DNA of 64,000 nucleotides from Hyphococcus sp. GTDB taxonomy: Bacteria; Pseudomonadota; Alphaproteobacteria; Caulobacterales; Parvularculaceae. The position numbers and the translations under genes are program-made. The stretch is taken from contig JAJFGF010000054.1 in NCBI GenBank assembly GCA_021776245.1, positions 310,001-374,000 on the forward strand, read 5' to 3'. A model generated the notes under the pieces. The model was not told the DNA's origin, did not search any database, and saw nothing but the letters and a program-made list of their open reading frames with translations. Each line of letters begins with the position of its first letter. The first letter of the stretch is position 1. Positions 1-64,000 of the stretch are shown here, in pieces.

Positions 1-269
1 TTGCCATGGCGGTGCGCGCCTGCGCCCTCGGGCAGGCGTCGGCGTCAATTGTTGCGCGAAATATTGTCGGCGCGAGTGTTGAAGAGCTTTACCGGCTGCG
101 CGAAGAGACGCGCGCGATGCTGAAGGAGGGCGCTGCGACGCCATCCGGCGCGCGCTGGCATGAGTTGTCGATGTTGGCGCCAATTCGCGATTATCCGCAA
201 CGGCACGCATCGACAATGCTGGTGTTTGAAGCCGTGTGCGACTGCCTTGATCAAATCGCTTCTGCCTGA
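1..269 (+). CDS. NifU-like iron-sulfur cluster assembly scaffold protein (3' part only)
   Basis: The gene enters from the left edge; the first complete codon in frame is at base 3 and the stop is TGA at 267-269, so only about the last 88 residues are visible. The visible part carries RACALGQASAS, with the Cys followed by the ALGQAS stretch seen in small IscU/NifU-N-type proteins of alphaproteobacteria, and ends with RDYPQRHAST and a helix rich in Leu and Ala. In this family the cysteine binds a nascent Fe-S cluster. The first conserved cysteine and Asp lie outside the window, so scaffold function is inferred from the C-terminal half alone. Downstream lies a possible small RNA and terminator rather than another coding gene. 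Confidence 0.75.
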   Translation, partial: AMAVRACALGQASASIVARNIVGASVEELYRLREETRAMLKEGAATPSGARWHELSMLAPIRDYPQRHASTMLVFEAVCDCLDQIASA

Positions 270-379
270 AGGCGGTGCGACAAAATTATCCAGGCAACGC
301 ATAGTAACGCCTGCGCGATCTAACCATTACGTAAATTTATCGGCCTTGAAACAACCATCGCAATGACCATTTGTATCTC

Positions 380-466
380 ATGAAAGGCGGACAATCTCTC
401 TCCCCTCAATGTCCGCCAAGCGGCGCCCGCCGCTGGTCTCCCCCGCCAGCGCGGGCGCACTTTTTT
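380..466 (+). ncRNA. candidate small RNA: two hairpins with C-rich loops and a U-run
   Basis: Between the NifU-like gene and the LysR gene are two adjacent hairpins. Hairpin 1 pairs GGCGGACA (386-393) with TGTCCGCC (410-417) around a loop containing CTCTCTCCCCTC. Hairpin 2 (423-458) is a strong stem-loop with a CTCCCCC loop followed by TTTTTT. C-rich loops that could pair with Shine-Dalgarno sequences, plus an intrinsic terminator, are the usual build of several alphaproteobacterial trans-acting sRNAs. A possible -35 is TTGAAA at 346-351; the -10 is poor. It could equally be the 3' UTR of the upstream gene. Confidence 0.4.
423..466 (+). terminator. Rho-independent terminator
   Basis: GCGCCCG, a bulged C and CGCTGG (423-436) pair with CCAGCGCGGGCGC (446-458), giving a 13-bp stem with one bulge, followed by AC and six T (461-466). 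The T-run exists only on the plus strand, so it ends rightward transcription (the upstream gene or the candidate sRNA). The T-run touches the stop codon of the convergent LysR gene. Confidence 0.8.
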
Positions 467-1403
467 AAGCCGCCGCCGCTTCCTGGGCTTCAGATGCGTC
501 AACGGTGAGCGCGGCTTCTTCTTTGAGCCAGGCCGCAAAAGCTTTTACGGCGGGCGAGGATGATTTCGATGGCGGATGAACGATCGAATAAGAAAAGTCC
601 GTAGGCGTTGTTAAATCAAATGGAATGACAAGCCGCGCCGCTTCAAGGTCGGCAAGCGCTAACGCCGATTTGGCGAGCGCGACGCCTTTCCCAGCGACGG
701 CCGCCTCAATCACCAGGCTCGACTGATTGAATTTCAAGCCGCGCTCGCCCTGTTTGTGGCAGACGCCGGCCGCCTTCAGCCACATCGGCCAGGTCGGACA
801 GCTTTCGTCCTTGTCGGGGCTGGAATCATGGAGCAGCGTGTGATGAACGAGATCCTCGGGTGTTTTCAATGGATGGTCGCTGGTTAAAAGCTGCGGGCTG
901 CAAACGGGAACAATTTTCTCCGCCATCAGATGCTCGACCACGAGGCCCTGATACCGGCCGATCCCATAACGAATGGCGAGATCGACATCTTCAACGGCAA
1001 AATCGACGACTTCCATATCCGCCGAAACCCAGACATCGATATCAGGATGGGCCGCCTGAAAACGGTCGAGCCGCGGCACCAGCCATTTCGAAGCCAGCGA
1101 CGGCGCAACTGAGACTGTGAGGCGTCCGCTGTCCGCTTTGGCGGAGAGAATATTTCCGGCCTCGGACAGCTTGTCGAAACCTTCGCGCAGGACAGGCAGG
1201 CTGGCTTGCGCCTCGTCGGTTAGCAGCAGCGCGCGCTTCTGGCGCCGGAAAACCGGCGTTTGCAAAAAATCCTCCAATGCCTTGATTTGCTGGCTGACCG
1301 CGCCGGGGGTCACATGCAGCTCTTCCGCTGCTTTAGTGAAACTTAAGTGTCTGGCGGCGGCTTCGAAGACGCGCAAAGCATTCAGGGGTGGTAATCTCTT
1401 CAT
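465..1403 (-). CDS. LysR-family transcriptional regulator, GcvA-like
   Basis: A 312-residue protein of normal LysR length. The first 60 residues form the winged helix-turn-helix, with LSFTKAAEELHVTPGAVSQQ as the recognition-helix region. The remainder is the two-lobed periplasmic-binding-protein-like effector domain. The start PPLNALRVFEAAARH and the VTPGAVSQQ spacing match the GcvA/AmpR branch rather than CysB. It is divergent from cysG with a 261-base gap between them. That arrangement makes it a candidate regulator of the cys operon, but the effector and target are not shown by the sequence. The C-terminus is an Ala-rich tail. Confidence 0.85.
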   Translation of the reverse strand: MKRLPPLNALRVFEAAARHLSFTKAAEELHVTPGAVSQQIKALEDFLQTPVFRRQKRALLLTDEAQASLPVLREGFDKLSEAGNILSAKADSGRLTVSVAPSLASKWLVPRLDRFQAAHPDIDVWVSADMEVVDFAVEDVDLAIRYGIGRYQGLVVEHLMAEKIVPVCSPQLLTSDHPLKTPEDLVHHTLLHDSSPDKDESCPTWPMWLKAAGVCHKQGERGLKFNQSSLVIEAAVAGKGVALAKSALALADLEAARLVIPFDLTTPTDFSYSIVHPPSKSSSPAVKAFAAWLKEEAALTVDASEAQEAAAA

Positions 1404-1649
1404 TTTAGGCTCTCTCCCGTAAATTCAGGCCTTAAACAGAGTAAGCATTACTATATGATTGGATGACAAACGCATATCACGTTCCTGCGATCAATCAAGA
1501 AGAAAATCTAAACTATAAAAGAAACCCGGCAATTCCGCTCTATCCCTTAGGTTCCCTAATAGAACGGGTAATTTTTATCGTTTGAGCGCTGCCATACGAT
1601 TTCCTAGCTTGAAATTCCAGAATATTACTATCAGAAAAACTAATCTTCG

Positions 1650-1662
1650 TTAGAAAATCTAA
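1650..1662. promoter_or_regulatory. short inverted repeat just before cysG
   Basis: TTAGA-AAA-TCTAA is a perfect 5-3-5 inverted repeat ending two bases before the cysG ATG; CTAA at 1640-1643 adds a further half-site. No Shine-Dalgarno sequence is seen in this A/T-rich stretch, so the site may be an operator over the promoter or a leaderless start. The divergent LysR protein is a possible ligand, by position only. Confidence 0.3.
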
Positions 1663-1664
1663 TA

Positions 1665-3068
1665 ATGAACCGATTTCCGCTATTTCTTGATCTCATAGAC
1701 CGCAGGACTGTCATTGTCGGCGGCGGCGCCGCAGCTTTACGCAAGGCGAGATTACTGATCGCAGCTGGCGGCCGCCCGATACTTCTTGCCTCCGCGTTCG
1801 CGACGGCGACACGCGCCGAACTTGAAGGTCAGGCGGAGTTGATCGAACGGGCGCCTGTGCGGGAGGATTTCGCCGGCGCAATGCTGGCGTTCATCACGAT
1901 CGAAAATCACGATGAGGCAGGGCGCCTCGCCGCGATCGGCCGCCAGGCTGACGCGCTGGTGAATGTTGTCGACCGGCCCGCGCTATGTGATTTCACAACG
2001 CCTTCGATTGTCGATCGCGGCGCGATCACTGTCGCTATTTCAACAGGTGGCGCAGCACCGGTGTTGGGGCGCAAATTGCGCGCCGACATCGAAGCGCTGT
2101 TGCCGGCGCGCGCTGACGCCCTTGCCGGCTTTGCCGCGGTTTATCGGGATGCCGTAAAATCTCAATTCAGCCAGCAAGACCGCCGCGCGTTCTGGGAAAA
2201 GTTTTTCGACGGGCCGATTGCGGCGCGTGTTCTTGCTGGCGACGAAACGGGCGCGCATGAGGCGATGCTTGAAGCCATCAACCGACCGCAGGAGATCGCC
2301 GAACAAGGCGTTGTACATATTGTCGGCGCCGGGCCGGGCGATCCTGAACTGTTAACGCTAAAGGCATTCCGATTGATCCAAGGCGCCGACGTCATCCTTT
2401 ATGATCGTCTGGTCGGCGATGAAATCCTGTCCCTCGCGCGCCGCGATGCAGACCGGTTCTATGTCGGCAAGGCAAAAGCCGATCACGCAGTTCCTCAGGA
2501 AGAGATCGAAGCGCGAATGATTGCATTCGCCCGTGCCGGCAAAAATGTTGTTCGTCTGAAAGGCGGCGATCCTTTTGTTTTTGGGCGCGGCGGGGAAGAG
2601 CTGCAGGCGCTGCGCGCCGCCGGCGTCGCCGCCTATGTCACACCTGGCATTACCGCGGCTACGGGTTGCGCGGCTGCTGCCGGGATGGCGCTTACCCATC
2701 GTGATTATGCGCAATCCGTCACTTTCGTTACCGGTCACGCCAAGGGCGATACCGATCCTGACCTTGATTGGGCTGCGCTGGCGGCGCTTAAAAACACGCT
2801 GGTTGTTTATATGGGCGTTGGCAAAGCCGGACCTATTGCGTCAAATCTCCTATCCCGTGGCCGGGCCGGCGATACGCCTGTTGCGGTGATCGAAAACGGC
2901 ACGCGTGACGACCAGATTGTCGCCAAAGGGATTCTTCGCGAGCTTGAGAATGTGATCGAGACCCATGGGATCAAGGGTCCGGCGCTGCTCATTATTGGCG
3001 AAGTCGCTGGGCTGGCCGACAGCGAAGCGCTCGGGGATCTCGCACAACAGGAGAGGAACGCCGCATGA
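1665..3068 (+). CDS. cysG: siroheme synthase (fused dehydrogenase/ferrochelatase and uroporphyrinogen-III methyltransferase)
   Basis: This 467-residue bifunctional enzyme converts uroporphyrinogen III to siroheme. Residues 1-200 are the Met8/CysG-B part: NAD-binding VIVGGGAAALRKA near residue 16, then NVVDRPALCDF and STGGAAPVLGRKLR. From about residue 216 comes the SUMT methyltransferase: IVGAGPGDPELLTLKA, RLKGGDPFVFGRGGEE and TPGITAATGCAA. Both halves look intact. It is the first gene of the sulfite-reduction operon and overlaps the next gene by four bases (ATGA). Siroheme is the cofactor of CysI three genes downstream, which explains the linkage. No Shine-Dalgarno sequence precedes the ATG. 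Confidence 0.95.
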   Translation: MNRFPLFLDLIDRRTVIVGGGAAALRKARLLIAAGGRPILLASAFATATRAELEGQAELIERAPVREDFAGAMLAFITIENHDEAGRLAAIGRQADALVNVVDRPALCDFTTPSIVDRGAITVAISTGGAAPVLGRKLRADIEALLPARADALAGFAAVYRDAVKSQFSQQDRRAFWEKFFDGPIAARVLAGDETGAHEAMLEAINRPQEIAEQGVVHIVGAGPGDPELLTLKAFRLIQGADVILYDRLVGDEILSLARRDADRFYVGKAKADHAVPQEEIEARMIAFARAGKNVVRLKGGDPFVFGRGGEELQALRAAGVAAYVTPGITAATGCAAAAGMALTHRDYAQSVTFVTGHAKGDTDPDLDWAALAALKNTLVVYMGVGKAGPIASNLLSRGRAGDTPVAVIENGTRDDQIVAKGILRELENVIETHGIKGPALLIIGEVAGLADSEALGDLAQQERNAA

Positions 3069-3352
3069 AAATCGTGACAGCAAACAGCCTGCAAGACGGC
3101 GCCGTTGTTTATCTTGGCGATGATGATCAATGGACGCCGCAACTTAGCGGTGCGGCCCGATTTGAAGATAGTGACGCCAAAGATGTTCTCGTCGCAGCGC
3201 AGACGCGCATTGAAGAAATCACCGACGCCTACCTCGTGTCGATTGATCAAGACGGCGCAATTACTGGCCGTGAAACGCTTCGCGAAACAATCCGCAAGGC
3301 CGGGCCGACGGTGCGGCTCGACCTCGGGCTTCAGGCGGAGCAATGCGCATGA
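3065..3352 (+). CDS. DUF2849 domain protein
   Basis: A 95-residue soluble protein with no signal peptide or membrane segment. It matches the DUF2849 pattern: an N-terminal KIVTANSLQDGAVVYL strand pair, then an acidic middle ending in a conserved Arg-rich helix (GRETLRETIRKAGPTVRLDLG). It is translationally coupled to cysG (ATGA overlap) and to the following GST. DUF2849 genes are commonly found between cysG and cysI in alphaproteobacteria, so a role in sulfite reductase assembly, electron delivery or siroheme transfer is plausible but not demonstrated by the sequence. Confidence 0.85.
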   Translation: MKIVTANSLQDGAVVYLGDDDQWTPQLSGAARFEDSDAKDVLVAAQTRIEEITDAYLVSIDQDGAITGRETLRETIRKAGPTVRLDLGLQAEQCA

Positions 3353-3960
3353 GTAAGCTTAAAATCTACGGCGATTGCCGCAGCGGGAACTGCCTCAAGG
3401 TTAAATGGACAGCCGATCATTTGGGCGTCGATTATGACTGGATGGAAATTGATGTTCTCTTGGGCTCGACGCGAACCGAAGAGTTTCTGACGCTCAATCC
3501 GAGCGGTCAGGTCCCGGCTGTCATTCTGCCGGATGGCCGTGCGCTGTCGCAATCCAACGCAATCATCACCTATCTCGCAGGGCTTGCTGACAGTGCGCTC
3601 CTGCCCACAGATCTTTTTGAGCGCGCAAAGGTCAATGAATGGCTTTTTTGGGAGCAGTATACCCACGAGCCTTCCGTCGCGGTGCGCCGTTTTCAAAAAG
3701 CTTTTCTTGGCAAGACTGAAGACGAGATCGATCCGCAGTTAATGGCAAAAGGCCGCCGCGCCCTCGGCCAAATGGAATTGGCGCTTGGCGCCGCGCCCTA
3801 TCTTGCCGGTGCGGCGCTGACTGTCGCCGACATCGCTCTTGTCGCCTATACCCGCGTCGCTCATGAGGGCGGATTTGACCTCGCTGAATTTCCTGCGGTG
3901 CGGCGCTGGATTGCGCGCGTTGAACGCGATCTAGCGCTGGAATCGGCGGAGGCCGCCTGA
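3349..3960 (+). CDS. glutathione S-transferase family protein
   Basis: About 203 residues with a thioredoxin-like N-terminal domain (KIYGDCRSGNCLKVKW, then NPSGQVPAVILPDGRALSQSNAI with the cis-Pro and the Ser that bind glutathione) and an all-helical C-terminal domain including LTVADIALVAYTRV. The start at 3349 overlaps the previous stop as ATGA; an in-frame ATG at 3343 would add two residues. It sits in the cys operon with overlaps on both sides (TGATG into cysI), so it is co-translated with sulfur assimilation genes. Its substrate is unknown; a thiol-handling role would suit the context. Confidence 0.85.
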   Translation: MSKLKIYGDCRSGNCLKVKWTADHLGVDYDWMEIDVLLGSTRTEEFLTLNPSGQVPAVILPDGRALSQSNAIITYLAGLADSALLPTDLFERAKVNEWLFWEQYTHEPSVAVRRFQKAFLGKTEDEIDPQLMAKGRRALGQMELALGAAPYLAGAALTVADIALVAYTRVAHEGGFDLAEFPAVRRWIARVERDLALESAEAA

Positions 3961-5615
3961 TGTATCGTTATGATGAATTTGACGCGACCATGGTCGCCGA
4001 ACGCGCCGCGCAGTTTCGCGGCCAGGTGGCGCGACGCCTCTCCGGTGAACTGTCGGAAGAAGAATTCAAGCCGTTGCGACTGATGAATGGGCTCTATCTG
4101 CAGCTTCACGCCTATATGCTGCGCGTGGCGATCCCCTATGGCACATTCTCATCGCGTCAAATGCGCCGTCTCGCACACGCAGCGCGCAAATATGATAAAG
4201 GCTACGGTCATTTTACGACGCGCCAGAACATTCAGTATAACTGGCCGGCGCTGGTCGATGTGCCGGATTTGCTCGACGATCTTGCGGAAGTCGAAATGCA
4301 CGCCATTCAGACGTCCGGCAATTGCATTCGCAATGTCACGTCGGATCAATATGCAGGCGCGGCGGCTGATGAAGTCGAAGACCCGCGCCCATGGTGCGAA
4401 ATCATTCGTCAGTGGTCGACCTTTCATCCGGAATTTTCTTTTCTGCCGCGTAAATTCAAGATTGCCGTAACGGCGTCGGACAATGATCGCGCAGCGGTTC
4501 GAGTCCATGATATCGGCCTGCGGCTTCACAAGAACGCAGGTGGCGACACCGGCTTCGAAGTCATCGTAGGCGGCGGGCTTGGCCGCACCCCGTATGTCGG
4601 GCACACGATCCGTGACTTTCTGCCCAAGGAGCATCTGCTTTCTTACCTGGAAGCGATCCTGCGCGTTTATAATCTCGAAGGCCGCCGTGATAATTTATAC
4701 AAGGCGCGCATCAAAATTCTGGTAAATGCCGAAGGCGCTGAGCGCTTTCGAGGGCTGGTTGAGGAGGAATGGGCGCAGATCAGAAGTTCAGGCATTGATC
4801 TGCTGCGCGAGGAAATTGAACGCATCCATGCCTACTTTGAGGCTCCAGCGTTCGAGAAGTTGCCGGGTGAAAGCGTTGCGCTCAATGCACAGCGCGACGG
4901 AAACGGCGAGTTTGATCGCTGGCTGCGCGTTAATACGGTTGCACACAAAATTCCGGGTTACGCGATAGCCAATATTTCGCTGAAGCCCATTGGCGGCATT
5001 CCGGGCGATATTTCCGCTGCGCAGATGGAAGCTGTCGCCGATCTTGCTGACCAATTTTCTTTTGATGAAATTCGCGCGACCCATGAACAAAATCTGGTGC
5101 TGCCGCATGTCCGTAAGGAAGATCTTTTCAAGGTCTGGCGGGTGCTTAAAGCCGCAGGTCTCGCCACCGCAAATATTGGCCTGGTCAGTGACATTATTGC
5201 CTGCCCGGGGCTGGATTACTGTACGCTTGCCAATACGCGATCAATCCCGATTGCCCAACGCATATCAGAGCGCCTTGCCGACCTTGATGAACAGGAATCG
5301 CTTGGCGAATTAAAAATCAAAATCTCTGGCTGCATCAATGCCTGCGGCCACCATCATGTGGGTCATATCGGCATTCTCGGCGTCGATAAAAAAGGCGAAG
5401 AATTTTATCAGGTGACGCTTGGCGGTTCGGCGGGCGAAGATGCGTCGATTGGCGAGATCGTCGGTCGCGGCCTGTCATCCGGCGACGTCGTCGATGCGGT
5501 CGAAAAGCTTGTCCAATTTTACAAAAGTGAACGCAATGACGGAGAGCGGTTTTTAGACGTCTACAGACGTATAGGCGCCGATCCGTTCAAGGAGGCGCTC
5601 TATGCAGCTGCTTAA
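3960..5615 (+). CDS. cysI: sulfite reductase (hemoprotein), nitrite/sulfite reductase family
   Basis: A 551-residue siroheme/[4Fe-4S] reductase. The four cluster ligands are C415-x5-C421 (ACPGLDYC) and C458-x3-C462 (GCINACGHHH). Arg/Lys-rich siroheme contacts include FTTRQNIQYNW and TSGNCIRNVTSDQYAG. The operon with cysG and cysH shows the substrate is most likely sulfite (six-electron reduction to sulfide) rather than nitrite. No NADPH flavoprotein subunit (CysJ) is in the window, so ferredoxin or another donor may supply electrons. It overlaps the GST stop by TGATG and the next gene by 14 bases. Confidence 0.93.
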   Translation: MYRYDEFDATMVAERAAQFRGQVARRLSGELSEEEFKPLRLMNGLYLQLHAYMLRVAIPYGTFSSRQMRRLAHAARKYDKGYGHFTTRQNIQYNWPALVDVPDLLDDLAEVEMHAIQTSGNCIRNVTSDQYAGAAADEVEDPRPWCEIIRQWSTFHPEFSFLPRKFKIAVTASDNDRAAVRVHDIGLRLHKNAGGDTGFEVIVGGGLGRTPYVGHTIRDFLPKEHLLSYLEAILRVYNLEGRRDNLYKARIKILVNAEGAERFRGLVEEEWAQIRSSGIDLLREEIERIHAYFEAPAFEKLPGESVALNAQRDGNGEFDRWLRVNTVAHKIPGYAIANISLKPIGGIPGDISAAQMEAVADLADQFSFDEIRATHEQNLVLPHVRKEDLFKVWRVLKAAGLATANIGLVSDIIACPGLDYCTLANTRSIPIAQRISERLADLDEQESLGELKIKISGCINACGHHHVGHIGILGVDKKGEEFYQVTLGGSAGEDASIGEIVGRGLSSGDVVDAVEKLVQFYKSERNDGERFLDVYRRIGADPFKEALYAAA

Positions 5616-6069
5616 ATTATCATCACATGGCCGCGGCCGCATTTCCCCGGCGCTCGAAGAGCCCTCGCAAGAGGTCTCGCTCGATGAATGGCGCAATAAT
5701 CCGCAAGCCCATGCCGACGCGACGGCGCTGGTCATCCCCAACGACGCCTCCGTTGCCGATATCAAAAAGGACGTTAGCGGGTTTGATGTCGTCATATTGG
5801 ATTTCCCGCAATTTAAAGATGGTCGGGCCTATTCTCAAGCGCGGCTCATCCGCGAGCGCATGGAATATTCCGGTGAAATAAGGGCGCGCGGCGGTGTCTT
5901 GCGCGATCAGCTTTTATTCATGGTGCGATGCGGTTTTAACGCTTTTGAATTCGGGGATGTAGGCGCCGCTGATGCAGCGCTGCGTGAATTTACGTTCGCT
6001 TATCAGCCTGCGGCCGACAGTGTTGCGCCAATCTGGCGCCAGCGTCTTGCCCACGCCAGGGCGGCCTGA
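5602..6069 (+). CDS. DUF934 domain protein
   Basis: A 155-residue soluble protein with the family signature DVVILDFPQFKDGRAYSQARLIRER followed by RDQLLFMVRCGFNAFEF. DUF934 proteins are nearly always encoded between sulfite reductase and PAPS/APS reductase in proteobacteria and are treated as accessory factors of assimilatory sulfite reduction; the mechanism is unknown. The gene begins inside the end of cysI (14-base overlap) with an AAGGAGG-like site at about 5589, and ends 11 bases before cysH, so it belongs to the same transcript. Confidence 0.85.
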   Translation: MQLLKLSSHGRGRISPALEEPSQEVSLDEWRNNPQAHADATALVIPNDASVADIKKDVSGFDVVILDFPQFKDGRAYSQARLIRERMEYSGEIRARGGVLRDQLLFMVRCGFNAFEFGDVGAADAALREFTFAYQPAADSVAPIWRQRLAHARAA

Positions 6070-6080
6070 GGAATTATCTG

Positions 6081-6821
6081 ATGACAATTTCTGTTGCGGC
6101 GCGCGCCGCGCACAATATTGCGTCTGATGAAAGAGATGCGCTCGATGTGCGCGCGCGCCGTCTCGCCATGCGGTTTAATGATTGCGAGGCGCGTGAGATT
6201 CTCGAGCATGCGATCAAGACGGAGTTTCCGCAGCAGATCGCGCTGGTCTCTTCTTTCGGCGCGGAGTCCGCCGCGCTCCTGCATCTTGTTGCTGAAATTG
6301 ATCCTGCGACGCCGGTGATTTTTCTGGAGACTGGCAAGCATTTTGCGCAGACTATCAGCTATCGGAAGAAAATGGCGGACCGTTTCGGTCTTAGCGATGT
6401 CCGCGATATCAGGCCGTCCGCCGAAACGACAGTCATGAATGATCCCGACGGCGATTTGTGGAAACGTGATGCCGACGCTTGCTGTACATTGCGCAAGGTT
6501 GAGCCTTTATCCGGTGCGCTAGCCGGCTTTGACGCCTGGATCACTGGCCGCAAGCAATTTCACGGCGGCGGCCGGCTGCAGCTGCCGGCATTTGAAGCGG
6601 CCGCCGCCCACATCAAAGTGAACCCGCTGACCCGCTGGTCAAAAGACGACATTGCCGCTTATGCTGAGGCGCAGGATCTGCCGGCGCATCCGCTTGTTGC
6701 GCAGGGCTATCCGTCGATCGGCTGTTGGCCGTGTACGCACCCTGTTGCGGCAGGCGAGGATGTTCGCGCCGGGCGCTGGCGCGGCGCTGCGAAAACCGAA
6801 TGCGGCATTCATGGAATCTAG
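6081..6821 (+). CDS. cysH: phosphoadenylyl/adenylyl-sulfate reductase
   Basis: A 246-residue member of the PAPS/APS reductase family that reduces activated sulfate to sulfite with thioredoxin or glutaredoxin. SSFGAESAALLHL is the nucleotide loop. The cysteine pattern C134-C135 and C215-x2-C218 is the [4Fe-4S] signature of the APS-type assimilatory enzyme, and C241 in TECGIH is the redox-active cysteine near the C-terminus. The presence of the cluster cysteines argues for APS rather than PAPS as substrate. It is the last gene of the operon; the next gene is convergent three bases away. No ATP sulfurylase gene is in the window. Confidence 0.93.
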   Translation: MTISVAARAAHNIASDERDALDVRARRLAMRFNDCEAREILEHAIKTEFPQQIALVSSFGAESAALLHLVAEIDPATPVIFLETGKHFAQTISYRKKMADRFGLSDVRDIRPSAETTVMNDPDGDLWKRDADACCTLRKVEPLSGALAGFDAWITGRKQFHGGGRLQLPAFEAAAAHIKVNPLTRWSKDDIAAYAEAQDLPAHPLVAQGYPSIGCWPCTHPVAAGEDVRAGRWRGAAKTECGIHGI

Positions 6822-6824
6822 TAA

Positions 6825-7679
6825 TTAGTCGATTTTGCTCAGAAAAGTTTCCAGCGCGCCCCACGCCGCCGGTTCTGTCATCATTGGCGCATGGCCGATG
6901 CGCGGGACCTCGATATAGTCGAAGTGGGGATGGACCTTGCGCATTCGTTCAACAATTTCCGCCGAAAGAAGATCACTGATCGCCCCGCGTATGATCAATG
7001 TGGGGGTCGATTTCAGGCTTTCAAAGGCCGGCCACAAGTCTGGCGCAGGCCCGTTTTCTGCGAGGCCCCGTGCGATATTTGGATCATAGTCGAGCGCCCA
7101 TTTCCCGTCTTCTGTCTGGTGAAAGGTGCGCTGTGCAAAGACAATCCAATCATCATCTGTTGCGTCGGGAAACGCGACCTCATTAATGGCGCGGATGCGC
7201 ATGGCCGCTTCTTCTATGGTTTCGGCGGAGCCTGCGCTTTTGCCCACATAGGATGCGATGCGGGCAAGGCCTTCGGGGGCGAGATCCGGGCCGACATCGT
7301 TGATAATTGCCGCCTTAACCCTTTCAGGCGCGCTTTCGTTTGCCAGCATGGTAACGATGCCGCCAAGCGACGTTCCGACGAAAATCGCTGCACGCACATT
7401 CATTTTGTCGAGCGCAAGCAATATGTCGTCGCGATAGGTGAGGGGGTGATAATTCAGGTAATCGGGATCATAATCCGATTTGCCCCGCCCCCTGAGGCTC
7501 ACAGCCGTCACATCGCGCCCTATAGCAGCTATTTTTGGCGCGAGGTCCGCGAAATCGGACGCGTTGCGCGTCAGTCCGGGGATGCAGATAACCGGGTTTT
7601 TATCGCCTCCGGAATATCTCCGGCAGCGCATCGCCAAGCCTGGCGCTACATCAAAAGCACATTCGCTATGAGCAGGCAT
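6825..7679 (-). CDS. alpha/beta hydrolase
   Basis: A 284-residue alpha/beta-hydrolase fold protein without signal peptide. The oxyanion region is ICIPGLTRNASDF, the nucleophile elbow is VGTSLGGIV (Ser), and the C-terminal catalytic His is in PRIGHAPMM. SLRGRGKSDYD matches the strand-4 region of esterase/epoxide-hydrolase-like enzymes. It is convergent with cysH, three bases apart, so it is not part of the cys operon. The substrate cannot be read from the sequence. The secreted-protein gene upstream lies 23 bases away on the same strand, so the two may be cotranscribed. Confidence 0.85.
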   Translation of the reverse strand: MPAHSECAFDVAPGLAMRCRRYSGGDKNPVICIPGLTRNASDFADLAPKIAAIGRDVTAVSLRGRGKSDYDPDYLNYHPLTYRDDILLALDKMNVRAAIFVGTSLGGIVTMLANESAPERVKAAIINDVGPDLAPEGLARIASYVGKSAGSAETIEEAAMRIRAINEVAFPDATDDDWIVFAQRTFHQTEDGKWALDYDPNIARGLAENGPAPDLWPAFESLKSTPTLIIRGAISDLLSAEIVERMRKVHPHFDYIEVPRIGHAPMMTEPAAWGALETFLSKID

Positions 7680-7702
7680 GGAGCACTCTTAATTCACGGA
7701 AA

Positions 7703-8302
7703 TCATTCGATGCGTCGTACACGGATTGTACGGCCCATTTCCTTCACCGTCATCAAATAATTGCCGAATGTCGAGCGTTTGACTTTTGCTGTGTAGAGCT
7801 TTTCTTTTTTGGAAAAATGCAGCGTTTTATTGTCGGAATTAAGCTGACGCCAGACCTGGCCATTTTCGAGGGTCACCGTGACTTTGCCATACGGATTGAC
7901 GCGAAACTCAGCAATTTTGACGGTAATTTGCTTTAATCGTTTTTCGTCCCGTTTTTTGATGTTTTCCGGCAAATATTCGCCGCCAAATTCTTCCGGGGTT
8001 TGGGCGACGAGCGGATCATAATCATCCTTGTCCTTGCGCTTGCCGAGGCCAAAAAATGTGCGTTCGTCGCGTTTCTTTTCTGCAATCGCCTCCTCGCGTA
8101 CGATGCGCGTCACCACCAGCGTCTCGGTCGCGGCGTCAAGGCAGGCCAACCGTTGCAAATCATCTGTTATGTCGCGGCAGGCGATCGCAGCGTCGACGGC
8201 TTCGGTTTCCGACGGCTGTGCGGCGGCGCCGGAAAGGCTGCTGCCACATATTGCCGCGAGGATCACAACTGGAACCCTTGCTGTCCGAAAAAACTCAATC
8301 AT
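7703..8302 (-). CDS. secreted protein of unknown function with a Cys-pair motif
   Basis: A 199-residue protein with a clear signal peptide (hydrophobic VPVVILAAICGSSLSG, cleavage likely after GAAAQ). Near the start of the mature chain, ACRDITDDLQRLACLD resembles the Cys-x-n-RLxC(Y/L)D motif of small periplasmic VasI/TagO-like domains. The middle is charged (KKRDERTFFGLGKRKDKDD), and the C-terminal half looks like a beta-rich OB or SH3-like fold (GKVTVTLENGQVWRQL). I do not recognise a specific family; no other secretion genes are nearby. It shares a strand with the downstream hydrolase. Confidence 0.65.
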   Translation of the reverse strand: MIEFFRTARVPVVILAAICGSSLSGAAAQPSETEAVDAAIACRDITDDLQRLACLDAATETLVVTRIVREEAIAEKKRDERTFFGLGKRKDKDDYDPLVAQTPEEFGGEYLPENIKKRDEKRLKQITVKIAEFRVNPYGKVTVTLENGQVWRQLNSDNKTLHFSKKEKLYTAKVKRSTFGNYLMTVKEMGRTIRVRRIE

Positions 8303-8410
8303 GATAACCCCTTAAGGCGCTGGCGCCTGTAACTTGCGCCAATTACACACGGTGCCTTCTGGCCCGTCAACATGATAGGCATTGGAAGGCATAGCAGGAA
8401 CATAATCCTC

Positions 8411-10237
8411 ATGAATAGCGGGGTCATGAATATACTTCAGGATGCGGCGGCTCAATTCCAGCGTGGCCGGTTCCTTGAAGCGTTGGCGTCCAGCGAAGCC
8501 GCGTTGAAGCATGCGCCGAATCATCCGGAAGCGCTGCATCTGAAAGCCTTGGCGCTGGGCAGGCTCCAGCGCATTGAAGAGGCCCTGCCGTTTTTTGACG
8601 CCGCGGCGGCGCGTCATCCTCAGCGCCACGCGATCCTCGCCAATAAGGGGAACGCATTGCGGGCGGTGGAACGCATTGATGAGGCCATCGAAGCCTATAC
8701 AGCATCAGTTGCGGCCAATCCCAATTTTGCAAATGGTTGGGCTGGCCTCGGCGGCGCCTGTCGCCAAACAGGCGAGATTGACAAAGCTGAGGATGCCTTT
8801 CGAAGGGCGCTTGTCGCGGAACCCAATGACGCTGGCACATTGAATAATCTCGGTCTACTTTTGACTGACGCCAATCGTCGTGAAGAAGCGGTCGCCGCGT
8901 TTTCCAGCGCGCTTGCGGCGCGGCCCGATATGGTTTTTGCGCTCGTTAACCGGGGCGCTGCCTTGCGTTCTATTGGTCGTATCGATGAGGCGCTTGCCGA
9001 TCATCGGCGCGCCGCGGCGCTGGCCCCTGAAGACCCGGAAACTCAATACCAGCTCGCCAACACGCTGCGCCAGGCGGGCCTCATGGCCGAGGCGGAAAGC
9101 GCCTATCAGGCGGCTCTGCGCGCGGCGCCAGCGCGCGTGAATATTCATCGGGATTACGCTCGTCTGCTGTGGGAAATGGGAGAATCCGGCCGCTTTCTCG
9201 AGCCTCTTGAACAGGCGATTGCGGCGGAGCCGCATGCTTATCTGTTGACCTTAAAGGGCGAGCTTGCAATGCGCGCCGGGCAGTTGGCGGTGGCTGAGCA
9301 GGCCGCGACCCAAGCTATTGCAGTTGACGCACGCTGTTCGGTCGGGCACCGGATTATTGGCCGTGTGCGCCGTCATGAAAGCAATGTTGACGCGGCTACA
9401 ACGTCTTTGGAGGCCTCTTTTCGGCTGGCGCCGGACGATTTTGAAACGCTTCACGAGCTTGCGGAAACGCTTCTTGTCGGCGGCGATGTTGAACGGGCCC
9501 TGGATCTTCTTCGAACGGAGCCTCCGCGCGAGCACCTGCAAAAACATATCGCACTCAAAACGATCGCTATGCGTTTGTCAGGAGACGAGGAATACCGGCG
9601 GTTATATGATTATGACCGTTTCACCCGCAAAATCATGATTGAGCCGCCAGCGGGCTTTGCGAACCTTGCCGCCTTCAATGATGCGCTGGCGGCAGCGATT
9701 GTGCCGCTCCATGCAACAAGGCAGCAGCCGCTGGATCAGACGCTTTATGGCGGCACTCAATCTTTCGGGCGGCTTTGGGACGAACCAAATCCGGTAATTC
9801 AGGCGCTCAAGCGGCAGCTTTTAGAAACTGCAAGAACCTATGTCGCGGGCTTGCCCGACGACCCCGATCATCCGTTTCTGGCGCAAAAATCCATGGCGCT
9901 GGACTGCGCCGGGGCCTGGTCGGTGGTGCTTTCATCCGGTGGCGGGCATGTGGATCATATCCATCCCGAAGGCTGGATCAGCGCCTCCTACTATGTTCGG
10001 ATCCCTCAGGAAGTCGCCGGCCTTAACCAGGACGGCGGCGACAAAGCCGGGTTTTTGAGACTTGGGGCGTCGGGCGTTGATGGCGTCAAACTGCCGGCTG
10101 AGCGATGGGTCAAACCGGAGGAAGGCGCCGTGGTGTTTTTCCCTTCCTATATCTGGCACGGCGTCGAAAATTTCGCGTCTCAGAGCCCGCGCATAACCGC
10201 CCCTTTTGACCTCGCTCCAGCGCCGCCCGCCCGTTAA
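8411..10237 (+). CDS. TPR protein with C-terminal 2OG-Fe(II) oxygenase domain
   Basis: About 608 residues from the ATG at 8411 (an ATG at 8426 is an alternative). The N-terminal 370 residues are a string of 34-residue TPR units (for example NHPEALHLKALALGRLQRIEEA, DAGTLNNLGLLLTDANRREEA). The last 200 residues are a putative 2OG-Fe(II) oxygenase: GGGHVDHIHPEGWISASYYV supplies the likely metal His ligands, and FPSYIWHGVENF the distal His, then an Arg before the end for 2-oxoglutarate. Such fusions are thought to hydroxylate peptides or glycans, but the substrate is unknown. It is directly upstream of a TonB receptor and close to a TPR-sulfotransferase, which suggests a shared modification or uptake function. 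Confidence 0.85.
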   Translation: MNSGVMNILQDAAAQFQRGRFLEALASSEAALKHAPNHPEALHLKALALGRLQRIEEALPFFDAAAARHPQRHAILANKGNALRAVERIDEAIEAYTASVAANPNFANGWAGLGGACRQTGEIDKAEDAFRRALVAEPNDAGTLNNLGLLLTDANRREEAVAAFSSALAARPDMVFALVNRGAALRSIGRIDEALADHRRAAALAPEDPETQYQLANTLRQAGLMAEAESAYQAALRAAPARVNIHRDYARLLWEMGESGRFLEPLEQAIAAEPHAYLLTLKGELAMRAGQLAVAEQAATQAIAVDARCSVGHRIIGRVRRHESNVDAATTSLEASFRLAPDDFETLHELAETLLVGGDVERALDLLRTEPPREHLQKHIALKTIAMRLSGDEEYRRLYDYDRFTRKIMIEPPAGFANLAAFNDALAAAIVPLHATRQQPLDQTLYGGTQSFGRLWDEPNPVIQALKRQLLETARTYVAGLPDDPDHPFLAQKSMALDCAGAWSVVLSSGGGHVDHIHPEGWISASYYVRIPQEVAGLNQDGGDKAGFLRLGASGVDGVKLPAERWVKPEEGAVVFFPSYIWHGVENFASQSPRITAPFDLAPAPPAR

Positions 10238-10248
10238 GTCCCCGTTAA
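10234..10248. promoter_or_regulatory. CtrA-type box TTAA-N7-TTAA
   Basis: TTAAGTCCCCGTTAA is an exact match to the spacing of the CtrA response-regulator site known from Caulobacter. It covers the stop codon of the TPR/2OG gene and lies 220 bases before the TonB receptor start. The match is by pattern only. It is stronger because further boxes of the same form occur near cpaA, slt and DUF2794 in this window. Confidence 0.4.
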
Positions 10249-10309
10249 GCATATTTGTTGTGATATTGCCACACTCACCCCGAGAGTGCGCCGCCGGCTC
10301 GGTTGCTTG

Positions 10310-10338
10310 TTGACCTTATTGTCATCGCGGCCATAGCT
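10310..10338 (+). promoter_or_regulatory. possible sigma-70 promoter of the TonB receptor
   Basis: TTGACC (10310-10315), a 17-base spacer and ATAGCT (10333-10338) form a weak promoter candidate in the 230-base gap. The transcript would have an untranslated leader of about 120 bases, ending in a strong ribosome site (GGAGG at 10453-10457). The -10 is poor, so this is tentative. Confidence 0.25.
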
Positions 10339-10467
10339 TGCTGCCAGCCGTCGGCTCGCCGCTGGCGATCATCGTGCCCTTTTCTCGGGGGGGCGAAATA
10401 CGCGGTTGTCCTGCCTTCTCGGGTCTGGGCCGTCGTGCTTTGTGTTTAACTCGGAGGGATAATCATA

Positions 10468-13380
10468 ATGTCAAGAAAGCGTCTTGCTGGGCGTTTCCTA
10501 CGCACCACAATGCTATCCGGCGCCGCAGCTGTTGCAGCGATGCCGGCCTTTGCCCAATCGGGCGATGCCGATGATACGATCGTCGTATCTGGTACACGTA
10601 TTCAACGTGCAGATTTGAATGCGCCTAGCCCTGTCACCACGGTTAGTTCCGAACAGCTTGTTTTGACCAACACGGTCAACTCAGAGCAGTTCCTCAACAC
10701 GCTGCCACAGGTGATTCCATCATTCGACCAGACCTCTAACAACCCAGGCGATGGTTCTGCACGGGTTTCTTTGCGCGGCCTCGGTACCGGTCGTACGCTG
10801 GTTTTGGTTGATGGCGCACGTTTCGTGGGTCTTGGCCCAAGCTTCGTTGTCGACCTTAACAACATTCCGTCGGCGCTGGTTGAACGGATCGACGTTGTTA
10901 CGGGCGGCGCGTCAGCGGTTTACGGCTCAGATGCTGTTGCCGGTGTTGTCAACTTCATCCTGAAGAAAGACTTCGAAGGCATTCAGCTTGATGTTTCTCA
11001 TGAGTTGTCAGCGGCTGGCTGGGATGGCAACCAGACCAATGTTGCACTTACCGCAGGTGGTAATTTCGCGGACGGTCGCGGTAATGCGGTTGTGTTTGCT
11101 TCATACACAAATCGCGAAGCGCTGTTTCAGGGTGATCGCACCTTGTCAGCAGAAACGTTCTTCGATCCAGGCGCAGGCAACACGGCTAATGGCTTTATCC
11201 TTGGCGGTTCGTCTAACATTCCGGGCGTTCGTTTCCGCGGCGCCACGTCGTCGAACTTCAATATCGCTGATCCGTCAGTCATCGACCCGCTTTGCGGAGC
11301 CGGCAATGCTAACAGCTGCTTTGGCTTCTGGAATAATGGCGGTTCGGGCGCAGCAGGCGACATTCGCGGCCTTCGCTTTGGCGGAGCTGGCGGCGTAACT
11401 GACCTCTATAACTACGCTCCGGCCAACTATCTGCAGTTGCCGCAGGAACGCTACAACATCACAGCCATGGCGTCCTATGAGATCAATGATCACATCGAAC
11501 TGTATATGCGTGGTGTGTTCTCTGAAACCGTTGTCGATAGCCAGCTGGCGCCGACACCGACGGGCGCTATTCCGGTTGTGATTAACATTGACAACCCAGC
11601 CATTCCGGCGGCGTTGCTGCCAATCATTACTGGTGACCCTGGTTCTTATTCAGGCGGTACAACTGCAAACATTCGCTTCCACAAGCGTTTTGAAGAGCTG
11701 GGCACGCGGAATTCGTTGCGTGACACCACTGGCTTCCAGATCCTCACCGGTCTTCGCGGCGATCTGAATGACACGTGGTCTTACGACACGTTCCTCAATT
11801 TCTCACGTTCGACGGTATCGCAAATCCAAACCGGCAACATCTCGACTGCTGCCGTTCAAGCTGCGGTTCTTTGCGACACTGGCCCAACAGCTGTTTTAAG
11901 TGGTTGTACAGCGCCTTACGTCGATATCTTCGGCGGTGTCGGCGGCGTCTCGGCAGCGGGTGCAGCGTTTATCACACGCACCGGCGCACAGATTGACGAA
12001 ATTGAGCAGACCCAGTGGGTCGGCACGCTTTCGGGCGATCTCGACGGCCTTCGGATGCCTTGGGCTGAATCCGGGGTTGCTCTCGTTGTCGGCGCTGAAT
12101 ATCGCGAGCTATTTGCGCGTTCAGTTCCTGACTCGGTTCTCGGCCCGGATGTTCGGGGCTTCAACGCTTCGCTTCCAGTCGGCGGTCGCTATGACGTCTA
12201 TGAAGCCTTCGGCGAAGTTCAGATCCCGGTTATTACCGGCAAGCCGTTCTTCGACAGCTTTGTGATTAATGGGGCTTACCGTTATTCTGATTACTCGGTC
12301 ACGAATGTTGGCGGTGTTCACACCTTTGCTGTTGGCGGCGACTGGTCGCCGATTCCGGAAGTTCGTTTCCGGGCGCAGTTCCAGCGTGCGGTTCGCGCGC
12401 CAAATATTGGCGAGCTGTTCTCGGCGTTCTCGAACGGCTTCCCGGGCGCTCAGGATCCTTGTTCCGGCGGCGCATTCGGTAGCTTCTCACCGGCGACGCT
12501 TGTCGCAACATGTACGGCGACAGGTGTTCCTGCAGCCAATGTTGGGGGTGGCTTCCAATCGAACGGCCAGATCCAGGTCCTTGGCGGCGGCAACCCGAAC
12601 CTCTTCCAGGAGACCGGCGACACGCTGACCATCGGCATGGTGTGGCAGCCAGAGGTTGTAGACGGTCTCTCGTTGCAGGTCGATTTCTGGGATGTGGACA
12701 TCAAGAACGCAATTACGACGATCTCGTTGCAAACTGTTCTTAATGAGTGCCACTTGTCTCCAAGCATCGCCAGCCAATGTGCGATTCTTGCAGCTGCTCG
12801 TGATCCGGCTACCGGTGAACTCGGCGGCTCGCCTGCGACCTCACCACGGCTTGGTACGGTCAACGCAGCGAGCATCAAAGCACGCGGTATTGACGCCAAT
12901 ATCTCCTATTCATTCGACGTAATGAATGGCTCGGCGTCCATCCAGTACTACGGTACGTACACACTGAAGGCAGACACCCAAAGTTCGGCTACGGCGCCAA
13001 TCGTAACCTGTGCGGGTGAATATGGTCTTGAGTGCGGCGAACCAACGCCGGAATATAAGCACACAGCTCAAATCGGCTATACTCAAGGTCCGTTGACCAC
13101 CAGCTTACGCTGGCGCGCTATCGGCGGAGTAATGGCTGATGATGCGACGCAAGTGTTCATTGGCGATCTCTCCGACAATGTTGGCTTTACCAACTATATC
13201 GATGTGACAACGCAATATGCGGTCAATGAAAATCTTGACCTGACCGTTGGCGTAAAGAACATCACCGGTAAAGATGCGCCGGCGCTTGGTTCGACTGCGT
13301 CTGAGCAGGGCAACACATGGCCGGCGACCTACACGCCGTTCGGCCGGCAACTGTTCTTCGGTGCGTCGCTCCGCTTCTAA
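10468..13380 (+). CDS. TonB-dependent outer-membrane receptor
   Basis: A 970-residue protein. Signal peptide 1-30 (AAAVAAMPAFAQ), a TonB-box-like DDTIVVSGTRI just after it, a plug domain (SARVSLRGLGTGRTLVLVDG, VERIDVVTGGASAVYGSDAVAGVVNFI) and a C-terminal barrel of alternating beta strands ending in the aromatic residue Phe (LFFGASLRF), as expected for Bam-dependent insertion. Large size and Asn/Ser/Gly-rich loops fit the class that imports carbohydrates or peptides rather than simple siderophores, but the ligand is not evident. Codon use (many GGT, CGT, GTT, TTC) suggests high expression. A strong terminator follows. Flanking TPR-oxygenase, methyltransferase and TPR-sulfotransferase genes form a recurring neighbourhood. 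Confidence 0.92.
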   Translation: MSRKRLAGRFLRTTMLSGAAAVAAMPAFAQSGDADDTIVVSGTRIQRADLNAPSPVTTVSSEQLVLTNTVNSEQFLNTLPQVIPSFDQTSNNPGDGSARVSLRGLGTGRTLVLVDGARFVGLGPSFVVDLNNIPSALVERIDVVTGGASAVYGSDAVAGVVNFILKKDFEGIQLDVSHELSAAGWDGNQTNVALTAGGNFADGRGNAVVFASYTNREALFQGDRTLSAETFFDPGAGNTANGFILGGSSNIPGVRFRGATSSNFNIADPSVIDPLCGAGNANSCFGFWNNGGSGAAGDIRGLRFGGAGGVTDLYNYAPANYLQLPQERYNITAMASYEINDHIELYMRGVFSETVVDSQLAPTPTGAIPVVINIDNPAIPAALLPIITGDPGSYSGGTTANIRFHKRFEELGTRNSLRDTTGFQILTGLRGDLNDTWSYDTFLNFSRSTVSQIQTGNISTAAVQAAVLCDTGPTAVLSGCTAPYVDIFGGVGGVSAAGAAFITRTGAQIDEIEQTQWVGTLSGDLDGLRMPWAESGVALVVGAEYRELFARSVPDSVLGPDVRGFNASLPVGGRYDVYEAFGEVQIPVITGKPFFDSFVINGAYRYSDYSVTNVGGVHTFAVGGDWSPIPEVRFRAQFQRAVRAPNIGELFSAFSNGFPGAQDPCSGGAFGSFSPATLVATCTATGVPAANVGGGFQSNGQIQVLGGGNPNLFQETGDTLTIGMVWQPEVVDGLSLQVDFWDVDIKNAITTISLQTVLNECHLSPSIASQCAILAAARDPATGELGGSPATSPRLGTVNAASIKARGIDANISYSFDVMNGSASIQYYGTYTLKADTQSSATAPIVTCAGEYGLECGEPTPEYKHTAQIGYTQGPLTTSLRWRAIGGVMADDATQVFIGDLSDNVGFTNYIDVTTQYAVNENLDLTVGVKNITGKDAPALGSTASEQGNTWPATYTPFGRQLFFGASLRF

Positions 13381-13407
13381 GCGAAACGCATCGATACAAA
13401 GATTGGG

Positions 13408-13438
13408 AACGGCGGGCTTCGGCCCGCCGTTTTCTTTT
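13408..13438 (+). terminator. Rho-independent terminator of the TonB receptor
   Basis: AACGGCGGGC (13408-13417) and GCCCGCCGTT (13422-13431) form a perfect 10-bp stem capped by a TTCG tetraloop and followed by a T-rich tract (TCTTTTG). It lies 28 bases after the receptor stop and before the methyltransferase, so the receptor is probably its own transcription unit. Confidence 0.9.
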
Positions 13439-13465
13439 GTGCGGAAATTGCGTAGGTATCGCCGC

Positions 13466-14467
13466 ATGGTTACGAAATCAGGTTCGCCCTCACGTTCTTC
13501 GATGGCTTCTTCCAGTCATTGGGAAAATTACTGGGACGGCGCAGGCGCCACGCATGATGCGCGGGATGCGGCAGTCACTGGCGTGGCAAAAAGCGAGGCT
13601 TTCCAGTCCGTCTGGCGGGCTTTTTTTGATCAAATCAACGCAGAACATGATAGCCGCGCCAGCGCTCTTTTGTTTCTGGATCTAGCCTGCGGCGCCGGTG
13701 TTGTCACAGACATCGCGTTTTCGGCTCTTGCGGCCCCGCTGCAAAAAGAACTTTGCTCATTCGGTGTGGATTATTCGATTTCTGCGGCCCGTCAGTTTTC
13801 TTCAAAATTTCAATCTTCCGGCGTCTGCGCAAACGGCGTTGTTGCCGACGCTTTGGCGTTGCCCTTTCGGTCCGCTTCCATCGATATCGCAGTCAGTCAG
13901 TTCGGGCTCGAATATGCCGGCGTGGGCGCAATTATTGACGCCGGTGGGCTGATCGCGCCGCGGGGCAAGATTATGTGCCTTTCCCATTACCGCGCCGGGG
14001 CAATTGAGGTCGAATGCAGCGAGAATCTTCGCCTGGCCGATACGATCCTGTCGAGTGAAGTCTTCGGTTTTGCGCGCGGTCTATTTGTCCAGCTTGGCGA
14101 CCCGCAGGCGCCGCAAAAGCTGAGTGTAGCGTTACAAATCCTGCGCGGCGTTGCAGATGAAAGCCCGGCCTCCGCAGGCAGACGGCTGTTGACGAGGCTG
14201 GTGGCGGATTTGAACCGGCTCGCGGCGCGCCGCGCCGCTTTTGATCCCCGTGAGGCGCTTGGCTGGATCGATGCAAATGCAGCAGAAATCTCGATGTACC
14301 GGGACCGAATGCAATCCATGACCGGCGCAGCCCTTGACCCGGTGCAGATCGGCGAGATCGTAGAGCGCTGGAAAGCTAACGGTCTTGAGGTCGACGACCC
14401 CGCGCCCGTGGTCATGGATAGCGTTTCGGCGCCTTCGGCCTGGCGGCTTAGCGCCCGGCGACCGTGA
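13466..14467 (+). CDS. class I SAM-dependent methyltransferase
   Basis: About 333 residues from the ATG at 13466; MASSSH at 13502 is an alternative start. Motif I is LFLDLACGAGVVTDIA, followed by an acidic strand end (FGVDYS) and motif IV region VSQFGLEYAG, typical of Methyltransf_11/25 enzymes. The C-terminal half (helices rich in Arg and Ala) has no domain I recognise. Small molecule or protein substrate is unknown. The position between the TonB receptor and the TPR-sulfotransferase suggests a link to that cluster, though the terminator at 13408-13438 separates it from the receptor. Confidence 0.75.
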   Translation: MVTKSGSPSRSSMASSSHWENYWDGAGATHDARDAAVTGVAKSEAFQSVWRAFFDQINAEHDSRASALLFLDLACGAGVVTDIAFSALAAPLQKELCSFGVDYSISAARQFSSKFQSSGVCANGVVADALALPFRSASIDIAVSQFGLEYAGVGAIIDAGGLIAPRGKIMCLSHYRAGAIEVECSENLRLADTILSSEVFGFARGLFVQLGDPQAPQKLSVALQILRGVADESPASAGRRLLTRLVADLNRLAARRAAFDPREALGWIDANAAEISMYRDRMQSMTGAALDPVQIGEIVERWKANGLEVDDPAPVVMDSVSAPSAWRLSARRP

Positions 14468-14519
14468 AATTTGGCTGCCTGTTATTTCTATTATTGTGCG
14501 TTTTGACCCTGCTGCAGGC

Positions 14520-16535
14520 TCAACTGCCGGATTTGGAAACCAGCGCTCCTGTTTCCAGATCGACGCCGGCTTGCTCCAGTGAGGTTTTGAGCGGCGTCAG
14601 AAACTGTAAATAAGGCTTGGTCGAGTTTAAATGTTCCGCCGATGGGGGCTTTCGAACCTGGGCTGCGCTAAAAGTGATCACGGCGCGCTCTTCTTTGTAA
14701 TATTCAAGGCAATTTGCGTCCCACTTGAGGTCACAAAAATCAACCAAACGCCGTAGTTCTGTTTCAAAATTGACGACCAAATCCTCATACTGAATAAACG
14801 CCATTTTTGGGCCCAGTATTTTCGACCAGTGGGCGGCGATGCGCGAATGCTGGCCGTAATAATGGCCGATATAGGGAAGCGAATTTGCGAATTGCCAGGG
14901 ACGGGTGAAATTGCGCCTGAAGATCGAAAACCCGGTTTCCATGGGATTTCGTCTGATATGGATGATCCGCGCTTCGGGAAAAACGTGCCGGATAAGTCCA
15001 ACGACCAGAAAATTGTTTGGTTGTTTGTCGGTAATAAAGGGTGCGTTATTGACGCCATATTCGCGATATTGATCAAAATATTTCTGGCGAATGGCGTCAA
15101 TAATATCCTGCGGAATCTCGCCTCCATGCCAGCCGGCTTGGTCCGCCCATGCATCAAATTCCCGTTGGGCAAAAGGCATGACCGGCAGCTCGCCGGCGCA
15201 GGCTATATCGTTGTGCGCCGCCAGCGCGCTCTCAAGAAGCGTGGTGCCGGAACGCGGCATGCCGACGATAAAAATCGGCGCTGGCCGCCTTGCGCGCTCA
15301 GCGTCGCTCACCGGCGGGTCATAGTCAAATACGCGGATCAAGCGATCGACAGATTTTTCATGACTGGCCGGATCATAACGCGCATCGGCGTCAGTCTCCG
15401 CGAGCAACATTTTTAAACGGCACGCCTCCGCCCATGCGCCAAATGCCGCATCTGGAATTTTGCGCCGATGAAAGCCGTCGCCGGCGGTAAACCAACAAAG
15501 CGCCCGGTGCTCAAATTGCAAATCTTCGTGGCGCCCAAGCATTTGTAGACGCTCGATTTCGTCGTCGGAAAGGCGGCCGCCTGTGGCTGAAGCAAGCTGA
15601 CCATACGCCTCCACATTTTGCGGGTCTGCTTTGAGCGCTTCACGGGAAAGTTCCGCCGCTTCCTCGAAACGGCCAAGAAAAGTCATGAGCCGCGACAAGC
15701 CGGCCTTGGCTTCCGAATGATCGGGCTCAAGGTTTAGCGCGCGCAGAAAATAATCCTCAGCGCCGTCAAGGTCGCGCGCGCTTAACAAATACCGGCCCAG
15801 TGTTGCAAGATGATCGGCTTTTTGGGGCGTTGCGTCTGCCAATGGTTTGTAGGCTTCAACCGCGCGCGCAAAAAATCCCGGCTGCGCATAAGCGAAGGCG
15901 AGCGCAACGCGCGCTGCCTCTTCATCTGGCGATGCTTTTAGCCACGCTGATGCGGATTCAATAAGCCCGTCCCAGTTACTCGTTTGGCGCGCGATATGCG
16001 TGCGCAAGCGTAGCGCATGTGGATGACCCGGAGCGAATCTTTCAAAATTGTCGAGTGCGTCGCTGGCGTTCTGATAATCCCCAATCTCAAAGCAGGCGCC
16101 GGCCGCGCGTAACGCAAGCGCCGCGTGATCAGGGTTGATGGAAAGTGCTTTTGTCAGCGCTTCCGCAGCACGGGTAAAATTACCTTGTTTGCCGCTAAGA
16201 TCGCCAACTCGACCCCAGACCTCGAATTTATCCGGCGTATTTACTCCGGCTTGTTCCGCAGTTTGAAGCGCAGCGGCGAGATCGCCCTCGCATTCCTGCA
16301 GGATCGATTGATTGAGAAGAAACCGCCAGTTGCCTGGCGCAGTGTTAAGCGCTGACATAATCAATCGGCGCGCTTCGTCGAGTTGGCCAATTTCGGCAAG
16401 ACTGACCCCAAGCAAACTCATCGCGTCGGCATTGTCCGGATCCGCCGCCAGAAGTTGGCGGCACATTTCAATGGCCGCTTGGTCATCGCCGTTGAGGCGG
16501 GCGGCTGACGCTTGATCCAGTAGGCCGTTCGGCAT
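14520..16535 (-). CDS. TPR protein with C-terminal sulfotransferase domain
   Basis: A 671-residue protein. Residues 1-400 are TPR units (QAAIEMCRQLLAADPDNADAMSLLG and many repeats). Residues about 420-670 are a PAPS-dependent sulfotransferase: FIVGMPRSGTTLLE is the 5'-phosphosulfate loop, and HIRRNPMETGFSIFRRNF the 3'-phosphate region. The family is widespread in alphaproteobacteria beside TonB receptors; targets are mostly unknown and could be tyrosines, glycans or lipids. A ribosome site GAGGA precedes the start. It is convergent with the methyltransferase 52 bases away. The same TPR architecture occurs in the 2OG-oxygenase gene at 8411. Confidence 0.88.
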   Translation of the reverse strand: MPNGLLDQASAARLNGDDQAAIEMCRQLLAADPDNADAMSLLGVSLAEIGQLDEARRLIMSALNTAPGNWRFLLNQSILQECEGDLAAALQTAEQAGVNTPDKFEVWGRVGDLSGKQGNFTRAAEALTKALSINPDHAALALRAAGACFEIGDYQNASDALDNFERFAPGHPHALRLRTHIARQTSNWDGLIESASAWLKASPDEEAARVALAFAYAQPGFFARAVEAYKPLADATPQKADHLATLGRYLLSARDLDGAEDYFLRALNLEPDHSEAKAGLSRLMTFLGRFEEAAELSREALKADPQNVEAYGQLASATGGRLSDDEIERLQMLGRHEDLQFEHRALCWFTAGDGFHRRKIPDAAFGAWAEACRLKMLLAETDADARYDPASHEKSVDRLIRVFDYDPPVSDAERARRPAPIFIVGMPRSGTTLLESALAAHNDIACAGELPVMPFAQREFDAWADQAGWHGGEIPQDIIDAIRQKYFDQYREYGVNNAPFITDKQPNNFLVVGLIRHVFPEARIIHIRRNPMETGFSIFRRNFTRPWQFANSLPYIGHYYGQHSRIAAHWSKILGPKMAFIQYEDLVVNFETELRRLVDFCDLKWDANCLEYYKEERAVITFSAAQVRKPPSAEHLNSTKPYLQFLTPLKTSLEQAGVDLETGALVSKSGS

Positions 16536-17039
16536 GTTTGTTCCTCAAGCCTAAATGATAATGGCGTTCCAACGCCGCTATTTCGTAGCCCGCAGGAAGC
16601 CTACTAAAGCGTCTCGCGGCGGTCTGAACATGCATGCACATAGCTTATCGATCAGCAGCCCGTCCAGAACCCAGCGGCCGGTGCGGCGCCCAACGCTGAC
16701 CGCTTGGCGGCGTAAACAGGCATGGCGATCGGCTGGCGCCGGCTATTTGTGAATGCAGTCAATTTGCCAGCCTTTTTCAGTGATTGCCGTGGGCGGGGCG
16801 GCGTTAAAATTCCCTGGAAAAGAAACAGATGGTGTTTCATGCCGTCCAAAAGCGGACACCGAAGTCAGCCTATTGCCGGTATTCGCCATCGCCGAGAAAT
16901 TTAAAACCCGAATTAGCATCCTGTCTGAACAGTTAAAGGCTCAGCACTGGTTCTCAGGGAAATAGGTCTAATACGCTGAAATTGTTATTATTTTCATGAA
17001 GTTTGCGCGAACAGCAGAAGCGCGTGAAGAGAGATTGTA
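16536..17039. other. long intergenic stretch, nothing recognised
   Basis: About 500 bases between the sulfotransferase gene and the oxyR promoter contain only short open frames with no family resemblance, no clear ribosome sites, and no hairpin that I would call. A possible 70-residue frame at 16753-16965 has no support. The last 100 bases become A/T-rich towards oxyR. Confidence 0.5.
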
Positions 17040-17079
17040 TTGAATGTGGAGATGGTAAATCTATAATATATTGATTATA
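17040..17079 (+). promoter_or_regulatory. oxyR promoter with palindrome over the -10
   Basis: TTGAAT (17040-17045), a 16-base spacer and a perfect TATAAT (17062-17067) form a good sigma-70 promoter. The -10 is one arm of TATAAT-ATATTG-ATTATA (17062-17079), a perfect inverted repeat placed to occlude the promoter, as expected for LysR-type autoregulation. A ribosome site AAAGGAGG lies at 17086-17093. Confidence 0.55.
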
Positions 17080-17102
17080 TCGATTAAAGGAGGCCGCCTC
17101 AT

Positions 17103-18008
17103 ATGACCGTGCTGCCGACATTGCGTCAGCTACAATTCTTCCTGGCGTTGGTGCGCCGGGAGTCGTTTTCAAAGGCGGCCGAAGATAGTTTTGTTTCACA
17201 ATCGACGCTTTCCTCCGCCATCAAGGAGCTTGAAGCGCTTCTGCAAAAACAATTGGTGGATCGCTCAACGCGAAGTTTTGCATTGACGCCTGCCGGCGAG
17301 GATGTCGCGGCGCGCGCGACAACACTGATCGCATTGGCGGAAGATTTGGTCCTCGCGGTGACCGACCGGAGGCCGTTGGAAGGGGAGCTCCATCTCGGCG
17401 TGATTCCAACTATTTCGCCGTTCCTGTTGCCACGCGCCACAACAGCGCTGCACAAGTCTTATCCGCAACTTCAACTTTATATACGCGAAGATTTGACGCC
17501 AGCGATTGCTGACCGGCTAGCGGCGGGCCTTCTCGACGCTGCGCTAATGGCTTTTCCCTACGACATTCCCGGCATCGACATGATTGAAATCGCCAACGAT
17601 CCGTTCTGGTTTGTCTGTGCGCGCGATCACCCGTTTGCGCGCAAAATAACAGTCAAGAAAGAAGAGCTGAAAGAATGTGAGCTGCTTCTTTTGGAAGATG
17701 GTCATTGTCTGCGTGAGCATGCGATTGACGCGTGTGCGCTTGTCGATCGCCAGGCCGCGGCGTCATACAGCGGGACCAGTCTGTTCACGCTTACCCAGAT
17801 GGTGCGATTGGGGCTTGGCGCAACGTTGCTGCCGGAAATGGCTGTGCGCGAAGGGCTCGCGAAACATGCAGGTCTCGCCGCCGTGCCTTTTGCAGATCCA
17901 AAGCCCAATCGAAAAATTGGCATTGCCTGGCGGAAAGGATCCGGGCGCGGTGAAGAGGCCGCCGCCATCGCGCAGGTGCTTTCAAGTCTTTTCGATAAAC
18001 CGGCCTAG
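17103..18008 (+). CDS. oxyR: hydrogen-peroxide sensor, LysR-family regulator OxyR
   Basis: A 301-residue LysR protein. DNA-binding helix-turn-helix at residues 18-40 (SFSKAAEDSFVSQSTLSSAI) and the effector domain after 90. The diagnostic feature is LLLEDGHCLREHAIDAC, giving C202 and C211 with the nine-residue spacing of the redox pair in OxyR (C199/C208 in E. coli), which forms a disulfide on peroxide exposure. Its promoter has a palindrome over the -10, suggesting autoregulation. No catalase or alkyl hydroperoxide reductase gene is adjacent; the next gene is an AI-2E family protein on the other strand. Confidence 0.92.
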   Translation: MTVLPTLRQLQFFLALVRRESFSKAAEDSFVSQSTLSSAIKELEALLQKQLVDRSTRSFALTPAGEDVAARATTLIALAEDLVLAVTDRRPLEGELHLGVIPTISPFLLPRATTALHKSYPQLQLYIREDLTPAIADRLAAGLLDAALMAFPYDIPGIDMIEIANDPFWFVCARDHPFARKITVKKEELKECELLLLEDGHCLREHAIDACALVDRQAAASYSGTSLFTLTQMVRLGLGATLLPEMAVREGLAKHAGLAAVPFADPKPNRKIGIAWRKGSGRGEEAAAIAQVLSSLFDKPA

Positions 18009-18056
18009 GGCGTTTCCGAGATAAAGTGGTTCCCGGTTTATCGTCCGGAAACGCCC
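18008..18056 (+). repeat. REP/RIME-like palindromic element, copy 1
   Basis: Outer arms GGGCGTTTCCG (18008-18018) and CGGAAACGCCC (18046-18056) pair perfectly. Inside, GATAAA (18020-18025) pairs with TTTATC (18037-18042) around the 11-base loop GTGGTTCCCGG. Copies at 18070, 34014 and 41853 share the inner stem layout and an 11-base loop beginning GTG and ending GG. It resembles the intergenic palindromes of Rhizobiales. It starts on the last base of the oxyR stop and may also terminate or stabilise that transcript. Confidence 0.75.
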
Positions 18057-18069
18057 AAGATTCATACTT

Positions 18070-18120
18070 TAGCGCATTTCTTATCGAAAAACCGCGTCAC
18101 ACTTTTTCGGAAATGCGCTA
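18070..18120 (-). repeat. REP/RIME-like palindromic element, copy 2 (inverted)
   Basis: Outer arms TAGCGCATTTC (18070-18080) and GAAATGCGCTA (18110-18120) pair over 11 bp. The inner stem CGAAAAA/TTTTTCG (18085-18091, 18103-18109) encloses an 11-base loop that reads GTGTGACGCGG on the minus strand, matching the loop pattern of copy 1. The two copies lie head-to-head, 13 bases apart, in the gap between convergent oxyR and the AI-2E gene. Confidence 0.75.
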
Positions 18121-18126
18121 GAGAAA

Positions 18127-19248
18127 TCAGCCCCTTTCAAGCGGCGGATGTTTTATCTCGGCGATTTTTCCATTGTCGGACAGCATAATAGCGATCGGCC
18201 GCGTCGAGTGGAATTGCGTCAGGATGATCATCACGGTCACTGTAATCGGTACGCTGAGAAGAAGCCCGGCAAAACCCCACAACGAGCCCCAGACGCCCAG
18301 AGAAAACAAAATCACGAGCGGACTTAGATTTAGCGTGCGACCGATAATGCGCGGTTCAATGCCATTGCTCATCACCTGCTCGGCGCCCACGAGACTGACC
18401 AGCGCCAGGAGCGACATGCGAATGCCGCCGCCGTCTGGCTGCACCAGCGCCAACAAGACCGGCAGGGTGATGGCCGATACTGCGCCAAAGATCGGTATGT
18501 AATTTAAAACAAAGATCAAGAGCGCCCAAAATCCGGCGAATTGAATGCCGATCACCAGCATGATCCCATAGCTGATCGTTGCAGTGACGAGGTTCGATAC
18601 TGTTTTTACGGTAATATATTGACGCACCATCACGCCGATATCGCCTATCGTTTCTTTAATAACCCGTCGCCCATGCCGGTCAGCGCCCAATAGGCTGATC
18701 TTGTTGAAGAGACGACCACGCTCGATCAGTATAAAGACGAGATACAAAAACACAGTAATGAACGTCATAAAGTTAGATGTCAGCCCGCGCAGGCTTCCGG
18801 CGGCCTGTGACAAAAGCGGGCGAATAAGATTGATCGCCGCTACTTGAATCTGTTCGACGCCGCCGATCAGTTCAGGCGGCAGGAAATCGATCGTTCGGAC
18901 AAATGCGAGCCCTTCACTGATGACTTCACGCAAGCTCGCCTCATAACTTGGCCATTCTTTGAGCAGGGTTTCGACATTTGACTTAATAATTTCCACAAAG
19001 ATCACGACACCGGCGCCAATCAGCGCAAACGCAACCATGTAGCCGAGCCAGTTGGGCAGAAACTTGCCGATAAACGGGGTCCGGCGGACGTTCTCTTTCA
19101 GGGTGAATATCAGGAAACACAAAAACCCTGCGACCACCAGAGGGATCAGGACGCCCCGTCCTACATAGGCGATCAATCCGATCAGGACCGTGATCGCGAG
19201 GCCATAAAATGTCCTGGCGACGCCCTTGCCGTCTTCAGTCTCCGACAT
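18127..19248 (-). CDS. AI-2E family transporter (PerM/TqsA-like membrane protein)
   Basis: A 373-residue inner-membrane protein with about seven to eight hydrophobic helices arranged as in the PF01594 family: two near the N-terminus, a charged soluble stretch (SNVETLLKEWPSYEASLREV), then a C-terminal membrane bundle with NYIPIFGAVSA and EPRIIGRTLNLSPLVILFSL, the most conserved family segments. Members export signals or sodium ions, or act as permeases of unknown substrate; the name does not prove AI-2 transport. A strong GGAGG ribosome site precedes the ATG. It is monocistronic and divergent from pabB. Confidence 0.88.
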   Translation of the reverse strand: MSETEDGKGVARTFYGLAITVLIGLIAYVGRGVLIPLVVAGFLCFLIFTLKENVRRTPFIGKFLPNWLGYMVAFALIGAGVVIFVEIIKSNVETLLKEWPSYEASLREVISEGLAFVRTIDFLPPELIGGVEQIQVAAINLIRPLLSQAAGSLRGLTSNFMTFITVFLYLVFILIERGRLFNKISLLGADRHGRRVIKETIGDIGVMVRQYITVKTVSNLVTATISYGIMLVIGIQFAGFWALLIFVLNYIPIFGAVSAITLPVLLALVQPDGGGIRMSLLALVSLVGAEQVMSNGIEPRIIGRTLNLSPLVILFSLGVWGSLWGFAGLLLSVPITVTVMIILTQFHSTRPIAIMLSDNGKIAEIKHPPLERG

Positions 19249-19360
19249 AGTTTCCTCCGGTGCGTGCGTAGAATGCCGTTACGGCGATTTGCCTGCTTCT
19301 GCCAGCGTCGATCAGGCCCCGGTGCTTTTCTTCGTTCCCACCCGGCGCTAGGTCTAGCGC

Positions 19361-20716
19361 ATGATTGTTTGGGACATCGACTGGCGAAGCCCTTATGAGG
19401 CATTCGCGCCACTGGCTGGCGAGCCTCATGCGCATCTCCTGCATGGGGGCGATCAATCCAGCGCTGCGGAATGGTCGATCATCGTCGCATTTCCCGACAG
19501 CCTTGCCGGCGGCGTCGATGGGGGCGATCGGAGCGATCCATTTCACCGATTACAGGAATGCATCAGCGAACGATCGATTAATGTGGCCAGGCGAGACGAA
19601 GATTTGCCGTTCACATCGGGGCTTGTGGGTTTTATGGGGTATGAGGCGGCGCGTCACACAGAGGCGGCGCTGGATATGCCAATGTCGCCATTTGCGCTGC
19701 CTGATATGGCGTTTGGCGCTTATGACGCCGCCGCTTTGTTTTCACGACGAACAAAGTGCGCGTTTATAACGGGCCGTAATGAAAACGCATGCCGGCGCCT
19801 GCGTGAGGCGCTGGGCAAGCATGTACCGACGCCAGACGCATCCGCTGTGTTTAGCGCGCTAACTTCCAATTTTACACCGCTGCGTTATGAGGCAGGCGTC
19901 CGCAGCGTCATTGAGGACATCCTCAATGGGAATTATTATCAGGCGAACATCGCTCACCAGATCAGAACATTCGCTGACCGTGAAATTGACGCTTTCGGAT
20001 TGTTTCGCCGTCTTGCAGGCGCCAGCGATGCGTTCTTTGGCGCGCTCCTGCAATTGCCGGAAGGGGCGATTCTTTCCAATTCACCGGAGCGATTCTTCTG
20101 CGTTTCCTCCAATACGCCATGCGAGCGTCACATTGTAGCCGAGCCGGTCAAAGGAACCCGCCCTCGCGGTGCGACGCCAGCGCTCGATCGGGCGCTGGCG
20201 AATGAATTGCTGACCGATCGGAAAGATCGCGCTGAAAATATCATGATCGCTGATCTTATGCGTAATGATTTATCCAGGATTTGCAGCGACGGATCTATTC
20301 ATGAAGAAGATATCTGCGCGTTGTTGAGCCTTGTAAATGTTCATCACCTTGTATCGCGCATCAGCGGGGAATTGAGACCCGGCGTGTCATTCGCGGAGAT
20401 TTTTGAAGCACTATTTCCGTGCGGTTCAGTCACCGGCGCGCCCAAGATTGAGGCGATGAACGCCATTGCAAAAATTGAAGAAATCGGGCGCGGCCCTTAT
20501 TGTGGCGCAATCGGGTATGTTGATGATCGGGGCAGCGCAGAGTTTTCCGTTGCCATCAGAACGATGATTGTCGCGCAAGATAAGCGCTCTCTTACTATTC
20601 CCGTAGGCGGCGGGATTACATTGCGATCGGACCCTCATAAAGAGTACCACGAGACCATTACCAAAGCATCCGCAGCATTGGAAGCGATCGGAAAATCGCC
20701 GCAGGAGTTGTTGTGA
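19361..20716 (+). CDS. pabB: aminodeoxychorismate synthase component I
   Basis: A 451-residue chorismate-binding enzyme. The active-site motif EPVKGTRPRG has Lys (K264), the residue that marks PabB and forms a covalent intermediate, where anthranilate synthase has Ala. GSVTGAPKIEAMNAI and the C-terminal IPVGGGITLRSDPHKEYHET complete the family pattern. It converts chorismate and ammonia from PabA into 4-amino-4-deoxychorismate, the route to p-aminobenzoate and folate. It is the first of four genes that overlap by four bases each. The ribosome site is weak (GGTCT upstream). Confidence 0.92.
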   Translation: MIVWDIDWRSPYEAFAPLAGEPHAHLLHGGDQSSAAEWSIIVAFPDSLAGGVDGGDRSDPFHRLQECISERSINVARRDEDLPFTSGLVGFMGYEAARHTEAALDMPMSPFALPDMAFGAYDAAALFSRRTKCAFITGRNENACRRLREALGKHVPTPDASAVFSALTSNFTPLRYEAGVRSVIEDILNGNYYQANIAHQIRTFADREIDAFGLFRRLAGASDAFFGALLQLPEGAILSNSPERFFCVSSNTPCERHIVAEPVKGTRPRGATPALDRALANELLTDRKDRAENIMIADLMRNDLSRICSDGSIHEEDICALLSLVNVHHLVSRISGELRPGVSFAEIFEALFPCGSVTGAPKIEAMNAIAKIEEIGRGPYCGAIGYVDDRGSAEFSVAIRTMIVAQDKRSLTIPVGGGITLRSDPHKEYHETITKASAALEAIGKSPQELL

Positions 20717-21294
20717 TTTTGATCGTCGACAATTACGATTCTTTTGTCCACAATCTCGCCCGCTATGTCCGCGAATGCGGCCATGAAGCTGTCATTGTTC
20801 GTAATGATGTGGTCACGGTTGGCGACTGCCTGTCTCTGGCGCCTGCAGGCGTAATCATTTCGCCTGGCCCTGGCCGCCCGGTCAATGCTGGCCTGTCAAC
20901 AGCGCTGATCTGCGATTTGCCGCGTGACACGCCGCTGCTTGGCGTTTGTCTCGGACATCAATGCCTCATTGAAGCATTTGGCGGCGAAACCCGCCGCGCC
21001 GTCAGGCCGCTGCATGGTGAAGCAAGCGCTATTCGACATTGTAAAACGGGAATTTTTCGCGATATTGCGTCGCCGACGCCTGGCGGGCGCTATCATTCAT
21101 TGATCGCAACGCTGGGCGCTAACTCGCCGCTTGAGGAAACCGCATGGAGCGAAGAGGCGGAGGTGATGGGGGTCGCTCATCACATCCGCCCCTGGTTTGG
21201 CGTGCAATTCCACCCGGAATCCTTGCTGACACCAGAAGGCCGAAAGATAGTTATGAATTTCCTTAGCTATTGCAATAAAGAAGGCAGCCCATGA
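20713..21294 (+). CDS. pabA: aminodeoxychorismate/anthranilate synthase component II (glutamine amidotransferase)
   Basis: A 193-residue class I glutamine amidotransferase. The catalytic triad is visible: C79 in LGVCLGHQCL, and the His-Glu pair in VQFHPESLL. ISPGPGRPVNAG is the oxyanion segment. It supplies ammonia to PabB. The start codon is GTG at 20713, inside the end of pabB (GTGA overlap), giving tight coupling of the two subunits. The PabB partner has the PabB-type Lys, so aminodeoxychorismate is the more likely product of the pair than anthranilate. Confidence 0.92.
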   Translation: MILIVDNYDSFVHNLARYVRECGHEAVIVRNDVVTVGDCLSLAPAGVIISPGPGRPVNAGLSTALICDLPRDTPLLGVCLGHQCLIEAFGGETRRAVRPLHGEASAIRHCKTGIFRDIASPTPGGRYHSLIATLGANSPLEETAWSEEAEVMGVAHHIRPWFGVQFHPESLLTPEGRKIVMNFLSYCNKEGSP

Positions 21295-22160
21295 TTTTCT
21301 GGCTCAACGGTGAATTCTCGACAAAGCCTCATGCAATAGATATCGCCGATCGCGGATTTTTACTCGGCGACGGTGTTTTCGAGACCATCCTCGTTGTGAA
21401 GGGTATTCCAGCGTTTTTCGACGCGCACCTCAATCGTTTGCGCGCTTCAATGACGGCGCTCCGTTTGCACGCTGAAATTGATGAATCATTCCTCGGCGTT
21501 GTTTTGGAGTTGGTTCGGCGAAACAGCCTTGATCAGGGGATGGCGGCTGTCCGCCTTACTCTGTCGCGCGGAACCGGTGCGCGAGGTTTATTAATTTCCG
21601 CCAATACGCCGCCGACACCCACTCTGCTCGCGACCGTCTCAAAATTTCACGCTTCGAGCGATCCGTCGCCGCTGAGGCTTGCCGTGAGCAGCTATACGCG
21701 CAGCGAGGCAAGCCTGTCATCCCGCCATAAAACGCTAAACTATATTGACAATGTCATGGCGCGGGACGAAGCCGCCGCTAAGAAATGTGATGATGCGGTA
21801 ATGTTGAATAATGCGGGCCGCGTCGCCTGCGTCTCGGCCGGTAATATTTTTGAGATTGTCAGCGACAGCGCGGCGGTAACGCCGGCGCTGGGGGAGGGCG
21901 CTTTGGGTGGTATTGTGCGCGGCATTTTGCTTGGCGGCGCGGGATCAGGCATGGTGATCGAAGAAGGCGCGATTGAGCGCAATGCACTTTCGAGCGGCGG
22001 GCTCTTCATCACTAATAGCCTTCTCGGCGTCAGGCCCGCCTTTATAATGGGCGCCAACGCATTGCTGCCGGCGTTGGCGAGTAAGTCTTTGCGCATCCTG
22101 CAATCGTGGTATGAAGATGTCTTGAATGAAGATCTCAAGCGGCGGGCGGATCAAATTTGA
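21291..22160 (+). CDS. pabC: aminotransferase class IV, probable aminodeoxychorismate lyase
   Basis: A 289-residue fold-type IV PLP enzyme. K147 in SSRHKTLNYIDN is the PLP-binding lysine. FLLGDGVFETILV near the N-terminus is the family start pattern, and the C-terminal GVRPAF region ends the small domain. In a pabBA operon the reaction is release of pyruvate from aminodeoxychorismate to give p-aminobenzoate. D-amino-acid or branched-chain transaminase activity cannot be excluded by sequence. It overlaps pabA by ATGA and the next gene by TTGA. Confidence 0.88.
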   Translation: MIFWLNGEFSTKPHAIDIADRGFLLGDGVFETILVVKGIPAFFDAHLNRLRASMTALRLHAEIDESFLGVVLELVRRNSLDQGMAAVRLTLSRGTGARGLLISANTPPTPTLLATVSKFHASSDPSPLRLAVSSYTRSEASLSSRHKTLNYIDNVMARDEAAAKKCDDAVMLNNAGRVACVSAGNIFEIVSDSAAVTPALGEGALGGIVRGILLGGAGSGMVIEEGAIERNALSSGGLFITNSLLGVRPAFIMGANALLPALASKSLRILQSWYEDVLNEDLKRRADQI

Positions 22161-23323
22161 AATCCTTTCTTATAACAGAAACTCAAATTTCAAGTGTCAT
22201 CGGCGGCGCTGCGGCCGACGAGTTATCGCGGCGTTTCAATCGCCATTTCGATTTCGTGACGATCGCTTCCTGGTCAGAGGATAGTTTGCTAGGCGCCGGC
22301 GGCATTGCCATGAGCAAAGAAGAAAAGGATGCGTGCGCGCGCCGGGCTGCGGAGACTTTTGGCCTTGACGGCGATTTTTTGACTAATCATCAGGCGCAAC
22401 GGATTTCGGATTGGGCGCGTGAAATTTTTAAAGTCATATCAGATCGCCTCATCAATTTTTCATTTAAGTCAGCTGCACGCGATGATCGCGGCGCTGAGCA
22501 CGCGCACGCCGCCGCGGAAATTTATCAGGATGCTGGCGCTGCAGCGAGTCTGCTCTATGGTCGACGCCGTCTGCTGTCATTTGTCGCGCCCCACAGTCTG
22601 CTTGGTTTTGAACTGACTGTGCTAACGCCAAACCTGCTCAATATTGACGCTGTTGATGCGCGCAGCATGACGCCGGAGGTTTTATCGAACAGTCTTCTTT
22701 TCGGCGATGTCCTGGTCGCGACGCCGACATTGTGGCGGTATATGATGCGGGAAAACCTCAAGGCGCCGGACAATACAATGGCTGTTTCGTTCGGTGAGCC
22801 AATGACCGGCGATCTCGCTGCGGAGATGCGAAAAAGCGGTTTTGGCGTTCTGCGGGAGCTTTATGGGTCGACGGAGACCGGGTTGATCGGGTGGCGTGAT
22901 GCGCCAAGCGAGCCTTTTGTTCTGTTCGATCATTGGCGGCGTGATGATGATGATTTGGTGCGTATTGCGCCGGATCTCAGCACAAAGCGAACGCCGGCAA
23001 TGGACGTTCTTGACTGGACTGCAGCACGGAGTTTTTGCCTTGGCGGACGGCGTGACGGCGCCGCGCAGATCGGCGCCGTCAATGTGTTTCCGGATGAGGT
23101 TGCAAAGATGCTCCGGCGTCATCCGAAGATTGCGGATTGCAAGATTGCCGTCGGCCGCAGCGGCGATGGCGTCAACCGGTTGATCGCGCATCTCGTTTTA
23201 AAAAAAGAAGCGCCGCCAAATGAACAGACAGCGAGGGAAATCGACAGTTGGTGCAGGTTAAATCTTCGCCAGCAAGAAAGACCGAGGATATATAATTTTG
23301 AGGCAGTCCTGCCGGAGATATAA
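22157..23323 (+). CDS. shortened adenylate-forming enzyme (AMP-binding family), function unknown
   Basis: About 388 residues, starting at TTG inside the pabC stop. Recognisable adenylation motifs are YGSTETGLIGWRD (A5, the substrate and ATP site) and GGRRDGAAQIGAVNVFPDEV (A8, the hinge region). The usual P-loop A3 (SSGSTGxPK) is not visible in the N-terminal half, and the protein ends LPEI just where the A10 catalytic Lys would follow. Related enzymes are 450-550 residues. It may act on p-aminobenzoate or 4-hydroxybenzoate made by the operon, or transfer an acyl group without full adenylation; this is inference. It is not a random truncation, because the frame is intact and ends at a terminator. 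Confidence 0.6.
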   Translation: MKSFLITETQISSVIGGAAADELSRRFNRHFDFVTIASWSEDSLLGAGGIAMSKEEKDACARRAAETFGLDGDFLTNHQAQRISDWAREIFKVISDRLINFSFKSAARDDRGAEHAHAAAEIYQDAGAAASLLYGRRRLLSFVAPHSLLGFELTVLTPNLLNIDAVDARSMTPEVLSNSLLFGDVLVATPTLWRYMMRENLKAPDNTMAVSFGEPMTGDLAAEMRKSGFGVLRELYGSTETGLIGWRDAPSEPFVLFDHWRRDDDDLVRIAPDLSTKRTPAMDVLDWTAARSFCLGGRRDGAAQIGAVNVFPDEVAKMLRRHPKIADCKIAVGRSGDGVNRLIAHLVLKKEAPPNEQTAREIDSWCRLNLRQQERPRIYNFEAVLPEI

Positions 23324-23351
23324 AAAGACCCCGCGCTTGACGGGGCCTTTT
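23323..23351. terminator. bidirectional terminator between pab operon and convergent gene
   Basis: AAAAGACCCCG (23323-23333) and CGGGGCCTTTT (23341-23351) form a stem with one A/C mismatch around a seven-base loop, with A/T runs on both sides, so it can stop transcription from both directions. It begins on the stop of the adenylate-forming gene. Confidence 0.85.
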
Positions 23352-23376
23352 ATACGAACGAGTTGTCGGTTCTCTT

Positions 23377-23841
23377 TTATTCGTTTTCTTCATCACCTGC
23401 GGCTGAGGCCGCGCCCGCTGCCTGAGTGAATTTGTTCAGAACCTGATCTGAAACGCCTTGGAAGGCAGCCGGGTCGTCGCCGACTGTGATCGTCGTTTCG
23501 CAATTTGTTGTGCAGTTATAGGTTGTACGCGCTACGCCGCGATGAACCGTAAGCATATCGGTGCTGGGCGAGCGAACCCGTACAACAAGATTTTCGGTCG
23601 TTTCGCCATCTTCATTGAAGATATAAATATTTGTAAGGCCAGGCGCCTTGCCGAACATCAAAAGATGCTGACTGTCCTCAACCGTGACATCGGCAATTGA
23701 CGGATTGCCGATCACAATCTTCTGCGCCGGGTTTTCCAGCTTGTAAGGCCGGACTTGATCCATGGTCAGCCATATCTGACCAGCCGAAGCGCTTTGCGCC
23801 ATGATAAAGAAAACCGCGATCGCGGAGAAAGTCGTACGCAT
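23377..23841 (-). CDS. pilus assembly protein N-terminal domain protein (CpaC-N/RcpA-N like)
   Basis: About 154 residues from the ATG at 23841 (an earlier ATG at 23871 would give ten more). A signal peptide (TTFSAIAVFFIMAQSASA) is followed by QIWLTMDQVRPYKLENPAQKIVIGNPSIADVTVED, which matches the N-terminal domain of type II/III pilus secretins (PF13629) and the same domain in CpaC downstream. It stops before any secretin barrel, so it is a free-standing periplasmic domain, perhaps a partner of CpaC. It carries two extra Cys (TTYNCTTNCE) that may form a disulfide. It lies divergent from the Crp-like regulator. Confidence 0.75.
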   Translation of the reverse strand: MRTTFSAIAVFFIMAQSASAGQIWLTMDQVRPYKLENPAQKIVIGNPSIADVTVEDSQHLLMFGKAPGLTNIYIFNEDGETTENLVVRVRSPSTDMLTVHRGVARTTYNCTTNCETTITVGDDPAAFQGVSDQVLNKFTQAAGAASAAGDEENE

Positions 23842-24003
23842 TGGACGTTCCTCTGAATTTTCGATGTTCACACTAATGCCGATGAGTCAATGAAGGTTTA
23901 AGGAAGCGCTGCGCATTAACGCAAAGCACGGATAATTAAACGCCAAATTTTACCGGGCTTTAAGCGGTAAGTGATACCCAGCTATCCGCTGCCGGAGAAC
24001 GCC

Positions 24004-24732
24004 ATGTCTGCCACGCCTGTTAAAAATGCTGCGCCAGCGGATGATTTCGCCGAAGCGCTTTCAACCATGCCGCCATTTCAAGACCTGTCGCCAGCCGTAC
24101 GCGGCAGCCTGTATGAAAATGCCGACAAGCGCCAATACAGCGCCGGGCAAACGGTCTATTCCCTGGGCCAGTATGACGGCGGCGAGTTTTTCATTGTTAT
24201 GTCGGGCCGGTTGCGGGTTACCCTGATTGACGGCGATACGGGCGCCATGATGATAGAGGAGTTCGGTCCAAAATCGATTTTTGGCCTTGAGTTCGCGCTC
24301 ATTGAAAGCGGGTCTGATCTTTGCCAAAAACTGGCCGTTACCGCGGAAGCGGACGTAGATCTTATCGCTGTTGAAGCCGATCCCTTTAGAACGCTGGCCA
24401 ACGGTCGACCGTCTCTGATGCGCAATATCGCCAACTATTTCGCAAACAGTTTATCCGCGATGCGCTTTAAGTCGCCGGCGGTGGAACAGCCTTCCGAGAA
24501 ACAGGTGTTTGCCGCTTTGTTAGACTTTGTCGAGCGCGACGAAGTCACAGGGCAGTGGCGTATTCCGAAAATGCCAAAACATCGCGAATTGGCTCACCGC
24601 GCGGGCGTTGATGAGGCGATCGCAGCTGAGGCTGTGGCGACGCTTATTCAGGATAAAATCGCCCTGCGCGACTATCCGGGCTTGATTGTCATTAATATGA
24701 ACGACTTGGAAAAGCTGGCAAGTATATGGTAA
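24004..24732 (+). CDS. Crp/Fnr-family transcriptional regulator
   Basis: About 242 residues from the ATG at 24004, which has GGAG ten bases upstream; an upstream in-frame start at 23971 is less likely. Residues 25-145 form a cyclic-nucleotide-binding beta-roll (QYSAGQTVYSLGQYDGGEFFIVMSGRL), and the C-terminus is a winged helix-turn-helix (KMPKHRELAHRAGVDEAIAAEAV). No Fe-S cysteines, so it is not an Fnr. It sits directly upstream of flp and the cpa genes, so pilus regulation is a fair guess, but no target site was identified. The stop codon lies within the terminator hairpin. Confidence 0.85.
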   Translation: MSATPVKNAAPADDFAEALSTMPPFQDLSPAVRGSLYENADKRQYSAGQTVYSLGQYDGGEFFIVMSGRLRVTLIDGDTGAMMIEEFGPKSIFGLEFALIESGSDLCQKLAVTAEADVDLIAVEADPFRTLANGRPSLMRNIANYFANSLSAMRFKSPAVEQPSEKQVFAALLDFVERDEVTGQWRIPKMPKHRELAHRAGVDEAIAAEAVATLIQDKIALRDYPGLIVINMNDLEKLASIW

Positions 24733-24749
24733 ACAGGCGTTTACCATAT
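24724..24749 (+). terminator. hairpin terminator overlapping the Crp-like stop codon
   Basis: ATATGGTAAAC (24724-24734) and GTTTACCATAT (24739-24749) form a perfect 11-bp stem with AGGC loop. The TAA stop (24730-24732) is within the left arm. The trailing ATTTG is only partly U-rich, so terminator function is likely rather than certain. It isolates flp from the regulator. Confidence 0.65.
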
Positions 24750-24873
24750 ATTTGTATACGGACTAAAAACTTACCTATCGTTCACGTTTTATTTACAGAT
24801 GAACGCCATGATGCAACGAGTTGAGGAGAAGTTTCTTCAGCGGTGCAAGTGAAGAGTAAGCAGGAGTCGACAA

Positions 24874-25041
24874 ATGAAAGCTCTAATTGAACGATTTAAA
24901 TCAGACGAAGAAGGCGCAACGGCCATCGAATATGGCTTGATCGCCGCCCTTATCGCTGTTGCGATTATCGCGGGCGTTCGCGCTGTCGGTACGACGCTCA
25001 GCGGTACGTTCGACACCATTGACAAAGGCCTTAAAGAATAG
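24874..25041 (+). CDS. flp: Flp-family type IVb pilin
   Basis: A 55-residue prepilin. A short charged leader (ERFKSDEEG) is followed by the pilin signature ATAIEYGLIAALIAVAII. Cleavage by CpaA is expected after Gly14, and E19 and Y20 are the conserved pair of Flp pilins. A long hydrophobic helix and a short tail follow, as in other 50-70 residue Flp subunits. The ribosome site GGAG lies at 24863-24866. The gene is bounded by hairpins on both sides, so it can be expressed separately and in excess of the assembly genes, as in other Tad loci. Confidence 0.92.
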   Translation: MKALIERFKSDEEGATAIEYGLIAALIAVAIIAGVRAVGTTLSGTFDTIDKGLKE

Positions 25042-25076
25042 GCTTTTATTCAGCGTAAGCTTGAATTCGATACGGG

Positions 25077-25103
25077 AAAGGAGACCGAAAGGTCTCCTTT
25101 TTT
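25077..25103 (+). terminator. Rho-independent terminator after flp
   Basis: AAAGGAGACC (25077-25086) and GGTCTCCTTT (25091-25100) form a perfect stem capped by GAAA and followed by six T (25098-25103). It lies 36 bases after the pilin stop and separates flp from the cpa assembly operon. Confidence 0.9.
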
Positions 25104-25111
25104 GTTTATGT

Positions 25112-25126
25112 CTAACGGATCGTTAA
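25112..25126. promoter_or_regulatory. near-consensus CtrA-type box before cpaA
   Basis: CTAACGGATCGTTAA differs from TTAA-N7-TTAA by one base in the first half. It lies 49 to 63 bases upstream of the cpaA start, right where a CtrA activator would sit for the cpa operon. In Caulobacter, CtrA controls pilus genes, which supports the reading; here the match is by pattern and place only. Confidence 0.45.
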
Positions 25127-25174
25127 GGGCCGCCGTCTTACTCTCTCCCTCGTTTGCTGAGTGGAGAACGCCGC

Positions 25175-25681
25175 GTGATTGCATATCTGATCTTATCCGT
25201 ACTTCCCGCCGCATTGCTGATGGCCGCGGCAAACGACGTTTACGAATTTAAGATACCGAACTGGATTTCCATTGTTCTGATTGCGGCCTACCCGGTCGCT
25301 GGTCTGGCTGTGGGCGCCGCGCCCAACATCATACTTGAAGGGTTTTTGATTGGCGCAGCGGCGTTGGTTTTTGGTTTTGCCATGTTTGCTGGAAAATTCG
25401 TCGGCGGCGGCGATGCAAAGCTGTTTGCCGCGACGGCGCCTTGGGTCGGGCTTGGCGGGCTTGGGCTGTTTTTGTTTAATACTGCAATAGCCGGATTAGT
25501 TTTAGCCATTGTCATGACAATGTTTCGCCGGTCGCCCTTATTGCCAGTTTACGCACATGCGCCCTGGCTTATTCGGCTGCATGAACGCAAGAGCGATTTG
25601 CCTTACGCCGTTGCGATTGCATCAGGCGCACTTCTTAGCTTTTCGCAAACGCCATTCTTCCAATTGGTCTTTGGCGGTTAA
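25175..25681 (+). CDS. cpaA: prepilin peptidase CpaA/TadV
   Basis: About 168 residues with the start taken as GTG at 25175, which has GGAG upstream at proper spacing; a TTG at 25154 would add seven residues. The two catalytic Asp of this A24 aspartyl peptidase are in AAANDVYEFKIPNW and GKFVGGGDAKLF. Five to six transmembrane helices fill the rest. It removes the leader from Flp pilin in the inner membrane. It begins the cpa assembly operon. Confidence 0.9.
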   Translation: MIAYLILSVLPAALLMAAANDVYEFKIPNWISIVLIAAYPVAGLAVGAAPNIILEGFLIGAAALVFGFAMFAGKFVGGGDAKLFAATAPWVGLGGLGLFLFNTAIAGLVLAIVMTMFRRSPLLPVYAHAPWLIRLHERKSDLPYAVAIASGALLSFSQTPFFQLVFGG

Positions 25682-25700
25682 CAAAGTCGGTTAACAGAGT
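25675..25700. repeat. tandem direct repeat at the end of cpaA
   Basis: CGGTTAACAAAGT (25675-25687) and CGGTTAACAGAGT (25688-25700) are adjacent 13-base copies with one mismatch, each containing GTTAAC. The TTAA half-sites are 13 bases apart, two more than a CtrA box, so it is not a standard CtrA site. It lies before cpaB and could bind a different factor. Confidence 0.35.
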
Positions 25701-25774
25701 TTTGAGGAGTTTCGAGCACGATAGAGGCTGCGGTTTTTACGTCGCGCCGATAGTAAGAGTCAGGTAGGTTCAAG

Positions 25775-26518
25775 ATGAATACAAGCCGTATGATAATCCT
25801 GGGTGTCGCGTTAGTGGCTGGCGTCGGCGCATTTTTTCTTGTGCAGGCAAATACCGCAACTGACATCGCGGAACGCACAGTTGAACCCATAAGGGAACAA
25901 ACTGTTCGTGTTCTCATTTCGTCGCACGATATTCAGCGTGGCGAGCGCATTACGCTTGAGGATACAAACTGGATTTCCTGGCCCAAGAAAGCGGTTCAGC
26001 CGAGCTTTATTACCGATGAAAATCCAGAGGCGCGCGACGAGTTGACGGAAGCCGTTGCGCGCTCGCTGATTGTCGCCGGCGAGCCAATTGTTAATGCGAA
26101 ACTTGTTAAAGCGGATTCTGGCGGCTTGATGGCCGCAATTATCGCTCCGGGTTATCGCGCCGTAACTCTACGTGTGACGCCAGAAACTTCTTCAGGCGGC
26201 TTTATTCTGCCGGGTGATGAGGTTGACGTCATGCTCACTACTGACGGGCGTGGCGCGAACCGGACACGGCTATTATTTCAGAGTGTCCGCGTTCTTGCGG
26301 TAAATGCGATCTATTCGGAGAACTCGGAAGCGGCAAATATTGCTGGATCAAATGTTACAATTGAGCTTGCTCCGGGCGATGCGGAATCCTTCATGACCGC
26401 CCGTTCCAGTGGCGCGCTAAGCCTGGTCCTGCGAAGCATTTTTAAGCCAGAGGGTGATGTCCAGGCAGACATCACACGTCCTTCAGGCGTCACGGTGGTC
26501 AGATATGGCCGGTCTTAG
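25775..26518 (+). CDS. cpaB: Flp pilus assembly protein CpaB/RcpC
   Basis: A 247-residue periplasmic protein anchored by an N-terminal hydrophobic segment (MIILGVALVAGVGAFFLVQ). A SAF-like domain follows (VRVLISSHDIQRGERITLED, near residues 44-63), then a central beta domain with GYRAVTLRVTPETSSGGFILPGDEVDVMLT. CpaB is thought to gate or stabilise the secretin and may bind peptidoglycan through SAF. It is followed 25 bases later by cpaC. The length is slightly short against many CpaB proteins of 260-300 residues. Confidence 0.9.
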   Translation: MNTSRMIILGVALVAGVGAFFLVQANTATDIAERTVEPIREQTVRVLISSHDIQRGERITLEDTNWISWPKKAVQPSFITDENPEARDELTEAVARSLIVAGEPIVNAKLVKADSGGLMAAIIAPGYRAVTLRVTPETSSGGFILPGDEVDVMLTTDGRGANRTRLLFQSVRVLAVNAIYSENSEAANIAGSNVTIELAPGDAESFMTARSSGALSLVLRSIFKPEGDVQADITRPSGVTVVRYGRS

Positions 26519-26543
26519 TTTGAAATTCGATCAGGGGTTTGAG

Positions 26544-28040
26544 ATGACACAACCAGCCAACGCCATCAGGACTGCCGGCGCCTTGACCGGAAATCTCCTG
26601 GTCGCGGCGTGCATTGGCGCACTTGCGCTATCGGTTTCCACATCACCAGCGCTCGCGCAACGCGGATCGCAACCGGTTAGAATTGATACGGGCGGCGACA
26701 GCGCAGTCTCGAAGAGCATTGTTTTGCCTTTGAACAAGGCTGCGATTGTAGAGTTGCCCCATGCCGCCGCTGATGTGCTGGTGTCCCAGCCAACAGTCGT
26801 TGATGCTGTCGTCCGTTCGCCGCGTCGCGTTTACTTGCTCGGCTTGCAAGTGGGTCAAACAAACGCGTTTTTCTTTGATGCGCAGGGCCGGCAGATTTTG
26901 AATCTTGAAATTCGTGTTGAGCGCGACGTTGATGCGTTGAGCGCTCTAATGCGCCGAGCCATGCCTGGCAGTCGCATAGAAGTCGAGGCCGTAAACAACA
27001 ACATCCTTCTGCGGGGGGCAGTTCAATCGCCAGTCGAAGCAGCCAATGCAACAGAATTGGCGGGACGATTCATTGGCGACCCCGAGGGCGTTGTAAATAT
27101 GTTGTCTGTACGCGAACGCGAGCAGGTCATGCTCAAGGTTCGAATTGTCGAAATGCAACGTCAGATGATAAAACAGCTTGGCGTTTCTACAAGCGGCACT
27201 GTTCAATTGAGTAATTTTGCTGTTGCACTCGCTACTGGCGGGTTTGCAAATGGCGGCGCCGTCGTCGATGCAGCGAACACCACCGTACCCACTGCATTTA
27301 ACCGCAATCCAATTGGCGACATATCCGAGCTTGATGCGCAGTTTCAAGCGTTGGAAACGAACGGCTTGATCCGGATACTTGCAGAGCCGAACCTCACCGC
27401 CGTTTCAGGCGAGTCTGCAAAGTTCCTTGCCGGCGGCGAGTTTCCCGTCCCGGTCGGTCAGGATAATGGCGTTATTTCGATCGAGTTTAAAGAGTTTGGC
27501 GTCGGGCTTGGGTTTTCGCCTCTCGTGCTGAGTAAAGGACGGATCAATTTGAAGATCTCGACCGAAGTCAGTGAAATAACCAACGACAATGCATTCTTTG
27601 CGCCGGGCATCACGACGGTCGATGGCAATGGAAATTTGGTTACGACAGCGGGATTATCGATACCGGGTCTTGCTGTGCGGCGCGCCGACACGGTTGTCGA
27701 GCTGCCGAGCGGCGGCAGCCTCGTAATGGCGGGCCTGTTACAAGAAGACATGCGCCAGACAATCGAGGGCGTGCCGGGGATGAAAGACGTGCCGGTTCTT
27801 GGCCAGTTGTTTCGCAGTCGCGATTACACAAATAGCGAAACAGAATTGGTGATTATCGTCACGCCATATCTCGTTTCTCCAACGCATGAGTCAAACCTTC
27901 TCGATCCTGCTGAGGGTTTCGCGCCGGCAAGCGATCTCGATACGATCTTGATGGGTAAATTATTTAGCACCTACGGCCTAGCAGGCGCCGGCGTCAGAGA
28001 AGCGTCGCTGCAAGGTCCTATGGGTTTCATCCTGGATTAA
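26544..28040 (+). CDS. cpaC: Tad pilus outer-membrane secretin CpaC/RcpA
   Basis: About 498 residues from the ATG at 26544 (AGGGG upstream). After a signal peptide comes the pilus-assembly N-terminal domain (KAAIVELPHAAADVLVSQP), then a BON-like domain near residues 150-205, then the secretin core with VMLKVRIVEMQRQMIKQLG and the C-terminal secretin signature VVELPSGGSLVMAGLL. It forms the outer-membrane channel for the Flp fibre. CpaD, the next gene, usually acts as its pilotin-like lipoprotein. Confidence 0.92.
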   Translation: MTQPANAIRTAGALTGNLLVAACIGALALSVSTSPALAQRGSQPVRIDTGGDSAVSKSIVLPLNKAAIVELPHAAADVLVSQPTVVDAVVRSPRRVYLLGLQVGQTNAFFFDAQGRQILNLEIRVERDVDALSALMRRAMPGSRIEVEAVNNNILLRGAVQSPVEAANATELAGRFIGDPEGVVNMLSVREREQVMLKVRIVEMQRQMIKQLGVSTSGTVQLSNFAVALATGGFANGGAVVDAANTTVPTAFNRNPIGDISELDAQFQALETNGLIRILAEPNLTAVSGESAKFLAGGEFPVPVGQDNGVISIEFKEFGVGLGFSPLVLSKGRINLKISTEVSEITNDNAFFAPGITTVDGNGNLVTTAGLSIPGLAVRRADTVVELPSGGSLVMAGLLQEDMRQTIEGVPGMKDVPVLGQLFRSRDYTNSETELVIIVTPYLVSPTHESNLLDPAEGFAPASDLDTILMGKLFSTYGLAGAGVREASLQGPMGFILD

Positions 28041-28053
28041 AAGGAAAGTAGTC

Positions 28054-28734
28054 ATGTACGGAAAAGTATCAAAAAGCGCGCTTCTTTCCACAGTTTTGCT
28101 GGCCGCAACCTCCTGTGCGAGCCCATTCAACGGTCCGCAGCACGCAACGAGCATTCAGCAAGCGCATCCGATTTCGGTGGATAGCCAGACCGTTACACTA
28201 ACAGTCGACGGCGATCCTTCCGCAAGCGATCTCTCTGATGTTGATCATGCACGTCTGCGGGCATTTGCGGACGCCTACATGCTCAACGGCCATGGGCCGC
28301 TTACTATCACGGCGCCGTCCGGCACCGGCGGCGACATCGATGGACAAGAAATGGCTGCGGATATCCGCAAAGCCCTCAACGATGCAGGTGTTCCCTGGTC
28401 TGCGTTGAGCGGTGCGACATATCGAACGGGCGCCGCTGCTGACGATGCGAAATTAATTATTTCGTATACGCATTATGTGGCTACGCCCAGCGAATGCGGT
28501 ATTTGGAAAGGCGTTCGCTCGGCCGACTATCGAAATTTGCGATCGCCTAATATGGGATGCGCAACGATGAACAATTATGCAGCGATGATTGCTGATCCAC
28601 ACGAGCTGATTGCTCCAGCTGATGTTGATCCGCGTGACGGAGACGCGGTCGTGCGCGCTATTGAGCTTTATCGGGCCGGCGAAGTTACAGCGTCTGACGT
28701 AGATAATACGATTGACGCAGGAACCGGAAACTAG
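28054..28734 (+). CDS. cpaD: CpaD-family pilus assembly lipoprotein
   Basis: A 226-residue protein with a lipobox (LLAATSCAS, acylated Cys near residue 21), followed by an OmpA-like beta/alpha region (LSDVDHARLRAFADAYMLNG) and the CpaD motif SECGIWKG then SPNMGCATMNNYAAMIADP. The conserved Asn-Tyr-Ala-Met-Ile-Asp run is diagnostic of CpaD. It is an outer-membrane lipoprotein partner of the secretin. Only 13 bases separate it from cpaC. Confidence 0.9.
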   Translation: MYGKVSKSALLSTVLLAATSCASPFNGPQHATSIQQAHPISVDSQTVTLTVDGDPSASDLSDVDHARLRAFADAYMLNGHGPLTITAPSGTGGDIDGQEMAADIRKALNDAGVPWSALSGATYRTGAAADDAKLIISYTHYVATPSECGIWKGVRSADYRNLRSPNMGCATMNNYAAMIADPHELIAPADVDPRDGDAVVRAIELYRAGEVTASDVDNTIDAGTGN

Positions 28735-28773
28735 AGACCAGATGCGTAAAAGTTGGGGATGCGCAGGGAGAAT

Positions 28774-30516
28774 ATGATGAAGAACGCTGCTGAAACAGTT
28801 TATCAAAAAGATGAAGACGAGGAAGGGGTCGCCGAAGGCGCAGCCAGCCTTGGCGCGGATGGCGGACCTACCTTCGACTCAACGGACGAGGACGACGATT
28901 TCGATAGCGATCTTGATGCTTTTGCTGATGACGATTCATGGCTTGAGGAAGAATTGTCTGAGGAAGAGCTAGCGGCGCTCAGCGAAGAAGAATTCGCTGA
29001 CGAAGAGTTGGACAATGTGGGTTTTGGCGGTGAAGAAATTGCGGCTGCGGACTTTGAAGATGCTGAACTGTCCGCCGAAGAATTTCTGAGCGACGATATT
29101 GACGCCTCATTTGACGATGAGATTGGCGTTGACGCCGGCGAGTTCGAATTTTCGGTAGAAGACAAAACCGGGTTGGAAGATTCGGACGCTGCGGTCGAAA
29201 AGCCTGTGCCGCCTGAAGCTTCCGAGACGGCCGGTGCGCTAGTTGCGGCAGCCGGCGTCGCCATGGACGAGGGCTCCTACGGCAATGAAATGACCGAAAT
29301 TGGTGAAATTGATGTCGATCACCGTCCGGTGCCGAGAATTTCAATTCACGCATTTTGCGAAACGCCGCTAACGACAGCACTGCTGGAGAAAGCTTCCGTT
29401 GATCGCCGCTTGTCAAAGGCGCATCTTACGATTCACATGGGCGGCCTGAATAAAGCAATCGATCAGTTTCAGTCTGCGTCAACGCCAAATCTTATTATTC
29501 TGGAATCACTTGCCAACGGCGCTGAGATCTTTGCGCAGCTGGGAGAGCTTGCGGAGGTTTGTGATCCTTCGACTAAGGTTGTGATTATCGGGCATGTCAA
29601 TGACATCATCCTGTATCGTGAATTGATTCGGCAGGGCGTAAGCGAATATATTGTTCGTCCCCAATCGCCTCTACAGATAATCAAAACCATAGCCGATCTC
29701 TATGTTGATCCGGCTGCACCGCCGATTGGAAGAACAATAGCGTTTGTTGGATCGCGCGGCGGCGTTGGGTCCTCGTCGATCGCGCACAATATCGGTTGGT
29801 GCACTTCGGAAGAATTTCAAAGCGACACTGTAATTCTCGATCTCGATTTACCGTTCGGCACGGCCAGCCTTGATTTTGATCAGGAAGCGTCGGCCGGCCT
29901 CGTTGAAGCGTTAACGGCTCCGGAACGTCTTGATGACGTTTTGTTAGACCGATTGCTGCAAAAGCATACTGAGCATTTGAGCCTGTTTACCGCGCCGAGC
30001 CTTCTTGATCGTGAGTTTGATATCGATGATCAGGCTTTTGAAACAGTTCTGGACACCGTGCGTGCTTCCGCGCCGACGGTTATCGTCGATGTTCCCCACG
30101 TGTGGACAAGCTGGTCAAAGCGTATCTTGACAACAGCCGACGAGATTGTTGTCACCGCGACGCCGGATTTGGCGTCGTTCCGAAACACCAAGCAGCTGGT
30201 CGATATCTTGAGCAGCGCCCGCCCCAATGATTCGCCGCCTACGCTCGTTCTGAACCAGGTTGACGCTAAGTTGTCAGCGGTGCAGCCGGATCAATTCGAA
30301 GAACATGTCGGTATCAAGCCCGCGCAGGTGATTGCCTGGGAACCACAGCTCTTTGGCGCCGCCGCGACAAACGCCGCGCCGATTGTTGACGTGGGACCGC
30401 GGACGAAAACCGCGGTCGCGCTTCGCGAATTAGCCTCTCAGCTCCTTGGCCGCAATGAAGCGAATATCGGTCGTCCGAAATTCAGCCTTGTCGGCATGTT
30501 TAAAAAGAAACGGTAA
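28774..30516 (+). CDS. cpaE: pilus localisation ATPase CpaE/TadZ, with long acidic N-terminus
   Basis: About 580 residues from the ATG at 28774 (AGGGAG just upstream). Residues 8-155 are extremely rich in Asp and Glu and look disordered. Residues about 185-310 form an atypical receiver domain (IIGHVNDIILYRELIRQGVSEYIV), and 320-570 a MinD/ParA-like ATPase. The Walker A region at 326-335, GSRGGVGSSS, lacks both lysines, which is common in CpaE/TadZ but not in ParA. The protein sets the polar site of pilus assembly in related bacteria. The acidic extension is much longer than I expect and is treated as a finding. Confidence 0.88.
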   Translation: MMKNAAETVYQKDEDEEGVAEGAASLGADGGPTFDSTDEDDDFDSDLDAFADDDSWLEEELSEEELAALSEEEFADEELDNVGFGGEEIAAADFEDAELSAEEFLSDDIDASFDDEIGVDAGEFEFSVEDKTGLEDSDAAVEKPVPPEASETAGALVAAAGVAMDEGSYGNEMTEIGEIDVDHRPVPRISIHAFCETPLTTALLEKASVDRRLSKAHLTIHMGGLNKAIDQFQSASTPNLIILESLANGAEIFAQLGELAEVCDPSTKVVIIGHVNDIILYRELIRQGVSEYIVRPQSPLQIIKTIADLYVDPAAPPIGRTIAFVGSRGGVGSSSIAHNIGWCTSEEFQSDTVILDLDLPFGTASLDFDQEASAGLVEALTAPERLDDVLLDRLLQKHTEHLSLFTAPSLLDREFDIDDQAFETVLDTVRASAPTVIVDVPHVWTSWSKRILTTADEIVVTATPDLASFRNTKQLVDILSSARPNDSPPTLVLNQVDAKLSAVQPDQFEEHVGIKPAQVIAWEPQLFGAAATNAAPIVDVGPRTKTAVALRELASQLLGRNEANIGRPKFSLVGMFKKKR

Positions 30517-30522
30517 GTTGCA

Positions 30523-31995
30523 ATGTTTGGACGTAGGACAGGTCCAGCTGGAGCGGCGGCGTCGCCGCCGCCGCCAGCGCCGGTAGCGGCAAAACCAGCG
30601 CCGAAGCCGGCTGCGAAACCGGCCGCCAAGCCAAAGGCGAAGCCGGCGGCGCCGCTGCGCGTCGCCAAGCCGGCTGAGCCAGCACAGGAAAATGTGCAGG
30701 CCGTGGAAATTGGCGGACGCAGCGATCAGTATTTCCAGACAAAGACCACGATTTTCAATGCGCTGATCGACACGATCGATTTGTCGCAATTGGCTCAGCT
30801 GGATACCGAGTCGGCCGCCGAAGAAATACGTGACATCGTCAACGAGATCATCTCGATCAAAAATGTCCAGATGTCGATTGCCGAGCAGGAATCGCTGTTG
30901 CAGGACATATGCAACGATGTCCTGGGATATGGGCCGCTTGAGCCGTTGCTCGCACGAGATGACATCGCCGATATCATGGTCAATGGCGCAAGCCATGTAT
31001 TTATCGAAGTTGGCGGCAAAATTCAGCTGACAAATGTGCGTTTCCGCGACAATGCTCAGCTCATGAATATCTGCCAGCGCATTGTGAGCCAGGTTGGCCG
31101 CCGCGTAGATGAAGCCAGCCCGATCTGCGACGCGCGTTTGCCTGACGGCTCACGAGTAAACGTTATTGCGCCACCGCTGGCGATCGACGGCGCTGCGCTT
31201 ACCATTCGTAAGTTTAAGAAAGACAAGCTGACCATTCAGGATCTGGTGAACTTCAGTTCAATATCTCCTGAAGGCGCCAAGGTGCTCGAAATTGTCGGCC
31301 ATTGCCGCATCAACACGCTGATCTCGGGCGGTACGGGCTCCGGGAAAACGACGCTGTTGAACTGTATGACGGGGTTCATTGAGCAGGACGAGCGGATCAT
31401 CACCTGCGAAGACGCCGCAGAGCTTCAGTTGCAGCAACCGCATGTGGTGCGGCTTGAAACACGCCCGCCGAACCTTGAGGGGCAAGGCGAGGTGACGATG
31501 CGCGATCTCGTCAAGAACTGTCTGCGGATGCGCCCTGAACGCATCATCGTTGGCGAGGTCAGGGGACCTGAAGCTTTCGACTTGTTGCAGGCGATGAACA
31601 CCGGCCATGACGGCTCCATGGGCACTTTACACGCCAACAGTCCGCGCGAAGCGCTTCAACGGATTGAGTCAATGATCACCATGGGCGGCTATAATCTCCC
31701 CTCAAAAACAATCCGTGAAATGATTGTTGGTTCCATTGACGTTGTTATTCAGGCGGCGCGTCTGCGCGATGGTTCAAGGCGCATTACCCATGTGACGGAA
31801 GTTTTGGGTACTGAAGGCGATACGATTATTACGCAGGATCTCTTCATCTACGATATGGAAGGCGAAGATGATACCGGCGCTATCGTCGGCCGGCACAAGT
31901 CAACCGGTATTGCGCGCCCGGCGTTTTGGGATCGCGCCAGATATTATGGAAAAGAAGCAGAACTGGCGGGCGCATTAGACGCCGCCTCGGAGTAA
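30523..31995 (+). CDS. cpaF: Tad pilus secretion ATPase CpaF/TadA
   Basis: A 490-residue type II/IV secretion ATPase. Residues 10-50 are a Pro/Ala/Lys low-complexity tail, followed by a helical N-domain and the motor domain. Walker A is [10 protein letters not shown] (residues 268-277, K275). The Asp box/Walker B area includes [20 protein letters not shown], and the His box [15 protein letters not shown]. It powers polymerisation of Flp pilin at the inner-membrane platform TadB/TadC. It follows cpaE by six bases and precedes tadB by six, so all are one operon. Confidence 0.94.
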
Positions 31996-32001
31996 GCACC
32001 C

Positions 32002-32988
32002 ATGGATCAAAAGATCCTCATTGCAGTAATTCTCGGCGTATTGTGCTTTGGCGCGCTGGCATTCGCCTTTATTGCGCCGACGCCGCAGGACAAAGCAAAG
32101 AAGCGTTTGTCTGCGCTTAAAGAAAAGCGCGTACGCACTGTCAATACAGCAAACACTGAAGCGCAAAACAAACAGCGCCGCAAAAAACTAACGGCATCGC
32201 TGGAGCATCTCGACGCTAAGACTAAAAATCTCAAGAAGAAACGGCGCGTTACGCTGGACCAGCAATTGGAACAGGCTGGCTTGCCGATCACAACACAACA
32301 TTTCTACATCGGATCTTTGATCATGGGCCTGTTCTTCGGGCTGGTCGGATTGATATCTGGGCAGCAAACCTGGATTACTGGTCTTTTGCTTGTCGTTGGC
32401 GGTATGGGGTTTCCACGATGGATCATCAATTTTCTGCGCGGCCGCCGTCAGAAGAAATTCGTTGCAGAATTTTCAACTGCGATCGATGTCATTGTGCGCG
32501 GTGTTAAAACCGGTTTGCCGGTCAATGAATGCCTCAAGATCATTGCGCGCGAAGCACAGCGTCCGGTATGCGATGAATTTCACATGCTTGTGGAAGGCAT
32601 GCGGGTCGGCATGACGATGGAGCAGGCGCTTGAACGGATGTATGAACGTATGCCGCTTCAGGAAGTAAACTTTTTTGGCATTGTTTTGCTGATCCAGCAA
32701 AAAACCGGCGGCAATCTCGCTGAGGCGCTGGGTAATCTCTCAGGCGTATTGCGATCGCGCAAGCTGATGGAAGGGAAAATCAAGGCTCTGTCCTCGGAGG
32801 CAAAAGCGTCGGCTTATATTATTGGTTCGCTGCCCTTCCTGGTGATGGGCTCGGTCCAATTGTCCTCGCCGGACTATCTGGAGCCGCTTTTCACGACCCG
32901 CCCCGGAAACTTCATTCTGATCGGCGCCGGCCTTTGGATGCTGACCGGCATACTTGTCATGAAAAAAATGACGCAGATTAAGGTCTAG
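32002..32988 (+). CDS. tadB: Tad pilus inner-membrane platform protein TadB
   Basis: A 328-residue protein with a GspF (PF00482) domain. Hydrophobic helices at the N-terminus, near residues 100-140 and in the last 50 residues flank a cytoplasmic helical domain with EFSTAIDVIVRGVKTGLPVNE and GMTMEQALERMYERMP, the GspF repeat. A basic stretch (KKRLSALKEKRVR) precedes it. It forms the motor platform with TadC. It lies six bases after cpaF. Confidence 0.92.
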   Translation: MDQKILIAVILGVLCFGALAFAFIAPTPQDKAKKRLSALKEKRVRTVNTANTEAQNKQRRKKLTASLEHLDAKTKNLKKKRRVTLDQQLEQAGLPITTQHFYIGSLIMGLFFGLVGLISGQQTWITGLLLVVGGMGFPRWIINFLRGRRQKKFVAEFSTAIDVIVRGVKTGLPVNECLKIIAREAQRPVCDEFHMLVEGMRVGMTMEQALERMYERMPLQEVNFFGIVLLIQQKTGGNLAEALGNLSGVLRSRKLMEGKIKALSSEAKASAYIIGSLPFLVMGSVQLSSPDYLEPLFTTRPGNFILIGAGLWMLTGILVMKKMTQIKV

Positions 32989-32998
32989 GGCGCATATC

Positions 32999-33973
32999 AT
33001 GGACGCGATTATTAACGCCGTAACGGACCGCAGCTTTCAAATATCGTTGCTCGTCTCGCTTGCCGCAATCGGTACGATCTATACCGTGCTTGAGCCTTTT
33101 CTTGTTAAAGATAAGCTCAAAGAGCGAATGAAATCTGTCTCTTCCTATCGCGAAGGTTTGCGCCAGGAACAGCGTGAATCACTTGCGCGCAAGGGCAGCC
33201 CGAAATTGCGAACGTCGTCACAAGGGATGCTGAAGGAGCTGGTTGAAAACCTGAAGCTGCTGGAAATGTTTGACGCCGATAGTGCGCGCAAAAAGCTGAT
33301 GATGGCTGGTCACCGCGCTCAACGGGCGTTGTTCGTCTTTATGGCGGCGCGGATCGGCCTTCCCTTTGTCGTCGGCATTATGGTTGCGATCTACGTCTAT
33401 CTACTTGAGGGATTTGGCCTCGACAGCTTCGGAAAATTGCTGGCCACCCTTGCCGGCTTTTTTGTCGGTTTTTATCTGCCGAATATCTATATCTCCAACG
33501 CGGTATCGAAGCGTCAGCAGGCGATACAAATGGCTTGGCCCGATGCGCTGGACTTGCTTTTGATTTGCGTTGAATCCGGGATGTCCATCGAAGGCGCGTT
33601 CCAGAAGGTTGGCGAGGAAGTCGGCAGCAATTGTCCCGAACTTGCAGAAGAATTAGGGTTGACGACAGCGGAACTGTCCTATTTGCAGGAGCGCAAACAG
33701 GCCTATGCTAATCTTTCCGAACGCACCGGCCTGGACAGCGTCAAGGGCGTTGTGACGGCGCTGGTGCAGTCCGAGAAATATGGTACGCCGCTGGGGCAGT
33801 CCTTGCGCGTTATGGCTACGGAAAGCCGCGAAATGCGCATGCAGGAAGCCGAAAAGAAAGCAGCAGCGCTGCCGCCGAAATTGACTGTGCCAATGATCGG
33901 CTTTTTCCTGCCAGTGCTCTTCGCTGTTATTATTGGCCCTGCCGTCATGCAGGTTATGGGTCTTGAGGGATAA
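32999..33973 (+). CDS. tadC: Tad pilus inner-membrane platform protein TadC
   Basis: A 324-residue GspF-domain membrane protein with helices at residues 10-30, 110-165 and 290-320. The core QMAWPDALDLLLICVESGMSIEGAFQKV and PLGQSLRVMATESREMRMQEAEKKA matches TadC. It is the last gene of the Tad run here; TadD and the TadE/F/G pseudopilins that often follow are missing from this locus. The convergent slt gene begins its stop 117 bases downstream, with a palindromic repeat between. Confidence 0.92.
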   Translation: MDAIINAVTDRSFQISLLVSLAAIGTIYTVLEPFLVKDKLKERMKSVSSYREGLRQEQRESLARKGSPKLRTSSQGMLKELVENLKLLEMFDADSARKKLMMAGHRAQRALFVFMAARIGLPFVVGIMVAIYVYLLEGFGLDSFGKLLATLAGFFVGFYLPNIYISNAVSKRQQAIQMAWPDALDLLLICVESGMSIEGAFQKVGEEVGSNCPELAEELGLTTAELSYLQERKQAYANLSERTGLDSVKGVVTALVQSEKYGTPLGQSLRVMATESREMRMQEAEKKAAALPPKLTVPMIGFFLPVLFAVIIGPAVMQVMGLEG

Positions 33974-34013
33974 GCTCCCAAGTTAGCCGGTAGTGGCATT
34001 TTCGCACATCAAC

Positions 34014-34062
34014 TAAAGCGCCGGGCGAAAAGCCGGTGTCCACCCTTTCGGTCGGCGCTTTA
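34014..34062 (-). repeat. REP/RIME-like palindromic element, copy 3
   Basis: TAAAGCGCCG (34014-34023) pairs with CGGCGCTTTA (34053-34062). Inside, CGAAAAG and CCTTTCG form an imperfect inner stem. Read on the minus strand the loop is GTGGACACCGG, eleven bases starting GTG and ending GG like copies 1, 2 and 4. It lies between convergent tadC and slt. Confidence 0.65.
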
Positions 34063-34090
34063 AGCGCGCAAAATAGCGGCGGCTGTTATT

Positions 34091-35830
34091 TTAATTGCCG
34101 GCGATCTGATCGAGCGCTTCATAGAGCGGCAATTCCCCGGCGGCGACTTTGGCGCGCGATGGCGCGGTCTGGCCGAGGCGTGCGCGATAGATCCAGAAAT
34201 TCGTCAGCACGGTTTCAACAAAGTCGCGGCTTTCCCTGTTAGGAATAGTCTCGATAAAGAGCAATGGATCGTCAATGTCCATTTTACGTTTCCAGCGGCG
34301 TAAATTGCCCGGCCCGCCATTATAGGCGGCTGCGAGATGGAAAAGATCGCCTTCAACGGCATTGTCCATAAGGTAACGTATATAAGACTGGCCAAGTTTC
34401 ATGTTGAATGCGGGGTCGTAAAGACGATCGCGGCCGCGCTGTTGGCGCAAGGAACGATCCTTTGCGATATAACTTGCCGTTCGGGGCATTAGTTGCATCA
34501 GCCCGCGCGCGCCAACACGGCTCGTTGCATCGGTTTTGAATTTCGATTCCTGGCGCATCAGCGCGTATAGGAGCGCCCGGTCGATCTTAAAGCCGTCTTC
34601 CGGCACATAGGCCGGCACGGGAAATAAGGAAGCTGCGTGATGCTTGCCGTCGCTTGCCAGCGCAATGTCGATTTGCGCTGCAGGAAAATCAAAAAGGGCG
34701 GCCACCGCGAGAATATCGTCGGCCATTTCGGGCGGCAGGTCGCCATTCGCCCAACGCAATTCCAGATCGGCATCGATTCTGCGTCCAGCCTTGGCCAGCG
34801 CGACAGCGCGCTTCACGCCAGGTTTCTCGGCGGCCAGAGATTCAAACTTCGCAGTCGTTATCGTCGGCGTTTCCCATTGATAGTCATGGTCTCGCCCGAG
34901 CTGCGCCAGCGCGAGCTGGCCGTAAAAGGTGAATGGAAAGGCGGCGGCAATTTCAAGATTTGGCGCGATGTCGGCGGCTGCGCCGGTGGCGAGCGCTGTA
35001 CGCGCGGCCCAAAAACCCGCGGCCGATCGAAGGCCGTCCTCCTGATAGGGAACTGCCGACATCTTGGTGAAATGGTTATGGGCGGTCGCGGCATCCCCTT
35101 TTCGAAAAGCAATTAACCCGCTGATCCAATGAGCGAGTACAGCGCTTTCGCCGTGACGCGCCGCTGCTTCGCCGGCGAGTTTTTCGGCCGTGTCCACATA
35201 GCCTTGATAATAGAAGCTCGCCGCAATCCATGATTGCATACGATCATGTTGGCGTTCCGTGATTACGCCGCGTTTCAAATGGCCGTCAATTTCCGTGCGC
35301 GCCCGCATGGCGCGGTTCTCGTTTGCGAGAAATCTTACGCGGCCTTCAATCCGCCGCAGGCGCGGTTTGCTGGTTTTTTGATAATCGGCGATGAGGTCAG
35401 GGTGCAGTTCCTTTTCCGTCGCTGAGCGCCATTTGCGTGAAATCGGACGCACCGGCGGCGACGCATTGCGCGGGCGGCGTTTCATCGCCAGACGGTAAAC
35501 TTTGTTTGCGTGCGGATGATCTGCGTAATAGGCCATCCACCGCTTCAATTCGGCGTAGCTTGAGCGATAGGCTGTGGGATGCATATAGCGTTGAAATTGT
35601 ACATAGCCGAGCAGGATGTCGTCGCCGAGAGCGTCAATTTTTGCGTCCGCCGCCGACCACCGTCCAGTCTCCTGCAGATCAAAGATTTCGCGGTAAAGAG
35701 CCGCATCTTGATCGCTCAAAACATGAATAGAATCAGTATGTTGCGCCGTCTCTTCGGCGGCAGCCGGCGGTGATGTCACAACCGCGCAACTCAACAAAAG
35801 CACAAGCGCTGAAGCGCGATAAATACTCAT
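34091..35830 (-). CDS. soluble lytic murein transglycosylase (Slt-like)
   Basis: About 579 residues with the start taken at 35830 (35833 is adjacent). A signal peptide (SALVLLLSCAVVTSPPAAA) sends it to the periplasm. Residues 30-400 are a long helical U-domain as in Slt70. The catalytic domain has LMRQESKFKTDATSRVGARG with the acid Glu near residue 428, then LMQLMPRTA and HLAAAYNGGPGNLRRW. It cleaves peptidoglycan glycan strands to 1,6-anhydro products. Convergent to the Tad operon; a perfect CtrA-type box lies 134 bases upstream of its start, so it may be expressed with pilus biogenesis. Confidence 0.9.
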   Translation of the reverse strand: MSIYRASALVLLLSCAVVTSPPAAAEETAQHTDSIHVLSDQDAALYREIFDLQETGRWSAADAKIDALGDDILLGYVQFQRYMHPTAYRSSYAELKRWMAYYADHPHANKVYRLAMKRRPRNASPPVRPISRKWRSATEKELHPDLIADYQKTSKPRLRRIEGRVRFLANENRAMRARTEIDGHLKRGVITERQHDRMQSWIAASFYYQGYVDTAEKLAGEAAARHGESAVLAHWISGLIAFRKGDAATAHNHFTKMSAVPYQEDGLRSAAGFWAARTALATGAAADIAPNLEIAAAFPFTFYGQLALAQLGRDHDYQWETPTITTAKFESLAAEKPGVKRAVALAKAGRRIDADLELRWANGDLPPEMADDILAVAALFDFPAAQIDIALASDGKHHAASLFPVPAYVPEDGFKIDRALLYALMRQESKFKTDATSRVGARGLMQLMPRTASYIAKDRSLRQQRGRDRLYDPAFNMKLGQSYIRYLMDNAVEGDLFHLAAAYNGGPGNLRRWKRKMDIDDPLLFIETIPNRESRDFVETVLTNFWIYRARLGQTAPSRAKVAAGELPLYEALDQIAGN

Positions 35831-35963
35831 CATCAAAACCTGATCTTTAGGTCGGGGCCAGCCTGTTGCTGCATTATCCAGCAATTATGCCCGGCGTCCA
35901 TGTGTGAAAAGTTAGCAACCCCGTTACACAGCCATATTACCGGTAACAATATCGTAACGACGG

Positions 35964-35978
35964 TTAACCCTCTCTTAA
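35964..35978. promoter_or_regulatory. CtrA-type box TTAA-N7-TTAA upstream of slt
   Basis: TTAACCCTCTCTTAA fits the CtrA consensus exactly, including the C after the first TTAA and the following CC. It overlaps the stop codon of the uracil-DNA glycosylase gene and lies 134 bases upstream of the slt start on the same (minus) strand. The second GTAAC-rich patch at 35942-35960 is also A/T-rich and may hold the promoter. Confidence 0.5.
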
Positions 35979-36779
35979 CCGCGCCTGCACTGCGAGCAGG
36001 TCATGCCAGGCTAGGCGTTTGTTTGCGGGTTGGCGCAACAGGAAAGCCGGATGAAAAATTGGCATAACCGGAATAGACCCGCCGTCGCTGGTGATAATCT
36101 CGCGCCATACGCCCCGTGCGCGCATGATGCCGGTAAGTCCGAGCAGGGCTTGTGTTGGCGCGCCGCCGGCAAGCAGCAGGACTTTTGGCTTCGTGATATC
36201 AATCAGACGATCAACAAAAGGCCGGCAAATTGACGTCTCAATCGGCGTTGGCGCGCGATTGCCGGGCGGCCGCCAATAAACGACATTGGAGATCAGGACA
36301 TTTTCTGTTCGTGAATGGCCAATAGCGGCAAGCATTTTATCCAACAATTGACCGGCGCGACCGACAAATGGCTTTCCAATGCGGTCCTCATCGCGCCCCG
36401 GCGCTTCGCCGATGACCAAAAGATCGGCGTCGGGGACGCCGTCTGCGAAGACTGTATTGCGCGCGCCAGCCTTTAGCGGGCACCCGTCAAATTCCGCAAC
36501 AGCCTGGTCGAGCGCCGCAAAACTATCGCAGGCCGCAGCGATGGTTTTTGCCGCCGCGATCGCTTCATCAGCGGGGATCGTGGGTGTTTGACTATTAAAG
36601 ACCGGCGTTGCGGTCTCGCTGACGGGTTTCGGCGCGGCGCGCGGCTTTGTCAGCGGCGCAGGCTTGTCCCCACCCCAGCTATGAAAATCTGCGGGCTGTG
36701 CAGCGACGGCCTCATCGACGCCCATTTCGGTGTACCAGCGCAATAGCGCTCTAGCTGCGTCTTTGTTAGAAATCTCCAT
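35964..36779 (-). CDS. uracil-DNA glycosylase family protein
   Basis: A 271-residue protein. The C-terminal 190 residues are a family-4/5-like [47 protein letters not shown] and [15 protein letters not shown]. It excises uracil from DNA in base-excision repair. Family 4 enzymes bind a [4Fe-4S] cluster with four Cys. I see single Cys residues in FDGCPL and TSICRPF and none as a close C-x2-C pair, so cluster binding is uncertain. The N-terminal 80 residues are a Pro/Ala linker after a short helix ([17 protein letters not shown]). Confidence 0.85.
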
Positions 36780-36809
36780 GACAGCGGCTATTCTATCAGG
36801 ATTGGAACC

Positions 36810-37448
36810 CTAAACAGAAGACGCGATCATCACTTGGGCAAGATAGTAAAGCGGCAGTCCCCATAGCCTGTTGAAAAAATTCCGCTCAACAAACTGATCG
36901 CGCGCTACGGCAAGATCCGAAATCGCAAATAGCACAGCCCCGGCGGCCGCCGGCCAAAACGTTGATTCCCGCCCATCTGGCGCCGCGCTAAAACTGGCCG
37001 CGACCATCAGGGCGATGATAACGGCATATCCCGCCACCGGCCATCTGAAGGCGGCAAGATGCGGCCACAGCCGCCAAAGGAGCGCCGCCGCGACAATGGC
37101 CATACCCACAAATGCGAATACGGAAAGTCCCGAGATCGCTTGGGCGCTGGTTACAAAAGCGGCGATATAGGCGGCATGGCCCAATGCGAAAGCCGCCATG
37201 CCAGTGAGAAAACTTTTTCCGCATGTGGGAATTAATAAAACATCTCCGGCGAGACAGAAGACCAGCCCGGCAAGGATGAGTTGTCCATACCCGGTTTCTG
37301 CGGCGCCAGCAGCATAGGCCAACAACACAAAAAATATCGAGGCGGAGGGTTTCGTGACCCATTTCAATCGCTGGAGGCTGTAAAATTCAGCCAGCAGGAG
37401 GCCGCATACGCAAAATGCACAAGCTGTAATCAGGGCAAAATTTATCAT
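36810..37448 (-). CDS. lysoplasmalogenase (YhhN/TMEM86 family)
   Basis: A 212-residue protein with seven to eight transmembrane helices. The two conserved acidic sites of the YhhN family are present: FCLAGDVLLI and FAISDLAVARDQF, with Asp residues in the membrane core. Family members hydrolyse the vinyl-ether bond of lysoplasmalogens; the natural substrate in bacteria without plasmalogens is unclear. It lies 30 bases from the glycosylase on the same strand and may be cotranscribed with it. Confidence 0.85.
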   Translation of the reverse strand: MINFALITACAFCVCGLLLAEFYSLQRLKWVTKPSASIFFVLLAYAAGAAETGYGQLILAGLVFCLAGDVLLIPTCGKSFLTGMAAFALGHAAYIAAFVTSAQAISGLSVFAFVGMAIVAAALLWRLWPHLAAFRWPVAGYAVIIALMVAASFSAAPDGRESTFWPAAAGAVLFAISDLAVARDQFVERNFFNRLWGLPLYYLAQVMIASSV

Positions 37449-37553
37449 TAGAGCTGCTTCTCCAGCACAGGGCGCCGGTCAACATGGCTTTTTGTCGAGA
37501 TTTTTGCCAGAAACGCGGCTTGTCTGACAGACCTGAGAAAGAAAGCGACGATT

Positions 37554-39233
37554 ATGGTCAATGAAACGCCCGAACGGGAATCCATGAATTTTGATATCGT
37601 GATTGTCGGCGCGGGCCCGGCTGGCCTTTCGGCGGCGATCCGCCTGAAACAGCTAGCCGGTGAAAAAGGCAATGACGTCAACGTGGTGGTTGTCGAAAAG
37701 GGCTCGGAGGTTGGGGCGCATATTCTTTCGGGCGCAGTCCTGGATCCGAGTGGGCTGGATCAGCTGTTGCCTGACTGGCGGCAAATGGGCGCGCCAATTG
37801 AGACCCCTGTTGTTTCTGAGAGTTTTAAACTGATGGGCGCATCGGGTTCGGCGCCGCTGCCGGTTTTTGCAATGCCGCCGATGATCAAAAACCATGGTTG
37901 CTACATTGTTTCCATGGGCAATGTTTGCCGCTGGCTGGCCGAACAGGCTGAGGGTCTGGGCGTCGACATTTACCCGGGTATGGCCGCATCGCAACTTCTC
38001 TTTCGCGATGATGGAAGCGTCCGCGGCGTCGTTGTCGGCGAGATGGGTATTGGCAAAGATGGTCAGCCCAAGGACGGTTATGAACCGGGCATGGAGCTTA
38101 TCGGCAAATATGTCTTGATCGCCGAGGGCGTACGAGGTTCGCTCGCCCAGCAACTCATTACAAAATATGATCTTGAGGCGCAAAGCGACCCGCAAAAATA
38201 TGGCATCGGATTAAAGGAAATCTGGGAAATTACGCCGGAGAAAAGCCGGCCGGGCCATGTGCAACACACATTCGGCTGGCCGCTTGAAGATGATACGGGC
38301 GGCGGCTCGTTTTGTTACCACTATAATGACAACACAATTGCTCTCGGCTTTGTGGTCCATTTGAATTACAAAAATCCCTATCTTTACCCTTATGGAGAAT
38401 TTCAGAAATTCAAAACCCATCCCGAAGTCGCGGCGCTTCTTAAGGGCGGAAAACGCCTTGCCTATGGTTCGCGGGCAATCACCGAGGGCGGGTATCAATC
38501 CGTTCCCAAGCTTATTTTTCCTGGCGGCGCGTTGATTGGCTGTTCGGCGGGTTTCGTCAACGTTCCGCGCATTAAGGGAAATCACAATGCGATGCTGACC
38601 GGAATGATGGCGGCCGAAGCGGCGATTGAGGCAATTATCGCCGGCCGCGAAGGAGATGAGCTCACCGCCTATGCAAGCGCCTATGACGCTTCCAGCGTCA
38701 AGGCCGAACTGAAGAAGTCGCGCAATGCCAAGCCGCTTTGGACGAAATTCGGCACATTGATTGGCGGTATCGCCCTATCCGGTCTCGATTTGTGGACAAA
38801 TTCGATTGTCCCCGGGTTTTCGCTGTTTGGCACGCTGCATCATGACAAGACGGATGCGCAGGCGACCGAGCCGGCGGAAAAACATGAGGCTATTGATTAT
38901 CCCAAGGCCGATGGGGTCGTTACTTTCGACCGCCTTACAAATGTGGCGTTTTCCGCGACAAATCACGAAGAAGATCAGCCCGTGCATTTGAAACTTAAGG
39001 ATCCGTCAATCCCGATCGACGTTAATCTGCCGGTCTATGCGGAACCCGCGCAGCGTTTTTGTCCGGCGGGCGTTTACGAGGTGATTACTGATGACGGCGG
39101 CGCAAATCCGAAATTTCAGATTAATGCGCAAAACTGTGTTCATTGCAAAACATGCGATATCAAGGACCCGTCGCAAAACATTGTCTGGACAACCCCCGAA
39201 GGCGGCGGCGGGCCAAATTACCCGAACATGTAA
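37554..39233 (+). CDS. electron-transfer flavoprotein:ubiquinone oxidoreductase
   Basis: A 559-residue membrane-associated FAD/[4Fe-4S] enzyme that passes electrons from ETF (fatty acid and amino acid oxidation) to ubiquinone. The FAD-binding dinucleotide fold is IVIVGAGPAGLSAAIRL. The quinone and membrane-insertion regions follow, and the cluster ligands are C503, C528, C531 and C534 (RFCPAGVYEV and CVHCKTCDIKDP). The C-terminal PEGGGGPNYPNM is the family end. ETF alpha and beta genes are not in the window. The next gene starts 12 bases downstream. Confidence 0.95.
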   Translation: MVNETPERESMNFDIVIVGAGPAGLSAAIRLKQLAGEKGNDVNVVVVEKGSEVGAHILSGAVLDPSGLDQLLPDWRQMGAPIETPVVSESFKLMGASGSAPLPVFAMPPMIKNHGCYIVSMGNVCRWLAEQAEGLGVDIYPGMAASQLLFRDDGSVRGVVVGEMGIGKDGQPKDGYEPGMELIGKYVLIAEGVRGSLAQQLITKYDLEAQSDPQKYGIGLKEIWEITPEKSRPGHVQHTFGWPLEDDTGGGSFCYHYNDNTIALGFVVHLNYKNPYLYPYGEFQKFKTHPEVAALLKGGKRLAYGSRAITEGGYQSVPKLIFPGGALIGCSAGFVNVPRIKGNHNAMLTGMMAAEAAIEAIIAGREGDELTAYASAYDASSVKAELKKSRNAKPLWTKFGTLIGGIALSGLDLWTNSIVPGFSLFGTLHHDKTDAQATEPAEKHEAIDYPKADGVVTFDRLTNVAFSATNHEEDQPVHLKLKDPSIPIDVNLPVYAEPAQRFCPAGVYEVITDDGGANPKFQINAQNCVHCKTCDIKDPSQNIVWTTPEGGGGPNYPNM

Positions 39234-39244
39234 GGAGCGCCATT

Positions 39245-40987
39245 TTGTTGCGCGTTAAAATTTTATCATGTGCGTTTGCCGGGGCGGCGATGCTCGCTTC
39301 CGGTTGTGTTCATTATGAGCAAGAAGAAACGCTTATCGGCGACTATCTTTCCGGCCGTCTGGCGGCGCGCGAAAATAATGTTGACGCGGCAGCCGCCGCC
39401 TTCACAGGCGCTCAATCGGAGGCGCCGGGCGCCAAACAGATATTGCGCGATGCATTTTTCTTCCAACTCGCGTCGGGCCGCGTTGATAAGGCAATGTCGC
39501 TTGCTGAAAAACTCGCCAAGGACGAAGCGAGCGGCGATGACGGCCTTTCGCGCGTTGTCCTCGCTGCGCAGGCGATCAAAGCTGAAAAATATGCAAAGGC
39601 GCGCCGCCATTTAAATGGCGGCATTGAAAAGGGCTATCTCACTGCGCCGTCGATCATTATTGATGCATGGGCGCTCGCGGGCATAGAAGGCCCCGACGCC
39701 GCTTATGAGCTTTTGGACAAAACAACGGATGAAACCTTTCGCGGCTTCAATCCGCTGCATCAGGGATTGTTGGCGGAAAAGGCAGGCCGCGATGACGATG
39801 CCCGCTCGGCGCACCAGCTTTCGGTGATGACATTTGGCGGGCCAATTGGGCGAACCGCTTATGGCGCGTTTCTTGAGCGCGCCGACGACATAACGGCTGC
39901 GCGCGAATATTATGAATTGCTGGCGCGCGATCCGGGTCCCGGCAGAGAGATCGCGCGTCAAGGGCTCGCGCGGATCGACGCGGGCGCAGGGAATAATGCA
40001 TTTGCCGACACTAGCCCGACCAAGGGCGTCGCTATTGTGTTTTATTCGCTTGGCGCGGCAATTTTAGAACAGGCGGTCACGCAGAGAAATGCCGCTGAAC
40101 GCGCCGGCTTCAGGGTTGGCGCCGCGAATTACAATTTGCCGCTCGCTCTCACGCAAGTTGCGCTTTATCTTGATCCAACCCTTGATGAAGCGTTGCGCTT
40201 TGCCGGGTCAATACAAAATCTCTACGGCAATAACGATGCGGCGATCAAATTACTCTCGCGCATTCCTGCGTCGTCGCCCTACCACGAGCTTGCGCAAATC
40301 GAAATTGCAAACGGTCTTGTGGCGCAGGGCCGTGACGACGAAGCTATTGGGGTTTTGCGAAAGGCGGCGCGCCGCGGCGGAGAGGCGGCGGAAGCGCGTC
40401 TGGCGCTTGCAAGTCTCTACGCCTCGGATGGCCGCCATGGTGACGCCATCAAAGTTCTGGACGACCATATCGATGATTTGCCGGCAGATCCTGACGAAGA
40501 TGTGTGGCGATTTTATTTAGCGCGAGCGGCCTCGCTGCTTGAGATTGACGATTGGGAACGCGCAGAGGCGGATCTAAGGCGCGCAGTCGTGATCGCGCCA
40601 GAGCAACCGGCGGCGCTCAACTATTTGGGATATTCATGGGCTGAGCGCGGTATTAATCTCGAAGAGGCATTCGAGCTGATTGAAAAAGCGGTGGCGTTGC
40701 AGCCAAACTCCGGCGCCATTATCGACAGCCTTGGTTGGGCGCGTTATCAGCTCGGCGATTACGACGAAGCTGTCGGCCATCTTGAACAAGCCGCATCGAT
40801 TGAGCCGGGCGATCCGACCATTACCGACCACCTGGGCGACGTTTATTGGCGTCTGGGACGCAACATTGAAGCGCGCTATCAATGGCGCCGTGTGCTTGAA
40901 CTTGATCCTGCTGATGATCTTGAAACGGCAATTAAACATAAGTTGGTTGAGGGACTGCCGGACGCAGATAACGACGCTACCCAATGA
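39245..40987 (+). CDS. TPR-repeat outer-membrane lipoprotein
   Basis: About 580 residues starting at TTG 39245, seven bases after AGGAG; the frame is open further upstream but inside the previous gene. A lipobox LASGC (Cys near residue 20) gives a lipoprotein, and the mature protein has about ten TPR-like repeats (RGINLEEAFELIEKAVALQP, LGDYDEAVGHLEQAASIEP). TPR lipoproteins of this size often help outer-membrane assembly or polysaccharide export, but no specific partner is shown. It overlaps ispE by four bases. Confidence 0.85.
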   Translation: MLRVKILSCAFAGAAMLASGCVHYEQEETLIGDYLSGRLAARENNVDAAAAAFTGAQSEAPGAKQILRDAFFFQLASGRVDKAMSLAEKLAKDEASGDDGLSRVVLAAQAIKAEKYAKARRHLNGGIEKGYLTAPSIIIDAWALAGIEGPDAAYELLDKTTDETFRGFNPLHQGLLAEKAGRDDDARSAHQLSVMTFGGPIGRTAYGAFLERADDITAAREYYELLARDPGPGREIARQGLARIDAGAGNNAFADTSPTKGVAIVFYSLGAAILEQAVTQRNAAERAGFRVGAANYNLPLALTQVALYLDPTLDEALRFAGSIQNLYGNNDAAIKLLSRIPASSPYHELAQIEIANGLVAQGRDDEAIGVLRKAARRGGEAAEARLALASLYASDGRHGDAIKVLDDHIDDLPADPDEDVWRFYLARAASLLEIDDWERAEADLRRAVVIAPEQPAALNYLGYSWAERGINLEEAFELIEKAVALQPNSGAIIDSLGWARYQLGDYDEAVGHLEQAASIEPGDPTITDHLGDVYWRLGRNIEARYQWRRVLELDPADDLETAIKHKLVEGLPDADNDATQ

Positions 40988-41847
40988 TTGTTGAAAAGGC
41001 GCCTGCTAAAATAAACCTCTATCTTCATGTCGGCCCGTTGCGTCATGACGGGCTTCATGAACTGTCAAGCCTGTTTGTTTTTGCCGGGGAGGGCGATCGC
41101 GTTAGCGTTTCGGCAGCGACGGAATTGTCGCTTAAAATTGAAGGCCCATTTGCCGGGGCATTGTCCGGTTTGCCGCAGGAGAAAAATCTCGTCTGGCGCG
41201 CGGCGTCGATGCTGAGAGAAAAAACCGGCATTCATGAGGGTGCGGCGCTCTCGCTGCAAAAAAATCTTCCGGTTGCGTCCGGCGTTGGCGGCGGGTCTGC
41301 GGACGCCGCCGCAGCGTTGCGCGCGCTGATGAGATTGTGGCGGCCCGATTTGTCCGACGAAGCGCTTTTCGATCTTGCATTTGGGCTTGGCGCTGATGTT
41401 CCGGCATGCCTTGGCGCCGCGCCTATTTATGTATCTGGCGCCGGCGAGCAAATAAGGCCGGGCCCGTCATTGCCGCCCCTGTGGGTTTGTCTCGTCAATC
41501 CTGGCATCGACATGGCGACTGGCGCAATCTTTCAGGCATTTGACAATGTTCATCCTGCGCCGGCGCTTCCAGCAGCGACCATGGTTGAAGTCAGTGATTA
41601 TGAAAGGCTGGCGGCGAGCTTGAGATCGACGCGAAACGATCTGGAGCCAATCGCCAGAAATCAGGCGCCGGAAATAGACGATGTGATCGAATTCCTCGCC
41701 GATGAGCCCGGCGCCTTGATTGCGCGCCTGTCGGGGAGCGGCGCGACGTGTTTTGCGTTATTCGCTTCAGCCGCAGCTGCTGCAGCTGCTGCGGGCCGCG
41801 CCAGTGCAAGGGGTTGGTGGGCGTTGGCGTCGCCGATTTGCATATAG
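40984..41847 (+). CDS. ispE: 4-diphosphocytidyl-2-C-methyl-D-erythritol kinase
   Basis: A 287-residue GHMP-family kinase of the MEP isoprenoid pathway. The substrate-binding N-terminus is EKAPAKINLYLHV, the ATP-binding glycine-rich motif LPVASGVGGGSADAAAALRA, and the C-terminal motif LSGSGATCFALFASA. It phosphorylates CDP-ME to CDP-MEP. It is coupled to the TPR lipoprotein (ATGA overlap). The stop lies six bases before a repeat-rich noncoding stretch. A polyprenyl synthase further down uses the same pathway products. Confidence 0.95.
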   Translation: MIVEKAPAKINLYLHVGPLRHDGLHELSSLFVFAGEGDRVSVSAATELSLKIEGPFAGALSGLPQEKNLVWRAASMLREKTGIHEGAALSLQKNLPVASGVGGGSADAAAALRALMRLWRPDLSDEALFDLAFGLGADVPACLGAAPIYVSGAGEQIRPGPSLPPLWVCLVNPGIDMATGAIFQAFDNVHPAPALPAATMVEVSDYERLAASLRSTRNDLEPIARNQAPEIDDVIEFLADEPGALIARLSGSGATCFALFASAAAAAAAAGRASARGWWALASPICI

Positions 41848-41852
41848 CGGCG

Positions 41853-41879
41853 GCGAAAAAGTGCGTTCCGGTTTTTCGC
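41853..41879 (+). repeat. REP/RIME-like palindromic element, copy 4
   Basis: GCGAAAAA (41853-41860) and TTTTTCGC (41872-41879) pair around the 11-base loop GTGCGTTCCGG, which follows the GTG...GG pattern of copies 1-3. Outer arms are absent here. The right arm runs directly into the first unit of the 48-bp tandem array, suggesting the array grew from this element. Confidence 0.7.
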
Positions 41880-42180
41880 GTCCCGCGACCGCGAATGCGG
41901 TCAAAATCTTAGTCAGCGCGCCTTCGCGTCCCGCGACCGCGAATGCGGTCAAAATCTTAGTCAGCGCGCCTTCGCGTCCCGCGACCGCGAATGCGGTCAA
42001 AATCTTAGTCAGCGCGCCTTCGCGTCCCGCGACCGCGAATGCGGTCAAAACCTTAATCAGCGCGCCTTCGCGCGCGGGCCGCGAATGCGGTCAAAATCTT
42101 AGTCAGCGCGCCTTCGCGTCCCGCGACCGCGAATGCGGTCAAAATCTTAGTCAGCGCGCCTTCGCGCGCGGGCCGGCGCG
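41875..42180. repeat. tandem array of a 48-bp unit, six copies plus a fragment
   Basis: Units start at 41875, 41923, 41971, 42019, 42067 and 42113. Five are 48 bases and the fifth is 46; a degenerate partial copy follows to about 42180. Units 1, 2, 3 and 6 are identical; unit 4 has two substitutions, and unit 5 has a replaced left half. Each full unit contains the hairpin GACCGC-GAAT-GCGGTC (missing its left arm in unit 5). The open frames on both strands are by-products, because the 46-base unit breaks the 16-residue period. Copy-to-copy identity implies recent expansion, so copy number should vary between strains. Confidence 0.92.
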
Positions 42181-42191
42181 CGGCAAAGAAT

Positions 42192-42233
42192 CTAGATCAT
42201 CGGGCGATTCCTTTTATTTGCCCGATGATCTAG
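42192..42233. repeat. 14-bp perfect inverted repeat, possible terminator
   Basis: CTAGATCATCGGGC (42192-42205) and GCCCGATGATCTAG (42220-42233) pair perfectly around a T-rich 14-base loop. It ends the repeat locus after ispE. No U-run follows, so it may be a repeat arm or a transcript stabiliser rather than an intrinsic terminator. The CTAG ends are often rare in bacterial DNA, which makes it stand out. Confidence 0.75.
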
Positions 42234-42291
42234 GCTAACAGGCAAGCTGACAACAGCCGCGCCGTTCCAGTGCAGATAAAAGTGCAACAAG

Positions 42292-43398
42292 ATGACAAAT
42301 TCATTTGATGGGCCATTGATAACAGCCGTTGCTGTCTGGATTGTATTTCTGGTTTCCTTGACGGGCAGTCGCTTTGCTTCGCGTTCCGATAATCTCCCGG
42401 ATCACCCGAACCATCGGTCCAGTCATCAACGCGTCACGTCAAAGGCTGGCGGCTTTGCAATCATCGGCGGCTGGCTGGCGGGGATGTTTGTTGTCGGATC
42501 TTTTTCCGGCATTCCAGACACGGCAAGCCAGGCAACACTTCTAAGCGGCGTTGCATTTCTCGCCCTTGCCCTTGGTTTTGCCGATGACCGTATTCATTTG
42601 CCGCCGTCCTGGAAATTGATTGGACAGGTTGCGATTGCCGCGTTGTTCGTTGCCGCTTTTACCCCGCTTCAATCGGCGCCGGCGCCATTTTTCGGCGAAA
42701 TAATGCTTGGCTTCGCAGGGATTATAATAACGATCCTGTGGATCGTCGCCTTTATGAATGCGTTCAATTTTATGGATGGAGCCAATGGCCTTGCCGCTGG
42801 CAGCGCAGTCGTCGGGCTTTGCGGATTTTGCGTCATCGCCAGTTTTGCCGGCGCACCATTTGCGGCGATAGCGAGTTTTCTGCTGGCGGTTGCTGCTATG
42901 GGTTTCATGCCGTCCAATTTGTACCGAGGCGCGCTTTTTATGGGCGACAATGGAAGCCAGGCGGTGAGCTTTCTCATAGCGGCGCTTGCGGTGATAGCGA
43001 CGAACGCTTCGGATGGTCGGATCAGCGCGCTGATTGTGCCGGTTATATTTCTACCACTCCTTTTCGATGTATTCTGGACGCTTTCAAGCAGGATTATGCG
43101 GAAGCAAAATATTCTCTCCGCACACCGCGAACATTTATACCAGCTGTTAATCAGAACCGGTGCATCGCATATTCGCGTGGCTGTGATCTATATGACGTTG
43201 ACGGCGCTTTCGACGGCGGCCGCAATATTGATGTTGACGCTTGCGCCGGCCTTTCAATGGATCGCACCTGCAATACTGTGTACTTTTTTTGCCATAGGCG
43301 CATCGAAAATTCATGCAATTGCCCACCGTGAGGGATTGTTTTCCGAGAAAGAAGATAGCGCGCAGACGCCCTCTGCCGCAACTGAGCCGGCGCCTTAG
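42292..43398 (+). CDS. MraY/WecA-like polyprenyl-phosphate sugar-1-phosphate transferase
   Basis: A 368-residue inner-membrane enzyme with ten or eleven helices. The family motifs are present: LGFADDRIHLPPSWK (aspartate site), AFMNAFNFMDGANGLA (the NxxNxxDGxxGLA catalytic site) and FMGDNGSQ (nucleotide), with the cytoplasmic HREHLYQ histidine motif. It loads a sugar phosphate onto undecaprenyl phosphate for O-antigen or capsule synthesis. MraY proper is less likely since no peptidoglycan genes are nearby. A polyprenyl synthase follows on the other strand. The C-terminus has a polar tail. Confidence 0.88.
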   Translation: MTNSFDGPLITAVAVWIVFLVSLTGSRFASRSDNLPDHPNHRSSHQRVTSKAGGFAIIGGWLAGMFVVGSFSGIPDTASQATLLSGVAFLALALGFADDRIHLPPSWKLIGQVAIAALFVAAFTPLQSAPAPFFGEIMLGFAGIIITILWIVAFMNAFNFMDGANGLAAGSAVVGLCGFCVIASFAGAPFAAIASFLLAVAAMGFMPSNLYRGALFMGDNGSQAVSFLIAALAVIATNASDGRISALIVPVIFLPLLFDVFWTLSSRIMRKQNILSAHREHLYQLLIRTGASHIRVAVIYMTLTALSTAAAILMLTLAPAFQWIAPAILCTFFAIGASKIHAIAHREGLFSEKEDSAQTPSAATEPAP

Positions 43399-43414
43399 GT
43401 TTCAGAAACCTGAA

Positions 43415-44449
43415 TTAGAACGCTCTTGATACAGATGTTTCGACCAGATCAGCGAGCGCTGCGGAAAATTCATTTTCAGGCGCTTTTGAGAGGTCATTAA
43501 GGGCGTGAGCGGCGTAGCGCCTGGCGCAAGTAATCGTATCGGCGATCGCGTCATCGCGCTCCATCAGGACGCAGGCCTTTTCCAGATCGCCGTCTTTCTG
43601 ACAGCTGTCTGAAATAACCCGCCGCCAAAACGGCTTTTCGCTCGGTTTGGCCCGTGCGACCGCGTAAACCAGCGGGAGCGTCATTTTCCCCTCGCGGAAA
43701 TCGTCGCCAATGGATTTACCAAGGTCAGATTCAAAACCATCATAATCAAGCGCGTCGTCGATGAGTTGATAGGCGATGCCAAGATTTCTGCCATAACCGC
43801 GCAGCGCGTCCTCTTCGGCTGGCGTGCATCCGGCGATCAGCGCGCCGGACTGCGTCGCGGCGGCGAACAGGGCGGCGGTTTTCGCCTCAACGACGGCCAA
43901 ATACATATCGATTGTCGCCGCAATGTTTTTCTGGGTTGTCAGCTGCAGCACTTCGCCTTCGGCAATGACCCCCGAAGCGCGCGACAATACCTGAAGCACG
44001 CGCAGGTCTTTCGCCGCGACCATTAATTCAAAAGCGCGTGAAAAAATAAAATCGCCAACCAGCACGCTTTCCTTGTTGCCCCAAATAATATTTGCAGTTT
44101 GTGCGCCGCGCCGCAACGCGGAAGCATCGACCACATCATCATGCAGAAGCGTCGCCCCATGGATCAGCTCGACCGCCGCCGCCAATTTCACATGATGGTC
44201 GCCGTCATAATCAAAAAGCCGCGCCGCTGCGATCGTCAGCATCGGGCGAATGCGTTTGCCGCCCGCGTTGATAAGATGTCCCGCAAGATCGGGGATCATC
44301 GCGACCGGAGACTGCATGCATGCAAGAATCTCCTGGTTAACGCCGTCAAGACCGGTCGCCGTCAGCGCCCGCAATGTCGCGACGGCGCCAAGAAAATCCG
44401 GCGCCTTTTTTGAGGCCGTAATCTCGCTGGTAGTCGCCGCCAGACCCAA
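43415..44449 (-). CDS. ispB: polyprenyl (octaprenyl-type) diphosphate synthase
   Basis: A 344-residue all-helical trans-prenyltransferase. The two aspartate-rich Mg2+ motifs are DDVVD in LLHDDVVDASALRRG and DDALD in YQLIDDALDYDGFESDLGK. Small residues before the first motif set chain length and suggest a long-chain product for the ubiquinone side chain; exact chain length is not deduced. The gene is convergent with the WecA-like gene, 17 bases apart. Confidence 0.92.
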   Translation of the reverse strand: MGLAATTSEITASKKAPDFLGAVATLRALTATGLDGVNQEILACMQSPVAMIPDLAGHLINAGGKRIRPMLTIAAARLFDYDGDHHVKLAAAVELIHGATLLHDDVVDASALRRGAQTANIIWGNKESVLVGDFIFSRAFELMVAAKDLRVLQVLSRASGVIAEGEVLQLTTQKNIAATIDMYLAVVEAKTAALFAAATQSGALIAGCTPAEEDALRGYGRNLGIAYQLIDDALDYDGFESDLGKSIGDDFREGKMTLPLVYAVARAKPSEKPFWRRVISDSCQKDGDLEKACVLMERDDAIADTITCARRYAAHALNDLSKAPENEFSAALADLVETSVSRAF

Positions 44450-44617
44450 TTTGAACGCCTTTCAGTTGTCGTCCCCACGCATATCAGATTGGGCATTGCC
44501 CGCGTTTTGGTCAAGCACGTGCGGGCGCGACCTTTAGCGGCAATGCGGGTCGGTAATATTAATCAAATTCAAGGCATTGCGATTGAATAAACCAATTATA
44601 CCGCCTAACTGCACGCG

Positions 44618-45493
44618 ATGGCGAATTTTTCCGACAAAATAAAAGCAATTTGGCGCGCTTTGCCCTTTTTCGGCGGCAAAGACCCTCTCGTGACTGTGAT
44701 CGAGCTTTCCGGTGTGATCGGCGGCGCGGGGCCGGGCCGCAAAGGGCTATCGCTGCAGCGTCTTGAGAAGTCTATTGACGCTGCATTCAAGCCCGGCGGA
44801 CTTAGCGCAGTCGCTCTGGCGATTAATTCTCCAGGCGGCTCGCCGGTTCAATCGCGCCTGATCTATGGCGCGATCCGCCGCTGCGCCAAGGAAAAGGGCG
44901 TTCCGGTTCTCGCCTTCGTCGAAGATGTGGGCGCTTCGGGCGGATATATTCTGGCGATCGCCGGCGATGAAATCTATGCTGACGACAGCTCAATTATAGG
45001 ATCGATTGGCGTTATCGCCGGCGGATTTGGCTTTCCTGAGGCGCTCAGCCGCCTCGGCGTCGAAAGGCGGGTTCACACCGCTGGCGACAACAAGGCGATG
45101 CTGGACCCGTTCAAGCCGGAAGACGCGGAAGATGTCGCGCGGCTTCAGGAAACGCTCGACGATCTCCACGTGCAATTTATCGATATGGTAAAAAGCCGGC
45201 GATCCGGAAAATTAAAGGAAGATGCAGATATTTTCTCCGGCGCGATCTGGACCGGCCCGAAAGCGCAGGAAAAGGGGCTTATCGACGGAACCGCTCAGCT
45301 CGGCGATTTTTTGCGCGTACGCTATGGAAAAGATGTTAGAATAAAGCGGATATCGTCGGAAAGCGGCTCGCTGTTAAAACGGTTGTTATCCGGTGGCGAT
45401 GCGCAGGCATTTCCCGCAGCGCCGCTGATTGATGCAGATACAATCCTGGATGCGGTTGAGCGCCGGGCAATGTGGTCCCGATTTGGACTTTGA
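44618..45493 (+). CDS. S49 family peptidase (SppA/SohB-like)
   Basis: A 291-residue serine protease of the signal-peptide peptidase A type, with the single-domain (SohB/archaeal) length. S107 in EDVGASGGYILA and K159 in TAGDNKAML form the Ser-Lys dyad with the usual 52-residue spacing, and AINSPGGSPVQS supplies the oxyanion and binding region. No strong membrane helix is seen, so it may be cytosolic or peripheral. It degrades remnant signal peptides or damaged proteins in relatives. Confidence 0.88.
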   Translation: MANFSDKIKAIWRALPFFGGKDPLVTVIELSGVIGGAGPGRKGLSLQRLEKSIDAAFKPGGLSAVALAINSPGGSPVQSRLIYGAIRRCAKEKGVPVLAFVEDVGASGGYILAIAGDEIYADDSSIIGSIGVIAGGFGFPEALSRLGVERRVHTAGDNKAMLDPFKPEDAEDVARLQETLDDLHVQFIDMVKSRRSGKLKEDADIFSGAIWTGPKAQEKGLIDGTAQLGDFLRVRYGKDVRIKRISSESGSLLKRLLSGGDAQAFPAAPLIDADTILDAVERRAMWSRFGL

Positions 45494-45523
45494 ACGGCGT
45501 CGAGACAAACGGAGGAGAAAACG

Positions 45524-45724
45524 ATGGGCGCAGTTACGACACTGGTTGCGACAGTCGCAGCAGCAGCGGGCGCAGTTGCCCTATACCGTTTTATAGACAG
45601 ACAGTCCCGCGAATTTCGCACTGTTCTGTCCGAAGCGAAAAAGCGCGCTGCCGGACAGCGAGCAAAAATCGTCATTGATTACGAGCGCGATCCTGTCAGC
45701 GGCGTTTATAAGCCCAAGGCCTGA
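45524..45724 (+). CDS. small membrane-anchored protein of unknown function
   Basis: A 66-residue protein with an excellent ribosome site (GGAGGAG at 45511-45517). One hydrophobic N-terminal segment (VTTLVATVAAAAGAVALYRFI) is followed by a basic, helical tail (DRQSREFRTVLSEAKKRAAGQRAKIV) and VIDYERDPVSGVYKPKA. Topology would put the tail in the cytoplasm. I do not recognise the family. It follows the S49 peptidase by 31 bases, so it may be a partner or regulator of it. Confidence 0.75.
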   Translation: MGAVTTLVATVAAAAGAVALYRFIDRQSREFRTVLSEAKKRAAGQRAKIVIDYERDPVSGVYKPKA

Positions 45725-45732
45725 TTTCCAGA

Positions 45733-46143
45733 TTACGCCTCGCCGATGAAACTCACTGCAATGCGTCGCTGATGCGCGGCGCTGCGATGCTCGAAAAGAT
45801 AAATTCCCTGCCATGTTCCGAGAAGCAAACGCCGGTCCGAGAATGGGATGGTTAACGCTGTCGAAGTTAGCGCCGACTTGATATGCGCAGGCATATCGTC
45901 GGGCCCTTCAGCGTTATGCCGATAAGGTCCGTCTTCCGGCGCTATTCGATCAAAATAGGCAATAAGGTCGCGTAGAACGTCTGGATCCGCGTTTTCCTGA
46001 ATCACCAGTGACGCTGATGTGTGTTGCACAAAAAGATGCGCAACGCCGTCTGTTATGGTGCTTGAAGAAAGCAAGCTTTCAATTTTGGTCGTGATATCGA
46101 CGAGCGCCCGTCCGGGCGTCTTGATGGTGATAATGTGCGGCAC
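45733..46143 (-). CDS. YjbQ/UPF0047 family protein (secondary thiamine-phosphate synthase type)
   Basis: A 136-residue protein of typical length. Family signatures include LFVQHTSASLVIQENADPDVLRDL and the C-terminal LGTWQGIYLFEHR, with conserved His and Glu that shape the metal/phosphate pocket. E. coli YjbQ has weak thiamine-phosphate synthase activity, and the cellular role is not settled. It is monocistronic and convergent with the small membrane protein. Confidence 0.92.
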   Translation of the reverse strand: MPHIITIKTPGRALVDITTKIESLLSSSTITDGVAHLFVQHTSASLVIQENADPDVLRDLIAYFDRIAPEDGPYRHNAEGPDDMPAHIKSALTSTALTIPFSDRRLLLGTWQGIYLFEHRSAAHQRRIAVSFIGEA

Positions 46144-46255
46144 AAATCTATTTTACGGGGCCTGTAGAATGAAATGAAGCGCCATCGATAATTGTTTTGC
46201 CGCACGGACGCAAACAAGCGATACTTTTACCCTTGTATGTCGGGGTTGATTTTTC

Positions 46256-46762
46256 GTGGAGCAGCTTTCTTTGAAAGAGATCGCATTTATTGATCTGGAG
46301 GCCTCGGGGCTTGGCGCAAGGTCCTGGCCGATTGAAGTCGGCTGGTGCTTTCCGGGCCGTAAGCCGCAATCATTTCTTATCAAACCGGCGGCCGATTGGG
46401 CGATGGAGGCATGGGACGAAGAGGCTGAAGCGCTGCACGGCGTGACGCGGAAAGTCCTGGATCTTGAGGGCGATACGCCCAACACGGTTTGTGCGGCGCT
46501 CAACGCTGCTTTGACAGGTTTTACAGTTTACTCAGACGCGCCCGATTGGGATGGGTTTTGGCTCTATCGCCTGTTTGAATCAGGCGGCGTCAAAAAGACA
46601 TTTGCCCTGACAGATTTTAGCGAGGCCCTGCGCGATGTTGCACCGGAGGCGCTTGAGGGTCTCGTTGCGAAGGCGTCGAAAATTGCACCGCACCGTCACC
46701 GCACAAATGATGATGTTTTGCATATGAAGGCGCTTTACGAGCTGGCTGTAGATGGCCATTGA
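46256..46762 (+). CDS. DnaQ-like 3'-5' exonuclease domain protein
   Basis: A 168-residue protein with the DEDDh fold: FIDLEASGLGARSWPIEVG (first acidic pair), SDAPDWDGFWLYRLF (third Asp) and HRHRTNDDVLHMKAL (His and fourth Asp). It may act as a small RNase T/oligoribonuclease-like nuclease. The start is uncertain: GTG at 46256, or TTG at 46271, which has GGAG nine bases upstream; the second leaves MKEIAFID. No neighbours point to a pathway. Confidence 0.8.
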   Translation: MEQLSLKEIAFIDLEASGLGARSWPIEVGWCFPGRKPQSFLIKPAADWAMEAWDEEAEALHGVTRKVLDLEGDTPNTVCAALNAALTGFTVYSDAPDWDGFWLYRLFESGGVKKTFALTDFSEALRDVAPEALEGLVAKASKIAPHRHRTNDDVLHMKALYELAVDGH

Positions 46763-46792
46763 TTTCTTTCATCGCGTCGTCAGATTGGCGCC

Positions 46793-47683
46793 ATGACAAA
46801 GGGCGATGCGGCGCGCGACGCGCCGATCAGGATGACGACACCTATTGATGGCGGCGTGATCGCCGGTTGGCGTTGGCGCAATGCTGGCAAGCCGCCATTG
46901 CTGTTTTGCCACGCAACGGGATTTTGCGCATCCGTATACAAACAGATGCTGCGCGCATTGAGTGCGGATTTTGATATATTTGCGGTCGATTTACGTGGGC
47001 ACGGACGCACCAGGCTGGCCGCCGATCCTGATCGTTTACGATCCTGGATCATCTTTGCGCGCGACATTTCCGAGTTTCTCAACTTTCACAACAGAATAAA
47101 CTGGACGCTTGCGGGCCATTCCATGGGCGCCGTTACGGCGACCATGGCTGCGCGCGGTCGCACCGATATCGCCGCATTGAAACTCATTGAGCCGGTCGCG
47201 ATGCCGCCGTTGCTCGCCCTGGCGGCAAAACTGCCGATCTGGTCTTTCTACGCCCAGCGTTTCCCAATGGTGCGGCAAGCCGCCCGGCGCCGGGCGGCCT
47301 GGCCTGATCGCGCTGCCGCTGAAGCGTCTTATGCCCGCAAGAAACTGTTTGCAGCCTGGGCCGACGGGGTTCTCTCCGACTACCTCGAAGACGGGCTTTG
47401 TGAAGTCGCCGCCGGCGTGGGCCTGTCCTGCTCGCCGCAATGGGAGGCCGCGACCTTTGCCGCACAGGCCAATCCGTTCTGGGCCGCGGTTGCCGACGCA
47501 CCCGCGCCAGTTTCGGTTCTGGCGGCCAATCATTCGTCGACAACGGCGCCCGGCGCTGCGCGGCGTCGATTTGCCCGTTTTGACGCTGCCGTGGCGCTGG
47601 CAGGGGGCGTCAGCCATCTTGCGCCGATGGAAAACCCAAATCTTGCCGCCCGATTTGTTCTCGGCGCGCGATTTGACGCGTGA
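46793..47683 (+). CDS. alpha/beta hydrolase
   Basis: A 296-residue alpha/beta-hydrolase fold enzyme. LLFCHATGFCASVYKQML is the oxyanion region, AGHSMGAVTATMAARG the nucleophile elbow (Ser), FAVDLRGHGRT the conserved strand-4 turn, and GGVSHLAPMENP holds the catalytic His. Esterase, lactonase or lipase activity is possible. It is 31 bases downstream of the exonuclease gene and could be cotranscribed; substrate unknown. Confidence 0.85.
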   Translation: MTKGDAARDAPIRMTTPIDGGVIAGWRWRNAGKPPLLFCHATGFCASVYKQMLRALSADFDIFAVDLRGHGRTRLAADPDRLRSWIIFARDISEFLNFHNRINWTLAGHSMGAVTATMAARGRTDIAALKLIEPVAMPPLLALAAKLPIWSFYAQRFPMVRQAARRRAAWPDRAAAEASYARKKLFAAWADGVLSDYLEDGLCEVAAGVGLSCSPQWEAATFAAQANPFWAAVADAPAPVSVLAANHSSTTAPGAARRRFARFDAAVALAGGVSHLAPMENPNLAARFVLGARFDA

Positions 47684-47829
47684 CAATCAGCCATCTGCGG
47701 TCACGATAGGCTTGGACAGTGGCGGGCTTTTTGCTAAGCGTCCGCGCAAATAGCGCGTCGGCGCGGGCTGGCGGCGAGACAGCGCCCGATACCAGTATTG
47801 ATGGGCCAGTTTTATAGGAAAGGCTGAAT

Positions 47830-48621
47830 ATGAGCGAGACACAAAGCGGTCCGCAGGTAAGCGGGAAATTATTCCTGTTTGAGCGCCCGGAACTCATGAC
47901 CAAAGAACAACATGGCGAACTTGCTCTCAGCGCGCCGGCAAAACGCTACCAGTTTTGCGCAAATGTGCGAGCGATCCCTATCACAATCAGCGAAATCCCG
48001 GCGGCGATGAAAGACTATCCAATTGTCTTTATGTCCGCGGAACAACCGATTCCGCTGGCGATCATGGGGCTCGTTGATGACGTTAATTTGTTTGTCGATG
48101 ACAATGGCGATTGGGAGGAAAATCGCTATGTGCCGGGTTATGTGCGCCGATATCCTTTTGGCATTGCAGCCGAGGCGAGCGGCGAACGAATGGCGATCGT
48201 TATTGATGCGGCTTTTGAAGGTTTGGCGCCGGGCGGCGAGGCGCCGTTATTTGAAAATGAAGAACCGGCTTCAAACACTCAGGCTGCAATCGAGTTCTGC
48301 AAGACTTATGAACGCGATCGTTTGATGACCGACGAGTTTACCAAACGGCTCACGCCCTATGAACTTATTCACGGTCAGACCGCGCAATATACGCCCCAAG
48401 GCGCCACAGAGCCTCAAGCGTTTGCCCAATATTTTGGCATTGACGAAGAGAAACTGAATGCGCTCGGCGATGAGCAGATTCTTGAGTTGCGCAAATCCGG
48501 CATGCTGCCGATCCTTTATGCAATGATGATGTCTCTCGGGAATTGGCGCATGTTGCTGCAGCGGCGCGCAAAGCGTTTTGGCCTAACGGAAACGCAAATA
48601 CTCAATCAGGCTATAAACTGA
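47830..48621 (+). CDS. SapC family protein
   Basis: A 263-residue protein matching SapC (PF07277): an N-terminal KLFLFERPELMTKEQHGELAL, PIVFMSAEQPIPLAIMGL, PGYVRRYPFGIA and a C-terminal NWRMLLQRRAKRFGL. The family was named after a Campylobacter S-layer operon but is widespread near TonB receptors and PKHD-type oxygenases in alphaproteobacteria, where it is unstudied. Here it stands alone, without those partners adjacent. Ribosome site AGGAAAGG precedes the start. Cytosolic by absence of a signal peptide. Confidence 0.85.
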   Translation: MSETQSGPQVSGKLFLFERPELMTKEQHGELALSAPAKRYQFCANVRAIPITISEIPAAMKDYPIVFMSAEQPIPLAIMGLVDDVNLFVDDNGDWEENRYVPGYVRRYPFGIAAEASGERMAIVIDAAFEGLAPGGEAPLFENEEPASNTQAAIEFCKTYERDRLMTDEFTKRLTPYELIHGQTAQYTPQGATEPQAFAQYFGIDEEKLNALGDEQILELRKSGMLPILYAMMMSLGNWRMLLQRRAKRFGLTETQILNQAIN

Positions 48622-48751
48622 CGATTACGACAGCGAATTCAGGGCCGGCGGCGTTTTTTACGCAGTCGGTCTATTTCACGTTTTAAAGAGCGGTAGAGAA
48701 ATGCCCATGTTATTCATTGGCGCGCATGGATTACTTCGGTAACAAGCGCAC

Positions 48752-50854
48752 ATGTTCTTATCGCGCACAGTATTATCATTGGCTGCTATTTTATCCGCGG
48801 GCGCTATTGGCGCGGCGGCAGCGCAAACCCGCGTCGATAATGACTATACGACAACAGAAATTATTCCGGAGACAAACGGTTTTGTTGCTGGCGAAACGAC
48901 CTGGTTCGCAATCCGCCAAGAGGTGCGCGAGGGCTGGCATGTATTCTGGACAAATCCAGGCGATGCGGGTCTGCCGCTGGATTTGAACTGGGCGCTGCCG
49001 CAAGGCTTTGCGGCCGGTGACATTCTTCATCCCGTTCCTGAATTTATTCCGGTTGGTCCCTTGGCGAGCTTTGCCCATGAAGGAACGCCAGTATTTCTGA
49101 TCCCGGTTGCAGCGCCTGAAAACCTCGTCGTCGGTGAGACAATCAGCATCGCCATCGATGCGACCTGGCAGGCTTGCGAGGATATTTGCGTTCCCGAGGA
49201 CGGTCATTTTGAATTTACGGCGCCTGTTATTGATGCGTCGCAGCACAGGAAAACACGGCCGGCAATTTTCGATGCGGCGCGCGGCGCCTTGCCTGCGCCA
49301 TTTGACGCGGGGGCGACGCTGGCGACACGCAACGGGTCTTATGTCCTCGATTTTCCGGTAATTGACGGATTGGCGGGCGACAGCGTCTTCTTTTTTCCGG
49401 AGCCGGAAGGACTGATCGAGCCTGCAGGCAAACAGCGTGCGACGATTGCTGATGGCGTCATGTCGATTTCGATGAAACCCGGTTATCTGGATGGTTATGC
49501 TGAAGATGCGCTTTACGGCGTTCTGACCTATTTGGATGGGAGCGGCGTGCGTCATGGCGCTGCAATAAATGCAGATGTGCCAGAGCCCGTTGTAAAACCT
49601 TCTTCGGATGTTGCGGCGCGCGTCGCTGCCGCTGATGCCAATATTCCGTTGCTGTTGGTTTTGGCGTTTGCAGGCGGGATGATCCTCAATCTCATGCCAT
49701 GTGTTTTTCCAATTCTTTTTGTTAAGGCCGCCTCTCTGATGCAATCAGCAGGTGAAGACCGGGCCGCAGTCCGCCTGCATGGACTTCTTTACACTGCGGG
49801 CGTTCTTTCGACCTTCTTATTGATCGGCGGGCTTTTATTGGCGCTGCGTGCGGGCGGCGCCCAGCTTGGCTGGGGTTTTCATCTGCAATCGCCTGTGGTG
49901 GTCGCCCTGTCCGCATATGTTCTGTTGCTTGTCGGCCTGAACCTTTCCGGCGTTTATATCGTAGGAGAGCGCTTTGCCGGAACCGGGCAATCGCTCGCCG
50001 GCCGCCATGGAGGGCTCGGCGCCTTTTTTACCGGCGCACTCACGGTGGTGGTCGCAGCTCCCTGTATTGGCCCCCTCCTGAGCGCCCCATTGGGCGCAGC
50101 GCTTTTGCAGCCTGCAATCATTGGCTTGGCTATTTTTGCGGCGCTGGCCTTTGGACTTGCGGCGCCCTACCTCACTCTGTCGCTTTCGCCGGGCCTCGGT
50201 CGGTTATTGCCGCGCCCGGGCCCATGGATGAAGGTCCTTAAACAGGCGCTTGCCTTTCCGGTGTTTGCTGCTGCGGCGTATTTTCTATGGGTCTTTTCAC
50301 AGCAGTCTGACGCTTCGGGGCTGGCATTTGTGTTGTCCGGCGCGGTTTTCCTGGCGTTCAGCGCATGGCTATTTGAGATTAGCAAAGGTGATGGAGTGCG
50401 GGCGCTGATCCTGAGGGCGTTCTCGGCGTTCTTCGTGCTCGCGGCCCTGGCGCCGTTAATGCGCCTGGAAGCGAACCAAACAACGATCGCTGGAGACGGC
50501 GACGTCTATGGCGCTGTTACATCGGAACCCTTTAGCGCCGCGGCGCTGGACGATTATCGTGCAGCAGAGGTCCCGGTTTTTATCGATTTCACAGCCGCCT
50601 GGTGCGTGACCTGCCAGTTTGACAAGATGCGGGTATTTTCGAACCGTGATCTGGCGCGCGCCTTCGACCGTAACGGCGTCGTCCTGATGATTGCAGACTG
50701 GACAGTGCGCGACCCGGAAATTACTGCGGCGTTGCAGTCTTTTGGCGCCAGCGGCGTGCCGCTCTATGTCTATTATCCCGCCAGCGGGACGGCGCAGATC
50801 ATGCCTTTGCCGTTGACCCGGAAATCGGTCATGACGGCGATTTCGGGACAATAA
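48752..50854 (+). CDS. DsbD/ScsB-like thiol:disulfide interchange protein
   Basis: A 700-residue inner-membrane electron relay. Signal peptide 1-24. The N-terminal periplasmic beta domain has REGWHVFWTNPGDAGLP, as in ScsB-type DsbD_2 proteins. Eight transmembrane helices follow with the two membrane Cys at C317 (LMPCVFPI) and C438 (APCIGPL). The C-terminal thioredoxin domain has WCVTC (C618, C621). It moves reducing power from cytoplasmic thioredoxin to the periplasm for disulfide repair, cytochrome maturation or peroxide defence. Genomic partners (DsbC, CcmG) are not in this window. Confidence 0.9.
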   Translation: MFLSRTVLSLAAILSAGAIGAAAAQTRVDNDYTTTEIIPETNGFVAGETTWFAIRQEVREGWHVFWTNPGDAGLPLDLNWALPQGFAAGDILHPVPEFIPVGPLASFAHEGTPVFLIPVAAPENLVVGETISIAIDATWQACEDICVPEDGHFEFTAPVIDASQHRKTRPAIFDAARGALPAPFDAGATLATRNGSYVLDFPVIDGLAGDSVFFFPEPEGLIEPAGKQRATIADGVMSISMKPGYLDGYAEDALYGVLTYLDGSGVRHGAAINADVPEPVVKPSSDVAARVAAADANIPLLLVLAFAGGMILNLMPCVFPILFVKAASLMQSAGEDRAAVRLHGLLYTAGVLSTFLLIGGLLLALRAGGAQLGWGFHLQSPVVVALSAYVLLLVGLNLSGVYIVGERFAGTGQSLAGRHGGLGAFFTGALTVVVAAPCIGPLLSAPLGAALLQPAIIGLAIFAALAFGLAAPYLTLSLSPGLGRLLPRPGPWMKVLKQALAFPVFAAAAYFLWVFSQQSDASGLAFVLSGAVFLAFSAWLFEISKGDGVRALILRAFSAFFVLAALAPLMRLEANQTTIAGDGDVYGAVTSEPFSAAALDDYRAAEVPVFIDFTAAWCVTCQFDKMRVFSNRDLARAFDRNGVVLMIADWTVRDPEITAALQSFGASGVPLYVYYPASGTAQIMPLPLTRKSVMTAISGQ

Positions 50855-50885
50855 ACACCGCGCCATAAGCGCCATGCCAATTTTC

Positions 50886-51065
50886 TTATCGCGTGTAAGG
50901 CGCGGGGCCGGTACTGTCGGCGACCGCGAGATCGGCGCTCAGAGAGCCAGTGACGTGCTCGCTTTCCAGTGCTTTCGCGCCGAAAATAGCAGATATGGCG
51001 GCGATCGCTGCGAGGCTTGAGAGGGCCCGGCGCATTGCAAAGCCTTTAGAGAGTTTGTTTGTCAT
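50886..51065 (-). CDS. small putative exported protein
   Basis: A 59-residue frame from ATG 51065 to TAA 50886, below the usual length cut-off. MTNKLSKGF is followed by a basic then hydrophobic stretch (RRALSSLAAIAAISAIFGAKA) that looks like a signal peptide with cleavage near AKA, then a short polar tail (LESEHVTGSLSADLAVADS). An inner Met at residue 11 could also start it. No clear ribosome site is visible, and I recognise no family. It lies in the 304-base gap between the DsbD-like gene and pgi; nothing else was seen there. Confidence 0.4.
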   Translation of the reverse strand: MTNKLSKGFAMRRALSSLAAIAAISAIFGAKALESEHVTGSLSADLAVADSTGPAPYTR

Positions 51066-51158
51066 GGATTGGTGAATAACAGTTCATCCTTAAAACGCGT
51101 TGAGGATAACGATTAAAATCCCTATCAACCTTCGGGAAGCCAAGAAGCGCGAGGGTCG

Positions 51159-52823
51159 ATGACGGAAATATCGCAAACGGCAGAATGGAGAGATCTGACC
51201 GCGGACGCGGCGGCGCTCGAAAAAACGTCCATGCGTGCGCTCTTTGCCGGCGATCCGGGTCGTTTTGACCGCTTTTCTCTCGAGGCGGCTGGGCTTTTTC
51301 TCGATTACTCAAAAAACAAGATCACCGAAGACGTCGTCGAACATTTGACCGCCCTTGCCGGCGCCTCAGGTCTTGAAGAAATGCGGCGACGCATGTTTGC
51401 CGGCGAACGCATCAATGTGACCGAAAATCGCGCCGTCCTTCACGCGGCGCTGCGTGATTTTTCCATGCGCGCTTATCATGTTGACGATGAAAATATTTCG
51501 CAGCTTGTGCGCCATGAACTTGAAAAGATGAAGGATTTTACGGCCAGGATCGTCAGCGGCGCGCATAAGGGGTTTTCCGGCGCGTCCCTCGATACGGTGG
51601 TCAATATCGGTATCGGCGGCTCCGATCTGGGGCCGCATATGGTCGTCGAGGCCCTGCGGCCTTATTGGATCGACGGTCGGCGGACTTTTTTTGTTTCCAA
51701 CGTTGATGGCCAGCATTTATTCGACACACTGGCGCAAATCGATCCTGCCAGAACGCTTTTCGTGATTGCGTCGAAAACGTTCACAACTCAGGAAACGATG
51801 ACGAATGCGCAAAGCGCAAGGGAATGGTTCCTAAACCATGGCGGCAAGGAAGATGATGTTGCAAAACATTTTGTCGCCCTGTCGACGAATGCCAGCGCCG
51901 TTAAATCGTTCGGCATCGATAAGAATAACATGTTTGAGTTTTGGGATTGGGTCGGCGGGCGGTATTCCCTGTGGTCGGCGATTGGCCTGTCGATCTCACT
52001 TGCGGTTGGTTTTGATAATTTCGAAAAGCTGCTGCGCGGCGCTCACGCGATGGATGAGCATTTTCGAGACGCGCCGCTGCGCCAGAACCTGCCAGTAATA
52101 ATGGCGCTGACCGGCGTCTGGAACCGCAATTTCATGGGCGCCGCCGCTCATGCGATACTGCCGTATGATCAGCATCTTTGGCGCCTGCCCGCCTATCTGC
52201 AGCAAGCGGACATGGAATCAAATGGCAAGGGCGCTGCGATTGACGGTCAGCCTGTCTCCTGTTCGACCGGGCCGATAATCTTTGGCGAACCGGGAACCAA
52301 TGGGCAGCACGCATTTTATCAGCTGCTGCATCAGGGGACCGAGTTCATCTCATCTGATTTTATTGCGCCGGCGATCAGCCAATCAGCGCTCGGCGATCAT
52401 CACGAAAAACTGCTCGCCAATTTTCTGGCGCAAACCGAAGCTCTGATGTGCGGCAAAACCATCGACGAGGTTCGCGCAGAGCTGGCCGCGGAGGGTAAAG
52501 CGAAATTGGAAATAGATACGCTTGCGCCGCATAAGGTTTTTCCGGGCGACCGGCCAAGCAATTCAATCCTGATGGAAAAATTAACACCGGAAACGCTTGG
52601 CGCGCTGATAGCCGCCTATGAGCACAAGATCTTTTGTCAGGGTGTCATTTGGGGTGTCAATTCCTTTGATCAGTGGGGCGTCGAGCTAGGCAAAGCTTTG
52701 GCAAGTTCGATCCTTCCCGCGCTTGGCGTAGAAGGCGAAGAAAAACCCGAGGCGAGCGGCCACGACGCGTCGACCAACGGGCTCTTAAATCGTATTAACG
52801 CTATTCGCCGCCAAAACAGATAA
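51159..52823 (+). CDS. pgi: glucose-6-phosphate isomerase
   Basis: A 554-residue enzyme of the full bacterial/eukaryotic type. NIGIGGSDLGPHMV and ASKTFTTQETMTNA bind the phosphate; the isomerase signature FWDWVGGRYSLWSAIGLS includes the Arg-Tyr pair, and the C-terminal VNSFDQWGVELGKALA ends the active site. It interconverts glucose-6-P and fructose-6-P. It is divergent from the small exported frame and 8 bases upstream of the cyclophilin gene. Confidence 0.96.
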   Translation: MTEISQTAEWRDLTADAAALEKTSMRALFAGDPGRFDRFSLEAAGLFLDYSKNKITEDVVEHLTALAGASGLEEMRRRMFAGERINVTENRAVLHAALRDFSMRAYHVDDENISQLVRHELEKMKDFTARIVSGAHKGFSGASLDTVVNIGIGGSDLGPHMVVEALRPYWIDGRRTFFVSNVDGQHLFDTLAQIDPARTLFVIASKTFTTQETMTNAQSAREWFLNHGGKEDDVAKHFVALSTNASAVKSFGIDKNNMFEFWDWVGGRYSLWSAIGLSISLAVGFDNFEKLLRGAHAMDEHFRDAPLRQNLPVIMALTGVWNRNFMGAAAHAILPYDQHLWRLPAYLQQADMESNGKGAAIDGQPVSCSTGPIIFGEPGTNGQHAFYQLLHQGTEFISSDFIAPAISQSALGDHHEKLLANFLAQTEALMCGKTIDEVRAELAAEGKAKLEIDTLAPHKVFPGDRPSNSILMEKLTPETLGALIAAYEHKIFCQGVIWGVNSFDQWGVELGKALASSILPALGVEGEEKPEASGHDASTNGLLNRINAIRRQNR

Positions 52824-52831
52824 GGCAGCAT

Positions 52832-53428
52832 ATGCATTTTCTACGTAACATGATCATTGCCTTCGCCGTGCTGCTCGCCGTGGCGCCATCGGGGCATGCG
52901 CAAGCTGCAACGCATGCAAAAATCCAGACTTCGATGGGCGACATCATTGTTGAATTATATCCTGAACAGGCGCCGGCGACGGCCGCGAATTTTCTCGACT
53001 ACGCAACTTCCGGGCATTATGACCGGACGCTTTTTCATCGCGTGGTCAAAGGATATGTTATTCAGGGCGGGGGTTATTCAAGGCTTTATACCGAGCGCGT
53101 TATGCGCGATCCGATCGCCTATGAAGGCGATAATGGCCTGAAAAACACCCGCGGGACGATCGCAATGGCGCGCGGCGATGATCCTGATAGCGCCCAATCA
53201 CAATGGTTCATTAATCTTCGCGACAATGTAAGGTTTGACCATCGCGTTACCGATCTCGGACCGATTTACGGCTATGCGGTTTTTGGCCGTGTCGTCGACG
53301 GTATTGATGTCGCCGACGCCATTGGCGAGGTTGCAACGGGTGAAGCCGGCCCGTTTGACGAAGACGTTCCGCTTGAACAAATTTTTATCCTGCGTGTTGA
53401 TCCGGTAGATTGGCCGACGCCGGAGTGA
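52832..53428 (+). CDS. periplasmic cyclophilin-type peptidylprolyl isomerase
   Basis: A 198-residue PpiA-like protein. A signal peptide (MIIAFAVLLAVAPSGHAQA) is followed by the cyclophilin core: TSMGDIIVELYPEQAPATAANF, HRVVKGYVIQGGGYS, RGTIAMARG and SAQSQWFINL (catalytic region). It catalyses proline cis-trans isomerisation for periplasmic or outer-membrane folding. It lies directly after pgi and before a LysE exporter whose start is six bases after its stop. Confidence 0.92.
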   Translation: MHFLRNMIIAFAVLLAVAPSGHAQAATHAKIQTSMGDIIVELYPEQAPATAANFLDYATSGHYDRTLFHRVVKGYVIQGGGYSRLYTERVMRDPIAYEGDNGLKNTRGTIAMARGDDPDSAQSQWFINLRDNVRFDHRVTDLGPIYGYAVFGRVVDGIDVADAIGEVATGEAGPFDEDVPLEQIFILRVDPVDWPTPE

Positions 53429-53434
53429 CGCGCG

Positions 53435-54031
53435 TTGCTCGCTGACATTGTTGCCCTTTGCCTGGCGGTTTTTGCGCTGCTCGGATCGCCTGGTCCGGGA
53501 CCGCTGGCGCTGGCCGGCGTCGGCGCAGCCTTCGGGCCGCGCAAAGGCGCGAACTTCCTGTTCGGCATTCTTGTGGCCATTGCTGTTGTCATGGTGCTCA
53601 CAGGATTTGGCGCGTCCGCGCTGTTGTCCGCGTCGCCAAAGCTGCGCGTTGCCGTGCAGTTGCTGGCGCTCGGCTATATTATTTATGTTGCGTGGCGCGT
53701 TGCTGGCGTTGCAGCATTCGCCGGCGGGGCGGAAAAAACAGCGCCTTCATTCACAGACGGCTTTCTGCTCAACATCCTCAATCCAAAAGCATATGCTGCA
53801 TTCACCGCGATTTTTGCAGCGTTTCCCATCGCGCATACACAGCCGCTTGTATCGGCTGGCCTCACAGCTACGATCAGCTTTGTTTTGGTGGTCATCATTG
53901 ACACGGCCTGGCTCATGGCGGGCGCCGGATTGAGGCCCATCGCCGCCGATCCGGTGCGTGGGCGCCCATTGCGCATCCTGTTTGCAACGATGATGGTTGC
54001 CGCTGCTGTTTATGGGCTGACGCGCCTTTAA
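53435..54031 (+). CDS. LysE-family translocator
   Basis: A 198-residue protein with six transmembrane helices and the LysE/RhtB start LLGSPGPGPLALAGVG, plus the family motif NILNPKAY in the middle. It exports amino acids or similar small molecules; the substrate is unclear. The start codon is TTG at 53435 with CGGAG overlapping the previous stop. It is in the same transcription run as the cyclophilin gene. Confidence 0.85.
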   Translation: MLADIVALCLAVFALLGSPGPGPLALAGVGAAFGPRKGANFLFGILVAIAVVMVLTGFGASALLSASPKLRVAVQLLALGYIIYVAWRVAGVAAFAGGAEKTAPSFTDGFLLNILNPKAYAAFTAIFAAFPIAHTQPLVSAGLTATISFVLVVIIDTAWLMAGAGLRPIAADPVRGRPLRILFATMMVAAAVYGLTRL

Positions 54032-54093
54032 CGACGCTCCATTGCTCCCTTTCGCGGCATCGGCTAGATGCGTTCCAGCAAAGTGAAAATGTC

Positions 54094-55575
54094 ATGGTGA
54101 AAAAACAAAAAACATTCCGGCCAAAGGCGCGCGTGCCGCGCGGCTTTAGAGATCGTCTCGGTGACGAACTTGGCGCTGAGCGCGAGATGCTCGCGCGCAT
54201 CAGCGTGGTTTATGAGGCCCATGGCTTTGATCCGCTGGAAACGCCGGCATTTGAATATACCGATGCGCTCGGAAAATTTTTGCCGGACGTAGATCGGCCC
54301 AATGCGGGCGTGTTTTCGCTGCAGGATGATGATCAGCAATGGATAAGCCTGCGCTATGATTTAACGGCGCCGCTCGCTCGCTTCGTTGCAGAAAATTATG
54401 ACGGCCTGCCGAAACCCTTTCGCCGCTATCAGGTCGGCCCGGTCTGGCGCAATGAAAAACCGGGACCAGGGCGGTTCCGGCAGTTTACGCAATGCGACGC
54501 TGACACAGTTGGCGCTCCCGCGCCCTATGCGGACGCGGAAATGTGCGTTCTTTTTGCCGAGGTGATCGAAGCTGCGGGTGTTTCAAAAAGCGATTTTGCC
54601 ATCCGCGTCAGCAACCGGAAGATTGTCGACGGTTTATTTGAAAAACTCGGGCTGGCAAATCTGGAAGGCGATCAAACGCGTCTTAATGTCATGCGGAGCA
54701 TGGACAAATTCGATCGGCTTGGCGAGGCTGGCGTTCGCCTGCTTCTAGGTCCGGGCCGAAAAGATGAAAGCGGCGATTTCACCGAAGGCGTGAAACTGTC
54801 CGATTCAAATATCGATGCGGTCATTTCATTTCTAACCTCGACGGTCGCCGGCGACGGCCCGGCGACCCTCGGCAATCTGTCGGCGATACTGAGCGAGACC
54901 GAAAGCGGAAAGTCAGGCATTGATGAATTAATTGAGATATCACGGCAAATTCCTGACGATTACAAAAACTCAGTCGCCATCGATTGTTCGATCATTCGCG
55001 GCCTGGAATATTACACCGGGCCTGTGTTCGAAGCGGACCTCACATTTACGGCGACGGATGAAAAGGGCCGCCCGGTGCGCTTGGGGTCGGTCGGCGGCGG
55101 CGGGCGCTATGACGGGCTTGTGGAGCGCTTCAAAGGGGTAAAGGTTCCGTCGGTCGGTATTTCCGTTGGCGTCTCACGCCTCCTGGCGGCGCTTGCATTA
55201 AGAAATCCGGAACAGGCATCGCCAAGCGGGCCAATTGTCGTGCTTGCTCTCGAAAAAGATCAAATGGCGGCCTATCAAAAAATGGCGGCCGAACTGCGCG
55301 CTGGAGGCTTGCGCGCGGAAGTTTATCTCGGCGGCTCGAATTTCGCCAAGCAGCTTAAATATGCGGACAAACGCGCTGCGCCGGTTGCAATTATTCAAGG
55401 CGAAGACGAGCGCGCCAAAGGCGAGGTAACGATAAAAGACCTCGTCCTTGGCGCTGAACTGTCGAAAAAAATCGAAGACAATACGCAATGGCGTGAGGAC
55501 CAGCCGGCGCAATTTTCGGCAAAGCGCGAAGATCTTATCGATGCCGTTAAAAAGACCTTGGCGCGTCATCTTTAG
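54094..55575 (+). CDS. hisS: histidyl-tRNA synthetase
   Basis: A 493-residue class II synthetase. Motif 2 region FRRYQVGPVWRNEKPGPGRFRQF is present, with DADTVGAPAPYADAEM, the histidine-specific RGLEYYTGPVFEADL and motif 3 SVGGGGRYDGLV, then the C-terminal anticodon-binding domain. Motif 2 with GPGRFRQF fits the alphaproteobacterial form, which in several species charges tRNA-His that lacks the extra G-1; that trait is inferred by lineage. Overlaps the convergent AEC gene by four bases. Confidence 0.95.
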   Translation: MVKKQKTFRPKARVPRGFRDRLGDELGAEREMLARISVVYEAHGFDPLETPAFEYTDALGKFLPDVDRPNAGVFSLQDDDQQWISLRYDLTAPLARFVAENYDGLPKPFRRYQVGPVWRNEKPGPGRFRQFTQCDADTVGAPAPYADAEMCVLFAEVIEAAGVSKSDFAIRVSNRKIVDGLFEKLGLANLEGDQTRLNVMRSMDKFDRLGEAGVRLLLGPGRKDESGDFTEGVKLSDSNIDAVISFLTSTVAGDGPATLGNLSAILSETESGKSGIDELIEISRQIPDDYKNSVAIDCSIIRGLEYYTGPVFEADLTFTATDEKGRPVRLGSVGGGGRYDGLVERFKGVKVPSVGISVGVSRLLAALALRNPEQASPSGPIVVLALEKDQMAAYQKMAAELRAGGLRAEVYLGGSNFAKQLKYADKRAAPVAIIQGEDERAKGEVTIKDLVLGAELSKKIEDNTQWREDQPAQFSAKREDLIDAVKKTLARHL

Positions 55576-56510
55576 GTGAAAGCAATCAAGACGCCCGATA
55601 TTGTCAGGATCGACAGCAAAGTCGTGACGCTGACGGCTGCTGCAGTTTCCGTTTGATAAACGCCATACTGGCTCGCGATAATAAACGAAGCGACGCCTGA
55701 GGGTACAAACACAAAAAGCGCCAGCGCTCCGCGATAAGCGGGATCGCCAAGCCCCAGGAAATGGGCGATGCCAAGGGCGATCATCGGCAGGGCAAGCATT
55801 TTAATTGCCGCGATAGAGGCGACGCGTCCGGCGACTGCGCCGATTGCAGGAAATTGATGGGTTGCTAAAAACAACCCAAGCGAAAATAGCGCTGTCGGGC
55901 CGGCGGCCCGCCCGAGAATATTGAAAAATAATTCAAATGGGCCGGCCAACGAAAATCCAGAAGCTGAGTACGCAAAACCGGCTGCCGCTGCAGCAACCAA
56001 CGGATTGCGAAACGGATCGGTGACAAATTTTACCGCGCGATTTGAAAGCGCCATGGCGCTGTCGCGCGGCGTCATCAGCGCTGCGCCAATGGCGATAATG
56101 AAAATTCCTTCAACCAGCATCAATACGACAAAGGGCCGCCCCCAGCCTTCGATCGTCAACGCGATCGGCAGGCCTAGAAACACTGCGTTGCCAAGCGTTG
56201 ATGAAAGCGCATGGGCGCCAGCCTCTTCTTTTGTCAGGGGAAAGAGCAATTGCGATAGCAAATATGCGCCGAAGATCGCCGTAAACGCGGCAATTCCATA
56301 AGAAAGCGCAAGAGAAAAATCCTCTGGTCCCGGCGGCGCAGTTCCCGCAGTTAAGCCAAACAACGCTGCAGGCATGGCGAATCGAAAAACAAATTTATTA
56401 AGCGCCTGGGCCTCGGCGCCGGTCATCAATTGAAAACGGCCGGCAAGGACGCCGGCGGCGATGATTGCGAAAACCGGCAAAGCGAGATTGATAACGGCGT
56501 ACATCAGCAT
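55572..56510 (-). CDS. AEC (auxin efflux carrier) family transporter
   Basis: About 312 residues with the start at 56510; an upstream Met at 56555 would add 15. Ten hydrophobic helices in two repeats of five, with the polar break NPLVAAAAAGFAYSASGF in the middle and FVPSGVASFIIASQYGV near the end, as in bacterial AEC permeases. They move organic acids or malonate; the substrate is not evident. It is convergent with hisS and divergent from the DUF2794 gene. Confidence 0.85.
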   Translation of the reverse strand: MLMYAVINLALPVFAIIAAGVLAGRFQLMTGAEAQALNKFVFRFAMPAALFGLTAGTAPPGPEDFSLALSYGIAAFTAIFGAYLLSQLLFPLTKEEAGAHALSSTLGNAVFLGLPIALTIEGWGRPFVVLMLVEGIFIIAIGAALMTPRDSAMALSNRAVKFVTDPFRNPLVAAAAAGFAYSASGFSLAGPFELFFNILGRAAGPTALFSLGLFLATHQFPAIGAVAGRVASIAAIKMLALPMIALGIAHFLGLGDPAYRGALALFVFVPSGVASFIIASQYGVYQTETAAAVSVTTLLSILTISGVLIAFT

Positions 56511-56588
56511 GGCCTTGAGCTGTGGGCGCCGCATGTGTCTGGCGGTTGGCCACAAGGGTCAAGGTGTGTGGCGCAGCTGAAAAAGGGC

Positions 56589-56669
56589 CGGACGGGCGAT
56601 GAAAGCCTGATCTCCCGGGGGCTGGGGGCGATGGTTAAAACCGGAAAGCCCTGCCGACTCACCCGTCCG
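56589..56669 (+). other. candidate structured RNA leader upstream of DUF2794
   Basis: CGGACGGG (56589-56596) pairs perfectly with CCCGTCCG (56662-56669), closing a 65-base region in which GGGCT (56619-56623) can pair with AGCCC (56647-56651) and GGTT with AACC (56633-56642). It occupies the gap between the divergent AEC gene and the DUF2794 start at 56772. It resembles no riboswitch class I can name; partial resemblance of GGCGATGG to fluoride RNAs does not extend to the full consensus. May be a promoter-proximal RNA or only GC-rich sequence. Confidence 0.3.
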
Positions 56670-56713
56670 ACGCAATCACCATGGAGGCCAATTCAGGCGC
56701 GGAGAGGGATCAA

Positions 56714-56728
56714 TTAAGGCTATTTTAA
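56714..56728. promoter_or_regulatory. CtrA-type box TTAA-N7-TTAA before DUF2794
   Basis: TTAAGGCTATTTTAA is a perfect TTAA-N7-TTAA site ending 43 bases before the DUF2794 start codon at 56772. The location, near a promoter on the correct strand, is better than chance alone would give, but no -10/-35 was assigned. Confidence 0.45.
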
Positions 56729-56771
56729 GGATAGCGCTCGCCGATTGGCTGTATTGTGAGGAGCCTGGGAC

Positions 56772-57149
56772 TTGCCACCGCGCCTGGTCCGGGCGAAACT
56801 TGGCCTAATGCGTTCGAGACCATTATCGCCGGCCCGAAAACCCAGCGCTGAACCTGTATCGTTCACGCGCTCCGAATTGACCCGCATTCTCGGCGTTTAC
56901 GGCTATTTTGTCGCTGCCGACGATTGGCGCGATTACGCCATTGATTGCCTTAGCGACGCTGCCGTGTTTTCCATTTTCAGGCGGGCCTCGGAGATGCCGT
57001 TATACCGGATCGAAAAACGGCCAAAACTGGCGCGCAGGCATGGCGCGTTTGTCATTGTCTCAATGACTGGAGCGATCTTGAAACGCGGCCATGACCTCGG
57101 CCATATATTGCGTTTCTTTGATCGGCAAAAATTGAAACTGGCGCCATGA
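56772..57149 (+). CDS. DUF2794 domain protein
   Basis: A 125-residue protein starting at TTG 56772, which has a strong GAGGAG eight bases upstream; ATG 56808 lacks one. The core SELTRILGVYGYFVAADDWRDYAIDCL, AVFSIFRRASEMPLYRIEKRPKLARR and ILKRGHDLGHILRFF is the alphaproteobacterial DUF2794. The basic N-terminus (RAKLGLMRSRPLSPARKPS) is variable and possibly nucleic-acid binding. A CtrA-type box upstream suggests cell-cycle timing. Function is unknown. It is nine bases convergent to the TTC38-like gene. Confidence 0.85.
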   Translation: MPPRLVRAKLGLMRSRPLSPARKPSAEPVSFTRSELTRILGVYGYFVAADDWRDYAIDCLSDAAVFSIFRRASEMPLYRIEKRPKLARRHGAFVIVSMTGAILKRGHDLGHILRFFDRQKLKLAP

Positions 57150-57158
57150 GCCTGCCGG

Positions 57159-58397
57159 TTACCGCAACAGTGTGACTGGCTCGTCCTCAGCGGTTACGCA
57201 TGATTCATAGGTCTCAACAAAAACATGACGCTGGGCGTGGCTGCCGCCGATTTTCTGTAATTTCGGCAAAACCGGTACAAGCTTTGCAGCAGTGCTGTCA
57301 TAATTTCCGGCGATAAAGTCAACGAGACATTCAGCAGCCGGCACGCAAACACCGCCCCAGATCAAACCAGCGTCGCCGTCCAATTGATCTGCATGGCGGC
57401 GCATCGACGCCAGAAACTGTTCTGCTTCGCCGTCATTGCCGGCGCGCGCCAGTGCATAAATATAGTGTAGATCGTGGAACGGAAGGAGATGTTCGCCTGC
57501 GCGCAGGCGCGCTTGTTCGACGACCGGCGCCCAGCGGTTCCCGACATCTGCGCCGCGCAATTCCAGGCGCCATAGCATGGAAACCGCGCCGATCTGTTCC
57601 TGCGGAAATTCCGGCCATTCGCCCCAAAGCCGCGCATCGTAAATTGCAAGCGCTTCGTCATGTTTGCCAAGCGCCAACCGGAACAACGCCGCGTGCCACC
57701 AATTGTGGTCGCGAATAAATGTTCCTTTTTTCTCCCATGTGTGTGCGCAATGGTCCAGCCAGCGGGCGCCTTCTTTGGCGCGACCTTCGGTGACCATGAC
57801 ATGGGCGACTGCATGATGCGCCCAGGCATCGTCAATCGCGATTTCCGCAGCGTGAAGGCCTTCCTGCTCGGCTTCCCGCAAGCGGTGATTTTGCTCCAGG
57901 GCAAATGCGATCATGCCATGGGCATAAGGCGCACCCTCATGGACAATGGCGGCGCGCTGCCCAAAGCGCAAAAGCGCTGCGTGATCGCCGAGATTAAACG
58001 CGTGATATTGGCCCCATTTAATGGCGCAGAGATCTGCGGGCCAGCGTACGGTCAACTCGTCGAGAAAGGTGAGTGCGCCGGCAAAATCCTTTAACGCCCA
58101 GGCGCCGGCGGCCGCGCAAAAAAGCTGCTCGCGGTCATTTGCTGAATTGGCGTGATCGCGCATCCGCTTGAGATAGGGCGCCGCGAAATCCCAGCCTTCT
58201 GCTCCTTCAAACGCCATATGGAGCGCTGCTGCATGGGCGTTTAAAAGCGGCGCGCCGGGGTTTTCATCGGCGATCTCAAAAAGCTCACGCAGATTAGCGC
58301 CGTAACTCAAAAACTCAGTGACATAGCGGTTATAACCGCGCGCGGCCTCCGCATTGGCGCCGCTGATGGCAAGATCGAAACAATCTTTAACACTCAT
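57159..58397 (-). CDS. TTC38-like helical repeat protein
   Basis: About 412 residues from MSVKDCFDL at 58397. It is made of helical hairpin repeats like the TPR-like fold of human TTC38 (EGAPYAHGMIAFALEQNHRLREAE, AWAHHAVAHVMVTEGRAKEGARWL, HNWWHAALFRLALGKHDEAL). The pairs of His and Trp in HHAVAHVM and HNWWH are the strongest family mark. No signal peptide, so it is cytoplasmic. The function of this family is unknown in bacteria. A bidirectional-looking terminator separates it from BI-1. Confidence 0.75.
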   Translation of the reverse strand: MSVKDCFDLAISGANAEAARGYNRYVTEFLSYGANLRELFEIADENPGAPLLNAHAAALHMAFEGAEGWDFAAPYLKRMRDHANSANDREQLFCAAAGAWALKDFAGALTFLDELTVRWPADLCAIKWGQYHAFNLGDHAALLRFGQRAAIVHEGAPYAHGMIAFALEQNHRLREAEQEGLHAAEIAIDDAWAHHAVAHVMVTEGRAKEGARWLDHCAHTWEKKGTFIRDHNWWHAALFRLALGKHDEALAIYDARLWGEWPEFPQEQIGAVSMLWRLELRGADVGNRWAPVVEQARLRAGEHLLPFHDLHYIYALARAGNDGEAEQFLASMRRHADQLDGDAGLIWGGVCVPAAECLVDFIAGNYDSTAAKLVPVLPKLQKIGGSHAQRHVFVETYESCVTAEDEPVTLLR

Positions 58398-58486
58398 GAC
58401 AGGGATATTACCGGGCAGCTGTAGGGAGGGCAAATCGCGTTCCCTGACAAATGGTCACGCTCCTGTCAGGGTTGGTTTGGCGGCAG

Positions 58487-58517
58487 AAAAAACCCCCGCT
58501 AAAAAGCAGGGGTTTTT
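58487..58517 (-). terminator. terminator of the BI-1 gene
   Basis: The stem AAAAACCCC(C)GCT / AGCAGGGGTTTTT (58488-58500 and 58505-58517), with one mismatch and an AAAA loop, has on the minus strand a run of T after the stem. It lies 20 bases beyond the BI-1 stop and stops read-through into the TTC38-like gene. Confidence 0.85.
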
Positions 58518-58536
58518 CCGGAAAATTCAAATAACG

Positions 58537-59268
58537 CTAGTCACGCATGAATCCGAGAATATTTAGGACATGAACAAAGAGCGTGACGAATGAGCCATAA
58601 AGAGCAAATGCGCCGAAGATCGCTGCCCGGTCATTTGTCGCGCTACCTTCACGATACATAGACTTGATCATTTGCGTTTCATACATCGTAACCGCCGAAA
58701 TAAAGACAACAACGGCCGACGAAATGAATAGACTGGCAATACTGGCACCAAAAAACAATGTTTGAACGATGAGTGCAACAAGTAAGACAATTCCCGTGAT
58801 GCTCAGGATACTCGCCCAACTGGTTAGGTCCCTTTTGGTGGTGTAGCCGTAAAGGCTCGTTGCGCCAAAAATGGACGCTGAAATAAAGAATGCGCGATAA
58901 ATATCCGCAGCCGCGCCCGATTGCTGGAAGTAGAACAGCATTGGCGCGATAAGCAGGCCCCATAAGGCCGCGTAAAGCCAAAACACAGCATGTGCGGCTA
59001 TCTTTGAACCGGAAAATATCACTCTTGGCGCGACAAACATGCCGATCACCACAATGCCGCCAAACGCTAGCCATTTTAGGGGCGTGGCGGCGATTTGATA
59101 CATAAGCGCTTCGTTGCTCGCGAGATACATCGACACTAGTCCGGTGCCGGCAACAGCGAGAGCCATGTAATTGTAAACGCCGAGCATATATTGGCGCAGG
59201 CCCTGATCGATGGCGACGCCGCCGGCGTCGGCAACAGAGCCGCCAAATTGTCTGCGTGGTTCGTTCAT
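58537..59268 (-). CDS. Bax inhibitor-1/YccA family membrane protein
   Basis: A 243-residue protein with seven transmembrane helices of the BI-1 (TMBIM) family. The C-terminal Asp-containing half-membrane motif DRAAIFGAFALYGSFVTLFVHVLNILGF and SAVVVFISAVTMYETQMIKSMY are diagnostic. Bacterial YccA protects and regulates FtsH; related proteins conduct calcium. AAGGA precedes the ATG. It is monocistronic, with the terminator at 58487. Confidence 0.92.
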   Translation of the reverse strand: MNEPRRQFGGSVADAGGVAIDQGLRQYMLGVYNYMALAVAGTGLVSMYLASNEALMYQIAATPLKWLAFGGIVVIGMFVAPRVIFSGSKIAAHAVFWLYAALWGLLIAPMLFYFQQSGAAADIYRAFFISASIFGATSLYGYTTKRDLTSWASILSITGIVLLVALIVQTLFFGASIASLFISSAVVVFISAVTMYETQMIKSMYREGSATNDRAAIFGAFALYGSFVTLFVHVLNILGFMRD

Positions 59269-59453
59269 AAAATCAGTCCTTTGCGCGTTCGCTTGCCGGG
59301 GCTAAAAAAGGCCAGCAATTGGGTGTAGGTAATATCGGGGTCTGCGTGCTTCCGATCAAGGGGGAGAAACCAATGAATTCGCGGTTTTTTACCTGTCCCT
59401 GGCGGGCCCTCTCATGCATGATTTCATTAACCATTCCAGGAAACAGCCGCCTT

Positions 59454-60785
59454 CTATGCGGCAATCTGAAAACGCGCCGCGAAAAAACCATCCATGCCGC
59501 CGGAGGGGGCGAGCATTGAAGGCAGAGTGCGCAGATCGCCGTCCCGGGTGATTGCCTCACTGAGACCGCCGATTTCCTCGGCCGTCACAGGACGCCGGGA
59601 CAGCGCCGGATGGCGGGCGAGGGCTTCGCGCGCCTGATTTTCACCCTCCGCCCGCTGCAGGGAGCAGACGCAATAAACAAAAACGCCGTCTGGTTTCAAA
59701 AGTGTGATCGCGTGATCGATCATTTTTGCCTGCAGCGTGGCCAGGGAAGCGACGTCGGTTTCCGATTTCGACCACGGGATGTCCGGGTGGCGCCGGATCG
59801 TACCGGTCGCCGAACAGGGCGCATCAAGGAGGATCGCATCGGCGTTTTCGGACGGGCGCCATTGCAACAGGTCTTCGGCAATCGTCTCGGCGTGAAGGCC
59901 GGTGCGCTCAAGGTTTTCTGTCACGCGCCGCAATCTCACGCCTGCTTTATCGACCGCTGTCACGATGCCGCCTCGCGCCGCAAGCTGTAGTGTTTTGCCG
60001 CCAGGCGCCGCGCATAAATCAAAAACACGTTTGCCGCCTATATCGCCAAGTAATCTAACCGGCAGGCTGGCGGCTGCGTCCTGCACCCACCAGGCGCCCT
60101 CATCAAATCCATCGAGCGCGGTGACGTCGCTGACGCGATTCAGTCTGAGCGATCCCATCGGCAATAATTCTGCATCAAGACGGTCGCGCCATTGTTCAGC
60201 GTCCTCAGGGCGCTTTAATGTCAAATCAAGCGGCGGTTCGCGGTGATGGGCTTCGGCGATGGCGCGCGTTATTTGCGGGCCATAATTGCGCTCCCAGGCG
60301 CGCCACAACCAGGCTGGCGTGTCGGTGCGCGCCGGTAGCTTTGCAAGCGTTGCTGCGCCCTTGTCGCTGATCTTGCGCGCCACCGCATTGATGAGCTTGG
60401 CGTAGCCAGCATTCTCGCGGCGCTCGCTGGCGAGAGAAACGGCCGTGGATACGGCGGCATGGGCCGGGGTTTCTAAAAATAGAGTCTGGGCGGCGGCCAG
60501 GCGCAAAATATCCATGACGCGCACTGCTTTTTTCGGCAGCGGCCGGTCGATATAGGCGCCGACAATATGGTCCAGCGACCCGCGCCGCCGCAAAACGGCC
60601 GTCGCCAGGGCGCGGGCGAAACCGCGGTCCGGGCCGGTCAGTTGGTCAAAAGACCGGCAGGCGCCAAGCGCCTCGTCAAACGCCTGTCCCTCCCGGACAA
60701 GTTCCAGGATATCAAGCGCCGCACGGCGTGCATCGAGGCCTGCAGGGGCGCTGGATGGCATGGTATTTTCTCGCAGATCAGTCAT
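59454..60785 (-). CDS. rsmB: 16S rRNA (cytosine(967)-C5)-methyltransferase RsmB
   Basis: About 443 residues from MTDLREN at 60785; longer frames upstream are unlikely. Residues 15-150 form the NusB-like RNA-binding domain (ARRAALDILELVREGQAFDEAL). The methyltransferase domain has the SAM loop DLCAAPGGKTLQLA, motif IV DAPCSATGTIRRHPDI (Cys near 322) and motif VI VYCVCSLQRAEGE with the catalytic Cys near 373. It methylates C967 of 16S rRNA. It is divergent from the YbjN-like gene. Confidence 0.92.
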   Translation of the reverse strand: MTDLRENTMPSSAPAGLDARRAALDILELVREGQAFDEALGACRSFDQLTGPDRGFARALATAVLRRRGSLDHIVGAYIDRPLPKKAVRVMDILRLAAAQTLFLETPAHAAVSTAVSLASERRENAGYAKLINAVARKISDKGAATLAKLPARTDTPAWLWRAWERNYGPQITRAIAEAHHREPPLDLTLKRPEDAEQWRDRLDAELLPMGSLRLNRVSDVTALDGFDEGAWWVQDAAASLPVRLLGDIGGKRVFDLCAAPGGKTLQLAARGGIVTAVDKAGVRLRRVTENLERTGLHAETIAEDLLQWRPSENADAILLDAPCSATGTIRRHPDIPWSKSETDVASLATLQAKMIDHAITLLKPDGVFVYCVCSLQRAEGENQAREALARHPALSRRPVTAEEIGGLSEAITRDGDLRTLPSMLAPSGGMDGFFAARFQIAA

Positions 60786-60923
60786 AAGCCCCCGCGTAAA
60801 CCACGGCGCGGCGGCAAAGTCACCAAAAACCCTCGGCTGGCGGCGCGATGGTTTTTGCCGTAGAATGACGCTGGGCGAGCGGTCGTCCAAATGCGCCATC
60901 GAATATGGGGAAGGCGAGGGGTT

Positions 60924-61625
60924 ATGAAAAAGACAATAGCAGTACTTTGCACCGGAATCGCTGCGCTTTCGGGCGCATACGCCCAGCAAAAAGTCGCGAA
61001 TCCAAAAAGCGCGATCGAAAATTTTGATCCTGGCTCTGTTGGACCGGTTCTCAGCGAGCTGGGCGTTGCCTGGCAGGCGCAAAAAAATGACAGGGGCCAG
61101 AACTATATCATCGCCAATGCAGGCGGCGTCTTAAATTTCATCCTGGCGCCTGCGGCCTGCCGTGTTGACGGCACTTCCGACTGTATTGGCCTTAATATGT
61201 TGTCGGTCTTCGACGGCAACGCGAATCCTCAAACAGTACGTGCATTTAACCATCGCTATGCGTTTGCCCGCGCGGGCATCGATCCTTCCGGCGCGGCCTA
61301 TATCAGTCGCTATGAAATTTCCGATTATGGAATGCCGCGCGGCAATCTGGCGACATCAATTCAGGTATTCGTGATTCAGGCGGTAGCGTTTGGCTCGGAG
61401 CTCGAAACTGCGCGTCGCACCGTGAGCCTTGAGGGCTATGCGGACGACCTTGCGGCAAAGGAGCTCAATCGGCAGGGGCTAAGTGATATGACCGGCGTTG
61501 AGATACATGCGACCAATCCTATTGACCGGCACCGACAGGGCCTAGAAGACAGCGCAATCGCGTTACGTCAATTCATTCTTGATAAGTCAGCGCCGCGCAA
61601 CAAAATCGACAATTTTACGGAATAA
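60924..61625 (+). CDS. secreted YbjN-like protein
   Basis: A 233-residue protein starting at ATG 60924 (GGCGAGG upstream). A signal peptide (KKTIAVLCTGIAALSGAYAQ) is followed by a YbjN-like alpha/beta domain (GPVLSELGVAWQAQKNDRGQNYI, FNHRYAFARAGIDPSGAAYISRYEI) with two Cys (AACRVDGTSDCIGL) that may form a disulfide. The C-terminus is helical and polar. YbjN proteins influence motility and exopolysaccharide in enterics, but the molecular role is unknown; the assignment is by pattern only. Confidence 0.65.
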   Translation: MKKTIAVLCTGIAALSGAYAQQKVANPKSAIENFDPGSVGPVLSELGVAWQAQKNDRGQNYIIANAGGVLNFILAPAACRVDGTSDCIGLNMLSVFDGNANPQTVRAFNHRYAFARAGIDPSGAAYISRYEISDYGMPRGNLATSIQVFVIQAVAFGSELETARRTVSLEGYADDLAAKELNRQGLSDMTGVEIHATNPIDRHRQGLEDSAIALRQFILDKSAPRNKIDNFTE

Positions 61626-61777
61626 TCAGGATTACTTACGCGCACGCGGCGCCGCTGCAGAGTGATCGGGACAACCCCGGGCATGTTTTTTGACCTGCCT
61701 CAATGCGCATGTGACGATTTAGCCAAAAATGGCAAAAACGCGCATTATGGATGCGGGCAACTGACCGGCCAAAGACA

Positions 61778-63292
61778 ATGCTCAAAGTCAAAAAAGTTGC
61801 GTTGGACACCGCGCCGGAAAATACAGCATTCCTTTCGCGTTGTTGCACGGCCTATCGCGCCGAAGAGTTTACAACGCTAAAAAAAATTGAAGTGATCAGC
61901 GACTCGAAGACCATTCTTGCTACCCTGGTCATATGCGATGACGCTGACATCATAGCGCCGGAAGAGTTGGGTTTGGGGGCGCCTGCTTTCCGCAGGCTCG
62001 GTGCGCCGGAAAACGCCAGGGTGCGTATCGCTCAGGCGCCGCCGCCTGCGAGCCTTGAAGCCGTTCGCAGGAAAATCAACGGCTCTGAAATGACATCCGC
62101 CGAAATCAAGGCGATCATTTCCGATATCGCGGCATTTCGCTATTCGCCTATGGAAATTGCGGCGTTTTTAATATCGTCCGGAAGCTTCATGTCGACAGGC
62201 GAAGCGCTCGCGCTGACGCGGGCGATGGCCGATGCTGGGTCAAAGCTTGATTGGGATTTGCCCATCGTGGCCGACAAACATTGTATCGGCGGCATTCCCG
62301 GCAACCGAACGTCAATGATCGTTACGCCGATCGTCGCTGCGCATGGGCTTTGCATGCCGAAAACTTCATCTCGCGCCATTACGTCGCCCGCAGGCACTGC
62401 CGATACGATGGAAGCATTGGCCAGGGTTGACCTCACCACCGAAGAAATGCGCGCCGTCGTTGAAAATGAAAAAGCCTGTCTCGTCTGGGGCGGGCGCGCA
62501 AATTTATCACCAGCGGATGATATTTTGATCTCTGTCGAACGGCCTTTGCGGATTGATATCCGTGAACAAATGGTAGCGTCGATTTTATCGAAAAAAATTG
62601 CCGCCGGCGCCACGCATTTATTGATCGATATTCCTGTCGGGCCGACTGCGAAAGTGCGAAGCCGGGGAGAAGCTGTTCGCCTGCGAAAATTAATTGAATT
62701 TATTGGCGATCAGCTGGGTCTGCATCTCGATATCGTCGTGACAGACGGCGCTCAGCCCGTGGGCCGCGGTATAGGACCGGTTCTTGAAGCGCGCGATGTG
62801 ATGGCGGTGTTGCGCAACCAACCTGATGCGCCCGGGGATTTGCGCGCGCGGGCCCTGTTTCTGGCTGGCAGAGTGCTCGATTTTGATCCTGACTTACGCG
62901 GCGGCGCAGGACGCGCAAGAGCCGAAGAGCTGTTGGATTCAGGCGCGGCGCTGACAAAGATGGAAAAGATAATCGACGCGCAGGGACCGCCGCCCTCCGA
63001 AAGCGTTCTTGGCGCGCTGACTATGGATTTTCCGGCGCCGCGATCCGGCTTCGTTGTGGCGATGGATTGCTATCGCCTCGGCCGCATCGCGCGCCTTGCC
63101 GGCGCGCCACTGGACAAGGGCGCTGGCGTCGATCTTTTCAAGAAGATTAGCGACAGGGTGGAAGCAGGTGAGCCGCTTTATCGAATTCACGCCTCGTTCA
63201 AGTCCGATTTTGATTTCGCCGCCGCGATGGCGGCGGAGGATGCAGGCGTGCGGATTGATGCGCAAGGCGGGTCAGCGAGGGGCGCGCAGTGA
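61778..63292 (+). CDS. thymidine/AMP phosphorylase family protein (archaeal-type, long form)
   Basis: About 504 residues from MLKVKK at 61778. The N-terminal 90 residues are the extra domain of the archaeal-type phosphorylases, absent from E. coli DeoA. The core has [45 protein letters not shown] and [20 protein letters not shown], the family substrate and phosphate sites. Archaeal relatives phosphorolyse AMP to ribose-1,5-bisphosphate, while bacterial members are annotated as thymidine phosphorylase. The PRPP synthetase gene starting in the last codons (GTGA overlap) favours nucleotide or ribose-phosphate handling. Confidence 0.85.
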
Positions 63293-64000
63293 AGGATGTT
63301 CTGATCGCGGCCATGCAGCAAGACCGGCAAGGCGCCGAACGCCTTTCAAATGAAATGAATGTGGCTGCGGCGCCGATCAAGCTACAAAGATTTCCTGATC
63401 GCGAAAGTAAAGTACGTGTAATGCAGGCGGGACGCGTCACGGTCCTCTACGCTTCGCTTGATCGGCCGGATGAAAAACTGATCCCGCTGATTTTTGCGGC
63501 CTCCGCCTTGCGCGATCTCGGCGCTGAAAAAATCATTCTTGCGGCGCCCTATCTTTGTTATATGCGTCAGGACAAAGCATTTCACGACGGCGAAGCAGTG
63601 TCGCAACAGGTGCTGGCGAAAATCCTGTCGCCATGGATTGACGAAATCGTGACCGTCGAGCCGCATTTGCATCGCGTTGCGGATTTCAGCGCGGTGTTTC
63701 CTGATATAAAAGCGATCGCATTGTCAGCGGCGCCGTTGCTGGCGGCTCTTGTCGATAACAGCAAGGGATCGAAAAACATCCTGTTGGTTGGTCCAGATCA
63801 GGAAGCCCGCGCCTGGACCAAGGCGGTCGCTGAAGCAGCTCAGGCGCCGTTTGTCATTATGACAAAGCAACGGCGCGGTGATCGCGATGTGGAAGTCGTG
63901 TATGATGATGCAACAACAGTCGAAGGCAGAGAGGTTTATTTAGTCGATGATATTGTATCTTCGGGCGCTACGCTTGCTGCGGCGACGCTCGTCCTCAAGC
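63289..64000 (+). CDS. ribose-phosphate pyrophosphokinase family protein (5' part)
   Basis: The gene starts with GTG at 63289, inside the stop of the phosphorylase (GTGA overlap), and runs out of the window after about 237 residues without a stop. The PRPP-synthetase pattern is present: [33 protein letters not shown] (ATP/flexible loop with RQDK), and [17 protein letters not shown] (the PRPP-binding signature). The sequence is diverged from the housekeeping enzyme, so it may be a paralogue specialised for the phosphorylase pathway. The 3' end cannot be judged. Confidence 0.85.

Follow-up and report, generated by a model that had tools for sequence, protein, structure and literature searches.

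A conserved candidate pseudo carrier-ligase encoded behind the pabB-pabA-pabC genes of the Parvularculaceae

Why should a p-aminobenzoate (PABA) operon end in a gene resembling an acid-activating enzyme? The question is raised by a locus of Hyphococcus sp. within a window of 64,000 nucleotides (the whole stretch of DNA that was analyzed). The open reading frame (ORF) list places pabB, pabA, pabC, and a fourth gene at 19361-23323 with every adjacent pair overlapping by 4 bp, so the ORF coordinates bear out the operon described in the first-pass annotation. The last overlap, between pabC and the fourth gene, reads TTGA in the DNA at 22157-22160, and due to this 4-bp overlap, the fourth protein is probably made together with PabC via translational coupling. 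The four genes are as follows:

19361..20716, + strand: pabB, aminodeoxychorismate synthase component I (451 aa, EPVKGT motif)
20713..21294, + strand: pabA, glutamine amidotransferase (193 aa, GTG start, 4-bp overlap)
21291..22160, + strand: pabC, aminodeoxychorismate lyase-like class-IV aminotransferase (289 aa)
22157..23323, + strand: fourth gene (AFE), putative pseudo carrier-ligase of the ANL superfamily (388 aa, TTG start)

The TTG start of the fourth gene is backed by its relatives, as an ATG, GTG, or TTG occurs at the homologous place in 48 of 52 named loci; three of the four exceptions (L148, L151, and L176) are matches that begin part-way at contig starts, while in the fourth (L165) the match begins at an internal residue. 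A Lys in a PIKGT-type motif is the mark of aminodeoxychorismate synthase, and PabB indeed carries this Lys, as had been proposed, with EPVKGT vs. PIAGT in the other chorismate-binding enzyme of the same genome; PabA and PabC are both linked to it. The best matches of PabB are pabB models, the best of those listed being TIGR00553 at 304 bits (below its cut-off of 328.4). PabA lies above the TIGR00566 cut-off (170 vs. 121), and class-IV aminotransferase and aminodeoxychorismate lyase models are the best for PabC, with none reaching its cut-off. A plasmid collection compared with the operon DNA yielded a single 49-base match, to an E. coli pabB.

The first-pass annotation had assigned the fourth gene to the activation of p-aminobenzoate or a related acid. 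Its best family model is a 4-coumarate ligase (TIGR02372), at 155.4 bits against a cut-off of 334.7, and Pfam AMP-binding scores 22.9 against a gathering score of 29.9. The landmarks of the protein are listed below:

22157..22450, + strand: predicted acyl-carrier-protein-like domain without the phosphopantetheine serine (codons 1-98)
22469..22495, + strand: place of the A3 P-loop (codons 105-113), SAARDDRGA here and TSGSTGxPK in relatives
22862..22876, + strand: kept A5 motif YGSTE (codons 236-240)
23045..23092, + strand: kept A8 region GRRDGAAQIGAVNVFP (codons 297-312)
23276..23323, + strand: C-terminus ERPRIYNFEAVLPEI-stop, which stops short of the A10 GK of the relatives

A loose A3 P-loop pattern ([TS]SG[ST]TGxPK) was matched in the right region by none of 54 sequences vs. 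12 of 13 ligase relatives; the 13th (L235) has the glycines, such that both A3 glycines are present in all 13. The A10 column likewise holds Lys in none of 51 full-length homologues vs. 12 of 13 ligase relatives, the motif counts and the tree discussed below leaving out the fragments L148, L151, and L176. According to entries of a review table (PMC8388817), single A3 substitutions cost from 4-fold to all activity. A GK is present among the 40 C-terminal residues of L138 and L155; in L155 it is the C-terminus itself and precedes the A10 column by several residues. Other parts of the pocket are kept in the full-length homologues, including the A4 His (48/51), the A5 Tyr and Glu (50/51 each), the A7 Asp (51/51), and the A8 Arg and Asp (51/51), and residues such as H117, R136-R138, W193, R194, and E214 are invariant among 23 aligned homologues. 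The adenine-loop residue is Glu in 51/51 homologues vs. Gly or Ala in the ligase relatives; therefore, nucleotide binding may be gone too.

The predicted model of the fourth protein, made with the family's own 23-row alignment (pLDDT 90.5), has the two-domain ANL fold, and its best structural matches are ANL folds, many of them aryl-CoA ligases. Foldseek gave 2.5e-16 to benzoate-CoA ligase, and the best VIA Z (21.0) was to malonyl-CoA ligase. It had also been stated that the window holds no carrier-protein gene, which requires amendment, as residues 1-98 of the fourth protein have a predicted acyl-carrier-protein-like fold; the statement stands insofar as this domain is without its serine. Its model, which is of the window protein's N-terminus only with six relatives in the alignment, has a predicted carrier fold at pLDDT 93.5. 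Of the best 50 VIA rows (top Z 10.2, rmsd 2.2 over 79), 35 are listed under the name of a carrier protein, and the other 15, which are 75- to 98-residue chains of larger complexes, are presumably carrier subunits as well. Foldseek E-values for this model were weak (best 0.25), and neither the window protein nor any of seven relatives matched Pfam PP-binding, even with E-values of up to 5 allowed. The carrier-site column, which lies in the N-terminal domain, is Ser in 13/13 ligase relatives, all as DSL, whereas DSL is found there in 0/51 homologues; the column varies and is K in the window protein. Ser occupies it in one homologue (L153), without DSL. Four homologues, including the window protein, do have the letters DSL somewhere among their first 110 residues, but at other positions. 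With the A3 P-loop, the A10 lysine, and the DSL motif absent from 51/51 homologues, the proposed acid activation could not be upheld. Because the P-loop, catalytic lysine, and carrier serine are absent, the fourth protein should be unable to form an acyl adenylate or to load a carrier in the canonical manner, and judging from its motifs, its probable function is binding and not the ATP-dependent activation of an acid.

The Parvularculaceae are a family of marine bacteria, and the fourth gene is present in 61 of 62 of their genomes, including 42/42 of the good ones; it was not found outside the family in the searches made. A search of 398 phylum genomes with the 23-row alignment gave matches in 15, two of them family members. 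One more of these genomes, G729 (L217, 156 bits), has a relative with a P-loop, and the other 12 (48-64 bits) are known by score only. Each of the nine genera of the family has at least one genome in which pabC lies directly 5' of the fourth gene (L040 in this survey shows pabC only in part), and thus the gene set is not a chance occurrence in one species; a species-limited operon is ruled out by this family-wide presence. The fourth gene starts -4 to +13 bp from the pabC stop in 43 of the 47 named loci with readable upstream DNA, and 30 of those 43 share the 4-bp overlap (the start was taken at the homologous place, which was extrapolated for L165). The gene is under purifying selection, with dN/dS values of 0.06-0.17 in 9 of 12 pairs and incomputable in 3, at dS near saturation (1.3-3.1). 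These pairs cover four of the five lineages without local pab genes described below, with L212 (G458) outside the pairs. A sequencing error or recent decay is ruled out by this selection together with identical losses in 51/51 homologues. Between loci, the fourth protein is more similar than PabC in 561/561 pairs, than PabB in 511, and than PabA in 148. Its gene also has recurring neighbors, namely a LysR gene, a PerM-type gene, and tad pilus genes, with a CpaC-N gene nearby in 48 of 52 named loci, such that the tad cluster accompanies it as constantly as the pab genes do.

Five lineages retain the fourth gene with pabBAC gone from the locus, corresponding to five changes on a quick tree without bootstrap that carries a long-branch warning for L214. 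It should be noted that such tree counts cannot separate loss from gain; the direction points to loss because of stumps and conserved flanks. Two of the five have CADD, two have other pab genes elsewhere, and one has stumps only. CADD (TIGR04305) scored above its cut-off in G020 and G457 and was absent from the other four genomes tested, the other pab genes lie in G013 and G458, and neither pabB nor CADD was found in G012 (96% complete). All four pab-less genomes that were tested (G012, G013, G020, and G440, the last reached through L163; G458 was outside this test) still have a folP-like pterin-binding gene; most bacteria are expected to carry folP. Not counted as losses were G005 and G447 (pabB misses at contig ends), G468 (89% complete, with both pabB and the fourth gene missing), and L166 and L172 (contig ends, the latter showing part of a pabC). 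As the fourth gene outlives pabBAC in five lineages, a role solely as part of a PabABC complex is ruled out.

From these results, we tentatively favor, at somewhat below an even chance, a conserved pseudoenzyme that binds PABA or its aryl ester or adenylate and has a role on the PABA/folate branch; both this role and the ligand are what we infer from the locus. The fourth protein would share a common ancestor with the carrier-domain/AMP-ligase proteins encoded beside photoactive yellow protein (PYP) genes, retaining the fold and some of the adenylate/acyl pocket but neither the loop for the ATP phosphates nor the catalytic lysine or carrier serine. Its most likely job would be that of a buffer, hand-over, or sensing protein that holds p-aminobenzoate or its aryl ester or adenylate. 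PABA binding would explain the persistence of the gene where PABA comes from another enzyme or, presumably, from uptake. In the pab-less genomes, where no PABA gene is adjacent, it is the ancestral operon together with a continued need for PABA that ties the fourth gene to PABA. A more specific scenario, which we consider doubtful, is that a self-loading carrier-ligase turned into a ligand-binding PABA regulator or chaperone at the root of the family and was kept whatever enzyme makes PABA, in which case it might act as a pseudo-assembly-line protein, monitoring the folate precursor or passing it on.

It is unlikely, though to be taken seriously, that the fourth gene is instead a passenger that needs only the operon promoter and has a job unrelated to PABA or folate, such as that of a pilus partner or in other acyl metabolism. 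Its retention in five lineages without local pab genes, its presence in 61/62 genomes, and the CpaC-N gene adjoining the region in 48/52 named loci would all be expected of such a gene. However, the spacing to pabC stays within -4 to +13 bp family-wide (43 loci), which also applies to the four loci without a CpaC-N match (L157, L158, L164, and L170), and four of the five pab-less lineages proved to have a different PABA route. Rather improbable is an ATP-free chemistry in which aryl-AMP or aryl-CoA from other enzymes would have its acyl group transferred or hydrolyzed, a half-reaction for which the P-loop and A10 lysine are not needed. The largely kept A4 His, A5, A7, and A8 and the invariant H117, R136-R138, W193, R194, and E214 are consistent with such a role, but no adenylating enzyme that could act as its partner was seen linked to it, and the protein has an altered adenine loop and no carrier serine. 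Active ligation, in which PABA or a related acid would be adenylated and then passed on to CoA, an amine, or a carrier, would suit the ANL fold and the 4-coumarate ligase model, but with A3, A10, and the DSL carrier motif all missing in 51/51 and scores below the cut-offs (155 vs. 334.7 and 22.9 vs. 29.9), it is highly improbable. The small specialized pathway envisaged in the first-pass annotation also found no support, as a search of the genome turned up no PYP gene and no pathway partner was recognized among the ORFs of 15000-28000, which were read by eye, the family scan covering the four operon genes only.

If the preferred reading of a PABA-binding pseudoenzyme is correct, the folate branch would have a component unnamed by the family libraries searched here. 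An ANL pseudoenzyme with a dead carrier domain, near-universal in a family, would also constitute a clean case of a repurposed activating enzyme, and five natural PABA-gene replacements or losses beside a constant partner make its PABA link directly testable. We found no paper on Parvularcula and an adenylate-forming enzyme in the open-licence library that was searched, where none of the matches listed concerned, by title, an ANL pseudoenzyme (P-loop, catalytic lysine) or a carrier domain in PYP ligases, and those for aminodeoxychorismate and pseudoenzyme were unrelated by title. Parvularcula and aminobenzoate occur together there in one paper, which deals with a metabolic network.

Among known systems, the PYP-linked p-coumaryl ligases (TIGR02372 type), such as Pcl of Indioceanicola profundi (L233) and the AMP-binding protein of Caballeronia sp. 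SBC1 (L234), resemble the fourth protein in length, in having a carrier-like N-terminus followed by an ANL ligase, and in the A4, A5, A7, and A8 motifs; identity to eight ligase relatives is 25-34% (best tblastn stretch). The carrier Ser and the P-loop glycines, which the fourth protein lacks, are present in all 13 ligase relatives, and the A10 Lys, likewise missing from it, is present in 12/13; 5 of the 13 adjoin pyp by profile or annotation, whereas the fourth gene sits with pabBAC. Judging from the sequences of these relatives, PYP ligases may have a built-in carrier domain, which would bear on PYP chromophore loading. The fourth protein is itself ruled out as a PYP ligase by its score below the cut-off and the lack of PYP in its own genome (no TIGR02373 match); the TIGR02372 cut-off of 334.7 is also missed by the relatives L218 (beside PYP, 323) and L221 (301), and it was exceeded in 0/385 genomes of the class. 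Benzoate- and 4-chlorobenzoate-CoA ligases have the same fold (VIA-align Z 19.7-20.3 over 338-352 residues), and aryl-CoA ligases share the ribose-binding A7/A8 residues, but they possess the catalytic A3 and A10 that the fourth protein does not. Lastly, the self-sacrificing PABA synthase CADD (TIGR04305) is neither related to the fourth protein nor encoded beside it, and it probably supplies PABA in the two genomes that keep the fourth gene after the loss of pabBAC.

The fourth protein encoded by the pabB-pabA-pabC operon in the window, a 388-aa probable pseudo-ligase, is conserved and under selection and lacks the canonical catalytic parts, while its gene sits tightly behind pabC, yet is retained where the local PABA genes are gone. 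The genome in question comprises 4.14 Mb in 76 contigs, and an HMM scan of the operon gave the following assignments.

Genes of the operon in the window
19361-20716, + strand: pabB, PabB
20713-21294, + strand: pabA, PabA
21291-22160, + strand: pabC, class-IV aminotransferase of the PabC type
22157-23323, + strand: fourth gene, best model TIGR02372

The first-pass annotation had described four genes overlapping by four bases, which the coordinates bear out with a 4-bp overlap at every junction between consecutive genes, and the DNA confirms for the last junction. The fourth protein scored 155 bits in the HMM scan against TIGR02372 (4-coumarate-CoA ligase of photoactive yellow protein [PYP] activation), for which the cut-off is 334.7. 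Upstream of the operon are a LysR gene and a PerM-type gene, while a convergent CpaC-N-like gene, a CRP-like regulator, and CpaA/B/C (tad pilus) genes lie downstream (23377-28040); the names of the LysR, PerM-type, CpaC-N-like, and tad neighbors were obtained by reading translations rather than by family search.

The fourth gene was present in 61 of 62 Parvularculaceae genomes, including all 42 of good quality, and the sole exception is a draft that is 89% complete. Among 24 genomes from other families of the order, matches to the fourth protein were either weak and mostly C-terminal or absent, and a phylum-wide draw of 398 genomes yielded high scores for only two, both Parvularculaceae. A single scan of named genomes identified 52 loci with the fourth gene, and all of those titled by family or genus are Parvularculaceae (Marinicaulis, Parvularcula, Aquisalinus, or members given no genus name); some other loci are titled only Alphaproteobacteria bacterium. 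The set of genes downstream of the operon recurs in most of these loci. pabC is directly upstream of the fourth gene in 43 of the 52, separated by a gap of -4 in 30, -1 in four, and 0 to +13 in nine; the remainder comprise four loci without an intact pab gene there and five at a contig edge, one of which (L172) has a partial pabC. In one genome (G443, loci L210 and L211), a rearrangement splits the operon between pabA and pabC, and the pseudo-ligase keeps pabC. It should also be noted that the draft genome G027 has pabB in two pieces in different frames (L133, 5233-6567), either through error or decay. Across the 34 loci having all four genes, window included (561 locus pairs), mean pairwise identity was 0.56 for the fourth protein, 0.50 for PabB, 0.60 for PabA, and 0.42 for PabC, and the fourth protein exceeded PabC in all 561 pairs, PabB in 511, and PabA in 148. 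The dN/dS (NG86) of the fourth gene was 0.06-0.17 in nine of 12 pairs and incomputable in three, at dS values of 1.3-3.1, which are near saturation.

To examine the catalytic motifs, we set 54 homologues (the window, the 52 loci from named genomes, and L212) against 13 ligase relatives in one alignment; 51 of the homologues are full length, and the relatives come from genomes (eight) and plasmid records (five). The relatives retain both glycines of the A3 P-loop (13/13), the A10 lysine (12/13), and an N-terminal DSL serine (13/13), the phosphopantetheine-serine motif of carrier domains. Among the 51 full-length homologues, the A3 stretch consists of varied residues (SAARDDRGA in the window protein), and the A10 column never contains a lysine, 47 of the proteins stopping short of it. 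The carrier-serine column is variable: a single protein has Ser there, and DSL does not occur. The absence of all three features from every full-length homologue speaks against the earlier proposal that the fourth gene activates an acid. The same proteins do retain the A4 His (48/51), the A5 Tyr and Glu (50/51 each), and the A7 Asp, A8 Arg, and A8 Asp (51/51 each), and all 51 have Glu at an adenine-loop residue that is Gly or Ala in the ligase relatives. The alignment points to continued constraint on some of the pocket. A review of aryl-CoA ligases (PMC8388817) describes A3 substitutions as cutting activity by anything from 4-fold to completely, A7 and A8 residues as contacting the ribose, and the A10 lysine as acting on the alpha-phosphate during adenylation. 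Given these roles and the loss of A3 and A10 in the homologues, canonical adenylation by the fourth protein appears very unlikely, and we are highly confident that it has stopped being a ligase that depends on ATP.

The predicted structure of the full-length protein (pLDDT 90.5) had its matches among ANL ligases, including many aryl-CoA ligases. Modeled alone, residues 1-98 (pLDDT 93.5) had carrier proteins as top Foldseek matches (best E 0.25, with none at E 0.001; probability 0.97-0.98 for the first three), while a VIA search named a carrier protein in 35 among the 50 matches listed, the best having a Z of 10.2 (rmsd 2.2 over 79 residues), a value that can arise in helical bundles. The other 15 listed, each a chain of 75-98 residues, come from polyketide synthases, an efflux complex, respiratory complex I, and a mitoribosome, and we take these chains to be the carrier subunits of their complexes. 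Pfam PP-binding did not match this region. The case for a carrier-like N-terminus stems from the DSL serine of the relatives, which aligns with residue 54 of the window protein, where the model's second long helix begins. Overall, the protein looks like a predicted carrier-ligase fusion with both halves devoid of their chemistry.

Five genomes (G012, G013, G020, G457, and G458) have no pabBAC at the locus and retain the fourth gene adjoining the CpaC-N gene, the only recognizable flank in G458. A quick tree placed these as five separate changes. In G012 (L131, 3939-4458), deletions left pabB and pabA stumps and a pabC tail, followed by an intact fourth gene, and the GTGA overlap between the last two persists. 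CADD, an alternative PABA synthase of a type reported to make PABA through cleavage of one of its own tyrosines (PMC11965152), scored above cut-off in G020 and G457, and the profile search did not find it in G000, G013, G458, or G012. G013 has a dissimilar PabB above the TIGR00553 cut-off with a partial PabA in the same frame, G458 has a different PabB with PIKGT adjoined by PabA and PabC matches, and neither pabB nor CADD was found in the G012 genome. All four pab-less genomes tested (G012, G013, G020, and G440, reached through L163) have a folP-like gene, the shorter of two pterin-binding matches being folP by our reading; the contig with this locus in G440 is as long as that in G457. The two pab-less genomes with CADD belong to different genera, yet both place it just downstream of a gene we take to be SdhA-like (L230, about 8107-8739; L231, about 7902-8531).

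The fourth protein would bind either an aromatic acid or an ester of one. PABA may be this ligand, since the operon is ancestral and another PABA route was found in four of the five pab-less lineages. A PABA-binding pseudo-ligase is our tentative reading, to which we give somewhat less than an even chance. It competes with the view that the fourth protein is a passenger with a function unrelated to PABA, which we consider somewhat less likely still.

The fourth protein has relatives beside PYP genes, by profile for L218, L220, and L223 and by annotation for two others. A 2025 survey counts 42 instances of p-coumarate ligase (pCL) within pyp operons, and the word "carrier" is absent from its main text (PMC12826048). 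The PYP-linked ligases and relatives (L217-L223 and L233-L237) share an N-terminal stretch with the DSL serine (13/13, counting L214). This stretch aligns with a fold like that of acyl carrier proteins, a hint that these ligases may load a carrier domain of their own. L214 (5311-6492) is a second, ligase-like homologue in the family member G464, having the carrier DSL and P-loop without the A10 lysine, and is about 3.7 kb downstream of the gas-vesicle gene gvpK. In how it works, the fourth protein itself resembles none of the named families in the libraries searched; by fold, it is a member of the ANL superfamily, and by profile, the PYP ligases are nearest to it.
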